Source of the DNA: Bryoerythrophyllum caledonicum
Taxonomy: Eukaryota; Streptophyta; Bryopsida; Pottiales; Pottiaceae
Length of the DNA: 64,000 nucleotides
NCBI GenBank assembly: GCA_963971425.1
Contig: OZ020515.1
Span: 5,200,678-5,264,677, forward strand
Reading direction: 5' to 3'
The notes below the pieces were generated by a model that did no database searches, had not been told where the DNA came from, and saw only the letters and a list, made by a program, of their open reading frames with translations. Shown in pieces: positions 1 through 64,000 of the stretch. Every line of letters starts with the position of its first letter. Within the stretch, counting starts at the first letter, position 1. The position numbers were made by a program, and so were the translations under genes.

Positions 1-238
1 GAACGACGAAGGGAACGACCTTGGGAACAAAGAAGGGAGCAAGGGTCTTGGGGTTACCCCCTTGGAGGGCGCTCATTCGAAGAGTGGGAGGTAGGAGTGA
101 GAGAGGTGTGTGGTAAGAGCTAGGAAACCGAGAGAGGTGTGTGGAAGGAGAGAGAGAGGTAGGGTTTAGATTTCCCCCTCCTGTGGGCTGGAATGTGATT
201 CAATCGTTGTGAAAATAGGAGAGTAGATAGATTAGAAA

Positions 239-480
239 GTTGGCTTTCCAACAAGCTCAAGAACACGCGGATCGGAGCTGTGACGACGAAGATACGGGCG
301 GCGGAGTGAGGACGACCAGCTGGAGGATCGATCGGTGGCGGATCTCATACGGCCTCAGGTTTTCCCTCGTCAGTAGCGGAGTTCTTGTCCAATCGGGCTA
401 AGATTTTAGGAGTAGATAGATTAGAACGTTGGCTTTCCAACAAGCTCAAGAACGCGCGGATCGGAGCTGTGACGACGAAG
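239..480 (+). repeat. ~189-bp tandem unit (about 1.3 copies) in copy A
   Basis: The unit begins GTTGGCTTTCCAACAAGCTC and restarts 189 bp later at 428. The same unit occurs about four times in copy B (39985-40640) and about six times in copy C (62879-63860), so array length differs in every copy of the large repeat. No coding function is evident. Confidence 0.85.
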
Positions 481-514
481 ATACGGGCTGCGGAGTGAAG
501 AGCACCATCAAGAT

Positions 515-694
515 GAGCAAGATCACGAGCTGAACAAGAGGAGCAAGATCACGAGCTGAACAAGAGGAGCAAGATCACGAGCTGAACAAGAGGAGCAAGA
601 TCACGAGCTGAACAAGAGGAGCAAGATCACGAGCTGAACAAGAGGAGCAAGATCACGAGCTGAACAAGAGGAGCAAGATCACGAGCTGACCAAG
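515..694 (+). repeat. 26-bp minisatellite, about 7 units
   Basis: Units of 26 bp starting GAGCAAGATCACGAGCTG follow each other without spacers from 515 to 694. The last unit is slightly altered. The inverted copy at 39868-39980 has only about 4 units, so the array has changed length since the two arms diverged. There are no spacers of unique sequence, so it is not a CRISPR-like array. Confidence 0.95.
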
Positions 695-1529
695 CAAGTC
701 GAAGGCTAAGGATGGAGGGTGAACCGAATTAACTCAGGGAGCCCCTTTTCTTTTCTCCATCGAACCTCTTCAATTCCATGTGTATGACTTGAACCCTAAT
801 TTTCTAAATACAAAAACCACGCGGAAGCGCTGCCAATTTTTCGGTAGAATTAGGGTTTGCTATATATTCAACTAAATAACCGATTAGAGCGCCATTAGTA
901 AGTGAACACAACTGGAGGCTCACTCTTAGTAAGGCTGGGGTGGATTCTTGTGTGAATGAATGTGATACATGCATAGGAATGTGGTGCATGATCTTGAATA
1001 AAGTCATATGTTGAAGGTGCACTGCTGGTCGCTGGCTGGGAGGTCCAGGGTCGAGTCAAATGATCAATTGAAGGCTGCCATCGTGTTAAGCAAGAAAAAC
1101 TAATAAGAATACAAAAAACAAACGTAAAAAACGGAGTCATAATCACGAAGATAATGAAGAATTAAACTTTTAACATAAAAAGAGGAGCCTGTCTGCTGGT
1201 TGCTGTTGTTAGGGTCGCACTTGGGCCTAGAATTGGTGGTTAAGGTGCTAATCAAGTTCACAAGGAAAAATTGAACCTAATGGAGCTTTAAAACATTGGA
1301 AACAAAGCTTTGAGGCGGAATTTACGCTTGTCTAAAGGTTGGATTCAACCTAAGGCTCAATTCAGCCATCACATCACTAATTATTAACGAACCCTCTTAA
1401 GTGACCACGCCTTGGGTCATCATGCTTGTATGAATGGTTAAAGTATGTTTGCACAAGGGGCTGCATCCCATATGTAGGATCTTGTGTTCAAGATAAGCCA
1501 CCCCATTAGAGGGCGGTTTATTTGGCTCA

Positions 1530-2929
1530 CAGTCAACAATCTTGTTTTTCAAGCTATTGATTGTATGCTCTAGGACATAACGGAACCAATTGTGTCTTCT
1601 AAAGCAATCACTTTTGTGATGTGAAGCAATTTCAGACAGAAAAAGACTATTTGTTGTTTTCAAGGGCTTGTGACCAGTCATTGTTGTAACATCAATCAAG
1701 GAGTCTTATATGTGGGGCCACGTTAAGGTGTGCACCTTATGTCAATATATGTGTGCCGCTACAATCTCTATGACGCTTGATGACTTCGGAAATCAGGCGT
1801 TTGTGGATTGATTTTTGGCGCTTGGAGAAGGGAATCTAGACATTGTTGAGGAAGACTATGTCCAATGTCTACACAATATAGTATTGCCAAGGAACAAACT
1901 ATGGAAAATCTAATTGACGCGGTTGATTCCGAAATTGCAAATGGCCGTGGCGCAAGGGAATTTTATAGTAGTTGCACTATTCTTGCAATACGCAACAAAG
2001 ACTTGGTAATATGAAGAAGAACTCCGGTCTTTTATGAAGGGACGCAGTGAATAAAGTGTCTTTCTGTTCCACCACTAAACTAGTGTCCACCAGACATAGG
2101 TTTAGTAGCATGGAATTATTCACCCTCTCGAGGATAGAGACTTGGTAAAATTTAACAATGTTGTACTTGGCATGGTGCATATGTAATGACATCAAACGCA
2201 TTGTCCACCGTTGCTCGGCTCAAGTGATTGAAGGGGAAGTCTTTTGAGGTGATTTTGAAAGGTGCGTTGCATTTATACTATGGATTTTTTTGGTTACTAA
2301 GAGCCTTGAACTTCCATTTCCAATACGTTGTCGTGTTGTAAATTACTACACTATGTAAAAAGATAATATAGATACAAAAAGTGTGGTCGTAGAGTGACCT
2401 ACAGTTTAATTCAATGTGGGAACATTTGGAGCTTGTTAGCCTAGCTTGGATGTACTACATCTCTTGTCTCTAGCTCAGGGGTAGGTAGGTGGCCAGTTGG
2501 CTGCTTATTTTTCTGCTCTCACTAGCAAGTGCCAAACCGCAGCCGCCCGAACAGTTCAACGAGCTCAATGAGACTCGAACTCGGAATCAGTCGGCGGATA
2601 ACAAACGGGCTCTAACAGCCAACCAAGTCTGCAACTTGGCGATTATCATCGAGCCCGCAATAGTCTTATACTGCTACAGATAAGTCGTTTGTTTCTTAAT
2701 TTGACTTTACTGTGGACCATCTTTTAGATGGAAAGGCATCTATGGCTACTTAAATTTGCTTAGCCGTTTCCAATTAAAGAAATGTCATTGAGTTAGTGTT
2801 AGGGAAGGCAAGCTTCTTGATGAAGTTATCGAAAAACATATAAAGGGTAGATGGTTGCCGTGCCTTATGCATTATTTCAGGTCATTATTAGTTTGGATTG
2901 TTTCTTCTTAGTTTCTATAGGTTGATAGT
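1530..2929. other. Gene-free spacer inside copy A
   Basis: I see no supportable gene here. A short block at about 2011-2096 (containing AAGAAGAACTCCGGT and GTTCCACCACTAA) recurs in diverged form at about 20664-20739, so it is a dispersed repeat. The ORF at 2489-2683 begins with GTG in the raw sequence and has only a short hydrophobic start, so I do not call it. Confidence 0.5.
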
Positions 2930-3361
2930 ATGGCTTCTCAAGACCCTGATGATTGGGAATTCCCTTTAGCTCACTCACCGGATGATCTAATTCAACTTTC
3001 TCAACCATCAACATCAAGGCGACGTGAGCAAGAGGAAGCAGGGCCTTTTGAGCGTCGTGTTCAACCACGTACCGCTTTTGATCCTCAACAAGTTGCTTTG
3101 ACAAGTTTAAGAAGTTTACAACCGGAGGCAAGAACTCTAGTAATCGTCTTGGAGGCTGGAGATGTGCTTATCGAAGGCCATCAAGTGGTGTTTGAAGGGT
3201 GTTTTCAAAACACTAATGAAGGTCAAATGGTAACCCGCTTATCCAATGACATTGGTCACCGTCTTTGGCTTCAAGGCCCGCTCAGACACTTGGGTAGTGA
3301 AAGACGAGCAAGTTACCTTGCTACTATTCTTCGTGAGATTCTTGACTTTTTACATGTTTAA
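2930..3361 (+). CDS. Hypothetical protein, related to the extra ORF of the Gypsy element
   Basis: An ORF of 143 codons starts at ATG 2930, with GTTGATAGT just upstream. I recognise no characterised domain. The sequence is hydrophilic, with a Q/S/R-rich first third and a C-terminal segment GHRLWLQGPLRHL...ILDFLHV. That ending resembles GHHRWLLGHPRELS...LRFLHHP at the end of the 219-codon ORF at 52388-53047, which lies between pol and the 3' LTR of the retrotransposon. A second weaker match pairs LAHSPDDLIQLSQPS with LADLPDREISLIQPP. I infer that this is the remnant of the same accessory ORF from a related, older element. I see no gag or pol beside it. A chance resemblance between two low-complexity proteins remains possible. 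Confidence 0.45.
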   Translation: MASQDPDDWEFPLAHSPDDLIQLSQPSTSRRREQEEAGPFERRVQPRTAFDPQQVALTSLRSLQPEARTLVIVLEAGDVLIEGHQVVFEGCFQNTNEGQMVTRLSNDIGHRLWLQGPLRHLGSERRASYLATILREILDFLHV

Positions 3362-4714
3362 TCCATCTAGGGGCTGAAGTTGAGACAAAATATTGTTATT
3401 TCTCTTTATTTATTTATGGTTAGTTGTTGTTGAAGAAACCCGGTCTTTAGATTGATGACCAGATAGTTAGTGTTTAAAAATACAAAAGATAGAAGGGGTA
3501 GAGGGATGATAAGAGTTGATAAGGGGGAGAATTTGGGCAACCAATGGGGTTTAAGATGCCCATGTGGCCTTTGAATGGGCTGAGGTTAGTTGTGATTGGC
3601 TCTTTTCCTCGTTTTGGGGGTTGGGTTCTTCTTTACCAAGGAGGGGCTGGACTGCGAGGGCTCTCTCTGGTTGTTTTTGTTGTAGTTTGTTTTGGATTTT
3701 AATTGTGTTGTAGCCTTTGTTGTTAGCTCTCCATGAAGCTATCACTCGGTCTTAGAGCTAAAAGTATGAGTGAACGGCGCCTTGTCGAACACAAGGGGGT
3801 CTACTGCCCCATGTTTTCATGAGCAGTAGGTTTGAAGCCTTGTAGCGAGTTGTACAAAGTATATCTAAATGACATCTTTGGTGAGTATTTGTACACTGTA
3901 AATAGCTTTCCAAAGAGCTATCTTATGCTCTATTTCGAGCTTTTGTGAAGTCATAGCACTAGTTTGAAAGAAGAGGGGTCAGCTGATTTGAGTTTTTGTA
4001 AGAAGTAACTTTGATTGCACATAGCGGCTGGCCAGATGAGTTTCTGAAAGTAAAATTTGGTGTGTATGTGGTGTATTTTAGTGGCTTTTCAAGTAGCTAT
4101 AGCACGTCTCATTCCGAGTTTGTATAAAACCATAGTGGTATTTTGAATTAGAAGGTTAATCAAGAGTTTAAAAGAGAGTTTGAGTTCGGTTTATACTTAA
4201 TGAGAGATTAGATAAATGATTTCAAAGGGAGTAAGGGTATATAGGAGAAGGGTATGAAATGGTTAGGGTATGTAAGGGTAAGGGTATGTGGGATTGAGGT
4301 TAATTAGGGAATTAATTATCTTAATCAAAGTTAATTGTGTTAAGTAAGATTAACTAGTCTAATTGTAATCAATTAGCTTAACTAAAATTAAGTGGATTAA
4401 TCAAGGTTAATCATTTTAGTTAAATATAATTATCTTAACTATTAATTAATTATTATTAAGTGGAATTAGTTAATTTAATCAGAGTTTGATTAAGGCTTGA
4501 TTTAGATTAAGGATAATTAATATTTTGAGTTAAGTTTTTGAGAGACAAGTTCTACAAGACATCTGCATCATGTCTTATTATATGTACATCGAGTTTTATT
4601 ATACAAGTTGAAGATCGGAGGCCTTTCTGATATGGTGAATGAGGACTTATAAGTTTATATGGACTTGGACACAAATCATATGTTCTATATTCTCCCTTTC
4701 CCTCTCTAAACTAA
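3362..4714. other. AT-rich spacer with degenerate repeats
   Basis: No gene is supportable. Two related ~70-bp blocks (about 3908-3970 and 4081-4146, both with TAGCTAT...TTCCGAGTTT-like sequence) form a diverged tandem pair. From about 4290 to 4510 the sequence is built of short TTAATTA/AATTAG-type words with no reading frame. The minus ORF at 3551-3745 has no recognisable features. Confidence 0.4.
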
Positions 4715-5101
4715 GTGCAGCCAAGAACCCTGTGTTTTCCTGAAGCAAAGACTCTCTACACGACAACGCCACAAGCCATTTCCAAATTGTGTTGTGTATG
4801 CCATGACTATCAACAAGTAACAGAGACAACAATTTCCAAAGTTGATATCAACCTGGTCAAGGATATTTTTTCACATGGACAACTATATGTTGCATTTTTG
4901 CTTGCAACGGCTTCCAAAAATGTTTTGGTGCTTTTGGAAAGAAGATTACATGGAGATGACAAAATATGCGCAATGTTGTTCACAATAAAGTTCTTTGGTG
5001 ATTGGATTTTGTCGTCACTTAATTCTCTAATGACTCCAATTTTTGACAAGTTTTATGTCACTGGAAATTGCCCTTGTCCCATCAGGACGACGAGTATCTA
5101 A
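4715..5101 (+). pseudogene. PIF1/Helitron-type helicase C-terminal remnant
   Basis: The middle of this 128-codon ORF, roughly residues 45-75, reads VKDIFSHGQLYVAFLLATAS. This resembles the last conserved block (motif VI region) of PIF1 and Helitron Rep-helicase proteins, typically a SHGQLYVALSRAT-type sequence followed by a KNhxVLL strand. Here the SR before A/VT is replaced by LL, which should destroy the usual arginine finger. No upstream helicase motifs (Walker A or B) are visible within the preceding kilobase. I read it as the 3' stump of a Helitron or a PIF1-like gene. The 5' part of the ORF (to about residue 40) is probably not coding. Confidence 0.5.
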
Positions 5102-6172
5102 ACTTGTTTGTTCATAAAAATAATATCATATTTAAATTTATTACAATGATCCATTTATTAGCCGTCAAATGATGATCGACACCATAGACTTGGAAAGGGG
5201 GAAAATCATAGTTTAAAATCAACTGTCGACTTGGCTGTTGGAGCTTCTCGCTATGACCCCTTAAACTCTAAAATTTGAATTGTCAACTATATATTTTCAC
5301 CTTAGATCATAAACACTCGAAATACCTTGTGCATCAAAGACAACTATCTCTCACCATAGCATGATCCATCCTTAGATCAAAACTCAAATTGTGGGGAAAT
5401 AAAGCAACGCTATCTTGTGAGCAGTGAGAGGCAAGCGGTGGACAAAAAAAATTCAGAAAATTGGAAAAAAATGGCAATTAATTTTTTAAATGTGAAATTT
5501 TGGTACAACTACTAATTTTGGAGACGAATTCTATACAGAGTATTAAATTAAGAAGTTGTCCTATAACCGTGGCACTTGAGTTTACAATTCTCAAGCTTCT
5601 GGAATAACCTTTTTTAATATTTAATTTTTGAATAATCTACATTTGTATGGAGCCATATATAGAGTCTAAGAAGAGTTTGTGATTTTAAAATGAAAGTGTC
5701 CTGCTAATATATTTCACTATACTGGTTCAACATCGGTTGAATTAATTCTTCATTGATATTGCCGTCATTTGAATAATATGGGTACTAACGATTTTAACAA
5801 ATGTATTAGGGTGGTATTGCAGAGGTATCAAATGGATATCACCATAGTATTACATGGATACAACATAGGTATCACTTGGATCCACATGGATATCACCATA
5901 GTATTACATGGATACAACATAGGTATCACATGGATACCACATGGATATCACCTAGGTTCAATGTTGAGTACGCCAATTAATTATTCATAACAAACTCAGT
6001 ATATACATGAACTGTATTCATGTCTACGTCTATGACTTTGCAACTCTGCGTCAAAGCAATCTAAAATTGTAGATATTTTTGAGAAGTACGACAATATAGC
6101 CTATCTTACTCTTGGGTAGAAAAGTTGGCAAGCTCTAGGATCCGCATGATTTCATTGAAGTTATAGCTGGGA
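5102..6172. other. AT-rich spacer
   Basis: Apart from the minisatellite at 5832-5960, this stretch is AT-rich and shows no gene. It ends at the 3' end of the SWIM-type pseudogene. Confidence 0.4.
5832..5960 (+). repeat. 54-bp minisatellite
   Basis: A 54-bp unit starting ATGGATATCACCATAGTATT at 5832 restarts at 5886, and a partial third unit follows. It is itself built of variants of ATGGATA(T/C)CAC. It translates as a repeated HGYNIGITW-type peptide, but nothing suggests it is translated. Similar ATGGATACCACC words appear at about 43200. Confidence 0.9.
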
Positions 6173-8769
6173 GCATGCATAAATAAGTCCTTGTAATCCA
6201 TTTTACCAAGGTAATGTAAGATGTAATACACATGCTTGCAATACTTCCATTGTCCCTTCTTCCCCAACGCCTCCAATTGCATCTTTAGAAGTCAAGGCAG
6301 GAACACCCCGGAAGGTCAGTCAAGGTGATGTAATAGAACCTGTCCTTTTCTATGTCAAGAGTAAAAATGCATCTCCATCTCGGATATGATAAGGCATAGA
6401 GGTTTGAGACGTAACAATTAATCATGAGAGCGGCGTTTGACCACATATTGCATTGTTCAATTGTTGGAACATTTGTTGTTTTACAAATTGTGTAGCCGTT
6501 CTTGAAGGTGTGGTAAGAATTCGGATTTGCTGGAACGAGGAAGTGCGACCTTAGAAGGGGCATGTCCATAGACGTTTGGAATTATCTTTGTGGTAAAAGA
6601 GATCCACGCTGCTGCAACTGGAAACCTGCTTCTTCCAACGCTAGTACGTGCTGCACTATTAAATTAGTGCTAATCTTCACATGCCATGTCATTAGAACTA
6701 TTGGCTAATTGACCACAAATAGTTTCTTGGACTCCTTCACACAACGACCAATGTCATCAGGACAAAATGAGAATTCAGCGAAGACATTCCATGGTGGTCT
6801 GTAATCTTTCTTCATACCGGCATATGTAGAGACCAAAGCCCCATGACTCCCATGCCCAACCTTAGTGTTGCACTGCTCTCCAGTGTGAACTTGTAATGTT
6901 CGGCATTTTCGAGCAGACTTTTTAGAGAGGCCGACAATGTGCCACTTCAATGGATCACAGTCCGATTCCAAAACGAATGTTGTATGGTGGACTTCCGAGT
7001 CTTGTTCGCTAAAGGCTTCTTCAATACGCGCTCGAGTCACTCTTTGGATATCACAAGGGACAAAGTAGTTCAGTGTATCCGATTTGTGGGAATCGTGGAG
7101 AGACCCGTGTGGCATGTCAAGCTTGCGCTTCGTGGATCCAAAAATTTCAGCACCTTCTATGCCGCCCATCCTAGTTAGTAGATCCTCACCCCAGCTATGA
7201 ATTTGGGATCTCCTGAGCGTTGAGCAGAGCGCAGACAAAGCATACCTTTGTCAGGACCTTTTCTAGACGTGCCACCTTTCAATCATGTACGATACAAAGT
7301 AATCTCCATGAAAACACAAATGACGTCGTCCACAATCGTTGTATACAAACATGTCATCATATTTCTGAATTGTTGTAGCCAACAATTGTGGACAATTTCC
7401 GCAAGGTTGCACAATGGCATGTCGGATCTCTTGGCAAGTCTGAGATCTTGAGTAAACGCAACAACTGTCATTAATATGATTTTTAAATTTTTTTGAGAGT
7501 GAACATTGAAGGTTACGTATATCAAAGTAGGAATGAGTACTCACAAGCTGCATAGCACCGCCCCATTGTTGATAATGGAAGTGCCAGAAAGCCATCCAAT
7601 CCGCCAAAGTTCAACGCCCAGTTTTGGTAGTTGCACCGGAAGACTTTCACCAGCCACAAATTATATTGTATTAAGCTTCAGCCTCCTCTTGAGTCTTCGC
7701 ATTTTTTCAGTTCTTGTAGAGGGCTATGTACAGCGCTGCTCTTGGCAACCGGGAATAATGCTTCTGGTAGTGGCGCGCTTAAGACACTTAGTCCAATGGA
7801 ACAAACAAGTCTATTATTTATTCTCCATGGACTTGCCCTTGTCATCGTTGCCATAAACTCGCCAAATGGCATGCCAATTTGCACTTGTACTGTCTGCCAT
7901 GAATCCTTTGAAGTTTGTTCTTTTTGCCCATGGTTCTAACTTCTTCATTGTATCATTCAAGTTTTCCTAGAACAGTTGTGGGCTTCAACATCCTCCGATT
8001 ACATGTCGCACATAGCAATTGTCATGACTCTATAATACTTACTGTTGTACACATGACATGCCATGGTAGTCCAGCCCTTGATCCATTTTACATGATCAAA
8101 CATCAGCCAACAATCTTGAAGGTCCCCTCCGATTTGCATACGCTTAACAAGGTCAACACTACTACTTGGGCGATCAACGGACATCTTTAATACAAAAACT
8201 TTACCTCTAAATTTGACCCGGGAACTTGTTCTCATGGATGAATTTGAACTTTGACGACTCATTCAGGTCCATGATGTTGTCCATTACTTTCTTCCATCCA
8301 CTATAGAACCTCTTGCATGTTGATACAAGATTTCTAATGTTTGGAGATGATAGAGTCTCAAATTGGTCCAGGACAACATCCATTGAGGCTCCTTCAAGGC
8401 TCAACGATTTGGAGCCCGGACGGATCAAGTAGTCGGAGAGGAAAGTCTTACTCATAGCCATGACTATTGCTGAGTTGGTTGCCTTTGTTGTTTGTTGGAC
8501 TTCCTTTGCAACGCAGTCATGCACGACGTCCATCGCGGTTTGATCAATGCCTTTCAAGATGTAATGATAATGATGTCCAAAATGAATGGCCACTTGCTCC
8601 ACTTGGTTTGATTTGTTCGACCTTTGTTCCTACACTTATAGTTACAAGTCGGGTTTGGGCATTGGAGATTCCTAGTACATGTTGACTTCCGGTACGTCAA
8701 GCCAAAATCATATTTGATGTTTGTAGTCATCGTCCGGCACCATGCATGGCCGTCATATTGTATGGTCAT
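6173..8769 (-). pseudogene. Broken SWIM-domain transposase-like gene
   Basis: Fragments on the minus strand line up as one decayed gene read from 8769 to 6173. The first (8769-8554) has a cysteine-rich module, CTRNLQCPNPTCNYKCRNKG, of the zinc-binding type found at the N-terminus of some plant transposon proteins. Middle fragments (8602-8207, 7607-7263, 7238-6705) are unrecognised; one has HTGEQCNTKVGHGSHG. The fragment at 6569-6285 ends in PGCSCLDF then a stop. In a shifted frame (about 6284-6173) follow KKGQWKYCKHVYYILHYLG. CxC plus CKH about 19 residues later is the SWIM zinc-finger pattern of MULE/FAR1-type transposases. The two halves are separated by a one-base shift, and other frameshifts separate the middle parts. 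I cannot place the DDE residues. A MULE-like identity is likely but not proven. Confidence 0.55.
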
Positions 8770-10359
8770 TCCATCAAAGCCTTCACTCAGCGCAAGTTAT
8801 TCATGAACCATATTCTTGACTTTAAACATCATAAACTTTCAATCCTTCCAGTAAAAAATATTGCAATTTTGTATGAAAGATACTTTGTAAGTCCAAATTG
8901 AGATCCAAAGGTCAAACACTAATTAAAAGTGTACGTGCAATATAATCCTTTCCTCATAGCACTTAAAGCATCAAACTATTAAAGCCAAATTTTCACAAAC
9001 AATAATCGTGACAAAGTCAAGTTTTTGAAGGAATTGACAACTTGACTGTAACTCACACAAGTACGCTAAGACGTATTTACCATCCAAATGGTTAACACAA
9101 ATTAGGGTTTGGAAAAACATTACTGTCACAATTGACTTTTCTTCGCGCTATTAGTCGCGTGCTCCTGTATAAATTGTCGTGCCACTCACCTGCACAATCG
9201 GGAAACTTGACTGTGTGAGCGGTCGGAGAGCGGTTAGCGTGAGCGGTGAGCAGAGATCTGTAGGCAAGTATTTATTTTTATTTTTGGGATTATAATCTAT
9301 TAGGGCCTAAAGCGGTGGAATTTTATCAAGTACATTAGTTGAATATAATTCTGTAATCCTGTAACCGGAAGACAATATTTACATTATTTAGGAATTACAA
9401 GTATTGGTAGTGGAGTATACTATCCTATTGCCGTGGAATTAAACGTCATGAAAGATTGAAAGCGCAATATAAAAATCCTTGCAATGATAAGTACAATGAG
9501 AGAGGGTGATAAAGAATGCCTAATATCGTGGATAAATACATATGGGCGAAGTTGAAAAGGGAGTGCATGACTTACTTTGCTTTGGCAAATGATATGGGAC
9601 ATTGACATGTTTAGATATTTTGTGACGAGATGCCACAATAGGATCGCCGCTTCCAGCACCCTCTGGGAGGTGATTTAAAAAACAATTACTAACTCATATT
9701 ATTTTTGGCATTTTTTATTATCCCGCGCTCTTATTTTCATTCACCAACACCCTTTACTATATGTTGATAAGAATTAAGTATATTTTATGTGTGAGTCTAT
9801 TTATATTACATTCTGTTTTTCCTTTATCTTATTAATTCCTACAACTTATTTTACCTTATGTGGTCAAAAATGAAATATAAAAAATGAAAACTTTATTTTA
9901 AGCTACTCTATGGTGAAATCCTTTTGATTGTTTTAGAGTTTCAAACTCCGAAACGGTAAAAGATTGTCACTTGTCACCCCTAGGTTGTTAAAATAATTGT
10001 GGTTCCTATTATGCTCTGTCTATTCTTGCTCTATATACATGACTTAGTTATCATAGACCAATAATGCCATATATTGAACTATGTCAAACACATCAAGATA
10101 AATACAAACTGCCAATACTGAAAGAAAATTCAGTTCATCTTTACAACCAATCACCAATAAAAATGTATGTATGGGATATATATTTGTCATATTTCAAAAT
10201 CTAGGCTAGACAATCTCAATACCATATATGAAGCCAATGAATGAAGTACAAAATATATAAATAAGAGAAAGGAATAATACTTGCAAAACCAAAGCCACAT
10301 AAATCACAACAACTCATACAAAAAATCTAAGTTGAATTTTCACTGCCCTCTATTGCTAC
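8770..10359. other. Upstream flank of the SWIM gene and AT-rich spacer
   Basis: No gene is supportable. At about 9204-9249 a GAGCGG-rich block (GTGTGAGCGGTCGGAGAGCG followed by TGAGCGGTGAGCAGAG) resembles, in inverted orientation, a block near 36200-36260. The remainder is AT-rich. The minus ORF at 9420-9659 has no recognisable features. Confidence 0.35.
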
Positions 10360-10638
10360 GGCCAGGGCGAATTGACCTCCTCGCTGGGACTTATCCGAGT
10401 TGGGCCCCATCTTAATTGCATGGGGTCATTTTTTGGCCCTCTTATTTTGGGGGTCCAGAGGCTTTTTTTGAAATTTTTTGGACAAATTTGGGGCCTATGG
10501 CTATTGTTTACACGCACGGGATCCTTCCTTGCTATAAATAGGGACCCATCCAAAAACAAAATGGGGGCCAGGTTTGGCTCCACCACCTTGTGGCCCCCTC
10601 GGGTAAGTCCCACCGAGGAGGTCAATTTGCCCTAGCCC
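10360..10638. mobile_element. MULE-type MITE, 279 bp, with 9-bp TSD
   Basis: The element begins GGCCAGGGCGAATTGACCTC and its right end is the inverted match GAGGTCAATTTGCCCTAGCC. The terminal inverted repeats agree over about 40 bp with around six mismatches. It is flanked by a perfect 9-bp direct repeat TATTGCTAC at 10351-10359 and 10639-10647. An 8-10-bp duplication is the hallmark of Mutator-like elements, so this is a short non-autonomous MULE. The two overlapping mirror-image ORFs (10356-10625 minus, 10372-10635 plus) are by-products of the inverted repeats. A TATA-like TATAAATAGGG sits at about 10535. Confidence 0.9.
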
Positions 10639-11874
10639 TATTGCTACCACATATACAAACTAATTAACGCTAGGGTTGAAACCACAGCTCTTGTAAACTG
10701 ATTGTGGAAAATGTGCTATAGCAAAGGCATATGCATAGTCTCGGCATATGTTGGACGTGTAAATGACTTTGGAGGAGACATGGTGGAGGCCATCAATTTT
10801 CCAAAGAATAGATAATATAAGTAAAGATAAATTAAAATGATTTCAGTAGAAAGACGAAAAATTCATTAAAAAATGAACTTACTTACTCAAACGGTTGCGC
10901 TTTGCCACATGACAAATTGGAACCTCATCTTCACCAAAGACAATATTTGATCCGGTTGGAATTGATAAAATTGTAGCATCTTCTTGAAGAGCAAAAGAAG
11001 CGCCTCAAAAATGAGTGCATTGGCATCAAAGCCAATTAGACGTCGATCTAGCCTCTTTTTTGCAAGAATAAAAGCTCTTGAACTTAAAAAAAAATCAGAT
11101 TTGGAAACAATTAAATGAAGATTGAGTGCATAAAAAGCCACTTTTAATAAGTTGTACTTGCACCTGTGGCAGCAATGGCATCCTCAGGTTGACCATATCT
11201 CCCTTCACAAAACCAAAAGAAATATTAAATCAGGTACCGAGCTCTTTAAATCTAAACCCTTAGTAAATGCTTTTGTGGATAAAATGTCGACTTCTGAGTG
11301 ACGATTGGCCATTGAGATCGAAAACACTCACCTAATGAGATGTTCTTAAGGATTGCACCCTCGATCTCTTTGCTCAGCTTCAATGTCATGCCTACAGTCT
11401 GACGCAATGAAACCAGGAGCCACAACATTCAATAGAAGGAATTGTGCAATCCACTCATCAATATCCTTTTGGATGATTTTGTGAAACAGAGTGAGGTTTG
11501 TCACATGCTTGGAGGTGCCGGCACTGGTAGGCCTCTTTGGCCTAGCCAGCAACCAACTACTAAAGTCACCCCTCCACCCAAAGCCATCCAAAGGACCGTG
11601 GTTGTAGCTAAGATCAACATAGTCCATGCTTCCAAATGGATGGCATACTTGTCGAGAGATGCATATGAACACGTTTCTTGAGCATCCGTATCGCGATGAT
11701 ATCTTGCCTCACGAGATCAATAATCCAACTCTCAAATCCAATTTGTGAATGAACAATCTAAAACTTGATGAATGTTGCTTTCATTGCTAAATGTGATATA
11801 CTTTTGTTGTCACCACTAGATTTAGATTACAAAAGACTAGAGCCTCGATAGGCCTTGCCTTCACAGTTTGAATA
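10639..11874. other. AT-rich spacer with weak ORFs
   Basis: I recognise no gene. Two minus ORFs (11141-10887 and 11672-11346) have no known motifs and may be remnants of one decayed gene. Confidence 0.3.
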
Positions 11875-12290
11875 TAAACTACAAACCTATGCCGGCACCG
11901 GCAACCCCCATGTTAGCACCGACAGCCTCCATGCAGCTCCTATGTTGGCACCGGCAGCCTCCATGCTCACACCGGTAGCCCCATGTTTGTATATAAACTA
12001 CAAGCCCCTGCCGGCACCGGCAGCCCCTGTGTTAGCACCGGCAGCCCCCATATTAGCACGGGCAACCTCCATGTAGCCCCCATGCCGACATCGGCAGCCC
12101 CCATACTGACACTGACAGCCTCCATGTTGGCACCAAAAGCCGCCATACCAACACAAACAGCCCCCATGCCGGCACCGGCAGCCTCTATGTTGGCACTGGA
12201 AGCCCCCGTGGCGGCACCAGAAGCCCCCATGGCGGCACTGGTTGCCTCCATGTTGACATTGGTAGCCCCCATGCCGGCACCGGCAGCTCC
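11875..12290. repeat. 21-bp minisatellite encoding 7-residue repeats
   Basis: Units of about 21 bp, of the type CAGCCCCCATGCCGGCACCGG, run for some 400 bp, with a short interruption repeating ATATAAACTACAA. The period is an exact multiple of three, so several frames stay open. The plus frame gives A-P-M-P-A-P-A style heptads, and the minus frame gives G-A-x-G-A-M-type heptads. Open frames across such an array are expected and are not by themselves evidence of translation. GGTGCCGGCAC-type words also appear just outside at 11515, 12478 and 12791. Confidence 0.85.
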
Positions 12291-13794
12291 ATACAGCCCC
12301 ATATCGGCACCAATAATCTCGGTCGGCAAACAACAAAAAGCATTGAGAGTGCATGCAGATATCAACTAGGAGTTACTATATATTGAAATGACAACCAAAT
12401 GAAAGAAGTTACGTGAATAACCTTCAATCCAAAAACAAGTGCCATGAAGTCTCTTGTAGGCACTCCCAAAGGAGTGCCGGTGCCAGCATCCCTCTCAAGC
12501 ACACTCTTGAGAATTTTATGCGATTTCTAAAATGGTGTGGCACATTAGCAATGGAGCTTGGATGAGAGAGTTATGCATGAATGAAGTTTTGAGTTGACAT
12601 ACTTCATCCACACATATTCCACTATTCAAAGCTCAATTTCTAACGTGTCACATCATTTTAGAAAGTTCATCACAAGCTCTAGAGCGTGAATGAAATATAA
12701 TGGACTTATCATTCATTATCAAAGAGGTGCAGCTAGTGGCATTCTTTTTTACTATGCATTGGAGTTTTTGTAGGCACTTCCAAAGGAGTGCCGGTGCCGG
12801 CCGCCCTCTAGAGCACACTTCTAAACATTTGAGCCCTTCATGTCTTTGTGCCTCGTCCTTGATGTCGTCTTTCTTACGTTGCAATGGCATTGCATCATCC
12901 TCTCTAATAATTAGCAAACTCTTACCTTCACCAATCTCTAATGATAGGGCACAAGGGATATCTCCTAAGTCATCCTCTAGGCCTTGCCTCTTCCCATCCT
13001 TGCCTTCGTCAACTATTTACTACTTGAAAAATGAAGCTTCGCATTTCCGTCTTTTCTTCTTTTCTTCAACCATATGAACATGTATTCTAGTGACAATTTC
13101 ATCTAGAATCTGCAACAAATCACATGTCCTATCAATCTAATTAGAAAGCAATGCACATGGCAAAAGATCGACCAAGTACCTCCATGATTGAAGTTCGACT
13201 CACCCCCCCCCCTTGAAAAGAATCAATTTCTTTTGTCTCCAAGTATGGACCAAGTCGGCCAAGACCCAGAGGGCTCGTGAAGTTATTTGAGAGGTTGGTG
13301 AAGGTACGGACCTAGATGTGGATGCCGATTTAACTACTGGCGCACATAATTCTCCAAGTCCAAAATGTATGGACAACGTTATTGTCGGGCACAATCTACT
13401 TACTCATTTTGCAAATAGAGGAATCCAACCGTGATGTTATCGATTGGTATATCACCCAAGTACCTAAACATTGCTCCAGTGTAGCATGATGGACTCTCCT
13501 AGGCCTCTCTATAAAGCAATGCACAATAAAGACCATCCAAAAGAAGAAAGGCCACTATATATCCCACATACACCGAAAAGTGGATGAACTATCACATTGA
13601 TAGAATCTAGTGACATGGGTTCTATTTCTACCCCAATGATATTCATCTTTGTGTGTTGGGCTTTTGCAAAAAGTGGGTTTTTACTTGCCCAAATAATGTC
13701 CCACAAATCTGGCATGTTAAGAAGCACCAATCTCAAGCGGTCAAAGATCATTGCCCCCAAGCGCGTTGGTTTCTAGCTTCTACAAAAGCGAGAA
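12291..13794. other. Spacer with a duplicated hairpin-bearing block
   Basis: A ~75-bp block occurs at about 12440-12520 and again at about 12757-12833. Each copy holds the inverted repeat GGCACT(C/T)CCAAAGGAGTGCC (12459-12478 and 12773-12792). Nothing else is supportable: the minus ORFs at 12648-12917, 13200-13394 and 13509-13760 and the plus ORF at 12700-13077 have no known motifs. Confidence 0.4.
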
Positions 13795-14166
13795 GTGTCT
13801 TCCCACCAACACTTCCAAATAATCAATTTTGATGGTGTTGGCCTCGTTGCATATCCAGTTCCAGAGGACGTTGACAAGCATCCTACGTTTCGGTTCACCA
13901 AAGTAGTGAAGCGTCGTTTAAGCCGGCCAATTGCTACCCAACTTCATCAATGGAGGTCCGCCCCTACAGGCTATGTTGAAGGCAGTGATTTGGATGCGCC
14001 TAATGTTAACCTTCAGCGGGTTGATTGCATTGTAGATCTTGAGGTTGACTCATCTACTAGCCACGCCTTAGAGCATTGTTACGTTGAATTCCATTCCGGC
14101 TTGAACATGTCTAGACTTTGTTTCAATGTAGGGGAAGGTCAACCAATTTGGTTGGTCATGGGTTAA
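13795..14166 (+). CDS. Hypothetical ORF, possibly a gene fragment
   Basis: The 123-codon ORF begins MSSHQHFQIINFDGVGLVAYPV. Its composition is that of a folded protein (few low-complexity runs, mixed hydrophobic and charged residues, LQRVDCIVDLEVDSS near the middle). I do not recognise the family and see no promoter or intron signals that would settle it. It lies just left of the 21.4-kb element, so it belongs to the sequence that element inserted into. It could equally be a piece of an older transposon gene. Confidence 0.3.
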   Translation: MSSHQHFQIINFDGVGLVAYPVPEDVDKHPTFRFTKVVKRRLSRPIATQLHQWRSAPTGYVEGSDLDAPNVNLQRVDCIVDLEVDSSTSHALEHCYVEFHSGLNMSRLCFNVGEGQPIWLVMG

Positions 14167-14407
14167 TTACAAGCATTTATACTTTTTCTATGGGGGTCAT
14201 GTGCAAGCTTGGCAAGCTAGAGAACTTGTTTGTTCATGTCGCAACATTCAACCTCAAGGAACTCATACCCGTAGTTAGAGTAATTCTGCTGTAGAAGTTT
14301 GCTTGAAACTTTGTAGGCAGACAAGAACTAGGGACGTTACTATAACATTGATCGTTATACAACTCGCCCATATTGTTGTGTTTTGTCTTTGCCTCATATC
14401 ATGTTTG
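14167..14407. other. Left flank of the 21.4-kb element
   Basis: No gene is seen. The last four bases, TTTG at 14404-14407, match TTTG at 35772-35775 and may be the target-site duplication. Confidence 0.4.
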
Positions 14408-14438
14408 AACACCATATTCATTAAAATGAGACATTTCG
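14408..14438 (+). repeat. Left terminal inverted repeat of the 21.4-kb element
   Basis: The 31 bp contain CCATATTCATTAAAATGAGA from 14412. The partner is 35741-35771 on the other strand. The three mismatches are at position 4 and at the AT pair before the final TCG. Confidence 0.8.
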
Positions 14439-14475
14439 GAGTTTCAATTTATCATGGTGTCTTTTTTTAGTCAAT

Positions 14476-14519
14476 TTATAATTTCATTAATTTGAGACTA
14501 TGTATTAAATTGAGACTTA
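14476..14519 (+). repeat. Subterminal repeats, left end
   Basis: Two direct repeats, TTCATTAATTTGAGACT (about 14476) and GTATTAAATTGAGACT (about 14503), echo the ATTAAAATGAGACA inside the TIR. Spacing of roughly 25-60 bp between like-oriented copies is typical of subterminal transposase-binding sites. That role is inferred. Confidence 0.6.
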
Positions 14520-15291
14520 ATCTCCATTGAAAATGCTAAATAATCTAGTTGTATCATGGATTGTTGAATTCATCTTGTATGAAATTGAATATCATATTCA
14601 ATTGTATGTGCAAAGGTAATAGATTATAAAAAATGTACCAAGATATGGAGGATATTACCTAAGAAAAACTAATACATCCAAAAAAAATCATTGCGAAAAT
14701 AAAATTACTGTGGAAAATAGAAGCAGCAATAAATGTGATAACCCCTCTAAGTAGGGTTTAAAATTGGACTAAAATACACATATACACTCATTTAAATTCC
14801 ACCTAGAATGCATACCTTTTCATTTGAAACAGAATTAATTACCAATTTCAAGAGATTCTACTATTTCCAAACAACAAGGTCGTTGAAATACCTAGCGTTG
14901 AAAAGTTAGCATGTATTGTAGCAATCCATTCAATAATTGCTATCAATAGAAAGTATCGATGCATCAAAGATAAATGTACAATTTATGACACTCACAATGT
15001 GAACCGCCATTATACATCAATGATGAAACACAATTCCTGCCTCTGTTGTATAATATTGAAAGCAACACAATACATCACTACATGTAACTACAAATACTAA
15101 TCTATTTCTATCTACAAATATGCTATGCGCACATTTAAAGAGTACAAATCCATTCTACAGATAAAAATTCACTACATACTTAATAGAATATCCAGCACGA
15201 AAGAACAAAAAATCAAAAAAGAACATGCACCCCCCTATTTTATATTGGTAAAATAACTCTAGTCCCCAAAAACCACAAATTCCGATGGAAT
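14520..15291. other. AT-rich left subterminal region
   Basis: No coding sequence is visible. It includes the 3' flank of the leftward gene, whose TAG stop lies at 15292-15294. Confidence 0.4.
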
Positions 15292-18110
15292 CTATAATTC
15301 AGCTAAAGATGCCTTGATTATGTCCACTTGTGATTTTGGAATTCTTAACCTAGAGGAGCTTGTGTTTCCACGCAACCTAGGCTTCCAAGCCGTTAAAATA
15401 CAATCTGTATACACCCAGATTGGTTCAGATTCAGTCTCTTCAACCCAATTATTCCCATGATTAGAATCCCACCCTTGGTACGTTTCCAAGTCCACATGAC
15501 GTTGGGATGCAGGTTTGAAGTATTGCACTTTAATCTCATGAGAATGTTCACGATCCGGATGTGGATTAGTCAACGCCAAGGCAATCCAAAATGGGCGCAA
15601 ATCCCCATCAGCAGAACGCACCGCAAGTATATAGCCCTCGTACACATCTCTACCAACCCGAAACAATGGAGGAGGACAATGACGACGTTGTCCAATGAAT
15701 GGAGGGTCCTCTGCATACTCCTCCCGCAACGACCCATCAATCTCATATTCATCCACCATAGATGGAGCATATCTAGATAGAGGCCAAAATCCCTCTCGTA
15801 GAAGAGACGATTCTTCCAAAGGCCCTTCGAGGGCATCCTTAACACCTCTCCAATAATACATAATATGCTCGTTCTTCCTCCTATATTCACCCGAGAGATC
15901 CTCGTTAGCCATCAATTCCCAAAGACTTAGAAACCCAGAGAGACCCTTCAAAACCTCATCATAATTCTCATGACGTCGCGGAATGAGAGGAAGCGGCTGA
16001 CCACGAGGCAAAATTGGCATACCATCTGCCGTCACTTTCCACAGCTGGATTCCTCCCTCCTCCTCGGGCAACCAATCCCTATATGTACAAAGAATTTTGT
16101 ACTGCATCTTTGGCAATCCATCTGAGCCCTTGTAGAACTTGAATTGTTGGCCCTTTGTGTGACCTGTAAGGGCCTCTTTGCCAATGCACAAATATCCTTC
16201 TAAAAAGCCCTTGAAATCGGGCACCTCTTCAATGAGGTGTGGAATAACTGGCATTTTCTCAGCATCCATGAATGATTTCATCAAGAGTGGAATCGTTGGA
16301 TAGCTATTTGACTTTAGTTTGGAACTCCATCTCCCAAACATTGCATCAATATCCTCGTGAGTATGACCAACAAGTAAGAAGTTGACATACACTTCACGGA
16401 AAATACCCATATGGATGAGGAGGGAAAAGAAAGCAAACACAAACCTATTTTTATTGTCCCCTGTGGCATTATCCAACTGCATCTGGAGAATTGGTGGTAT
16501 TGTTTTGCAGGAACAGGCTCAACTGGTGAAGCAACAAGGGATCCAAGACACATGTTAGCATCCGCAAGCACAGCCTGAGAGAGAGGAGAAGCTCTTCCTC
16601 CCGTAAATAATTCACGAGAAGAATACGCCGGTGGACTCTCTAAGTCCCGAAGTAACTTCGCAATCGATCCAACAGTGTGGTTCGAGTCGGTGGGGAAGAT
16701 ATCAAGACTATAATGGGCATAACGAACATCTCCATGTCCATGCGCAATCATTCTAGTTACGGCCACAGGCAATTTCATGAAGGACTCCGTCGCTTTATTC
16801 TTGTGAGAAAAATGAGGAGATGCGGTTTTGCTATGATCCATTTTATCATGGATGATGCACACAACCTCATTCGGTTTTTCTTCCGAGTTCTTCCGGTTCC
16901 CATAATATAAAATTCGATGAGTCTGTTGAGAGGCCTGGTGTAACTGCAGCTTGACTTCCCACATTTTGTATGCGGAAGACCCCCTTGTACAAGCCTTCTT
17001 TAGTTGCTTAAGTTGGTCGCATCTTCCGCAGCGAGCAAAGTTGTCACCAAGCTTCTTGGTAGAGTATTGTTCAAATTCGGAGCTCCGAATTTGACTCAGA
17101 CCAGACAAAGATATTGGTTTGAGGCCAAATCTTGAATTCACCTCATTCACTTTGGACAACACTCCACTCCATTGAAAAGAGGCAGGCAGGTGTTTGGAGA
17201 CCACCTTCTCCCCAGTGCCAAGTGTAGTAGTCTTATTAGGACTGTGATCAGCAGCATCATCAAGTATATCATGCAGAGTAGCAATTGCCTGTAGAGTATG
17301 AGTCCGGGGTTTCTTTGTACCAGTATTGCCGTGTGCCCCCGCCTGCATCCCATCCTTTGCCTCTCGTTTGTACCGGTAGAATGTGGCTCGGCTAACCCCC
17401 ATGATAGTACACCATGCATTTTGACATACATCAATTCCATCAAGCGTCACCACATTGTTGCCATTGGAATCCATGTGGATCTGCATGTGTACATCAAGCC
17501 AGACATGTTTCTGAAAGAAAACACCTCCAATGTCACGGTAAACTTGGGAGCGAAGCACAGAAATTGAACACCGTGGAAATCGTTGAGTACAATTTCTTGG
17601 ACAACATACGGTGCTCGCAACAGAGTTGATCGATTGTGAAGTAAGAAGTACTTCCTTCTTTCGTGGGGAAGGACCCTCTACTCTCAGACGAGTGGTTTCG
17701 TACTGTCGAACGCCTACCCTAGGACCGCGACGAAATACTTTTAGAGCTGCATTGTAAATGCTAGTTTGCTCTTGGTCGTACAAACTGACGTTGCAAAGAA
17801 AGACTTGTCGAGTTGGCCACGCTCGAAGGGCAAACATCCAATTCAATGGAATTTCAATCTCGTCTAAGCATTCAACAATTAGAATCGCAACATGATCATC
17901 TCCAAGTGGCCGACCACCAGTTCCAGGAACAAATCCAGAATCAACACTCTGGCAAAGTCCAATTCCAACATCAGCCCCAGATGTGTTTCTAAGGATCACG
18001 CGCTTTGAGAACCACGACGCGCGAGGAATTCCATCACATGCAGCAACACCTGGAGGCAAGGTAGGTGGAACTCGGACAACACCATCGTATGAGCGATCTT
18101 CCATCTTCAA
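15292..18110 (-). pseudogene. Transposase-like protein (DUF7869-type), one-base frameshift
   Basis: Read leftward from ATG 18110, the first frame is open for 598 codons, and a second frame (to 15292) continues the same protein. Features in order: a Cys cluster CCPRNCTQRFP near residue 190; a helix-turn-helix-like segment IDVCQNAWCTIMGVSRATFY near 235; HDKMDHSKTASPHFSHK near 445; then, after the shift, QLDNATGDNKNRFVF and VNFLLVGHTHEDIDAMFGRW. The last pair is the signature of a family I know as DUF7869, common in non-seed plants. The acidic residues in HDKMDH, QLDN and THEDID could form a DDE/D-type RNase H active site; that is inference. The C-terminus (PFWIALALTN...IWVYTDCILTAWKPR) looks like a small barrel domain. 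The frames join across a run of four A residues near 16487, consistent with loss of one base. There is no sign of an intron there. Seven palindromes lie directly upstream. It is the best candidate transposase of the element. Confidence 0.7.
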
Positions 18111-19032
18111 GATATCACAATGAAATAGACAGAGGGTAAGTCATTCAGTTATATCATCATAATTGTAAAGGACACCATCAATGAGAGGAGAATGAAACAG
18201 AGAAGATACGCTTATCCTCGACACGAGGATAATTGAAGTTAAAAAAACTATAATACTGAATTAGGAGATCATTCATGGAATCCACAGTGAGTTTTGACAA
18301 CTCACTCGTGATTTGAACCCGAAGAAACAAACCACATTTACACCTACCTCCGAACAAAGAGAAACATTCAGAGATTAATCAATCAAATTCAGAACTAGAA
18401 AAAAATTTCCTTAAATTTATATTTGCCAGTAACCAATCGAGATATGATTTCAAAATATTAACTCCATAAAGCCTCAGTGAGATATCCTCGAACCGAGGAT
18501 AGTACTCCAAAACATTTCACGAAGATTTGAGAGCATAAATGACATTCGCAATTTTCCAAAAACCAACAATCTCATATTTGACAATTAATATTCATCATAC
18601 GCCTTAGATGACATCAAACTGAAAATCAGTTATCCTCGATTCGAAGATAACTATCATAAAATATGACATGGAAATATTAAGTACCTTACCTCGGATATCC
18701 TCGACTCGAGGATAAGACCCTGGTTGGATAAACAACCAATAATGGGCAAAGACTGAAAACACATCAAACCCTGATCCAACCAATGATCACATGCAATATA
18801 CTCATTATATTATCATTGAAAATCAACAAGTTTTCTTACATTATCTTCGACTCGAGGATAAATGCAATTTCTGAAACATTTTCGCCAGATTCGTACAATA
18901 TTTAATCTAATTTTGAAATCACTATGATTCATTTGTTTTATCCTCGAGTCGAGGATAAGTCGTTCTTGGTTATATATATTTATTCATCTCATCTGAATAT
19001 ATCAGTGAAGGTTATCCTCGACACGAGGATAA
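18111..19032 (-). promoter_or_regulatory. Upstream region of the leftward gene with seven palindromes
   Basis: Seven copies of TATCCTCGANTCGAGGATA-type sequence lie here: 18212-18232, 18483-18501, 18630-18650, 18695-18715, 18841-18861, 18938-18958 and 19012-19032. Spacings vary from about 55 to 270 bp with no fixed phase. Arms of the best copies (18212, 18938, 19012) are perfect over nine bases around a three-base centre. As the sequence immediately 5' of the transposase-like gene, this is a plausible promoter or leader controlled through the palindromes. The regulator is not identified. Confidence 0.6.
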
Positions 19033-19869
19033 CACTGCTACAGTGATTCCGTCATATGCGGAGTGTCACAGATAGAGATTAAGTTTGAGTGCGAACAAGG
19101 TCCGCTGCAATGCTCAATGGTCAACAACACTTAATAACGTGCGATGGGGAGGTCGATCTTTACGCTTGCACATAAAGCTGAGGAAAAAACATTGAAATGA
19201 CCGGTGCGACGCAGGCAAAAAGAAAATGAAAATGACTTCAACCAACGTGCAAGAAATTCAACAACATAGGAAATACAGCCACACTTACACTCCTTCCCCA
19301 AAAACCTATCCAAGACATTCGTGTGCCCAAAAAAGACCTAGAACAATGTAAACCTTAGTTCAATATCTTACTGCAGAGGCAAGAGCTGAAACACAGAAGT
19401 GGAAGCGGAGGCGAGGCACAGAGAGGAAAGAGTTCGAAATGAGAAATTCCAGGGGGAAGTATGAATATCGACATGAACTCCGGTGCCCAAAAAACGGAGG
19501 TGGGCGGGAAAGACTTTTTCCAACGGCAGCATTTTTGGGCGGGAAAATAATGTACTTTTCTCTCAATTTTTTAGGTGACCTTTTCAGGTTTCCGAGTCAC
19601 TTCAATTTAGGAATGCGACAAACCCGAATAAAACAAAACGAGATTCGTTTTGACAAAATCGGATTTTCTAATGAATGAAAAACTGAAAGTTATATTTGGT
19701 TTATATGTAAAAAAGTAATAAAAACTAAAAAAAATCTGCTAGAAAGTCTTCAAATAAATTGATTAAAGACAAAAATAACGTCTAAATATTGAGCAAATAG
19801 TAAATTTGTAAACTAGTTCAAATGATAAGAATCAAACATATTAAAATATTATCATATTCAATATATTGA

Positions 19870-20080
19870 GAGAGTATTAGAATTTTGAGAGTTTTGCCTG
19901 ACAATTACAGCAGTCTTTTGAGCTAATTCATGTAATTTTTTTCTAATTATAGACTATCCTTGTTTCGAGGATAGCTATTCCAATTAGAATTAGAATTTTA
20001 ACTAAAAACTAGCAGTTGGTGCTTGCTTTGCAATGCATTCGTTCAACCATTTTAATGTAGTTTTCATATCACAAAATAAT
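19870..20080 (+). repeat. ~200-bp dispersed repeat, copy 1, with palindrome
   Basis: It contains a GAGAGTATTAGAATT start, the palindrome CTATCCTTGTTTCGAGGATAG-type at 19954-19974, and a tail TTGCTTTGCAATGCATTCGT. The tail alone recurs near 20222. Confidence 0.75.
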
Positions 20081-23000
20081 AAAAACAATGGTAACAACAA
20101 TCTACATAAAATATAAATATGTTATGAACGTAAAATTTGTAATCAAGAGTTACAAATATATTTTGGATAAGCACAAATTGCAACACAGAAATGCAAATTT
20201 CACACACCCAAAAACTCAAGCTAGTGCTTTGCATTGCATTCGTCCAACCATTTTAATGAAGTTTTTATATTACAAACTACATTAAAAAAATTGTAACATG
20301 ATTCATTGCGCGGTTGGCTGCGCAATTAACTGCGCGGTTGACTGCACCGTTCGTATAGTTCATTGTACGATTGACTGCGTGGTTCACCGTGCGGATTATG
20401 ATTTTAGTAGTATGATAAGCGTAGTAAAATCTGAATCGATTTAAAGAAAATACCTATTAGAATATTAAAAGTTTTAATCTACATCATTTGGTTTAGTATT
20501 GTTTTCAAATAAGAATCAAAGAAAATTTAATTTGGTTCAGGGTAATAGTATTATATTTTCATTAAAGCATTATATGTTTCATTAATAAAAAATCAGACTT
20601 TTCTCAAATTTTGATCACTTTTAAGTAAGATGATAAATGTTTTCTGTCACATACAAGTAAAAGAAGAACTCCGGTTTAAAGGGCCGGCGTGAATAAAGTA
20701 ATTGTTTGTTCCACCACTAAGTCCATGTCCACCGAGTTTATGTCAACATTTTTGTTCACAAACTTTATAAATTACGAAATAAGGAAAACTCAATACAATA
20801 TTCATTATTCTTAAACAAAAATCAATGTTGAATAGAACTTAAATTATTGTTTAAATGTTGGTTGAAACTGTTCTGGGCTGTACCCCAAGCCTCTACAATA
20901 TATCTTCACAAGAATGGTATAAAAGAACACCAACGAATTGGATATCAAATTATCAATTAATGACAAAATTAAACGTTAGACAAATGAAAAATTATAGAAG
21001 CACAAATGAAAAATTTAATTTGCAAAATTAAACGTTAGACAAATGAAAAATTTATCACATGCAAATTTTTGAAACAAAAATATTTATTTCAACTCATTGA
21101 ACTTACATTGTACTCTTTTCTATACCAAGATAGAGTTTAACTTTGAAATGATATCAGTATTACTAAATATCATATTGTTATAGACTTGAATAAAAAAAAA
21201 CAACCAATTGTTGTTGAATCATTCCATGCTTTTCAAAATGTATATCTCATAATACTTATATAAAAACTTTACTGAAATGATTTTATAAAATATTAGATGA
21301 AATTTAAACTTTGTAGCTTGATTTAGCTCTTGTAGGAAATATATACTTAATCCCTGAAGAAAATAATCTCCTTCGAGGGAATTTCTTGAGTTCGGGCAAT
21401 TACCTATGATATTAAATATCTATTTTATGTGTTTTAAATTTTTACACTAGATTTTCCTTGGTCAAAGCTTTGTATAGGTGTTTTTATTATGTTTCTTGGT
21501 TTGTGGTTCGAAAGTTAGTACCACTTAAAATTAAAAATATAGACTCTGCGCAGCTCCGTATTGTTCATAGAAGTTTCTATTGACATTTAGATTTTTCTGA
21601 CATAGTAAGAATATTTCCTTGTTTGCAGATGTACAAATACAAAATTTGTTTTTGATTATGAAAATATTTTTTACCCTTGTCAAACAGTTTCACACATTAT
21701 TTACCAAGGAACACAAAAGCATCTTCTTTTCCTCATAAACCATATAGATCCTCATAGTTTCCCATTTTTATTTAATCTACAACGATATGTGAAGTTAACC
21801 TTGTTAGTGACTGTCTGGAACAATATTGTAAATCATATTTAGTTCAAAAAAACTACAATACGTGAATATATGACCTTTTTTGAATTCCAAATCTTTGCAG
21901 AATGTTTTTGAATATGCTACACTCCTTTTTTACCTTTAAGTATTGGTGTACAAGGAACTAGAATCATGCCAAACATAATGGTAATGCATTAAGAATCTCA
22001 AAAATAGTGCAAGTGTTTAACACTAAGTTAAGTGAACGTTTGGTTATCCACTCAACGCTGGAAAGAAATTTAACCATTTTCCTTCTTCAAATGCTAAAAT
22101 CTTTCAATCCGTCCGGTCAATGTCAATGAAGTTTTGTAAGTTGATTATTTGGTAAGTATTTTTTAAGATCCTACGGTAAAATTTAGAAATACAAGTATTT
22201 GTTTCTTTTCTTACTTATTGCACTCGAATCAACAGTTTAGAAGCAATTTTGGTGTGAAGTTGATCAGGAACTTAGATAGGGGTTAAGTAGTATTGAAGTA
22301 TTTTATACACCTTAAGTGGTTCATCAAAGGTTGATTAGGCAATAGATAATTGACATTAAAACTTACTTTGAGTAAGTAAAAGTTCAGCAAAGTATACGTG
22401 TTGAATGCTAAATTAATCTCAAAGAATGCAAGCACTACAAAAACTCGTCAAATTTGCGTTCAATAACAGTTTTGAAGTGTCTATATGAAAAATTATCTCC
22501 GGAAACGCTTTAAGAAACAGTGGTGTTGTAATGAGGTTCTCGCTTCATGGGTTGACAAGAGACCGAAATGGAAGTTGTTCTCTTGTTATTGTGCTAGGAG
22601 TAGCGATACTTTAGGACTCACACATAACCTTTTTTCTAACGACTAACTTGGCCCGGGTTTTGGCCCAACCTCGCCGGCCCTGGCGGGGGCTCGCCGTGTT
22701 TTTCATTCCTTGCAGTAAAGACGTCCTTTGCTTGTGTAAAAAATAAAACAAAAAAACAATACATGCCATTATATCCAAATTATTTAACTAAATTTATAAT
22801 TCTTTAATTTTCCATTCATTTGAATTTTAATAAAATCAATGTTCATCTTAAAGAGTCCTAAAATAGCAAAAATTAAGTAATGTAAACCTCTTCTAATGTA
22901 TGTAACGCAAACAAACTTAACATGGATAAAAAAGATTTGACTTAATTAAATATTCAGAAATTTAAAGTATGTTGCTTTTTCAATAATTGTATATTTATAA

Positions 23001-25527
23001 ATAATTGAAAGAAAATAAGCATAACATATGATTATGGTTGTTCAATCTATCAGTAATAAAATAGCTCTAGCCTTATGAATATCAGCTATCACACTTAAAC
23101 GTGTTATATAAGAAATTTACAAAAATAATCTTCGACTAAAACCTTCATCTTGAGGATTCAAGGAAAACCTATATTTAGTTTAACTTATACAATTCATCTA
23201 GTTCATTTAATTCATGTGTGATATGTGTATTCATTAAATTTATTTATCTATTGATAATCACAGTCTAAAGAAAATTCATATTAACAGTTGAAGTATTTAA
23301 AATAAATTGGTAAGAAAGATGTTTATTTTGTATGAAATAAATTATATAATCATTTATGAGATAGGATTTAAGAAAAAATTGTATTTCAAAGATTTATATT
23401 GGGAATTCAAATTTTGAATAACAATATCAAATTTAACTAGATCATAATGATCTCAATTCTCATGATTTCTCCAAAATATTTCCGTATTAATAGTCATTTT
23501 ATTGTCTAAAATAACAAGGAAATTGAATATAACTACTTTTGATGGAATAATGTATCTTCATTTGGCAATTATTTCCTTTGGGGAGAGGTATTTATAATTA
23601 AAAAGTATTGTGTAGTATAAAAAGTTGAAGATCACTTATCTTACTCCAGACTACTTTATAACATTCATTCGGGAAATGGTCTTTTCGTTTTGCGTATTTA
23701 AGTAACTAATGGTCACAATGTGTAGGTGTTAAAGTAGATGATTTTATTATTATCATAAAAGATTCTCTGAAACAATAACCCAAAGCTATAATTCTGTAAA
23801 TTCATCTAAAACACGTTCTTGATTTACCGTTATTACATTCCTCAAATATCAAGGAAAAGGGTATTTCAAATTGACAATAAATTAGAGAGTATCAACTCCT
23901 AGGCGTTAATAGCCGGTTCAAAAAGATAGTAACCAATTCAATTAGACAGTAGCCATGTATGCAATTCATTAATTATCCTTTAGACTCCTTACGAATGATT
24001 GAATTCCTTCTATCAATTTATGGTATGCAATGATGCATGAGGCATGGTGAGTGAAAATCATTTATCACAAGCAAACTCCCACGTACTCTTTTTTAATAAT
24101 TGCTTTTGCAAATCCATCATAACTCACCTAGTTCAATTCATCACTTTATTCTTCTTTCATAATCACATTTGTAGTCCTTCAGTCCTTCTTAATTAGCGGG
24201 ATAATTTATAGAAATTTCATAAAATATGGCTTTTTCTATGTTACGACAATGACAATAATAATTTTGATAAATATTCAAAGTATTCCTTTAAATTCGATTT
24301 GATCTTTTAGGCTTAGTTGTTAAGGGTGATCACTCCTTAATTATCATTCATCTAAGAAAATTCAAATAGGTGGCCGAATAAAATTCATTCTTCCTCTATA
24401 AATTCAAGCAGTAATAAATCTAATACTTACTTTATTTCATATAATTCTATTCACTAGATTTATTGTAGATTAGATGGGCCCTTCTACTCTACTCAATCTA
24501 ATAGAGTTACGGTCACTAATTATAATAACTTTTCCCTCACTATGATCTCTTTTCTAGATCCATAGTTCAATTTTCTATAAGGGCAGTTCCAATCAATGCC
24601 ACTCATCAAAACATTTTATTTTATGCCAACCTTGTCGTATTTATTATTATTAAATTACTGTGCACACAATTTTTAATATATTATTTCTCTCAATCCAATA
24701 ACAGTAACTCCAAATTCACAGCTCGATTGGACAAGTTTCAACTGTTCCTGTTATCTCTAGGGCCATCTTACGATACCCAATCAGTTGCACTCAACAGTAT
24801 GTCAAATTGACCACACCTTCAGATCATGTATGAAGGATCATTGTATGCATAAATTCCAGACCATAATCCAAACCGTGTCAAATTGACTTCAATTACTGTA
24901 ACCAACATCATCATTCTCAACCACCTTCTTATCCCGAGTAAACATCAATTAGACAAAATCACTGTTTAAGACGCTCGGCCAGACACCAACTCCAATACAG
25001 AACACTATCAAATTGATTTAGTAATACTTGTTTTTATTTATGAACAACAGTCCTCAATTCAACTTGAACATATTCCATGGCTTTCTACAGTATCGTTGCT
25101 ACATAAAAATTTCCTATAACTCAGGCATCTATTCGACAATCACTCTAAAAATATTCTGAATTCTATTGTAGTGTTGTGTTTTCTTTCCTTTTCCAACTTC
25201 ACTTCAGGATTCATAGTCTAATAGCGTACTCCTTGCAATTTGAATCAAAGAGATGCTATCTTGAAAACATCTTTCAGGATCAAAAGCTAAAGGGCAGGAT
25301 TGGCTCCAATTGACTCTACTTTAGGATCTTTAAAGCTTTTCAGTTCACATTTGTAAGATATTTCTTAAACAGTTCAATACTCAATCCTATTTAGTCTGTT
25401 CGATTGAAAATACCTACAAAATGAAAATTTTAACGTTTACATATTGTAACAAATAGTATATTTCTAAATTAGTTCAAATGATAAGAATCAAATATGATAA
25501 ATTATAATCAAATTCATTATATTGAGA

Positions 25528-25740
25528 GAGTATTAGAATTCTTAGACTTTTTGCCAATAATTACCGTACCTATTTTGAGCTAATTCATGCATGTTGTTTA
25601 CTTTCTAATTATAGAGTATCCTTGATTCGAGGATAGTTGTTTCAATTATAATTAGAATTTTATCTAAAAAGTACCAGTTGGAGCTTGCTTTGCAACGCAT
25701 TTATTCAACCATTTTACTGTAGTTTGTATCACAACAAATA
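25528..25740 (+). repeat. ~200-bp dispersed repeat, copy 2, with palindrome
   Basis: It is colinear with 19870-20080, including the palindrome (25616-25636) with the same CCTTGATTCGAGG left-arm variant and the tail GCTTGCTTTGCAACGCATTT. The palindromes in this family share CTTG in place of CTCG, so they were copied together with their flanks. Confidence 0.75.
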
Positions 25741-25959
25741 AAAAATACTTTTCTCAACAATCTACATAAAATATACACATATCTTGGATACCTTTGCATG
25801 AATTGAAATAATCTATGTCTATAAAGAATACAGGATGAAGAACACGTTGAATAGATGAACGCGCAGATGGATGAACGCGTCGAGCTTGGATGAAAAAGTG
25901 ATGCGTCGAGGAAAAATGCTTAAAGATAAAAGTTAACAGCTAAAAGCTAGGGTTTAGGA

Positions 25960-26180
25960 TAAAAATGAAAAGCTAAAAATTATGATTTTGGATAAAAGGA
26001 CAGGGCGGGAATGGGGATGGAGACGGGGACGGGAATGGGGACAGAGACGGGGGACGGGGGACAAGGGGACAAGGACCGGGGGGACGATGGATTGGAGGGA
26101 AAGGGCTAGAGGACAGAGGGGTGGGGACTGAACACAAAAAAAGTTGTGTTCGGTGGACACGGGTAACAATCTAGTGTAAT
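25960..26180 (-). repeat. G-rich dispersed repeat, inverted copy
   Basis: Read on the minus strand it is the same repeat as at 46500-46860 and 46868-47030: ACCCGTGTCC(T/A)CCGGACACAA, a CCCCGTCCCC-type tract, and TTATCCAAAACCCTAA-like ends. It sits inside the 21.4-kb element, so the repeat family moved or the element captured it. Confidence 0.8.
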
Positions 26181-26234
26181 TGAGTTGAATTGAAAAAATA
26201 TAATATGGTTTTTGATTTTTTGCAATTTAACATG

Positions 26235-26400
26235 TTGAGAGAGTATTGGAATTATGAGACTTTTTGCCGATAATTTCATCTGCTATTTTGAGAAAATTCA
26301 TGCATTTTGTTTACTTTCTAATTATAGACTATCCTTGATTCGAGGATAGCTATACCAATTATAAATTAAATTATCATAACTAGTAACAAATGATAACTAG
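26235..26400 (+). repeat. ~200-bp dispersed repeat, copy 3, with palindrome
   Basis: It has the same order as the copies at 19870 and 25528: GAGAGAGTATTGGAATT, TAATTATAGACTATCC, and the palindrome at 26329-26349. The tail has been lost. Confidence 0.7.
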
Positions 26401-26970
26401 TTACAAACTTACAATTTACATCATAAAATTGACACAAGGAAGAAATAAAATATAAGCAGTGAATCAAATATATTATAGATCCACTCCAAGAGTCCTACTT
26501 TGATTGACAATGTATGTAATAGTTGTTTACAAAGTTACGATATGAAAGTTTTAGAATAACAATTTACAATACAATCGAAATGAAAAATATCATGATTTAC
26601 ATTGATTACAATAATTTAATAACTCTAAATATAATTATATGAAGTAAAAATTTAAGAACTATCCAAATAAACCAATATGGAAAACATTTTCATCATGCAA
26701 GAGTATGCCAAAGTTGGTAGTTTTAAAATCATTCTTGCAACAATGAAATCGACGGATGAAAACGTCACAAATTCAATTAAATGAACAAAAATTCATTCAC
26801 CGAAGAACATTGTGAAGGAATGCGTAATTTCAATGAAATTTCTATAATGAAAGTGATTGGACATTCAACCGTTGCGTCGCTTTTAAATTAGGTTTCTATC
26901 CAAAGGTGGCGAAGAAGTGGAAAAGCCACCAATCCCGTCACTTTTTCAAAGGTGAACGAGGGCATGACAC

Positions 26971-26973
<3 letters not shown>

Positions 26974-27028
<55 letters not shown>
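26974..27028 (+). repeat. (CT)n microsatellite
   Basis: About 27 CT dinucleotides. A shorter CT run follows at about 27151, and each run is followed by a near-identical TCGCTAGGGTTT. CT tracts of this kind are common in plant 5' leaders, which fits the position ahead of the rightward gene. Confidence 0.95.
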
Positions 27029-27031
<3 letters not shown>

Positions 27032-27681
27032 GGTCGCTAGGGTTTCGGTGTACTCTCATTTTCTGTGTGTGCATTTGGAAGTGAGTGCGCGTTTGTGTAC
27101 GCGTGTGAGGGCGTGATTGTTTGTGTTGTATGTGCGTTGTATGTGTCTCTCTCTCTCTCTAAGTCACAGCTCGCTAGGGTTTGTATAATCTCATTTTTTG
27201 TGTGCGTGTGAGAAGTGAGTGCGCATGTTAGTGCGTTGTGTGAGTGCGAGAGTGTGTGCGCTTGTGTGTGTGCGTATGTATGTGAGTGTTTATGTAGTTT
27301 AAGGTGTGTGGGTGAGTTTAGGGTTTGTGAAGGTGAGTTTTAGGTGTGTGAAGGTGCGTTTTAGGTGTGAAGGTGAGTGTGTGTGTAAGCCCTACATGTG
27401 TGTATGTGCACATGAGATCGTGATTGCTTGCGCTTAGGGTTTGAAGGCTTCTGAAATTAGATTGATTCCAGCGAGGGTTTTGATAGTGATTGGCAAGGTG
27501 TTCAAGCTGTGTAGGTGTCGGTGGTTTCGATTTTCCTTGCGAGGGTTTCGGTTGTCGTACGAGAGTTTTCTCAGGTCGTGGACGTGAACCAGACCCTAAT
27601 TTTACGGATCTTCCCTAATCCATTGTGCACTACGAATTTGTATACCACAGCTTCTCGTTGGATTTCTTCCCAAACACTCCA
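27029..27681 (+). promoter_or_regulatory. Probable promoter and 5' leader of the rightward gene
   Basis: The stretch is GT-rich and has two copies of CAC-AG-TCGCTAGGGTTT (about 27028 and 27164), each behind a CT tract. AGGGTTT is the telo-box word seen in many plant leaders. It ends at a strong 5' splice site, AAGTAAGT, near 27682. I cannot fix the transcription start. Confidence 0.45.
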
Positions 27682-28266
27682 AGTAAGTTTATGATACCTT
27701 TTTCAATTTTGCGTTGATTGATTTTGTAAGAATATCATTGTGCGTGCAAAAGATTTGTAAGTGTATGTTTTCATAATCTCTGTGTGTATGTGTGCATGTC
27801 TGCTTGCGTTTCTCTGTAATATGAACTGTTGCATCCAGTCTCCGGATCATTTTATCCTCGAGTCGAGGATAACCTCCTTGCCTTGGTTCAATGACTGTGT
27901 ATTTGTAAAATAGCAACCATAACAAAATAGCGTTCTATCTTCGATCCGAGGATAAAGTCCATAGTGTAGATGACTTGTCATGTAAGCATCATGAGATTCA
28001 CTAACAAACTTCTTGTTCCTTATCGAAAGTAAGACATTTTCCGATATTAAAATAGTATTCTCGAGTCGAGGATAGATTCAACAGACTAAACAACGATACT
28101 CACTTAGACAAAATTATCTCTTATCAGTAATGAAGTTGATCAAAGGTTCTAGATATGAATGCTAATCCGGACGAAGAAAACGCTAAATACTACATGGTGA
28201 CCTATCCTCGAGCCGAGAATAAGCGACTTCTGTGCAACTAACGTGAGTTTAAATTTGATATTTCAG
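27682..28266 (+). other. Putative leader intron carrying four palindromes
   Basis: It runs from GTAAGT (27682) to TTTCAG (28261-28266), which directly precedes the ATG. It holds palindromes at 27852-27872, 27935-27955, 28055-28075 and 28202-28222, the densest group outside the region upstream of the leftward gene. An intron just before a start codon is common in plants. Splicing here is inferred from the two sites only. Confidence 0.5.
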
Positions 28267-29646
28267 ATGGCGACAACCGAAATGGATTGGGATGACAACT
28301 ACGACTACTCATCCACTGAGTATTTCATCGAGCGATTCGAAAATCCAGTAGCCCCATCCCCCTTCATAGAAGAAGTCGTAGAAAACTATGGAAGTCTTTG
28401 GCAATTCAAGGATGTCGTCAAGAGCTGGTCACTCGCAAAAGCTGGAAAGTGTATCCAAATCTCGCTCAAAGTAAACGACGACGTTCCGTTTGTACTCCTC
28501 AACCGAAACGAAAGAGTTTTATTCATCGAGCAACAGCAAGTAGGGTTCATCGTACTTGGAATCCAGGCTGTGAATGCAGATGGAGATGATCTTCAACACT
28601 GCCACTCCATTGTAGTGAAAGTGGGAACTTCTTATGGCCAATTTGATTTCGAAGAACTGCTTGAATGCGTGGTGAGGAACGGTCAGGGATCCCTTAAAGC
28701 GACGTTGGAGAAGTACCTTCCCTGGGAAAACAATGATGCGGTAAAGGTCAATAGGCGGTTGGTTCGAGTTCACCAGTTATTGTCTGCATTTGAAGCTCGA
28801 CAAGCTCCAGTTGAAGGCACTCAACGACGCCGACCACGAGCAAGTACTGCAGATGTGGCGAATCCATCTGGTTCATCCATTCCAAGAACATCAAGCCGTC
28901 TTCCTTCGAGGCGACCAACAACTACGGCGGCAACGGCTGGCGAACCTTCAACGAAAAGAAGGAAAGCAGCTGCCGGTGGAAGCTCGGCCTCCACTGTAAC
29001 GCGTGCAGTCACTCCAAGTAAGGCGAGGAGCGATCCCCAAGTTGACTTCCAGAAGATCACGGAGTCACAGCGGCTTTTCTGGGAGGAGTGCAAGGGGTGC
29101 TTTCCTTTCGAATCATCCACACACAGTGTGTGGATCGAACAATGTGTTGTTGCAAAAGCTCAATACGTAATTCGTGGCATGGAAGAGGGCATAGTGCTTA
29201 GCACGATGGACTTTCTCGTTCAGCTTGGCGAACTCGATCAGCGCCAGAAGATTTGTGTATGTCCAGTCGATGACGACGGTGAGCCGCTAAAGACGAAGCC
29301 AACCTCCTGGGAAGATATCAGAAAGGGAAAGTTCATGCTCATTAATGGACAGCACAGTGTGGAGGCATCCAAGCGACTGCAAGAGAATGACGACTGCGGA
29401 CAAAGTCGGAAGAACGGCCTTCGGAATTGGGGTGCTTATATTGTATGGTCTAGAGATCCTCTGATGCTTCAGAGAATTTCCAAGTTTTACAATGACACAA
29501 ATTACCTGGACCATGCACAGCCAACATGGGGTAACCAGATCTCAAGTTGCAGGAGAATCTGGCTAAATTCCGGACGTCCAAGTTATCAACAAGGCGAGGC
29601 CGCATCACGAAATAATGGTGCCGTGTTTGATCAAGAAAAGTACTCG

Positions 29647-29897
29647 GTAAGCTCTCTCTATGAAGTATATCCTCGGGTCGAGGATAATGCAATCAACACA
29701 CTATATTTGCTATCAGTATCGTATATGGACCTGTCTAGTATAATCATTGTGTGTATCAATCTGTCTTGTTTCCTCGGGTCGAGGATAATCTATGCAATAC
29801 ACTATGATCAGTTACCATCACCGCAATCATCTATCCAGTTTTTGATTGATAAGGTTTCGTCTTCTGACTAATGTATGTTCGTTGTATTGAATTGCAG
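29647..29897 (+). other. Intron 1 of the GQHS gene, two palindromes
   Basis: It is bounded by GTAAGC and ATTGCAG, 251 bp, with phase 0 on both sides. It contains palindromes at 29667-29687 and about 29767-29788. Without removing it, the first frame runs on into an unrelated hydrophobic tail. Confidence 0.7.
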
Positions 29898-31220
29898 CTA
29901 TTTTCCAAACTAATCGTTACCCGCTTTCAAAACATCGATCCGACTAAGGAAGGAAAGCAGGTAACCAAGTCATCAGACATCACCAACGAGATCAAGGTGA
30001 TTACGCTTCCTGATGACATTTTCAAGATGTGGGAAGACTTTCTCGACCGACATACCAAAGGCGAGATCATCAACCCCGACACCTTGAGTCTTTACAAGGA
30101 GGCAAGAGGGTTCAGAGCTTCACCAATTCATCGGGAGTTCTTCAAGAGATTGGGTCATCTCTCCGATAAGGACTTGAGGGATCTGTTTCGCTACCTGGTT
30201 GACAGTGATCGAGCATATGGATACCCCAAAGTCACGCTTCGTAAAACGAGCGTGGTTCATGGGTCCTGCTATCACTACGAGGAGTGGGCAGATCGGCGTA
30301 AGAGAAAGCGCATCGTCTTGTAGGAATTGGTGGCGATTGACCCGTCATTGCATTTTTAAATGCCAGACGGGTCCACAAACAACCCAGTGTGGAAAGCGTG
30401 GAAGCAAGAACATTGCGTATCGTCCGCCACGTACAATATGCTCTTTGTCCAACCGGACAAGGAGTTCTTCTCCATGAGGTTGACAAACGCAGGGAAACTC
30501 AAGCGCGCGTCCCACTTATTGGAGAAGTTTCCCAATGTTCTTCCGTTTTTTCGGAAGTTCTTGCATGTGAAGAGCCGCATCGATCCCATCGATGGGCCTT
30601 CTAAACTTCGTGACTTCGACGGGGAGAAGATGGAGTTCTGTTCATATTTTGACCCACCTACTGACGACAAAGTGTGGTCCCTCGGACTTCTTGACCTTCG
30701 ACAGGTCCCTGGGTGGGCCCTAAAGGACGACTCTTCCGACGAGCCTTACTTTTCAGCGTTTTTGAAAACCCTGAAGACACAACAAAGCATTCCCAACCTG
30801 AACTCTCCTGCAGTCTAGGTGTGGATAACATCTACTGAGCAGCGGGCTAGGCAAGCAGAGAAGTATGCTGAAAGAAGGATGCCAAAGTACAATACTCTTT
30901 CCTCAACATACATTCCCTCCCCATACAAGCGGCTGAATTTAGGGACATCAAGGTCTAAGTGTACTGAGGTTTACCTTCTATTCCTTATTAAAGCCGACCT
31001 TCCTGAATCAGCCGCCTTGCTTGAGAAAGTGAGGTTGAACTACTCTGCTGTTGATACTCCATTTTACATGGAGAGAAACAAGTATTTGGAGGCCTGCTTC
31101 GCGGTCCATGGTTACGAGCTTAGGATGGAGTTCTACCTCGACCTTCTGATGGACTTCAGCAAGCCTATGAGCCGAGTGTTTGGAATATATTCCGGCTCAA
31201 AGTTATTGCTCGCCAGTAAG

Positions 31221-31446
31221 GTAACAAATCACAATCGATTTCTGTGTTTATCCTCGACCCGAGGATAACCATCCATTGTTTGTATTGTAGTAATCTATGT
31301 CTACTATAATTTCCTGCATTTCGATCATAGTATATCCCATTGTTTTGCAATGTTAATTTTCATCCCATGTACTGTTATTTCAACGTTGTTTTATTTGCAA
31401 TGACGAATTTTTGTCTACTAAAATTGATTCGTCGTATCCTCTGCAG
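31221..31446 (+). other. Intron 2 of the GQHS gene, one palindrome
   Basis: It starts GTAACA and ends CTGCAG, 226 bp, phase 0. A perfect-arm palindrome lies at 31248-31268. The downstream exon begins ATGTCTGGAATG, so an internal start at 31447 is also possible. Confidence 0.65.
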
Positions 31447-32687
31447 ATGTCTGGAATGTCTTTTTACGGTCTGGTGGATCTGACCTTTCGAAAGTTATAC
31501 AAGGAGAATTCTAGGAAGATTCACATGTATGACATCAACGATTTTATCCACAAGGACTGTGCGTATGTTGGGCCTCTTCCAACTCTGTCCGGTGGGCATG
31601 AAACTTCATCAGCTAGGGCTGATCAGAGGCCTACTCGACCAGCAGCACAAACGGCCTTGACCTCTCAAGCTGCCCCTTCTCGTACTCATGCGCAGGCAAG
31701 GGCATTTGTGGGAAATGATTCAACTGTTCAAGGACGTCAAGATCTGGGTGGTTCTCGATTCCGTATTGAATCGCGAATCCCTCAAGACTTTTCGGAGGAC
31801 ACCGACCCTTCAGGCTTGCCACCATCCGCTCCTCCTAACCCTCTGGATAAAGAACATGACAAAGTCTTTGAGTTCAATCCGTATGGGAGTAATGAAGGTG
31901 TGGACTTGTCAACGCTTGGATTTCGTGACGCCGGGCCTTCATCTTTCTATGAATCACCCCGATCAGCGACTCCTGTTGCTGGTGATGACGAGGAAGGGCT
32001 TCAAGATACTGTAGATCCTTTGGTTTCGCCTGTAGTGCTGTATGAATCTACAGCGAATTTGGAAACTCAGAATCCTGAGACACCACTTTCATCTAGAGCA
32101 TCAACGCCGGTTGGCTCCGTAATCATGCTCTCTGATTCTAGTGACGACGAAGACGAGAGACTCATTGTTCCAGAGGTATGCATCAATGCTGCCGGAGAAG
32201 CTCCTGCTCCTGGAGTCGCGGTAAAATATGAACCAGGTGCTGATTATTTCCAGAACATGGCGATCAGACGCGCTTTGGAGGAGAAGGTGAATCAGGATAT
32301 CCTGGAGCAGTTGGAGGCATCCAAGCACAAACAGGCTGAGATGGAGGCTGCCTTCGAGAAGCAAAAGTTGGAGTTTGCTTTGGACAAGGAGCGGATTGCG
32401 GCCACTATCCGTGCTGAGCTTCATCTGCAGATGAAGGCCGACCTGGCACAGATGATGTCCTCAGCCTCTCTCTCCACAAGTGCTGATTCATCTGGTCCTT
32501 CACAGCCTCTTATGCCAGAGTCCACAGTTCATTCTCGCATCGAAGATAATTCTGGTACTGCTCTGTCGACTCCCTGCCAGAATATTACGATGAACGTGCC
32601 AGACTCTGTCGTTCGTCAGCATTCTTCCCCGGCTCGTTCTCCTGGTGTTCACGACATTCCGTCTTCGTCCCAAGGAATGGATGTGAA

Positions 32688-32708
32688 TTATCCTCGACCC
32701 GAGGATAG
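32688..32708 (+). repeat. Palindrome within an exon
   Basis: This is the only one of the nineteen copies inside a called exon. It translates in frame as NYPRPED within the disordered tail, a place where extra residues would be tolerated. Confidence 0.8.
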
Positions 32709-32985
32709 AATGTTGGTTAGTCCTCAGCAAAGTCCACCGAAGTGCAATGACACCATAATGCCTTGCCAGAATATGATTCATCGTGATCATGGTGCCACCT
32801 CTGTTCCTGCTTCCTCGCCACATCAATTCCCAATAACTCTTCGTCAGTCCGAAGAGTGCGATGTTGGAGCTCGCGTTGTCAATCATCTTGTGGATGCGGA
32901 TGTTTTATGTGCGGTGGAGGAGGATCGAGTGGATTACGAGCCGTCTCCGGAAAGTGTCGACCTGGGCACCTCTGAACCTGACAAG

Positions 32986-33098
32986 GTTGGCTAGTTTTTT
33001 CCTCTGTTTTTTTCTTGTCCCAGTAGCATTTGTCGTGTAGTTTTTTAATGTCTACTTCTAGTCTTCAGTAGGTCTTATATTGGTGTGTTGGCTTGCAG
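32986..33098 (+). other. Intron 3 of the GQHS gene
   Basis: GTTGGC to GCTTGCAG, 113 bp. Splicing replaces the two last codons before a TAG with ESDPYEF and a TAA stop at 33120. Retention would change only the last few residues. Confidence 0.5.
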
Positions 33099-33217
33099 GA
33101 ATCGGATCCATATGAGTTTTAATGTACATTAGGCGGAGTGTACATATTTATAATACGACTTTGTTTATAATTTATAGAATTGTTTAACAATTCAATTTTC
33201 TTCAATTGTTTTCTCAG

Positions 33218-34189
33218 ATGAGAATGGATGATATTGTTCATCGACCTCTTGCATTGAAGCCTCGGATTGGGAATGATTACAGAAGTCGCTATGTGGGGGA
33301 GAATTGATGCAATCTGTGACGCTTCCTTTGCATATTGCTCAATGTGCATTTCATCAGGTAATTTCCATTGACTTTAGTGTGTATTCGTCTTGTCCCAGGA
33401 CTGTTTGCGGAGGAGTTTGTCCGTTGTTCCCAACCGGCGGCCACCGAAGTGGCTTAATATTGTTCTGGATATTAATGGCATCCTGTGCGAGACAGAGCAT
33501 GCCCCTGGGTTGTCTAGAGGCTCAGGGAGTCGGGCAGCGTATTCTTGCACCGTCCCTGCGTACATAGGTCCCAAAGCTGTATATACTCGCCCAGGAGTTC
33601 GTGCGTTTCTGGCGGAAATCAGAAACATTACGAACTCTATTGTCGTCTGGAGCTCTATGAAGAAGTCCACCATAGTTGAAATCGCAAAATATATTTTTTC
33701 GGACATGGCTTCTCCAGCTTTGGTTCTTGGTCAGGAGAGCTGTGAGAGAATTGAAATCTCGCCCAATAAGTTCTTGATGGACCCGAATAATTCGAACAAG
33801 ATGATCTTCTTGAAAACCCTGTCATCATCTTTGTTTAGGCGCCAAGTTGAGTTGATGGTCTTAGATTCAGACAACATCTCATCGACGATAGCCCGGAGAA
33901 GAGCGTCTGTAATCATATTGGAAATGCCATTTTTCTTTGTCCGTGGAGACATGCGGCTTCTGATGACCAGTTCCTTACTCAGGACCTTGTACCCTGGCTG
34001 CAACGTTTGGTTTCCGAATGCCCCGTTGGGCAATTACATGATTTTGTTAATAACAATCGTATTGGAGTTCAACCGTTGGCGCGTAGTAGCCCTTTCATGA
34101 GATATATTGTAGATGGGATGACGCTCTCAAACAAGAACGTTGGTTTTGTCTATGATATTCCAGACGGTCATACCTCTTCGGATTTATAG
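33218..34189 (+). pseudogene. FCP/NLI-type HAD phosphatase-like protein, two one-base frameshifts
   Basis: The ATG at 33218 follows TTTTCTCAG. After a short N-terminal exon comes WLNIVLDINGILCE, the motif I region of FCP1-homology (CTD-phosphatase-like) HAD proteins, with the second Asp replaced by Asn (D-x-N), as in some plant members. Then YTRPGVRAFLAEI, IVVWSSMKKSTIVEIAKY (motif II) and ELMVLDSDN (motif III) follow in the expected order. The Asn change suggests binding without catalysis, or altered chemistry. A possible intron (33358-33398) is only 41 bp, unusually short. The frame is lost at a run of five G (33295-33299) and again at CCC (33992-33994); after the second, the same protein continues to 34189 (HDFVNNNRIGVQPLARSSPF). 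It lies directly after the GQHS gene and may be captured host cargo. Confidence 0.6.
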
Positions 34190-34464
34190 TTTTAGACTTC
34201 TATTTTGTAATATAGTAGATATTTAGTATCGACATTGTAATCACCATTATACATTTTGAATATATATATATTTTTCAACTACAACAAGTTTTTTTGTAAC
34301 TTATTGCCATTGTCTTGTGTCTTTTGTTTCCTAAGTTTTTTTATTTATCTTTCGGTCGGTTCTAGGATTTATCACTGTTTTCAGTATTATTGTTTATACT
34401 CTAGTCAAGCTTATTTTATTTATTATGGATTCAAGGTAAACTGTTTTCCTAAGGGCTTTCAAAT

Positions 34465-34485
34465 TTATCCTCGGGTCGAGCATGC
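34465..34485 (+). repeat. Decayed palindrome upstream of the last ORF
   Basis: The left arm TTATCCTCGGGTCGAG is intact. The right arm ends CATGC instead of GATAA. It lies between a 5' splice-like AAGGTAAAC (34434) and the 3' site TTTTGTAG (34551), so it too may be intronic. Confidence 0.7.
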
Positions 34486-34551
34486 GTTGGATTGCTGTGA
34501 ATGTTGTTATATCGTACTCATCGCTTCTTTTACATCGTGTGTCTTTTGTAG

Positions 34552-35316
34552 GTTGTCAAGGCTACTATCCCTCCTCTTTGTAGGAGTGATCCTAGTAAAC
34601 CGCCCTCCAACTGTGGCTCGTTTTCTGAGTATTCTGGGTCTCTTCCTGGAGGTTTCTCCCAATCTCACTATTCAAAGCCGTTTCTTATGTGCACTGCAAC
34701 CGATGCTGCCTCTGCTATCATGGACTTTTCTACACAGAAAGTCGATGATGGTGTTGTTGATAGCCCTCCTGAGCGGAGGGCTGGAATTCCTTGTATGGCA
34801 TCTCCTTCGCCGCTCAAGCGAATGTGTGCTTCTATTGAGCCTCTTGGCGATGGCACTCCTAAACGGCAGCTCTATGTTAATGGTGTAATTGATGTTCACG
34901 AGGTGAATGAGTCTGAGCCTATCTCTTCCAATTTGATTATTCGGCCTTCAATTATTCATGTCCAGCTTTCTCCTACCCCTGCTAAGCGTAGTCGACGTCC
35001 AAGTTCAAGATCTGATGGTATTGTTGGAGTTAGTAGTCCTCCCTTACGTTCAACGGGATTGCATACTGAATCTTTGGGTTTAAAGCCTAGATCTTGGAGA
35101 TCCGCATCTTCACAGTTTCGTCGGAATTCATTGTGCTTGAGTGGAGGTGGTGGTTCTGGGGCTGATAGTGGTTGGTGCCATCAATCACGTCATTCACCTC
35201 TGCAAAAATCCATGAATTATTCGGAAGTGGATGATTACTATAAACCCTATTCTCGGAGGAAGGAAATTATGATTGGATATGCGAAAGTGAAAGTGCAGGA
35301 GGCCTTGCTTCTCTAG
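34552..35316 (+). CDS. Ser/Pro-rich protein of unknown function
   Basis: The open frame begins at the 3' splice-like TTTTGTAG (34544-34551) and runs 254 codons to TAG at 35314. An internal ATG lies at 34687. The protein is rich in Ser, Pro and Arg (SPPERRAG, SPTPAKRSRRPSSRSDG, SGGGGSGADSG), which predicts disorder, and it has short basic clusters suitable for nuclear import. I recognise no domain. The upstream exon is unclear: the nearest ATG (34425) would join in the wrong frame. It may be a further exon of the preceding gene or a separate small gene. Confidence 0.45.
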   Translation, partial: VVKATIPPLCRSDPSKPPSNCGSFSEYSGSLPGGFSQSHYSKPFLMCTATDAASAIMDFSTQKVDDGVVDSPPERRAGIPCMASPSPLKRMCASIEPLGDGTPKRQLYVNGVIDVHEVNESEPISSNLIIRPSIIHVQLSPTPAKRSRRPSSRSDGIVGVSSPPLRSTGLHTESLGLKPRSWRSASSQFRRNSLCLSGGGGSGADSGWCHQSRHSPLQKSMNYSEVDDYYKPYSRRKEIMIGYAKVKVQEALLL

Positions 35317-35740
35317 ACACGAGGAGGTGGTTCAACCATTCCTTGTAGTGAGGGGGGAGCTTCTAAGTAGGAACAGTTTATATGCTTTAGGAGTCCTTCC
35401 TTGATTTGTTGTAGAGACGATAGTATAGATCCTAGACTACTATAAATAGAAATTTGCTTGTGATTACCTATGTTGGTGAACGATGTCATGAAAATAAAGT
35501 TTTAGTGTTATTATTCTCCATTGTGCTCACTCCTCTTTGACTATGGATGGATTTATATTCTCTATGATGATCTATTAATAGTATGTCTTGTGAAATACAA
35601 TTTTGGAGCGTCGCAATGATCATGTTGTTTATTGTTGGATTTGGGATGTTTCTTGTATGATGCATGATGTCTGCCTTCGTTTGCAACAACTTTTCACGAT
35701 ATTTGTGTCCGAAGTAATAGGCTTTTAGTCTCAAATCTCA
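35317..35740. other. Right subterminal region
   Basis: No gene is seen. At about 35727-35738 TAGTCTCAAATC is the inverted form of the left subterminal GATTTGAGACTA-type repeat, and lies 3-15 bp inside the right TIR. Confidence 0.5.
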
Positions 35741-35771
35741 CGATTTGTCTCATTTTAATGAATATGGGGTT
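35741..35771 (-). repeat. Right terminal inverted repeat of the 21.4-kb element
   Basis: On the minus strand it reads AACCCCATATTCATTAAAAT and continues TGAGACAAATCG, matching 14408-14438 at 28 of 31 positions. TTTG follows at 35772-35775. Confidence 0.8.
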
Positions 35772-36989
35772 TTTGCATATTCTTTTTTAATCATATATCC
35801 ATAGATTCAATGTTTATGCCACTTCACAAATGTGATGTTGTGTATATGTCTCCCGTTTTATTCGTTCTAGATTTCACCACCCGCCTCAATTTGTCATCCG
35901 ACGGAGTAATTTTGGAGACAAAAGGGTTATCATTAACATCTGCAAAAAGGGGAATTTGTGACATTTTCCGCGGTAATAGGACCTCTGTTTTTCCAAATTT
36001 TATCGTTTATCATTGAAATTTCCAAGATTCAAAAATCATGTACATTTGTCATAAGGGGGAATGAGTAAAATGTTCCACGGGAATAGGTCCATATATTTTC
36101 CAAATTTAGATAGTTATGTCTAAAAAAGATAGTTTTAAAAATCCGAATTAAGACATTTTTGATATTTTAGTTTTTTTTTTGCTAAGTTTAGATCTTTCTT
36201 TTCTGCTCACCGCTCACCGCCCACCACGAACGCTCTCTGATCGCTCACACGGTCTCGTCATTGCTACACAATCTGACTATTCCTTCATTTGATGAGCACA
36301 AACATTGTGTCCATACACATACTCAAATCTTCTAATGTTGTTATGACGAAGTTGAACAGTGTTCAATGATTTGATGAATGTGTAAGGTTTTTATCAAATG
36401 GAACTTGTGAGTGCCTGAAGTTGCAAAGTTTGATTTAGGTTTCAATGACTACTGTGTGAATTTTAAGGGCCATGAGTGGAGACCACAAGTGTGCACTGTC
36501 GACTCTATGTCCTTGTTTCTTTGTCACCTTACGCACATGATGGTAAACATTGCAAATTCATGTTTATTCTACTGAAGATAATTAAGGTTTGGAGATTGCA
36601 AATGAAATTTGACTCAAATTTTTGCTTGTATAAAGGAGTTGAGACACAATCGTCAAGTGAGGGACCAAACAACGTCAAACTTGTGCACGAAGCCGATGAG
36701 AGCAAGAAGATTGGCATTGGCAAGGTATCCGAGCTCATCCCAAAACTAGGTGGTCCGAGTTTGAGTGCGTGAGGATGAATATGCCCGCCTTGTGAGGGGG
36801 CGCATTCATGACAGTGTGTTGAGCACGTGTGTGAGTTCTTGTATGTGTGAGAATGGTAGTGCACATAGCATGTGTAAGAATGCTTGACTATGAACCTGTG
36901 TGAGTATGCTAGTTTATTAGAGGTTTTTTGATAGCCGTAAGCGTCCGCACATTTTAGGCATGTCTGTTGATGATAATGCTCGTGTGTCC
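35772..36989. other. Spacer right of the element
   Basis: No supportable gene. A GCTCACCGCTCACCGCCC block at about 36206 is the inverted counterpart of the one near 9204-9249. The ORF at 36476-36772 has no recognisable features. Confidence 0.35.
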
Positions 36990-38345
36990 TCGAAATTATG
37001 AAGACCTTCATCTTCGTGTTCATTAGTTGCAACCTGGAGTGCATCTTGAGGTAATAGAAATTGATTTTTAGGTCAATAGTCAAGGGTGCTCTCGATAAGG
37101 CCGTGAGCAGATGTGGATTCTCAAAAATGAAAAAACAACGGTGACCCTTGATGAACAAAAGTGGGTACCACGGGTCATAGTTATTTTTTCAATTTCAAAA
37201 ATCCAGCTCGAGTTTGAGTTCATGCGTGCTCAAACTTGAGGCACGTTCTTGCATGCTTCGAGTCAGTCATGATTGGTGTATATATAAAGTTTATCACATA
37301 GCTTACAACTCCCACTCAAGTTGATCAATGTGATTGTGCTTGTGCCGTAAGTTTGGCTATTCCTAATGATGCTTGTGCTATCCAATGTGATTGTGGTGCT
37401 CCTCATCTTGGTGTTCATTTGTTGCCAGCCTAGAGTACAGCTTGGAGTGTCTGTGATGATTGCTTAGGTGTAAGCTTAGTGCGCCGTTGAAAATCTCGTG
37501 AATAGAAGTGGATCCTTGATAATGAAAAAGTAACCTTGACTCTTGATGACCACCTTCGGATCCGAAGGTGGGTACCAGGGGTCACGGTTATTTTTTCATT
37601 TTCAAGAATCTACCTAAGTTCAAGTCTATGCATGCTCAAATTTGTCACACATTCTTACATGCTTTAAGCCAGTCATAATTAGAGTGAGTATGAAGTTTGA
37701 CTTCAGGAGTGTATCTTGAGGTAAAAGGGATCAATTTTTAGGTCAATAGTCAAGGGTGCCGTCGGTAATGCCATGAGCACATATGGATTATCGAAAATGA
37801 AAAAATAATTGTGACCGTTGATGACGACCTTTGGATCCAAAGGTGGATATCAAGGATCACGGTTATTTTTTTATTTTCAAGAATCCCGCTCAGTTCAAGT
37901 CCATGCATGCTCAAACCTGTCGCACGTTCTTGGATGCTTTAAGTTAGCCATGATTAGTATAAGTTTGAAGTTTAACTTCTAGCTCAGAACTCGACTTGAG
38001 TTGCACAGTTGTGGCGTGCTTGTGCCATGAGTTTGGCTATTCTCGATGATGCTCGTGTTGGCCATTGTGAACCAAGTAATCCTCGTCTTCGTGTTCATTT
38101 GTTGCTAGCCTACAGTGCAGTTTGGAGTGTCTGTGATGATTGCTTAGGTGTAAGCTTAGTGCGCCGTTGAAAATCCCGTGAACAGAAGTGGATCCTTGAG
38201 AATGAAGAAATAACCTTGATCCTTGATGACCACCTTTGGATCCGAAGGTAGATACCAGGGGTCACGGTTATTTTTTCATTTTCAAGAATCCAACTCAGTT
38301 TAAGTCTATGCATGCACAAACTTGTGGCACGTTCTTGCATGCTTT
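36990..38345 (+). repeat. ~0.67-kb tandem duplication with four fold-back palindromes
   Basis: Two related segment types alternate, with like types about 670 bp apart (for example GGTCAATAGTCAAGGGTGC at about 37072 and 37741, and GTGATGATTGCTTAGGTGTA at about 37454 and 38132). Each carries a ~95-bp imperfect palindrome: 37113-37205, 37510-37613, 37784-37886 and 38190-38292. Arms of the type AAAATGAAAAAATAAC are opposed by GTTATTTTTTCATTTTC. The centres are perfect palindromes in two copies: 22 bp around GGATCC at 37550-37571, and 18 bp at 37827-37844 with a different but still paired base. The minus ORF at 38110-38340 is a by-product. Confidence 0.85.
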
Positions 38346-39034
38346 AAGTCAGTCATGATTGGTGTGTGTATGCAATTTTGCATAAAGCTCACGGCTCCCA
38401 CTGAGGTTGATCGTGGTGACTGTGCTTGAGCTAAGGGTCTGCTTCTTGTTGATAATGTTTGTGTGTCCGTGGTGAACCAGATGACCCTTGTTAGCTTGTG
38501 CATTGTTTGGAACCAGCTGCGCCTTTTGTGGGGATTAGAATTAATTTTTAGGTTTGTAATGGTTGTCCATTTAGTGATAATAATATTGTTCATTTGCATT
38601 TTAGGTGGGCTCTCCTCCGATGTGTGAGGGAGCATGCATAGAGCTACACATTGTGGAGCAGCCAGTCTTGAATGCAAGAGATGGTCTAGGGTTAAAGTCA
38701 ACAGAGATGGCATTGCAAAAGTCCATCCGAGTTACATCACATGACGTACTTTAGCCAGCAACTTCCCTTTCCACCAAGGTTCTTCTAGCGTCCGTTCGTC
38801 CGGTAGTGTCCGTCCGTTGGAAAGAGGTTGTTGTTCGTCCGATAAGGCTCAACATTGTTTCGACCACGACAATTGGTAAATCAATTTATCCACTGCCACG
38901 AAGGCAACTACGTGGCTGACACCTAGACAAGGAAATCACGCGCGTGCAGATACAGAGCGGGCGTGTGAAGGAGACGGGCGTATATTGTCCGGGCTGGGCG
39001 CGTATCAACTTTCAAGAGCAGCCGGACACATGTC
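38346..39034. other. Spacer inside copy B
   Basis: No gene is seen. At about 38790-38850 there is a short CGTCCGTTCGTCCGG-rich run. Copy B begins at 39035. Confidence 0.35.
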
Positions 39035-39984
39035 TGAGCCAAATAAACCGCCCCCTAATGGGGTGGCTTATCTTGAACACAAGATCCTACATATGGGATG
39101 CAGCCCCTTGTGCAAACATACTTTAACCATTCATACAAGCATGATGACCCAAGGCGTGGTCACTTAAGAGGGTTCGTTAATAATTAGTGATGTGATGGCT
39201 GAATTGAGCCTTAGGTTGAATCCAACCTTTAGACAAGCGTAAATTCCGCCTCAAAGCTTTGTTTCCAATGTTTTAAAGCTCCATTAGGTTCAATTTTGCC
39301 TTGTGAACTTGATTAGCACCTTAACCACCAATTCCAGGCCCAAGTGCGACCCTAACAGCAGCAACCAGCAGACAGGCTCCTCTTTTTATGTTAAAAGTTT
39401 AATTCTTCATTATCTTCGTGATTATGACTCCGTTTTTTACGTTTGTTTTTTGTATTCTAATTAGTTTTTCTTGCTTAACACGATGGCAGCCTTCAATTGA
39501 TCATTTGACTCGACCCTGGACCTCCCAGCCAGCGACCAGCAGTGCACCTTCAACATATGACTTTATTCAAGATCATGCACCACATTCCTATGCATGTATC
39601 ACATTCATTCACACAAGAATCCACCCCAGCCTTACTAAGAGTGAGCCTCCAGCTGTGTTCACTTACTAATGACGCTCTAATCGGTTATTTAGTTGAATAT
39701 ATAGCAAACCCTAATTCTACCAAAAAATTGGCAGCGCTTCCGCGTGGTTTTTGTATTTGGAAAATTAGGGTTCAAGTCATACACATGGAATTGAAGAGGT
39801 TCGAGGGAGAAAAGAAAAGGGGCTCCCTGAGTTAATTCGGTTCACCCTCCATCCTTAGCCTTCGACTTGCTTGGTCAGCTCGTGATCTTGCTCGTCTTGT
39901 TCAGCTCGCAATCTTGCTCCTCTTGTTCAGCTCGTGATCTTGCTCCTCTTGTTCAGCTCGTGATCTTGCTCCTCTTGTTGGTGC

Positions 39985-40640
39985 TCTTCACTCCGCAGCC
40001 TGTATCTTCGTTGTCACAGCTCCGATCCGCGCGTTCTTGAGCTTGTTGGAAAGCCAACGTTCTAATCTATCTACTCCTAAAATCTTAGCCTGATTGGACA
40101 AGAACTCCGCTACTGACGAGGGAAAACCTGAGGCCGTATGAGATCCGCCATCGATCCTCCAGCTGGTCGTCCTCACTCTGCCGCCCGTATCTTCGTCGTC
40201 ACAGCTTCGATCTGCATGTTCTTGAGCTTGTTGGAAAGCCAACTTTCTAATCTATCTACTCCTAAAATCTTAGCCTGATTGGACAAGAACTCCGCTACTG
40301 ACGAGGGAAAACCTGAGGCCGTATGAGATCCGCCACCGATCCTCCAACTGGTCGTCCACACTCCGCCGCCCGTATCTTCGTTGTCACAGCTCCGATCCGC
40401 GTGTTCTTGAGCTTGTTGAAAAGTCAACGTTCTAATCTATTTACTCCTAAAATCTTAGCCTGATTGGACAAGAACTCCGCTACTGACAAGGGAAAACCTG
40501 AGGCCATATGAGATCCGCCACCGATCCTCCAGCTGGTCGTCCTCACTCCGCCGCCCGTATCTTCGTCGTCACAGCTCCGATCCGCGTGTTCTTGAGCTTG
40601 TTGGAAAGCCAACTTTTTAATCTATCTACTCTCCTATTTT
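39985..40640 (-). repeat. ~185-bp tandem array, four units, in copy B
   Basis: Units restart at about 40056, 40240, 40425 and 40611 with GGAAAGCCAAC on plus. Minus ORFs repeat the peptide MAFQQAQEHADRSCDDEDTG once per unit, simply because the unit keeps the frame open. Confidence 0.9.
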
Positions 40641-41639
40641 CGCAACGATTGAATCACATTCCAGCCCACAGGAGGGGGAAATCTGAACCCTACCTCTCTC
40701 TCTCCTTCCACACACCTCTCTCGGTTTCTTAGCTCCTACCACACACCTCTCTCACTCCTACCTCCCACCCTTCGAATGAGCGCCCTCCAAGGGGGTAACC
40801 CCAAGGCCCTTGCTCCCTTCTTTGTTCCCAAGGTCGTTCCCTTCGTCGTTCACAGCCGCCAATTTGGGTGGGCACATTAATGGTCACACTAAACAACTAG
40901 TAACTAAAAAGCAATAATTCACTAGCCACCCTTGCATTTAACACAAGTGGGTGTCCCACTAACCAAGGAATATCTAAATCTAAACTTTGACTCCATGCCA
41001 CATGTGTGTGCATGATCTCAATAAGTGAGCTATTAGCTAATTTTCAAAGGTGCAAAAATCTAATTTAACCTACCTAAATTGAATTCCCCTTGCTTGGGGT
41101 AATTCCTAATTTACTTAGTGATTGATGAGGATTCTTTTCCACTTCTTTTGGACCCTTTTGACTACTATTTTTTTTAAGGGCTTTTAACGCCCAATTTTTT
41201 TTTTCTTTTCTCCTCACCATCCTCCTTCTTCTTCTCCCATTTTTTTGGTTTCGTGATTTCTTCATCGTGACCGAATACGGTCTACAACTCGATAGGAGGT
41301 AAATTCTTCTCCACCACTACTCATTTTAATTCTTTTCTAATTTTCTTTTGTCTTTTTTCCCTTCTCTCTTTGCTTTTCTTTTCTGGTTTATTCCTCTTTT
41401 TTTTCTTCCTTTTTGGCTAACTACATAAATTCCGCGATTGCCCATAAATGGCTCCTCTTTTAGTGAGGGGAAAGGCCACTTGGCCATTTTAATCAAAAAA
41501 CCACGAGCTAGTCCATGGGATAACCCATTTTCACCACTCATTAGCCTTAATGGACCCGACGTGAGGTCCATTCATCACCGTGAGCCGTTTTTGCGGCTCA
41601 CAACATGCTATCCAGGCTGAGGGCGTGTCATGAGGTAGG

Positions 41640-42290
41640 GAATGGGCGCGCACGTGGCTTAGAGATTAGGATCATTGTGGACATTAGCTATATTTCATTT
41701 GACACCACTAAACGGGTCAAGGGCGTAACAATAGGAATCGGGCGCACGCATATAGGGATTGGATTCGCCTGTACAAGGGTTGGGCCGTGCGCACTTAGTG
41801 GATTGGCTATGTACCAATAAGGGTCGGGCCGCGCGCGCTTAGGAAATTGGCCATGTACCAATAGGGATCATACACGCATGCATAGGGGCTAGGCGCGCAC
41901 GCTTGCAAGGTTGCTCATGTGTGCGGATTAAAAATTGGATTCTTTTTTGACATGAACTTCATACTACTAACACCACTAAATGGGTCGAGCACGTACCTAA
42001 ATGGGTCAGGTGCGCGCATATGAGGTTGAGCGTGCACTCGCCTTAGAAGTTAGGATCATTGTGGACATAAGCGTCACTCCATTTAACACCACTAAATGGG
42101 TCAAGCGCGTACTGATATGGATTGGGCGCATACCTAAATGGGTTTGGCGCGTACTAGTAGAGGTTGGGCGCGCACATAGGGGGCTGGACGTGTACATAGG
42201 GGGCTGGACGTGCACATAGGGGGCTAGGCGCACACTTGTAGGGTCACCCGCGTGTACGGGTTGGAAGTTGGGCTCATTGTTGACATGAAC
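41640..42290 (-). repeat. GC-rich degenerate tandem repeats
   Basis: Short units of the type GGGGCTGGACGTG-CACATA and GGTTGGGCGCGCACA recur with a spacing near 20-40 bp, and a longer unit (GATCATTGTGGACAT...ACCACTAAATGGGTCAAG) recurs about 370 bp apart. No gene is visible. Confidence 0.6.
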
Positions 42291-42300
42291 TTTACACCAC

Positions 42301-43056
42301 TAAAAGCATGTCCGCCCCTTGTATGCCAACCCGACGCAACTAAAAATTTCTTCAAGAATTCAAATCCACAAATTCCATCATTTTGACTAGTTTAGTATAT
42401 TATATTATGTTTTGGGACAATACACATGATATATAGAGTACTTATTAATCCAACGCAAGATCATCACAAAACAAAAATATAAGATTATTGGAACAAATAT
42501 ACATATTTTTTCTTTAGGAATTTCATGAAATTGGTCTATTTTAAATAAGAATTTTATAATTTTATGATCTACTTGGGGTCCTCAAATAGTAAACAATATG
42601 CTTTTCCTACTTGCTTTATTCATGCATGTAGAGAATGCTTAAATTCCAAAGTTTCCTAAATATTTTACTATAAAATTATTCAAGAGTTGTCTTTTTTTGA
42701 GAAAGAATAGAGAGGAAGAAATGAAAAAAATATCATTGTTTGCCACAAGATGTTGACATAGACTAATAAATGTGATTATTAATAGAATATGAGTTCTTTG
42801 TTTTGTTACGTGAAATTGTAGAATATAATATATTGGAAACTTGTAAACTCATGTCTATGGTGTAAATCAAGTTCTAAGAATATAATTGAAGAAACATCCA
42901 TAAACTCCAACAAAGGTAGCAAGTTATCACATTGCAATGCAATCTTGGTGATTGACCCACCATAAGACATTGAGATTGAACAAAACTTTGTATTTGTAAG
43001 GAAATTTAATAAGGTTCCAATGGGTCATTTAAGGGTTACCCTTTAAACGTTAGACA

Positions 43057-43095
<39 letters not shown>

Positions 43096-44199
43096 AGCAA
43101 GTAATATATATAACATCTGTGTATGTATAGTTGTATGTTGGATATATATATATATAAATACATAAATTGTATCGATATTATCCAGGCATGACCTTGGCAT
43201 CACATGGATACCACCTAGACTAATTTTTGGGCTATTTAAAAAAATGGACATCCTCTATTATGAATTTATTATGCACAAAAGTAACCACTACATACGATAG
43301 TTGAAAAGTCTTGGATAAATTACAATCCTAGAGTATAAGTCATCCTAAACTCACGGCGCACATCCCTAGCATCATACATCCTCATATCACAAATCCCTCG
43401 CAACACACGTCACACATCTCTCGCATCATACATCACTCACCTCTCGCATCACACATCACACATCCCTCGCATCACATGCACAACTACCGTCTTGATAAAC
43501 TCATATCTCACATCTTCACATCAAACATCCCTCGCATCACATGCACAACTGACGTCTTGATAAACTCATATCTCACATCCTCACATCCTCACATCACACA
43601 TCCCTCACCTAACTAGCACCTTGCAATTCTTCAACTTCATTCACCTAAACTAGCACCTTGCAATTCTTCAACTATGGATGCTTACTCTCACATATACCAC
43701 AAAAACGGTAGTATGGGCTTCTTAGTTTTTGAATATATTATTCTTTTATATAGCATAAAAGTTTTTTTAAGAAGTTGGTGATACAAGAGCACATCCAATA
43801 TAATGACTAACATAAAGTAAGAAATAAGATTTTATTTATATTTAAATAATAAAAAGAAAAGCACCCTGAATGTATAGGCATCCTAAGTGCTTTTTAATTA
43901 TATTATTTAAATAGAAATAAAATATTAATTTTGTTTATAAAATATCAAATAAAATTTAAATAAAATATTATATAAAATATTTATTCTAAATGGTTTTATT
44001 CTTTTTGCAGAATACATATCGAGATGGATATGATTATCGCAAGTATGATTTCAATTGTGTTTATAGTTACAACTATGATGAAAAATAACCAAAATGCACT
44101 TCATTCTTAAGAGAATAAAAAGAAACGACAAAAAGAACTGCAACATTTACAGAAAAGTTTTTTAGATATAAATTAATTTTATTTTTTATAAATTTTTTA
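42301..44199. other. AT-rich spacer with microsatellite and minisatellite
   Basis: It includes an (AT)n run at 43059-43093 and a minisatellite at about 43370-43620, with units of the type CATCCCTCGCATCACATGCACAAC and TTGATAAACTCATATCTCAC. No gene is supportable. Confidence 0.6.
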
Positions 44200-45322
44200 T
44201 TGTATAAGAAAAAAGTTGTAAAAAAACATATCAAATTAAAAGTACTAAAATTTATGTTTATTTTTTTATGCAGAGCCACTCATTTAATGAATATAAGGGA
44301 AAAAAATGAAGAAGATTATGAAGGAAAGCTTTTAGAAATGGTTCCAAGAGATTATTATAAAATTTCTAATGGAATTGCTAGTATGTACAATAAAACTACA
44401 AAAAGATGGTTTAAGTACTTAAATTTAATCCATTTGAACTAATGTCAAAGGAAACAAAAAATTATTTTAAATATTTATCAACTTCATTATATGATTTAAG
44501 AAAAGGAACGTAAAAAATTAAGGAAAATTTAGCAATGCAAGCCTCAAGGTGGAAGTATGTACACTCTTGGATGGAGATCTAGTAGGATTTCATTTTTTCA
44601 TTTGATATGTAAATATAAAAAATTATTAAAAATATTAAAATAATATTATATATATATAATCTTTAGATTTATTGATTTAAAGTTATAGTTTTTATTTTTT
44701 AGTTTAATTGTTTTTTATATTGTTTTAAGAATGGGTCGAGGAAAGTCAATTGGAAGATTTTTGGTTCAACAAAATATAAATCAAGTTCAAAATTGGCGAC
44801 AAGATCAAGAGACAATGGTTTGAATTTCAGCATTTTATTAAAAAAAATTGAAAATTTGACTTTAGCGTTGTTTGAAATAACAACAAAAGAAGCGTTACTA
44901 GCTAACATTATAGATTTATGTTAAATAGAATTTAATGATTTAAAATCTAATGTAGCAAGTTTCAGAAAAAATTTAATCTATGGTTTTTTAATACTATTCA
45001 TAAAGATAATGATGCTCAAAGCTATGATTATGGCATTTGGGCACATGTTTCTTGTATGAATGGAGATTTAGTTGATTCTAGAGATGATTATATATCTATT
45101 GGTGGTGAATTTGTATTCCCATCATATAGATGTTTCATAGATTTCACACGTTGCAATGGTACAATAGAAGTAATATGACAAAGTAACATGGATTACCATG
45201 GTACTGTTTATTTAGAAATTGATTATAGATTTGATAGAATTGATAATAATTGTCAGATTAATCAATCAGTAGTTGGAAGAAATAGAAATTTATTTTTAGA
45301 AAAAGAAATGGTGAAAACGTGA
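44200..45322 (+). pseudogene. AT-rich decayed gene of unknown family
   Basis: Three plus-strand pieces have protein-like composition in AT-rich DNA. 44278-44442 gives EEDYEGKLLEMVPRDYYKIS; 44731-44823 is a 30-codon frame starting MGRGKSIGRFLVQQN; 44975-45322 gives DYGIWAHVSCMNGDLVDSRD and then DYISIGGEFVFPSYRCFIDF. The last frame contains one TGA (45176-45178) between EVI and QSNMDYHGTVYL, where a Trp codon would be one transition away. I do not recognise the family with certainty; the GIWxHVSC and DYISIGGEFV strings resemble transposon-borne proteins I associate with non-seed plants. Codon third positions are almost all A or T, unlike the other genes here. Confidence 0.4.
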
Positions 45323-46499
45323 ATAAAAAGATTTGTGGAGTTCAAAAAATTATAAATCAAAAACTTCAATTTTTTTTATTAAGTATTCTTTAATATTGTA
45401 AGATATAAAGTTTTATTAGACGTTTACAATCATGTATATGAACTCCCTTGGTGATCCCTCTACACCTTGTCCTCTTCTCCTACATGTCTACTTGTTGAAA
45501 ACAATAAAGGTTGCTAGGAACTTTCCTTCATTAATACCAACCTAAAAAAATACAATTGCAAACTACATAGTGCCACTATCCATCAGTATAGCTTATATTT
45601 TTTTTCTTTGAAGCACCTTAACTTTTGTCCTATAAGTCCAATTTAAAATAAAGAAATATCTCCCCACAAAGATTATATGTACCCCTATTCCTACTTAAAT
45701 ATGGATTCCTCTTAAATTTTAACTGCAACAAAACAAGTTTTTTTGGCACCTTGCCTTACAATGTACTTATTTAATTTTGTGGAAGTGTTTTATATTGGTC
45801 AAAAAACATCATTTTCACATAATAGAAGAAATATTTTTTGACAAAACCAAAGAATATTAATATGTATTTCATGTCTTCTTCCATTTATTTCCAAAAATTA
45901 AAAAATTGTGAATATAAATTGGAACCATAGAAATGCTCCGGACTTGCAAAAGCCCACTTTGAGACTTTTTACATATCAATGTTAATCTGGTGGTCAATAG
46001 GTTTTTAAAAAGTGTTATCTCCTTGTAAATAAAAGTTGCGTATCACAGTGGTGTACATAGGCATATCCATCACATATATTCACGCTTATCTATTTAAGTT
46101 TGTTTTTATAAATTTTAATTGTGTATCCTTGCCATGAGCTTCACAATTGCAGTTTGATGGCCATATTAGAATTAGAAACTTGAATGCACAGTTTATTTTG
46201 AGCGTATTGATAATAAAAGGCAGGGAAAAAATATACTGTGCAATCTTGTTTATTTGCCCAAATTATACGAACCGTACATGATTATTACCTCTGAAACATA
46301 GAATACTTATAGAATTTAATATTGATAGTTTGTAACATTTATAGAACTAATATTTAGAATACTTCAAAAGTAAATATATAACAACTATAAAAGTAAAAGA
46401 TAAAAATACAAAAAATAATCATAATTTCACTAAGGTAATTGAAAGAAGGGATATGTATTAGTTTGTGAAGATTCTTCTACACATGAAGAGAAAGTTTCA
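45323..46499. other. AT-rich spacer
   Basis: I see nothing that can be supported as a gene or structured repeat. Confidence 0.4.
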
Positions 46500-46860
46500 T
46501 GTTCATACTAGAGTGTTATCCGTGTCCTCCGGACACAACATTTTTTTTTGTTGAGTCCCCACCTCCCCGTCCCCTAGCCCTTTCCCTCCAATCCATCGTT
46601 CCCCCGTCCCCGTCCCCGCCTGCGTCCCGGCCCCGTCACTGTCCCCATCCCCGCCCCCGTCCCTATCCCCGCCCCGTCGTTTTATCCAAAACCCTAACTT
46701 TTAGCTTTTCATTTTATCCAAAACCCTAATTTTGAGCTTTTCATTTTATCCAAAACCTTAATTTTTAGCTTTTCATCCAAAACCGTTTTTCATCGGCGCG
46801 TTCATTTCATCTACGCGTTCATCCATTCGAAGTGTTTGTCATTCTAAATTCTTTTATAGA
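46500..46860 (+). repeat. C-rich dispersed repeat, copy 1
   Basis: It begins ACTAGAGTGTTATCCGTGTC, with the small palindrome GTGTCCTCCGGACAC, then a CCCCGTCCCC tract, then three TTTTATCCAAAACC(C/T)TAA units. It is repeated immediately at 46868-47030 and, inverted, at 25960-26180. Confidence 0.85.
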
Positions 46861-46867
46861 TATAGAC

Positions 46868-47030
46868 TAGAGTGTTACCCGTGTCCTCCGGACACAACAT
46901 TTTTTTGTGTTGAGTCCCCACCTCCCCGTCCCCTAGCCCTTTCCCTCCAATCCATCGTCCCCCCATCCTTGTCCCCCGTCCCCCGTCCGTCGTCCCCGTC
47001 CCTGTTCTAAAACTTAATTGTTGTCCTTGT
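46868..47030 (+). repeat. C-rich dispersed repeat, copy 2 (truncated)
   Basis: It has the same start (ACTAGAGTGTTACCCGTGTC), the same inner palindrome and the same CCCCGTCC tract, but lacks the TTATCCAAAACC units at its end. Confidence 0.85.
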
Positions 47031-47318
47031 ACTCGCGCCGGTCGAGTATTGAAATGACCTCTAAACGAAAGATGTTTGTTGAAGACTCTTTAATCCAAAG
47101 GTGTAAGTCTAAACTTTGATACATTTCCTATTTTATACAAAGTAAAATACGTGCATGTATATACGATTCCCGACTGACGATTCTTACACACAACTCACCT
47201 CATGCGCCCCCGGCGAAGGGTCTCCACCCCACGGCGAAAGGTCCCTAACGGGCTTAGGTTTACTAAGCTTAAATCGTGACAACCTCAAATTGTGCATGGT
47301 CACTACAGTCAATCCGGG

Positions 47319-47359
47319 TTCGCGGTGTCAGGGCCCGGTTTTAGCCCTGACACCGCGAA
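47319..47359. other. Perfect 16-bp hairpin
   Basis: TTCGCGGTGTCAGGGC and its exact reverse complement are separated by a nine-base loop. It is followed by GAGCGG, not by CTAG/CTRR plus an AT target, so a Helitron end is not supported, and there is no U-rich tail for a terminator. Confidence 0.85.
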
Positions 47360-47646
47360 GAGCGGCCCTTCTCCCCAAGCGCCTTTTCGCCTTTCTTCCC
47401 ACGATAATGTCCACTCTCGTCCACATTTTTTTTGCGCTACCCGCATCCTTTTTTGGCATTCTCGCTGATAGCCCCTTCTCCCCCCGCCTTCTTCGGATCA
47501 TCGAAATGCCCTTCTCGCCGCGCCACGTGTACTCCAGAATGATCCGCCCTTCTCGGCGGCTGCGAAGTGCCATCCACATCGTTTCGTACTGCGCCGTCTT
47601 TCGCACCATCATTTGTCCGAAAAGGGGAATGCTTGTCTGCGCGTGA

Positions 47647-48024
47647 ATGGAGTTTCTTGATCTCAATCTCCCCATACAGGTCAGGTCTGATGGAAAATCT
47701 AGCGAGACGGTGCCACCAACCGTTGCGGATAATGGGGGAGCAGGGAGGAAATGGAGGCGTCAAGGGAGAAAGAAACCGGCTGGCGTGCATGAGAAGGGGG
47801 TGGAGGACCTTGATGCCGCGTTTAGATTTGGCCCGCCTACAGACTACCTGAAGAAACACGGTCACAAGGTTCTTCGGATGCGCGATTCGAAGAGGAAGCA
47901 ATCCAAGCTTATCGCCTACATTTCCTCAGATTGTAGGTCCAGGCTACTCGGTTTAGGCGGCGTAGGCAATAATCATCATCACCATCATCATCACCATCAA
48001 CGTGAAACCCTAAACCAGGCATGA
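47647..48024 (+). CDS. Hypothetical ORF with a polyhistidine run
   Basis: A 125-codon frame starting MEFLDLNLPIQVRSDGKSS. It is basic in the middle (GRKWRRQGRKKPAG) and ends with eight His from CAT/CAC codons. It lies ~400 bp ahead of the next frame in the same direction and could be its first exon or a separate gene. I recognise no domain. Higher GC than the surrounding DNA supports it as coding. Confidence 0.35.
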   Translation: MEFLDLNLPIQVRSDGKSSETVPPTVADNGGAGRKWRRQGRKKPAGVHEKGVEDLDAAFRFGPPTDYLKKHGHKVLRMRDSKRKQSKLIAYISSDCRSRLLGLGGVGNNHHHHHHHHQRETLNQA

Positions 48025-48393
48025 CAAAGTTTTGTGTGGCGGCACTATTTCCAACACTTTCGAACTATGTTTTTTGCCGTCTAGCGACATATCTAGGAAG
48101 TCCAAGCTCTGCGTCAGCGATCGCTGCTTCAAAACCTTGATTTCGCCGACTGCACTTTACGGTAAATTCCCTGCCTTTCATGCTTTTCATTTCATTCCAT
48201 TTTGGTAAGTTTTCTGTCATTCTTTCTTTCCATTTTTTTTCGGTGATGCACACAGTCCTTCTTCCATTCCATTTCAAATGTAGGGCGTTGGAAAGTAAGC
48301 TGTGTGAAGATGTAGGATATTTTGCAAACTGTCCAGGTTTTAGGATTTTAGGGTTTTAGGATTCCCGATAATCGTTTCGGGCGATAAGGTTTC
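48025..48393. other. Spacer or possible intron
   Basis: No coding feature is clear between the polyhistidine ORF and the next frame. Confidence 0.3.
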
Positions 48394-50595
48394 ATGTTCG
48401 GCAATGTCCTACCTCGCAGGACCGTAAAAATGCCGAAGCGGCCGGTGTGTTTCTGCAAGCCATTATTTGATGAGATCCCTCTGGAGAACAAGAAAGGGAT
48501 TCTGCCCACCTACAACGACAAAACGGGGAGGATCGAGCAGCTATTTGTCATTGAGAAGGACCAGATTTGGCGCGATAGTTGGGAGGTGATGGAGGCGAGG
48601 GACCTTATCCTGGAGCTGCATCTTCCGGACTCGCCCATCATACCGGCTGGACAAACCAGCCCCAAGCAGATTCTGTGCATACATTGCAACACGACGCACC
48701 AGAAGCACATGTTCAACCTCCACCGCAACCATCCATTGTGCGAAGGAAAGGGGAAGAAAGGCATGAAGATGCCGTTGTATCCCAATTTGGGAGTCAGGGA
48801 TGTGGCAAACTTTGTGGCACGACTTCGGGATTGCGGGTCGGAGGAAGAAGCCATTGAGGTTTTGCCACCATAGAGCTGATAGCCATAAAGAGGAGGCCTT
48901 GGAAGGTTGCCGATAATAAGGAGGAAGAGAAGAGTCGAGTCCCAAGTAAGCGCGGCAAGAGGGTTGCACAGGCGGCAGAGGAGAACCGTCCACAAAAGCG
49001 TACCGCGGCGCCTTCACGGAAAAGGCCTCCGCCCCCGAAAGCGGAGTCCAGTGACGATACTTCTTTGTCGGCAGAGTGGGGAGGAGATCTCAATACAGAT
49101 CACAAGTCCGATAACGTAGGCACTCTAGCTGTTTACGGCGACAAGGATGTTCTTCGGTCCGGAGATAATACCTCCAGGAATTCTGCTACCGATAATCCGG
49201 CATCCAGGTATCGAAGAAGAAGGTGGCAAAAGCTGAAGAAGCCACAAAAAAGGCAAGATTTGAAGAGTCCACGAAGAAGACAAAAGCCGTCAATCCCCCA
49301 GCAGTGGCGAAAAGGCTGACGAGAATGTCTGTGGACCAGATCGCTGCGGCGATAAGGCCTCGAGCCCCGGAGGCTGCACAGAGGCTGAGAGAGACCAGTA
49401 TTGCCGAGAGACCTTCTGACTCTGACATTGGCTTCGCCGATAACCTCGGCCGAGGTGGAATTTCGACAGCCGCTGACAATGGCCATGATACTTCGGGCAA
49501 GCGAAAAAGAAGGTGCGAATCCTGATAAGCGATTCACTCTGCCGATCAAAGGTAGAATGGAGCAAGATCTAGAATTGGAGAGGGCAGAAATGATACGGCA
49601 GGCACAGGAGGACGCTGAGCGCATTTTCCCGCTTCGGAGGGTCCTCTCCCCCGAAAGGAAGGTACCAATATTGCCGTTGTACCTACTCCTCAAGCATGGT
49701 CTGCTCGACAGTCTCACGATGGACAGTTTATCGAACGAATATGACCTCTTCAAATACGTCTTGGGTATGGTGGAGTCTAGAGGCCACCAGGGCAGGTTCT
49801 ACTAGGCTCTCGGTGCGTGCATTTCCAAAGAGGTCGGTTTCGCCGATAACGAGGTTTCGCTTCCACAGCTGACAACCCTTTGCAACCTGGCAAAGAATCA
49901 CATAAGCGGTGCGTCGGAAGAGCTTTGGAAAGAGGCAGTGACGGGAATGTGGGCATACATGACGCACGAGAAGGAGTGCGACGAGTATGTAGCTAGGCAT
50001 ACAGCCGAGGCGGAGACCACAAAGCGGTTAAGGGAGAAGTTAGTCTCCAACGAGATTCAGAAATTTGATGCCGAAAGGGCGGTGGAGAGAGAGGCTGTTC
50101 GGTGGGACTTCAACAACCTCTTCGGGTATTGCGCGATGAACGAATTTCTTCGACCATTCCTGCACCCACTGTCGTGGACGCACAACATTGACGAGGCTTG
50201 AGAGGTCGTGCACCGTCTAGCGCGGATTAGAATCAATCGTTTTCCGTCGCCGGCTCCAGCTATGCTGTTGAAGTGTAATTTTGTTTGCAATGGACTCTCT
50301 CGGGTGTAAGTTTTTCCTTCTCGCCACAAACTTGTCCCTTATCGTCCCTTATCGTCTCTTCTCGTCCCTTATCGTCTCATCTCGTCCCTTATTGTCTCTT
50401 CTCGTCCCTTATCGGCTGACGTGACTCCGTTGTTTTTTAGGGGCCGGAATATGTGCAACCCTAGCGTTATCCCCGGGCCTGCCAGCATTGCAATGTACGT
50501 GGACGCTCCAGAGACAAATTGGGATGGGCCGTCTCAAATGTACGAAGTCCTGAGTTCCTTCCTCTTCGGAAGGGACGCATCCGAAGAGCACCTCC
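48394..50595 (+). pseudogene. Gene of unknown function, 5' part, split by a retrotransposon
   Basis: ATGs at 48394 and 48430 open a frame beginning MPKRPVCFCKPLFDEIPLEN, with a possible zinc ligand set CIHCNTTHQKHMFNLHRNHP..C. It then continues through frame changes near 48860, 49208 and 49510 (each a one-base offset in or near a short run) into acidic/basic, then helical sequence (DLELERAEMIRQAQEDAERI, HLLxxLDSLTMDSL-like). In-frame TAG (49803) and TGA (50199) interrupt it without loss of frame. A good intron, GTAAGT at 50306 to TTTTTTAG at 50440, contains a ~20-bp TCGTCCCTTATCGTCTCTTC minisatellite. The next exon (from 50441, R-N-M-C-N-P-S-V) is cut at 50595 by the Gypsy element and resumes at 61762. 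The family is unknown. Confidence 0.5.
50591..50595. repeat. Target-site duplication CCTCC, left
   Basis: CCTCC directly precedes the left LTR and is repeated exactly at 61762-61766 after the right LTR. Five base pairs is the normal duplication for Ty3/Gypsy integrases. Confidence 0.95.
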
Positions 50596-52217
50596 TGTGA
50601 ACCAAAATTAACCCTATCTAATTTCATCCAACCTAAATTGCATGGATGAAACCCTAAACCTAATGGATGAAACCCTAAAACCTAATGGATGATATCATAA
50701 CACCTAATGGATGAAACCCTAAAACCTAATGGATGATCCCTAAAACCTAATGGATGAATTTCATTTGATGAGGTTAAGGTTAAAGACTTTAACCATACAA
50801 GGTAAAGTATAAGTAACTTGATATAGAAGTAAATAAATAAACAATGAAACTCAAGGGTAGAAGTAAGAAGTCAAAAATACACGATGAACATTCAAGGAGA
50901 ATAAAAATGCATGAAAAAACGTGCTCCGATCAAGGCAGCACACCCCTTGTTGCTAGAATCCCTATAACTTTGTCGTCGGTGATTGGATGTAAGCGAGCTT
51001 AGAGTCCCTGGAACCCTGACTTAAAGATCTACAAGCGTGCCAATTTTCAGCTCCAGAATCATTGTCGTTCGCTCGCACAGGTCCGTCGAAGTTGGTGAAC
51101 CGAATCAGGCCGACAGTAGCATCCCGGACACCAAAACCGCTGTAACTCTGTCTTCTATGCTTGGATTTGAGCGTGCTGGATGTCCACAAAAAGCCAACTT
51201 CAAGGGCTACATCTCCTGAAAAAATAGACTCCAAAGTCGTCGTGGTCCGCCGGCAATGGCCCTCCAAAGTCGATGCTCTAATTCTGCCAAGGCAGCAGAC
51301 CTCTTTCTACAAATTATCCTATAACTCCTTTGTCACTGCTCCAAATGGAGCGTGCTTAGTATCTCTCCAAAACTAACAATAAGATCTAACTACTGCTAAA
51401 ATATCAAGTCCTAACTCTAAGTATCCATTTAGCTAAATAAGATTATTCGCAGCCTAAAAAATAAGAGGGAAATAATAAGAAGTTTTGGCATAGCTTCGCC
51501 CAAGGCAAAAAGAGAGAGAGGGAGAGTGGCCACCCATGCCTCTTATCCAAGTGGGAGGGGGCCCAAGGGTGGCGGCCACATCCCTATCCTTGAATCTAAC
51601 AATCCCTAATCAAGATCAAGGGCCCACGATCACCTAAGCCCTAAACTCGATTTTAGGGCTGAACATGCCTATATCTACCAAACTAATAGGATTTGAGCAA
51701 AACTAACACCACCAATGTGTTCAAAACACACTTTAACCCGAAGATTGATTATTCACAAGTCCAAATCCGAGTTCTAGATCATTAAAAACCAAGTAGTTTA
51801 CTTTAAGCGTTAAATCTACTTGCTACTAGTTTTTTTTTTTTTTTTTTCTTATCTTCTATTTTTTCTCTTTTCACAATAACATAAGTGCCATACAATTGAG
51901 GTTCTAATATAACTTTTCCACTAACTGAATTAAATACTAAACTACTAACTTGAATTACCTAGAACAAAATACTAATTCTAATTCACTAATGGGTTTCTAT
52001 GTCTCTTTTGCTTTTCACAAGTCTAATTTCCTATTAATAACTCTAATTTTGCCCTCCACACTAATTTAAGGCTACGTGGAGTCCAGTTAACTAACCTTTA
52101 CTAATAACACACTAGAAGGCGCTACTAACTACTAATCTAACTACTAATTGAAATAAACAAGACAGTTCTCCACTAACTAATCACTAACTAATATTGTGGC
52201 GCTTTTGAGCGCTCACA
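50596..52217 (-). repeat. 3' LTR of the Gypsy element
   Basis: 1,622 bp. Compared with the other LTR I see only a handful of substitutions (for example CATCCCGG/CACCCCGG and GTGGCG/GTGACG) and one missing 23-bp unit in the AACCCTAAAACCTAATGGATG minisatellite near 50650-50760. Such similarity means a recent insertion. The ORFs inside (51037-51219, 51161-51376, 50962-51267) are duplicated in the other LTR and are not genes. The internal side lacks a clear polypurine tract. Confidence 0.95.
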
Positions 52218-52387
52218 TATGGCGGCCATCTGGGACGACTAACAGGAGAGATACCCAACATTGGGCACACGATCAAATTTTTTTTTATTTTTTTTTAATT
52301 TTTTTTTTGTTTTATAGTTTTTATATGTAAGAGAGCTATCATAAAAACTAAAGCTATCTATATTAGAAGAGTTGGGAAGTTTTGCGC

Positions 52388-53047
52388 CTACGGATGATGC
52401 AGAAATCGCAGCGTACGGTGTGTCATATCTCCGACCTGTGCCGCTAAGTCTGCCTCCGATAGCTCCCTTGGATGACCCAACAACCAGCGATGATGGCCCC
52501 AGTGTGTCGCCCCCTCTTGTGGTGGAATTGGAGGCCTAAAAGCTCCCCAATATTGATCATCGTTAGGACCCTCATAAGTAGCCTTGAAGTATCGGATTGG
52601 GCCCTCTTGCTCGGTTCTACCAACCCATAAAAATTGACCTAGCACTCTAGCTTGTCCAGGTAACAAATTGCCTACATAAAGCACTTCATTTCTGGTTGAT
52701 GCTGAAGGTTCCGGTCTGTCCGCAACTCGCATCGGCAAGGGTGGAAATAAAGGTGGATGCGGACTCAAAGGACCCCTTCCCCTCTGACCGAAGTTGGATG
52801 GGGCATTCAACCGCCGACGTTGTGCCGGAGGTAGTGGAAGTAAATCGACTTGTGATGGTTCACGCCACCTACTATGAGGGGAAGGAGGTTGGATCAATGA
52901 TATTTCTCTATCTGGAAGGTCTGCAAGTGATAGCTCTAGACTCTGGTTACTAGCTAACGGTTGAACACCCTCACTAGTTGAAGGTTGTTCACCGGTATCT
53001 GCCTCACCAGCCGAGCCCGAGGATCGGAACCATACGGTATTTGACAT
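52388..53047 (-). CDS. Extra ORF between pol and the 3' LTR
   Basis: 219 codons, same strand as gag-pol, in the position where some plant Gypsy elements carry an additional or env-like gene. The protein has no signal peptide and no membrane segment, so it is not env-like. It begins MSNTVWFRSSGSAGEADTGE, is Pro/Arg-rich (PPLFPPLPMRVADRP) and has a more structured C-terminal half (YVGNLLPGQARVLGQFLWVG; YWGAFRPPIPP; GHHRWLLGHPREL). The C-terminus resembles the ORF at 2930-3361. Function unknown; nucleic-acid or coat association is only a guess. It is intact in this copy. Confidence 0.6.
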   Translation of the reverse strand: MSNTVWFRSSGSAGEADTGEQPSTSEGVQPLASNQSLELSLADLPDREISLIQPPSPHSRWREPSQVDLLPLPPAQRRRLNAPSNFGQRGRGPLSPHPPLFPPLPMRVADRPEPSASTRNEVLYVGNLLPGQARVLGQFLWVGRTEQEGPIRYFKATYEGPNDDQYWGAFRPPIPPQEGATHWGHHRWLLGHPRELSEADLAAQVGDMTHRTLRFLHHP

Positions 53048-53388
53048 ATCGACAGAAGCTACGCTTAGAACTAAGAATGAGTAGAGAGAAAATAAGAGAG
53101 GATAAGATGAGAGGTGTGGAGGAAGTGGTAAGGATGAGAAGCCATCGCTCTTGCACCAACTTATACTAAGTTTATACTTCTAAATTTACAACCACAGTGC
53201 CATTGTGATTTTTCCCTGACACCAGTCGTGGATACTTATCCTAAAAGATAAGGCCATCGTGGATGGACATGGTTGAGCTAGGATTGGCATCCTATAATTG
53301 GCTCAACTAATAATGTATGTTGCCAAGGTAGGTAGACTTTAACTGACCTTCTAGAACGCGGAAACTCCTAGATTAGACTTCTACATCA

Positions 53389-56300
53389 TCACATCTTGTA
53401 TTCCTTGCATCGATTACCAGAAGTCCTCGTCGGAAATACTTCTCCGTTCAATGTTTGAAGCTGAACGGAGTTGTTCGGATAAGCCTCCACCACCAAATAA
53501 GGACCCATCCAGACTGCATCAAACTTACCAGGAAAATCAAGTTTCCTGGCATCTTGTAACATTACCAACATACCCGGCAAGAGGATGCGTGTTTTGTACC
53601 TTTTATCAAAGGCCAACTTCCTCCTACGCTGGATAGTTTCTATGTGTTGAGCACTTGCCCTGTGAGACTCATCCAGGCTCTCTAGCATCTCCAATCTTTC
53701 AATCAAAGATGGCGCCATTGTCATCCTCTCATCAATAGCTACCCGAAGAGATTGAACCTCAAACTCAATAGGAAGAATTGACTCCACCCCATAAACCAAG
53801 GAAAATGGAGTGGCTTTTGTGGTCACCTTGTAGGTGGTCCGATATGCCTACAAGGCAGCAGAGAGTTCGGTGTCCCAATCCCTCTTTGAATCGTGGACCG
53901 TCTTCCTCAAAATATTCACCAAAGTCTGATTCACCCTCTCTGTATTACCATTGGTTTGGGGGTAATATGGTGTAGTCATTCGGTGGTTGATATCAAACCT
54001 CTCGGTCATTGACTCAATCACGGAGTTTAGGAAATGAGTGCCACGATCACTAATGAGGATTTTGGGGCACCCAAACCTTGTGATGACATTCTCAAACAAA
54101 AAATTGGCTGCATGAACCACGTCATTAGCCTTTACAGCCTTAGCCTCAGCCCATTTGGTGAGGTACTCTGTGGCCACAATGATGTGCTTCATCCCACGAG
54201 AAGAATTGGGATGAACTTCTCCAATGTAGTCAATGCCCCACTTTTCAAATGGGGCAAGTGGCAAGGAGATATGTAACGGCATCGCCATGTGCAAATCGTT
54301 CTTTGCATACCTTTGACAAGCGTCACAACACTTGGCATAATCATGGGCATCTTGAAACATCGTGGGCCAAAAGTATCCCGCCCTCAAGGCTTTCTGTGCG
54401 GTCAATCTCCCAGCAAAGTGTCCCCCGCATGCGCTGTCATGGCATGCTGCTAAGATCTTGGGCACTTCCTTTTCAATGACACAACGTCGCAATAAACCGT
54501 CCACTCCTCGACGATACAACCGGTGGCCCACAATGGCAAAGTGACGGCTATTCACCCTCACCTTGCGACGCTCATGATGTGACAGCTCTTCAGGCAGTTG
54601 TTGAGTGGCTAAGAACTGGGCAATGTGGTCATACCACTTGGGTCTGGAGGTGACAGTGAACAGCTCTTCATCTACCAATCCATCCTCAATTGGAGTTGAA
54701 CCCACAGTCTCATTTAACCTAGACAAGTGGTCTGCTTGATTATGGATCTTGCCAGGCTTGTACTCCACCTTGTAGTCAAACTCCTCCAAAAGAAGAACCC
54801 AACAAGCAATCCTACCACTCAAATCTGCCTTGTTTACTAGATACTTGATTGCCATATGGTCCACAAAGAAAACCACCGGATTTAGAAGGAGGTAATGGCC
54901 GAATTTCTTTACAGAAAACACCATAGCCAAGCATTCACGCTCCGTGGTGGTGTAGTTTTTCTCCGCAGCGTTCAATTGCTTGCTAGCAAAAGCTATGGGA
55001 AGGTCCTTCTTAGTATCTCCATTTGGTTGGCATAAAGCACTACCCACTGCCACTGCAGAAGCGTCACAATAGACATGGAAGGGCATATTCCAATTGGGAG
55101 GCCTCAAAACCGGGTAAGAGCTCAAGGCATTTTTGAGCCACTGAAGTGTTGTCTCACACTCCTCCGTCCATTCAAACTTCACTAACTTCCTTTGAAGCCG
55201 TGTGATGGGGATTGTGCGTGTAGCGTAATCTGGGATCAGCTCCCTATACCAGCTGATATGGCCTAACAACCTTTCCACTCCCTTCACATTCACAGGTGCA
55301 ACTAAGTATGTGATAACCGCTACCTTCTCCGGGTCAGGCTCTCTGCCATCCTTGGAAACTACATACCCCAAGGTGATGCCCTTGAGAACTGCTAAGAATA
55401 ATTTCTCCGGATTGAGAGCTATTCCGGCCTTTTTACACCGTTCGAAGGCTTCTCTCACGCACTCCAAGTGAGATTCAACATGAGATTGAGTGCTGAAATC
55501 ATCTATGAATACTGTCATAGACTTGTGAAGCAAGTCTGAGAAGGCATAAGTCATGGCCCTCTGAAAGGCTGATGGGGCGTTGCAAAGCTCAAATGGCATC
55601 ACCAAGAAGATGAAGGTACCCCAAGAGGTGGTGAAGGCTGTCTTGTGTCTATCTTCAGGTGCAATAGACACCTGGTTGTATCCTGAGTAGCCATCCATGA
55701 AGGTGTACATCTCATGGCCAGCAACTTCATCCAAGATACTATTGATGAATGGAAGAGGGAAGTGATCCTTCTGAGTGCTTTTGTTCAGCTTCCGGTAATC
55801 AATGCATACCCTCAGTTTACCATTCTTCTTCTTTACCAAAACCATGGGTGAAACCCAATCTGTAATCTCCACAGGTATAATAAATCCAGCTTGGAGCAGT
55901 TTCTCCAGTTCAGCCTTGACTACCAACTGCAGCTGAGGGTTCATCCGACGCTCCTTCTGACCTACAGGGATGGCTCCGGGGATTAAAGGAATTCGGTGTT
56001 GAGCTATTTCTGGAGGTATATCCTTGAGATCTTTGTATGACCAAGCAAAGATATCTCTATACTCCATCACCAGTTCCTTGTACATGGAAACCTCCTTGTT
56101 GCTTAGATTGACTCCAACCTTGATATTCCGAGTCTCTTCTCCATTGCGAGACACATCAAGGTATTTCCAATCAGATTGAAGCACATGGGACTGTTCTGTA
56201 GGGCCTCTATACCAGTCCTCGGGGATGGGTGGATAACCAATGACTCCTCCACCCACTATCATGCCTGAAGAAGTCTTCTTGAAGTGGAGGGGAGGCCTCA

Positions 56301-58203
56301 ACTGTTCTTCATCGTTGAGGATCTCAATATCCTCCTCGATCGTCCCATCCATATTCATGGTATAGGATTCTTCTGATATAATCACATCCTTGTGGTTTAT
56401 CTCCACTTCACTGAACATGGCTACCCCCTCAATCCAATTCACTGTTTCCACTACCTCTGATTCTGTGTCAGGGTATTTCTCTAACCATTCTGCAAACTCT
56501 TCATCTCCTTGCCAATGATAGAAACTAGGACCTAAACAACATGCAAGGGGTTGTCCACCCAATGTTGTCCTTGGGTTAGGCAGCTGCTGCTTGGACTCAA
56601 GTTGATGAAGGTCTTGAGGGACCTCAGAGACATCATTGTCCGATGAGTCACTAGATCCAATAGTAAACTGAGTTTGAGAAGCTCTAATCTTTACTTTGGT
56701 TCTGTTGTGAGTTGGACCAAAGGATATGTGAGGCTTGTCCCCACCCCAATTAACTACCGCCTCTGCCGCTCTCAACCAAGGTCGCCCCAAGAGCAAGGGG
56801 AAGGACTCTTTCAAAGAGTGAGTCTGGATGACGTGAATTGTTAAGGTGTACACTTCACCCCCTACCATCACTTGACAATCCTTGATTTGGCCTACAGGCC
56901 TTGCAGGACTTTGATTAGCCATGCTAATCACAATGGAAGATGGTCCCGTAAAGCTTAGCCCAAGCTTCTCCATGGTTTGCAAGGGCATGATATTCAAGCT
57001 ACTACCGCCGTCCACTAGTGTGTGTGGTAACACCTTGTCCACAATGACTGCCTCTACCTCCACAGCTTTGACCTCTGCTACCTTGTTAAGTGCATGAGCC
57101 CTAGCTGCCACCTTGACCTTGGATTTCCTTCGAGGTCTAGTAGGTAGCTTAGTCTTGAGCAGCTTCTGGATCTCCGGTGACAACTCCAACAATTGGGCTA
57201 TGGTAATATCCGCCTTCATTCGACTCAAGTCCTCCCACAAATCATAGGAACGGCGTGATGACACCTTTTTGGGTCCTTGAGGTGGCAGCCTCTCTGAATC
57301 GGGCACTCGGGGTCCTTCCCAATCATCCGCTTCTTCATCTTGTTTATGACTTGGTATTGGAAAGGGGTAATCTTCTTACAAGGGATGGAAATTCAAAGGA
57401 ACTCCCTCCTTGACTTGGATTGCCTTGGCGGCTTTCCGTGCTACCTCCTTTATCTCGGAGTATCTAGGAGGACTATTAGTGGTGGAAGAATCCTCCTCCT
57501 CTTCTATGACCTCCGGTATAGGCCCCATAGACCTTGTCATGATAGCCAAAGATGGAACCACCATAGAACTACCACCCTTTGAAGTAGAATGGGTAATGAA
57601 ATTGGACTCTGGCGTCAGATTTTCAATGACCACAGAAGTTGTAAGGGGTGGCGGTCCATATCCTTCTTCGGTGGTCTGACTCAAGTATCTCACATCTTGT
57701 GAGTGTTGGTTGCCACCTTGATTCTGATTCAGTGGAATAAATTGGGCCTTGGTTTGCAAACCACCTGGAGCTTGCTGGGTTTGCCTATTGGCATTGTAAT
57801 CGTAGTATAGGTTTGGAGGCCTAACATCATTTGGATGTGGAGGCTGCCTAGCTCCCCGTTGTTGATCCACAGCCTGTTGTGGATAGTTACCAGGTGGATG
57901 TGGTAGCACAATAACCTTGTCAGGTCTTCTACACACATGCGTGGGGTGGTTGCCTCCACAGTTCCCACACACGACCTGGTTCTCAATCCAACACTCCCCA
58001 GGGGGGTGTTTCTTGCCACAAAAGGAATGGACCTCGTTCCTAGCCCTATCGTGGCTGTTGTAACCTTGGCTGCCACTTTGGTAACCTTGACTCTTGTGAG
58101 GTGGCACATACAATTGAGGCGGAGGAGGTGGTGCGTAATGCACGTGATGAGCTTGGTAGAACTGTGAGGTGTGCCCGGCCTGACCACACCTTGTACACCA
58201 CAA
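53389..58203 (-). pseudogene. pol and zinc-knuckle part of gag-pol, two internal stops
   Basis: From 58203 the frame gives a damaged knuckle (CTRCGQAGHTSQFY, last Cys replaced by Tyr) and a good one (CGNCGGNHPTHVC). TAA at 57376 follows. The next 1,152 codons hold a retropepsin motif (TLVDGGSSLN, about residue 97), RT (LRVCIDYRKLNK near 497; active site VFIDDFS near 600, F-I-D-D), RNase H (FHVYCDAS near 745; Q-A-D-H-L-S-R-L near 868) and integrase, with an HHCC-type zinc module (CHDSACGGHF...CCDACQRY) and catalytic D, D, E in WGIDYIG, ISDRGTHF and NTERVNQ. TAG at 53848 interrupts the frame where family members have Trp before AYRT; the frame resumes as AYRTTYKVTTKATPFSLVYG to 53389. RT has E in place of the usual G in MPFELCNAP. 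All stops are single transitions. Confidence 0.9.
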
Positions 58204-58221
58204 AGTGGATGGATGCTTCCC

Positions 58222-59481
58222 TTACTCAATGGCTAGAGGAATTGGGTTAGGATTGTGGTTCCTCATCAATGCAACCATCTGTTCAGTCATCTGGTTCATC
58301 TGTTGAACCATACGATCATGGAACCCACGTTGGGTGTCCTCGATCTCCTTCTTTATTTCTTCTGTCCAGTTCCGCTCTGGAAGCGCCAGTATGGGTGTCT
58401 GAATCTGCACTGGTGTCACCACGAGTGGTGCCACTAGTCTAGGCTGTTCCGGGTTTGACCCATATCTCATAGGTATAGGAATTCCTCCACGAGCTGGTGG
58501 ATAAGATGGTGCAGGATTCTGAGCATAAATAGGAATGAAACTCGGAATCTTCTCCCCTTCACGCCTCCACAACCGCTCTTGCTCCTTGTTAACTTGCTCC
58601 ACGCGCCTAGCCGCTTCCTTAGCACCCGTTAAACTTGCTGGCTGAGAGTTTAAGATCTCTCTGATGACCTTTTCATCAGTAAATCCTTGCAAAAAGAAGT
58701 GTTTAAGAGTATCATTGTCCAACAATGTACCCACAAATCGGGTCACCACCCACTCAAACCTACGGATATAGGATGTGATGACCTCATCCATGCCCTGTCT
58801 AATTGATGACAAGACAGTCAAGGCTGCACTCTGGCCCACCTCTAGCCGGAACTCTTCCAAAAATGCCGCCTGAAGTGCATTCCAATCCGCGAAGGTATTG
58901 GCTGCATGGTTGCGGTACCATGCGTAGGCACTACCTTTCAAAGTATTGGGAAACCACACCAAATAATAGCCAGGCTCTGAAACCAAGGAGGTCGTGAGAA
59001 TCTCGATGAACCTCTCCACGTGTGATGAAGGGTCTTCATCCCTTGAACCTGTGAACACGGGGAGGTTGGGTGGAACCGATTGTGAAGCCAACCCTGCAGG
59101 AAACACTATGGGTAAACCCCTGGGTTGCACCAAAGGGTTTATAAGCCTAGCCACTGGGCCTTGGTCCCCTCCACTACATGTGCTCATCGCTTCTGCTCCT
59201 TGATCCACCACTAACTCTATAATTGGGACACTACCTCGAGTACCAGGGTCGATGACGTCCAACGCCTCCACGTCTACCTCTTCTATAAAATCTCCTCCTA
59301 CAAGTTTTCGGGATGTTGCAGATACGTTGGCTTCCTGTTCAACACCACTTCCTTGTCCGTCTAGCCCCACTCTATCCTCAGAAGTCCTCCGGTCTTGGTC
59401 ACTCCCTCCACGAGGCCTCCGGGATCTATGGTCTAATCCAGGTAGAAGGTTGGGGATAGAGGATCGGGTGCGCAGTTGCAT
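58222..59481 (-). CDS. Gag capsid protein of the Gypsy element
   Basis: 419 codons from ATG 59481. After an acidic, low-complexity N-terminus (to about residue 145) comes a Retrotrans_gag domain: FTGSRDEDPSSHVERFIEIL, LKGSAYAWYRNHA, FADWNALQAAFLEEFRL, ITSYIRRFEWVVTRF. A coiled segment (AARRVEQVNKEQERLWRRE) and a Pro-rich spacer follow. It ends at TAA (58222-58224); the codons after the stop continue in the same frame straight into the zinc knuckles. So the stop either separates capsid from nucleocapsid by mutation, or is read through at low rate. The former is more likely, because two more stops lie downstream. Confidence 0.9.
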   Translation of the reverse strand: MQLRTRSSIPNLLPGLDHRSRRPRGGSDQDRRTSEDRVGLDGQGSGVEQEANVSATSRKLVGGDFIEEVDVEALDVIDPGTRGSVPIIELVVDQGAEAMSTCSGGDQGPVARLINPLVQPRGLPIVFPAGLASQSVPPNLPVFTGSRDEDPSSHVERFIEILTTSLVSEPGYYLVWFPNTLKGSAYAWYRNHAANTFADWNALQAAFLEEFRLEVGQSAALTVLSSIRQGMDEVITSYIRRFEWVVTRFVGTLLDNDTLKHFFLQGFTDEKVIREILNSQPASLTGAKEAARRVEQVNKEQERLWRREGEKIPSFIPIYAQNPAPSYPPARGGIPIPMRYGSNPEQPRLVAPLVVTPVQIQTPILALPERNWTEEIKKEIEDTQRGFHDRMVQQMNQMTEQMVALMRNHNPNPIPLAIE

Positions 59482-59485
59482 CTAA

Positions 59486-60116
59486 CGGCCTCACATCCAC
59501 GTGCACTTTTTAACTACACTTCCTTTTAACTTTTAATTATTTTTTCTTAATTATATATATATATTTTTTTTTTTTTTGACAACTAAGACCGTAGCCTACC
59601 CTCAAGCAGGTAGGGAACGCAAGCCACCTTATCCAGACTACACCTTGATGACAAGCTCCGGCTTCGCAAACCCAAAAGGTCTCATCTGGATTGGGCATAC
59701 GAGACTGTCACGTTGTGTAGGGCTGACCAAGTAATGGGCGAGACACTACGCCCTGCCTCGGCGGCCAGGACTCCTTGTTCTCAGTTCAGCCCACTCTTGG
59801 CATTACCTACTACAAGCAACCTATCAGACTGACCTAAATTGTTCACATATATCCATTCAAGGTTAAGATGTATCTTCCGCAATCCAGCTTCCTGCGCACT
59901 TAGTATACCACCGGCCTATTTGATCACAAGGGTTTCTATTCTAACAAAAGTTAGTTAGGAATAAAACCTGGGCAGTGCTCCTTCCAACACGACCCCAACA
60001 TGCACCTGTACGTCACCTACATGTGAGCCACACGTCAATGTTCTACGAGATAGATAAATCACCTTCCAAGCAATCCTAAAGCCAATAGAGTTAGACTCCC
60101 GGCAGACGCACCATTA
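59486..60116 (-). other. Leader between 5' LTR and gag
   Basis: The stretch has a T-run (on plus) at about 59562-59578 and otherwise unremarkable sequence. It contains the primer-binding region at its right end. No ORF is supportable. Confidence 0.6.
60052..60112 (-). promoter_or_regulatory. Primer-binding site, tRNA-Gly(UCC)-like, extended
   Basis: Four bases inside the 5' LTR the minus strand reads TGGTGCGTCTGCCGGGAG, the complement of a tRNA 3' end with CCA. From memory this fits plant tRNA-Gly(UCC). Further in, plus-strand CCTTCCAAGCAAT matches the anticodon stem-loop and part of the variable region of the same tRNA, with non-matching sequence between. Pairing beyond the acceptor end would be unusual but is known in some retroelements. 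The tRNA identity is my recollection and was not searched. Confidence 0.6.
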
Positions 60117-61761
60117 TGTGAACCAAAATTAACCCTATCTAATTTCATCCAACCTAAATTGCATGGATGAAACCCTAAACCTAAAGGATGAAACCCTAAA
60201 ACCTAATGGATGATATCATAACACCTAATGGATGAAACCCTAAAACCTAATGGATGAAACCCTAAAACCTAATGGATGATCCCTAAAACCTAATGGATGA
60301 ATTTCATTTGATGAGGTTAAGGTTAAAGACTTTAACCATACAAGGTAAAGTATAAGTAACTTGATATAGAAGTAAATAAATAAACAATGAAACTCAAGGG
60401 TAGAAGTAAGAAGTCAAAAATACACGATGAACATTCAAGGAGAATAAAAATGCATGAAAAAACGTGCTCCGATCAAGGCAGCACACCCCTTGTTGCTAGA
60501 ATCCCTATAACTTTGTCGTCGGTGATTGGATGTAAGCGAGCTTAGAGTCCCTGGAACCCTGACTTAAAGATCTACAAGCGTGCCAATTTTCAGCTCCAGA
60601 ATCGTTGTCGTTCGCTCGCACAGGTCCGTCGAAGTTGGTGAACCGAATCAGGCCGACAGTAGCACCCCGGACACCAAAACCGCTGTAACTCTGTCTTCTA
60701 TGCTTGGATTTGAGCGTGCTGGATGTCCACAAAAAGCCAACTTCAAGGGCTACATCTCCTGAAAAAATAGACTCCAAAGTCGTCGTGGTCCGCCGGCAAT
60801 GGCCCTCCAAAGTCGATGCTCTAATTCTGCCAAGGCAGCAGACCTCTTTCTACAAATTATCCTATAACTCCTTTGTCACTGCTCCAAATGGAGCGTGCTT
60901 AGTATCTCTCCAAAACTAACAATAAGATCTAACTACTGCTAAAATATCAAGTCCTAACTCTAAGTATCCATTTAGCTAAATAAGATTATTCGCAGCCTAA
61001 AAAATAAGAGGGAAATAATAAGAAGTTTTGGCATAGCTTCGCCCAAGGCAAAAAGAGAGAGAGGGAGAGTGGCCACCCATGCCTCTTATCCAAGTGGGAG
61101 GGGGCCCAAGGGTGGCGGCCACATCCCTATCCTTGAATCTAACAATCCCTAATCAAGATCAAGGGCCCACGATCACCTAAGCCCTAAACTCGATTTTAGG
61201 GCTGAACATGCCTATATCTACCAAACTAATAGGATTTGAGCAAAACTAACACCACCAATGTGTTCAAAACACACTTTAACCCGAAGATTGATTATTCACA
61301 AGTCCAAATCCGAGTTCTAGATCATTAAAAACCAAGTAGTTTACTTTAAGCGTTAAATCTACTTGCTACTAGTTTTTTTTTTTTTTTTTTTCTTATCTTC
61401 TATTTTTTCTCTTTTCACAATAACATAAGTGCCATACAATTGAGGTTCTAATATAACTTTTCCACTAACTGAATTAAATACTAAACTACTAACTTGAATT
61501 ACCTAGAACAAAATACTAATTCTAATTCACTAATGGGTTTCTATGTCTCTTTTGCTTTTCACAAGTCTAATTTCCTATTAATAACTCTAATTTTGCCCTC
61601 CACACTAATTTAAGGCTACGTGGAGTCCAGTTAACTAACCTTTACTAATAACACACTAGAAGGCGCTACTAACTACTAATCTAACTACTAATTGAAATAA
61701 ACAAGACAGTTCTCCACTAACTAATCACTAACTAATATTGTGACGCTTTTGAGCGCTCACA
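60117..61761 (-). repeat. 5' LTR of the Gypsy element
   Basis: 1,645 bp, 23 bp longer than the 3' LTR through one more minisatellite unit near 60240-60300. It should hold the element's promoter on the minus strand. The long T tract (about 61374-61391) and the 22-23-bp AACCCTAAAACC units are shared with the other LTR. Confidence 0.95.
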
Positions 61762-61766
61762 CCTCC
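61762..61766. repeat. Target-site duplication CCTCC, right
   Basis: Exact copy of 50591-50595. Confidence 0.95.
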
Positions 61767-61920
61767 TAATAACGCAGGCGTTCTCGCGGCTCCGCGACAA
61801 TAAGCACAGCGGGCGAGATTCTGTGATACGCTTCATCGCAATGGTCCACGCTCGCACTATCGTGGATATGGCAAGGAGTCACCCAGAGGACTTCGTTCGA
61901 CAGTGGTGTGCTGCCGATTA
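61762..61920 (+). pseudogene. 3' part of the exon split by the retrotransposon
   Basis: Removing the element and one CCTCC copy keeps the frame open from 50441 through 50595 into 61767 and on to TAG at 61918-61920. The downstream residues include ITQAFSRLRDNKHSGRDSV and VDMARSHPEDFVRQWCAAD. That the frame runs through both sides for about 100 codons, with good GC content, is the evidence that a coding exon was hit. It is probably the last exon. No family is recognised. Confidence 0.6.
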
Positions 61921-61929
61921 GGGTACCTA

Positions 61930-64000
61930 CGAACATTGGGATACCCTGGACGAGTGTGAGCCGCAAAACCGGCCCACGAGGTTGAATGGACCGCGCATCG
62001 CGTCCATAAGGGTTAACTAGTAGTGAAAATGGGTTATCCCATTGGTTAGTTCTTGGTTTTCGATTGGATTGACCAATTAAGCCTTCCGTGCACTAATTCA
62101 TCAGTGGGAGCCACATTGTGGTAACCGGAAGTTTTAGGAAGATAACCAAAAAATAAAGAAAAAATTAAAAGAATAGAAGAAAACAAAAAGAAAAAAAATA
62201 AGAAAAGATGGAGAAAACCAAAACAATAGGAAGGAGGGAAAAATGGTGAGAAGGAGGAAAGAAGGAAGAAGGAAAAAATCAAAGAGCCTCAAAGAAAAGG
62301 GAAGAGGAAAAAATAGTTTAAGGGACCCAAAGGCTTGGGGAAAAAACCCTCACCATCATTTGGCAAATTAGCCATAACCCAAAACAAGGGGAATTCAATC
62401 TAGGCTAATTAGGTAGTATTTGCATCGTTGAAATTAGTTTAGAGGCTCACTTATTGAGATCATGCACACACATGTGGCATGGAGTCAAAGTTTAGATTTA
62501 GATATTCCTTGGTTAGTGGGACACCCACTTGTGTTAAATGCAAGGGTGGCTAGTGATTTTTTAGTTTTTTAGTTACTATTGTTTAGTGTGACCATTAATG
62601 TGCCCACCCAAAATTGGCGGCTGTGAACGACGAAGGGAACGACCTTGGGAACAAGAAGGGAGCAAGGGCTTTGGGGTTACCCCCTTGGAGGTCGTTCATT
62701 CGAACGGGGGAAGTTAGGAAATTGGTAGAGAGAGAGCTAGGAAATGAAGGTTGTGTGAGAGTTAGGAACCGAGAGGTGTGTGGAGAGAGAGAAGAGGTAG
62801 GCCTCGGTGTTTCCCCTCGTGTGGGCTAGAGTTTTGAATCAATGATCACGAAAATTTGAGCGTAGATAGATCAGAGCGTCGGCTTCCCAACGAGCCCAAG
62901 AGCGTGCGATTTGGAGCTGTGACGACAAAGATACGAGCCGTGGAGCGAGGGCGACCAGCTGGAAGATCGGCGGCGGATCTCACACGGACTCGGTAATTCC
63001 CTTCTCAGTCACGGAGTATTGCTCCAATCGAGTTCAGATTTTAGGTGTAGATAGATCAGAGCGTCGGCTTTCCAACAAGCCCAAGAGCGTGCGATTTGGA
63101 GCTGTGACGACAAAGATACAAGCCGTGGAGCGAGGGCGACCAGCTGGAAGATCGGCGGCGGATCTCACACGGACTCGGTATTTTCCTTCTCAGTCACGGA
63201 GTATTGCTCCAATCGAGTTCAGATTTTAGATGTAGATAGATCGAAGCGTTGGCTTTCCAACAAGCCCAAGAGCGTGCGGTTTGGAGCTGCGAAGACGAAG
63301 ATACAAGCCGCGGAGCAAGGGCAACCAGCGGATCTCAAACGGCCTCGGTTTTTTCCTTGTCAGTCACGGAGTTTTGCTCCAATCGAGTTGAGCTTTAAGG
63401 TGTAGATAGATTAGAGCGTTGGCTTTCCAACAAGATCAAGAACGTGCGATTTGGGACTGCGACGACGAAGATACAAGCCGTGGAGCGAGGGCGACCAGCT
63501 GGAAGATCGGCGGCGGATCCCATAGGTCCTCGGTCTTTCCCTCGTCAGTCACGGAGTATTGCTCCAATCAAGTTGATTTTTCGGGTGGAGAGAGATCAGA
63601 GCGTTGGCTTTTCAACAAGCCCAAGAGCGTGCGGTTTGGAGCTGCGAAGACGAAGATACGAGCCGCGGAGCAAGGACGACCAGCTGGAGCAACCGGCGGC
63701 GGATCCCACGCGGCCTCGGTTTTTCCCTCGTCAGTCACGGAGTTCTAGTTGTATTAAGCTAAGAGTTTAGGAATAGATAGATTAGAAAGTTGGCTTTCCA
63801 ACAAGATCAAGAACGTGCGGATCGGAGTTGTGACGACGAAGATATCAGCTGCAGAGTGAAGAGCACCAAGAAGAGGAAGACGACCACAATCACAAGAACG
63901 AACACAAACACGGCAGAGGGTGAATTGAGCGGGATCAGGGAGCCTTCTTCCTTTCCCAATTGATTCATTATTCTCTTGATTGCATGTGGAGAAGGAACCC
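61930..64000 (+). repeat. Long repeat, copy C (diverged), cut by window end
   Basis: It is colinear with copy B read backwards: GTGAGCCGCAAAA near 61950, GTGAAAATGGGTTATCCCAT near 62023, CCACTTGTGTTAAATGCAAG near 62527, CACCCAAAATTGGCGGCTGT near 62605, then ACGAAGGGAACGACCTTGG and the tandem units. Identity to A and B is visibly lower, roughly 80% by eye. A purine-rich tract (about 62150-62340) replaces the pyrimidine-rich one of copy B. It begins directly after the stop codon at 61920. The ORFs at 62614-62829, 63419-63748 and 63444-63770 are products of the repeat. Confidence 0.8.
62879..63860 (+). repeat. ~185-bp tandem array, about six units, in copy C
   Basis: Units start at about 62879, 63065, 63249, 63419, 63605 and 63790 with GGCTT(T/C)CCAACAAG-type sequence; one is ~15 bp shorter. 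This is the longest of the three arrays in the window. Confidence 0.9.

Follow-up and report, generated by a model that had tools for sequence, protein, structure and literature searches.

Three related transposon families in Bryoerythrophyllum caledonicum each carry their own palindrome, a candidate site for an element-encoded protein

The genome of Bryoerythrophyllum caledonicum contains three related transposon families, each with its own palindrome at its gene starts, a new observation. The first palindrome, M1, came from a stretch of 64,000 nt of contig OZ020515.1 (5,200,678-5,264,677 of the forward strand), called the window below. The best explanation, to which we give a probability of about 0.5, is that M1 is the family-specific site of a self-encoded dimeric and probably ParB-like protein that acts on its own family.

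Results

M1 is confined to one transposon in the window

M1 has the form TATCCTCG-NNN-CGAGGATA, and every M1 is an inverted repeat, exact or nearly so. A preliminary description of this DNA gave the palindrome nine-base arms around a three-base centre; the centre stands, and the constant arms have 8 bases, the flanking T/A that would be the ninth being frequent and variable. All 19 copies claimed there are present at up to 3 mismatches, although most of the listed starts lie one base early and one of them (29767) two bases early. Shuffled sequence gave a mean of 0.02 copies, and none of 100 shuffles gave 19, which rules out a chance origin. At up to 3 mismatches the 64-kb window has no further M1; a weaker, 20th M1-like site at 32530, in coding stretch plus5, has 4 mismatches to the core arms. 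All 19 copies lie inside a single element at 14408-35771 and 0 in the other ~42.6 kb of the window, in agreement with the earlier statement that none lies outside. Clusters of seven and four sites lie on the 5' side of the transposase gene and of the plus-strand gene, respectively. A repeated intergenic stretch has three more, inferred intron 1 two, other inferred introns another two and a coding stretch one (Table 1). The three intergenic copies sit in repeats that begin near 19940, 25602 and 26224; these are ~150 bp long rather than ~200 bp as first described, and the other flanks are indeed dissimilar.

The element that carries M1 is a DNA transposon of 21,364 bp, and its TIR is also present in related copies. 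A 4-bp TSD was found in all three elements with both ends known (TTTG on both flanks in the window, TGAA and AATA), a TSD length that other superfamilies also have. The two other full elements, of 20,239 and 19,441 bp, hold 22 and 20 M1 inside, and 0 in the 19,761 and 559 bp read outside them, respectively. The transposase gene is on the minus strand, and its frame, broken in the window copy, is intact for 949 codons in many copies among those listed. A Pfam search of the transposase frames matched only DUF7869 and a weak HTH-like stretch, with no MULE domain. A long accessory gene, for which several exons are inferred, runs divergently from the transposase gene on the plus strand. Its NIF match (33378-34100) scores 25.6 bits against a cut-off of 21.8; the last plus-strand frame had no Pfam match and has 47-85% identical matches in related copies. 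Several more plus-strand stretches are conserved without a known domain, and the Pfam search found no DNA-binding family match in them.

Table 1. Features of the M1-bearing element, in positions of the window
Feature	Position	Strand	Basis
Left TIR (AACACCATATTCATTAAAATGAGACA...), TTTG before it	14408..14438	+	31-nt inverted repeat, 90% identical
Transposase gene, DUF7869, two frames (18110-16314 and 16518-15292)	15292..18110	-	DUF7869, E 1.4e-36
Seven-site M1 cluster 5' of the transposase gene (18213, 18483, 18631, 18696, 18842, 18939, 19013)	18213..19031	.	motif scan
M1 in intergenic repeated stretch, copy 1	19955..19973	.	motif scan, repeat comparison
M1 in repeated stretch, copy 2	25617..25635	.	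motif scan, repeat comparison
M1 in repeated stretch, copy 3	26330..26348	.	motif scan, repeat comparison
Four-site M1 cluster 5' of the plus-strand gene (27853, 27936, 28056, 28203)	27853..28221	.	motif scan
Accessory gene, inferred exon 1; C-terminal domain with INGQHSVEA; GT donor at 29647	28267..29646	+	sequence, model
Two M1 in inferred intron 1 (29668, 29769)	29668..29787	.	motif scan
Accessory gene, further coding stretches plus2, plus3 and plus4	29898..31220	+	tblastn matches in relatives
M1 in inferred intron	31249..31267	.	motif scan
Coding stretch plus5	31447..32994	+	tblastn matches in relatives
M1 within coding stretch plus5	32689..32707	.	motif scan
NIF (NLI-interacting factor-like phosphatase) frame	33378..34189	+	NIF, E 1.1e-5
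Weakest M1 of the 19 (3 mismatches), in possible intron	34466..34484	.	motif scan
Final plus-strand frame	34552..35316	+	conserved in relatives
Right TIR, then TTTG (4-bp TSD)	35741..35771	-	inverted repeat; flank read

CACTA/En-Spm elements have subterminal TnpA sites. Subterminal motif repeats of that kind are absent here: the distance from the left end to the nearest M1 is 3,805 bp, and that from the right end is 1,287 bp. With no M1 within 3.8 kb (left) or 1.28 kb (right) of the ends we rejected end-binding sites of the transposase, and a role of M1 in end recognition by this enzyme is unlikely.

M1 marks the same family at the examined places of the genome

The 437-Mb genome contains 914 exact M1 with an ANT centre and 1911 perfect-arm M1 with any centre, and a reversed M1 control pattern occurs 0 times in the whole genome. 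Equal density elsewhere in the genome, against which the preliminary description had staked its proposal, did not appear: of the 1911, all 11 places examined outside the window belong to the same element family, nine of them segments assigned by coding matches and two isolated places assigned by DNA similarity. The nine segments were picked for exact M1 and are a biased sample. In segments c, d and f, M1 is also seen between the matches to exon 1 and exon 2 of the accessory gene. For a less biased sample, 20 places were hand-picked along the family-1 transposase list (102 places shown of 3664 first-look candidates), and the 1.2 kb 5' of each was read. Other copies of the element without the motif, likewise named in advance as contrary evidence, did not appear in this sample, where 19 of the 20 promoters have 7-8 M1 each, 137 in total and 75 with perfect arms. 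The remaining one has no M1, and the sequence upstream of it is retrotransposon-like, with matches also to repeats at the window edges.

Related families carry other palindromes

A gapped-palindrome search next to divergent relatives of the transposase, in the same segments, revealed two more motifs: M2, TTTAGCTCGNNNCGAGCTAAA (that is, TTTAGCTCG-NNN-CGAGCTAAA), in family 2, and M3, AACCGGAGATCTCCGGTT, in family 3. The inner CTCGANTCGAG is common to M1 and M2, which differ in their outer parts, and M3 is unlike both. Transposases of families with different motifs are 30-42% identical. In one family-2 element the transposase is 42% identical to that of the window (residues 1-511) and 25 M2 matches (up to 4 mismatches) are spread over segment positions 1182-12178, 5' of the transposase, 5' of the accessory gene, which has IINGQHSVAA, and between that gene's matches to exons 1 and 2. 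NIF-like frames are found near the family-2 transposase too, there on the same strand. A family-3 transposase amid M3 is 30-41% identical to the window's in parts, and elsewhere in its segment eight M3 surround an accessory gene (IIGGQHTVEA) and a NIF-like frame; this stretch, in which no transposase was detected, is provisionally placed in family 3 by M3 alone.

The promoters keep the motifs apart. M2 is present in 13/13 family-2 promoters (6-11 each, 105 in total), hand-picked from 104 listed of 3726 first-look candidates, and at up to 3 mismatches these 13 have no M1 or M3. All 5 family-3 promoters, hand-picked from 90 listed of 4060 first-look candidates, have M3 (3-5 each) and no M1 or M2 at the same threshold; one of them was picked for having no exact M3 in the genome list. 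Neither M2 nor M3 was found at up to 3 mismatches in the sampled family-1 promoters. Genome-wide we counted 3853 M2 and 363 copies of the 16-base M3 core, with 0 for the reversed controls, and on C1 below 24.44 Mb an exact M3 lies within 3 kb upstream of 12 of the 13 listed family-3 transposases, against 0.4% of random positions. Near a transposase of 27% identity lies a fourth candidate motif, GATCGGG-N6-CCCGATC, in a 30-bp tandem array; one more transposase relative is without a clear motif.

These distributions bear on who reads the palindromes. Host transcription factors could do so, a different factor having captured each family, and the sites do lie in promoters and introns. We consider this quite improbable given three families with three motifs, no cross-occurrence in 38 sampled promoters and the location of every examined M1 place within the element. 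The existence of related families with other palindromes thus favours an element protein over a host factor.

The motif is conserved beyond its surroundings

To compare copies, a column was counted as motif if any of the aligned copies had a site there with up to 3 mismatches. In the stretch 5' of the transposase gene, window and copy d are identical at 105/112 motif positions, without gaps, and at 592/860 others; with copy f the values are 99/112 and 552/840, and the near-identical copy g shows no contrast (109/112 and 849/871). Motif-shaped blocks between window and d have a mean identity of 0.938 (7 blocks) compared with 0.665 for 695 other blocks, a mean equalled in 0 of 20,000 resamples. 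Summed over 14 comparisons, which share sequences and so make Fisher values too small, A/T positions changed in 35/1011 motif cases against 1451/14601 others, CG in 21/343 against 177/1038, and CHH in 13/343 against 373/3783. Motif CGs changed as much as the others or more in 2 of the 14 comparisons (6/30 vs 16/152; 4/24 vs 3/14), so that CpG protection is not uniform. CpG protection by itself was rejected, since the A/T positions of the motif are equally conserved. The conserved A/T positions point to selection on M1, and the proposal that the site itself is maintained holds in that motif columns are conserved above their flanks.

Could the sites lack a function and simply have been passed down, or kept alike by conversion, within a single family that expanded? 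Many do stand at homologous places in relatives and three lie in a duplicated stretch. Yet motif blocks exceed other blocks in identity as given above, the motif decays more slowly across the 14 comparisons, and families with 30-42% identical transposases carry different palindromes at corresponding places. We regard a lack of function as very improbable.

The variation among sites also speaks to the form in which they are read. Among 119 distinct M1 strings there are 101 and 93 changes in the two arms and 15 two-sided ones, against 19.2 expected; changes that leave G-T (68) or A-C (83) indicate no wobble preference. The arms vary independently, as expected for two DNA half-sites of a dimer and not for a hairpin. 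In 50 distinct M2 strings, which vary most at positions 4 and 16, two-sided changes number 20 (9 compensatory) where 10.9 would be expected, an excess that is not fully explained. Hairpins in RNA or single-stranded DNA would suit perfect or near-perfect inverted repeats with a 3-base centre, and the M2 excess would be in line with them. For M1, however, the hairpin was rejected because there is no covariation, and the wide scatter across introns, an exon and the starts of both genes fits a DNA site better, leaving the hairpin reading with hardly any weight.

A candidate reader in the accessory gene

Accessory genes adjoining M1, M2 and M3 have in common a GQH[ST]VxA domain. Sequence and profile searches and plain Foldseek gave no significant match for it. 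For a domain model of modest quality VIA-align listed 19 entries, 17 of them ParB, PadC, Noc, KorB or sulfiredoxin, which suggests with modest confidence that the domain is ParB/sulfiredoxin-like; the model of the whole exon-1 protein (pLDDT 33) was of no use. The partition-type protein guessed at in the preliminary description fits this model, within its modest quality. A GERR-type CTP-binding box is a feature of ParB-parS systems. Judged by eye, such a box is absent from the accessory alignment, where the corresponding place reads (I/L)INGQHSV or IIGGQHTV.

The transposase itself may read the palindromes and so autoregulate its own and the accessory gene. It is element-made, varies between families together with the motif (30-42% identity) and has its weak HTH-like stretch, and in all sampled promoters that have sites, these cluster most densely 5' of its own gene. 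Nevertheless the terminal regions that it must find have no sites, and the shared ParB-like accessory domain would be left unexplained. We hold this reading to be unlikely.

Discussion

The earlier idea of a dimeric, element-encoded binder gains support from the independent half-sites and the family-specific palindromes. In the mechanism that we infer, from binding and the identity of the binder to its loading or sliding and its effect on silencing, M1 would be a cis site specific to one family of DNA transposons of ~20 kb and high copy number, read in DNA by an element-made dimeric DNA-binding protein with one subunit per half-site. The likeliest reader would be the ParB-like product of the divergent accessory gene. 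Its loading places would be the intron sites and the clusters 5' of the two genes, as VirB and KorB have theirs, and it would influence how its own family is transcribed, probably by working against host silencing. Related families would have altered the palindrome, each then acting only on its own copies.

A close likeness is with the VANDAL transposons of Arabidopsis, whose protein VANC, in the passages we draw on, binds motifs that are specific to the family and abundant in noncoding parts of VANDALs, and lifts silencing (PMC5735166, PMC10398659). Both systems have family-specific motifs that are concentrated in noncoding DNA, introns and the 5' regions of genes and that differ between related families, and the palindromes are enriched in the noncoding regions of their own family, with one M1 in coding sequence. 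One element protein specific for its own family is a trait of VANDAL/VANC that would have its counterpart here, and by this analogy anti-silencing, demonstrated for VANC, is the likeliest role. The differences are that VANDALs are MuDR-type, whereas our elements have a DUF7869 transposase and no MULE domain, and that VANC motifs are described as 8-9 bases long, in a single orientation and often in tandem repeats, whereas ours are palindromes of 18-21 bases. A plus-strand product that is not ParB-like could also be a VANC-like anti-silencing DNA-binding protein. Several conserved stretches without a known domain offer candidates and the site layout is like that of VANC21 targets, but none of those stretches matched a DNA-binding family, and we judge such a reader improbable.

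In size, 4-bp TSD and gene layout the M1 element is Sola-like, and it has the TIRs expected of such an element. Sola1 is recorded for Physcomitrella (PMC9033089) and the TSD of Sola2 is given as 4 bp (PMC3627910). Sola1-1_Ec32 of Ectocarpus, of 21.5 kb, carries an opposite-strand gene with ParB-like and methyltransferase domains, and its authors propose that proteins of this kind bind the transposon encoding them (PMC12477816). The resemblance lies in the ~21 kb, in the accessory gene opposite to the transposase strand and in the ParB-like domain, predicted by model in our case; no methyltransferase domain came up in the Pfam search here. The passages of that paper we draw on name no binding sites for the Ectocarpus ParB-like protein. 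It was the only relevant one among the matches listed for ParB-like transposon proteins or their sites. Searches of the literature found no report of sites such as M1, with no match for five motif or TIR strings and none for DUF7869, in keeping with the earlier remark that no described plant transposon is known to have this motif.

In bacteria, VirB at virS is a ParB-type clamp and anti-silencer (PMC10770331) and KorB at OB a ParB-type clamp and repressor (PMC11790492). According to the parts of these papers used here, both have the ParB fold, and from the specific sites where they load they affect distant transcription, as we propose by analogy for the accessory protein. VirB and KorB are ParB by sequence, whereas the accessory protein is ParB-like by model only. 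The OB half-sites TTTAGC/GCTAAA equal the outer part of M2, 1 base apart in OB and 9 in M2, which may be chance. The sites are palindromic, and loading of the accessory protein on them, as in ParB-parS systems, would follow by analogy. We speculate, tentatively and as a possibility only, about a eukaryotic ParB-parS-like system in which a ParB-fold clamp encoded by giant transposons would load on parS-like arrays spread through the element, slide along it, and exclude or undo host silencing, rivals changing palindrome and reader together.

Taken together, the palindromes suggest that each family makes a protein recognising only its own kind, and they provide candidate DNA sites for ParB-like transposon proteins. 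As one genome has three sets of motifs, and CTCGANTCGAG is common to two of them, the evolution of specificity is testable by site swaps, and the 1911, 3853 and 363 exact sites of M1, M2 and M3 amount to a large natural assay. If our reading is true, the self-recognition of transposons known from VANDALs would have arisen again in another transposon type, with other proteins and with long palindromes.

Each of three diverged stretches of about 150 bp in the window carries one site of M1, the palindrome of transposon family 1. The outer half-sites of M2, the family-2 palindrome (TTTAGC and GCTAAA, for example in the stretches L048-L060 of the same genome), are those of the OB operator oligonucleotides described in PMC11790492 for KorB, a bacterial ParB-type clamp repressor, but the half-site spacing of M2 differs from that of the OB given there and the match may be due to chance. 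A further palindrome, GATCGGG-N6-CCCGATC, lies in a tandem array 5' of a transposase relative (27% identical) and is possibly a fourth family motif.

Frames for NIF (CTD-phosphatase-like) domains were found near the genes of all three families (in the window, L014 and L009), two of them in the vicinity of the family-2 transposase.

Features in the window and in other stretches of the genome (own coordinates)
Feature	Location	Strand	Remark
~150-bp stretch	window 19940-20086, 25602-25748, 26224-26372		occurs three times, copies diverged
30-bp tandem array containing GATCGGG-N6-CCCGATC	L015 8213-8633		segment e17.34 18213-18633; C1 ~17.354 Mb
Transposase gene	window 15292-18110		frame broken
NIF frame	window 33378-34189
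NIF frames	L014 4499-5122, 5361-6041
NIF frame	L009 9381-9998
Ty3-type gag	window 58222-59481	minus
Ty3-type protease/RT/RNase H/integrase	window 53848-57306	minus
185-bp tandem repeats	window 39988-40631, 62862-63844
26-bp repeats	window 509-694, 39870-39979		close to 185-bp repeats

The frames of the Ty3-type retrotransposon together span window 53848-59481. The two 185-bp arrays are apparently mutually inverted, and L047 contains sequence that resembles the repeats.

The transposase frame is broken in the window copy, whereas other copies retain intact frames of 949 codons. In older copies (L007, L011, L013, L016, L021 and L023) the stops in accessory gene exon 1 fall largely at Q or W codons of the window, the pattern that C-to-T changes would give; DNA methylation may have a part in this.
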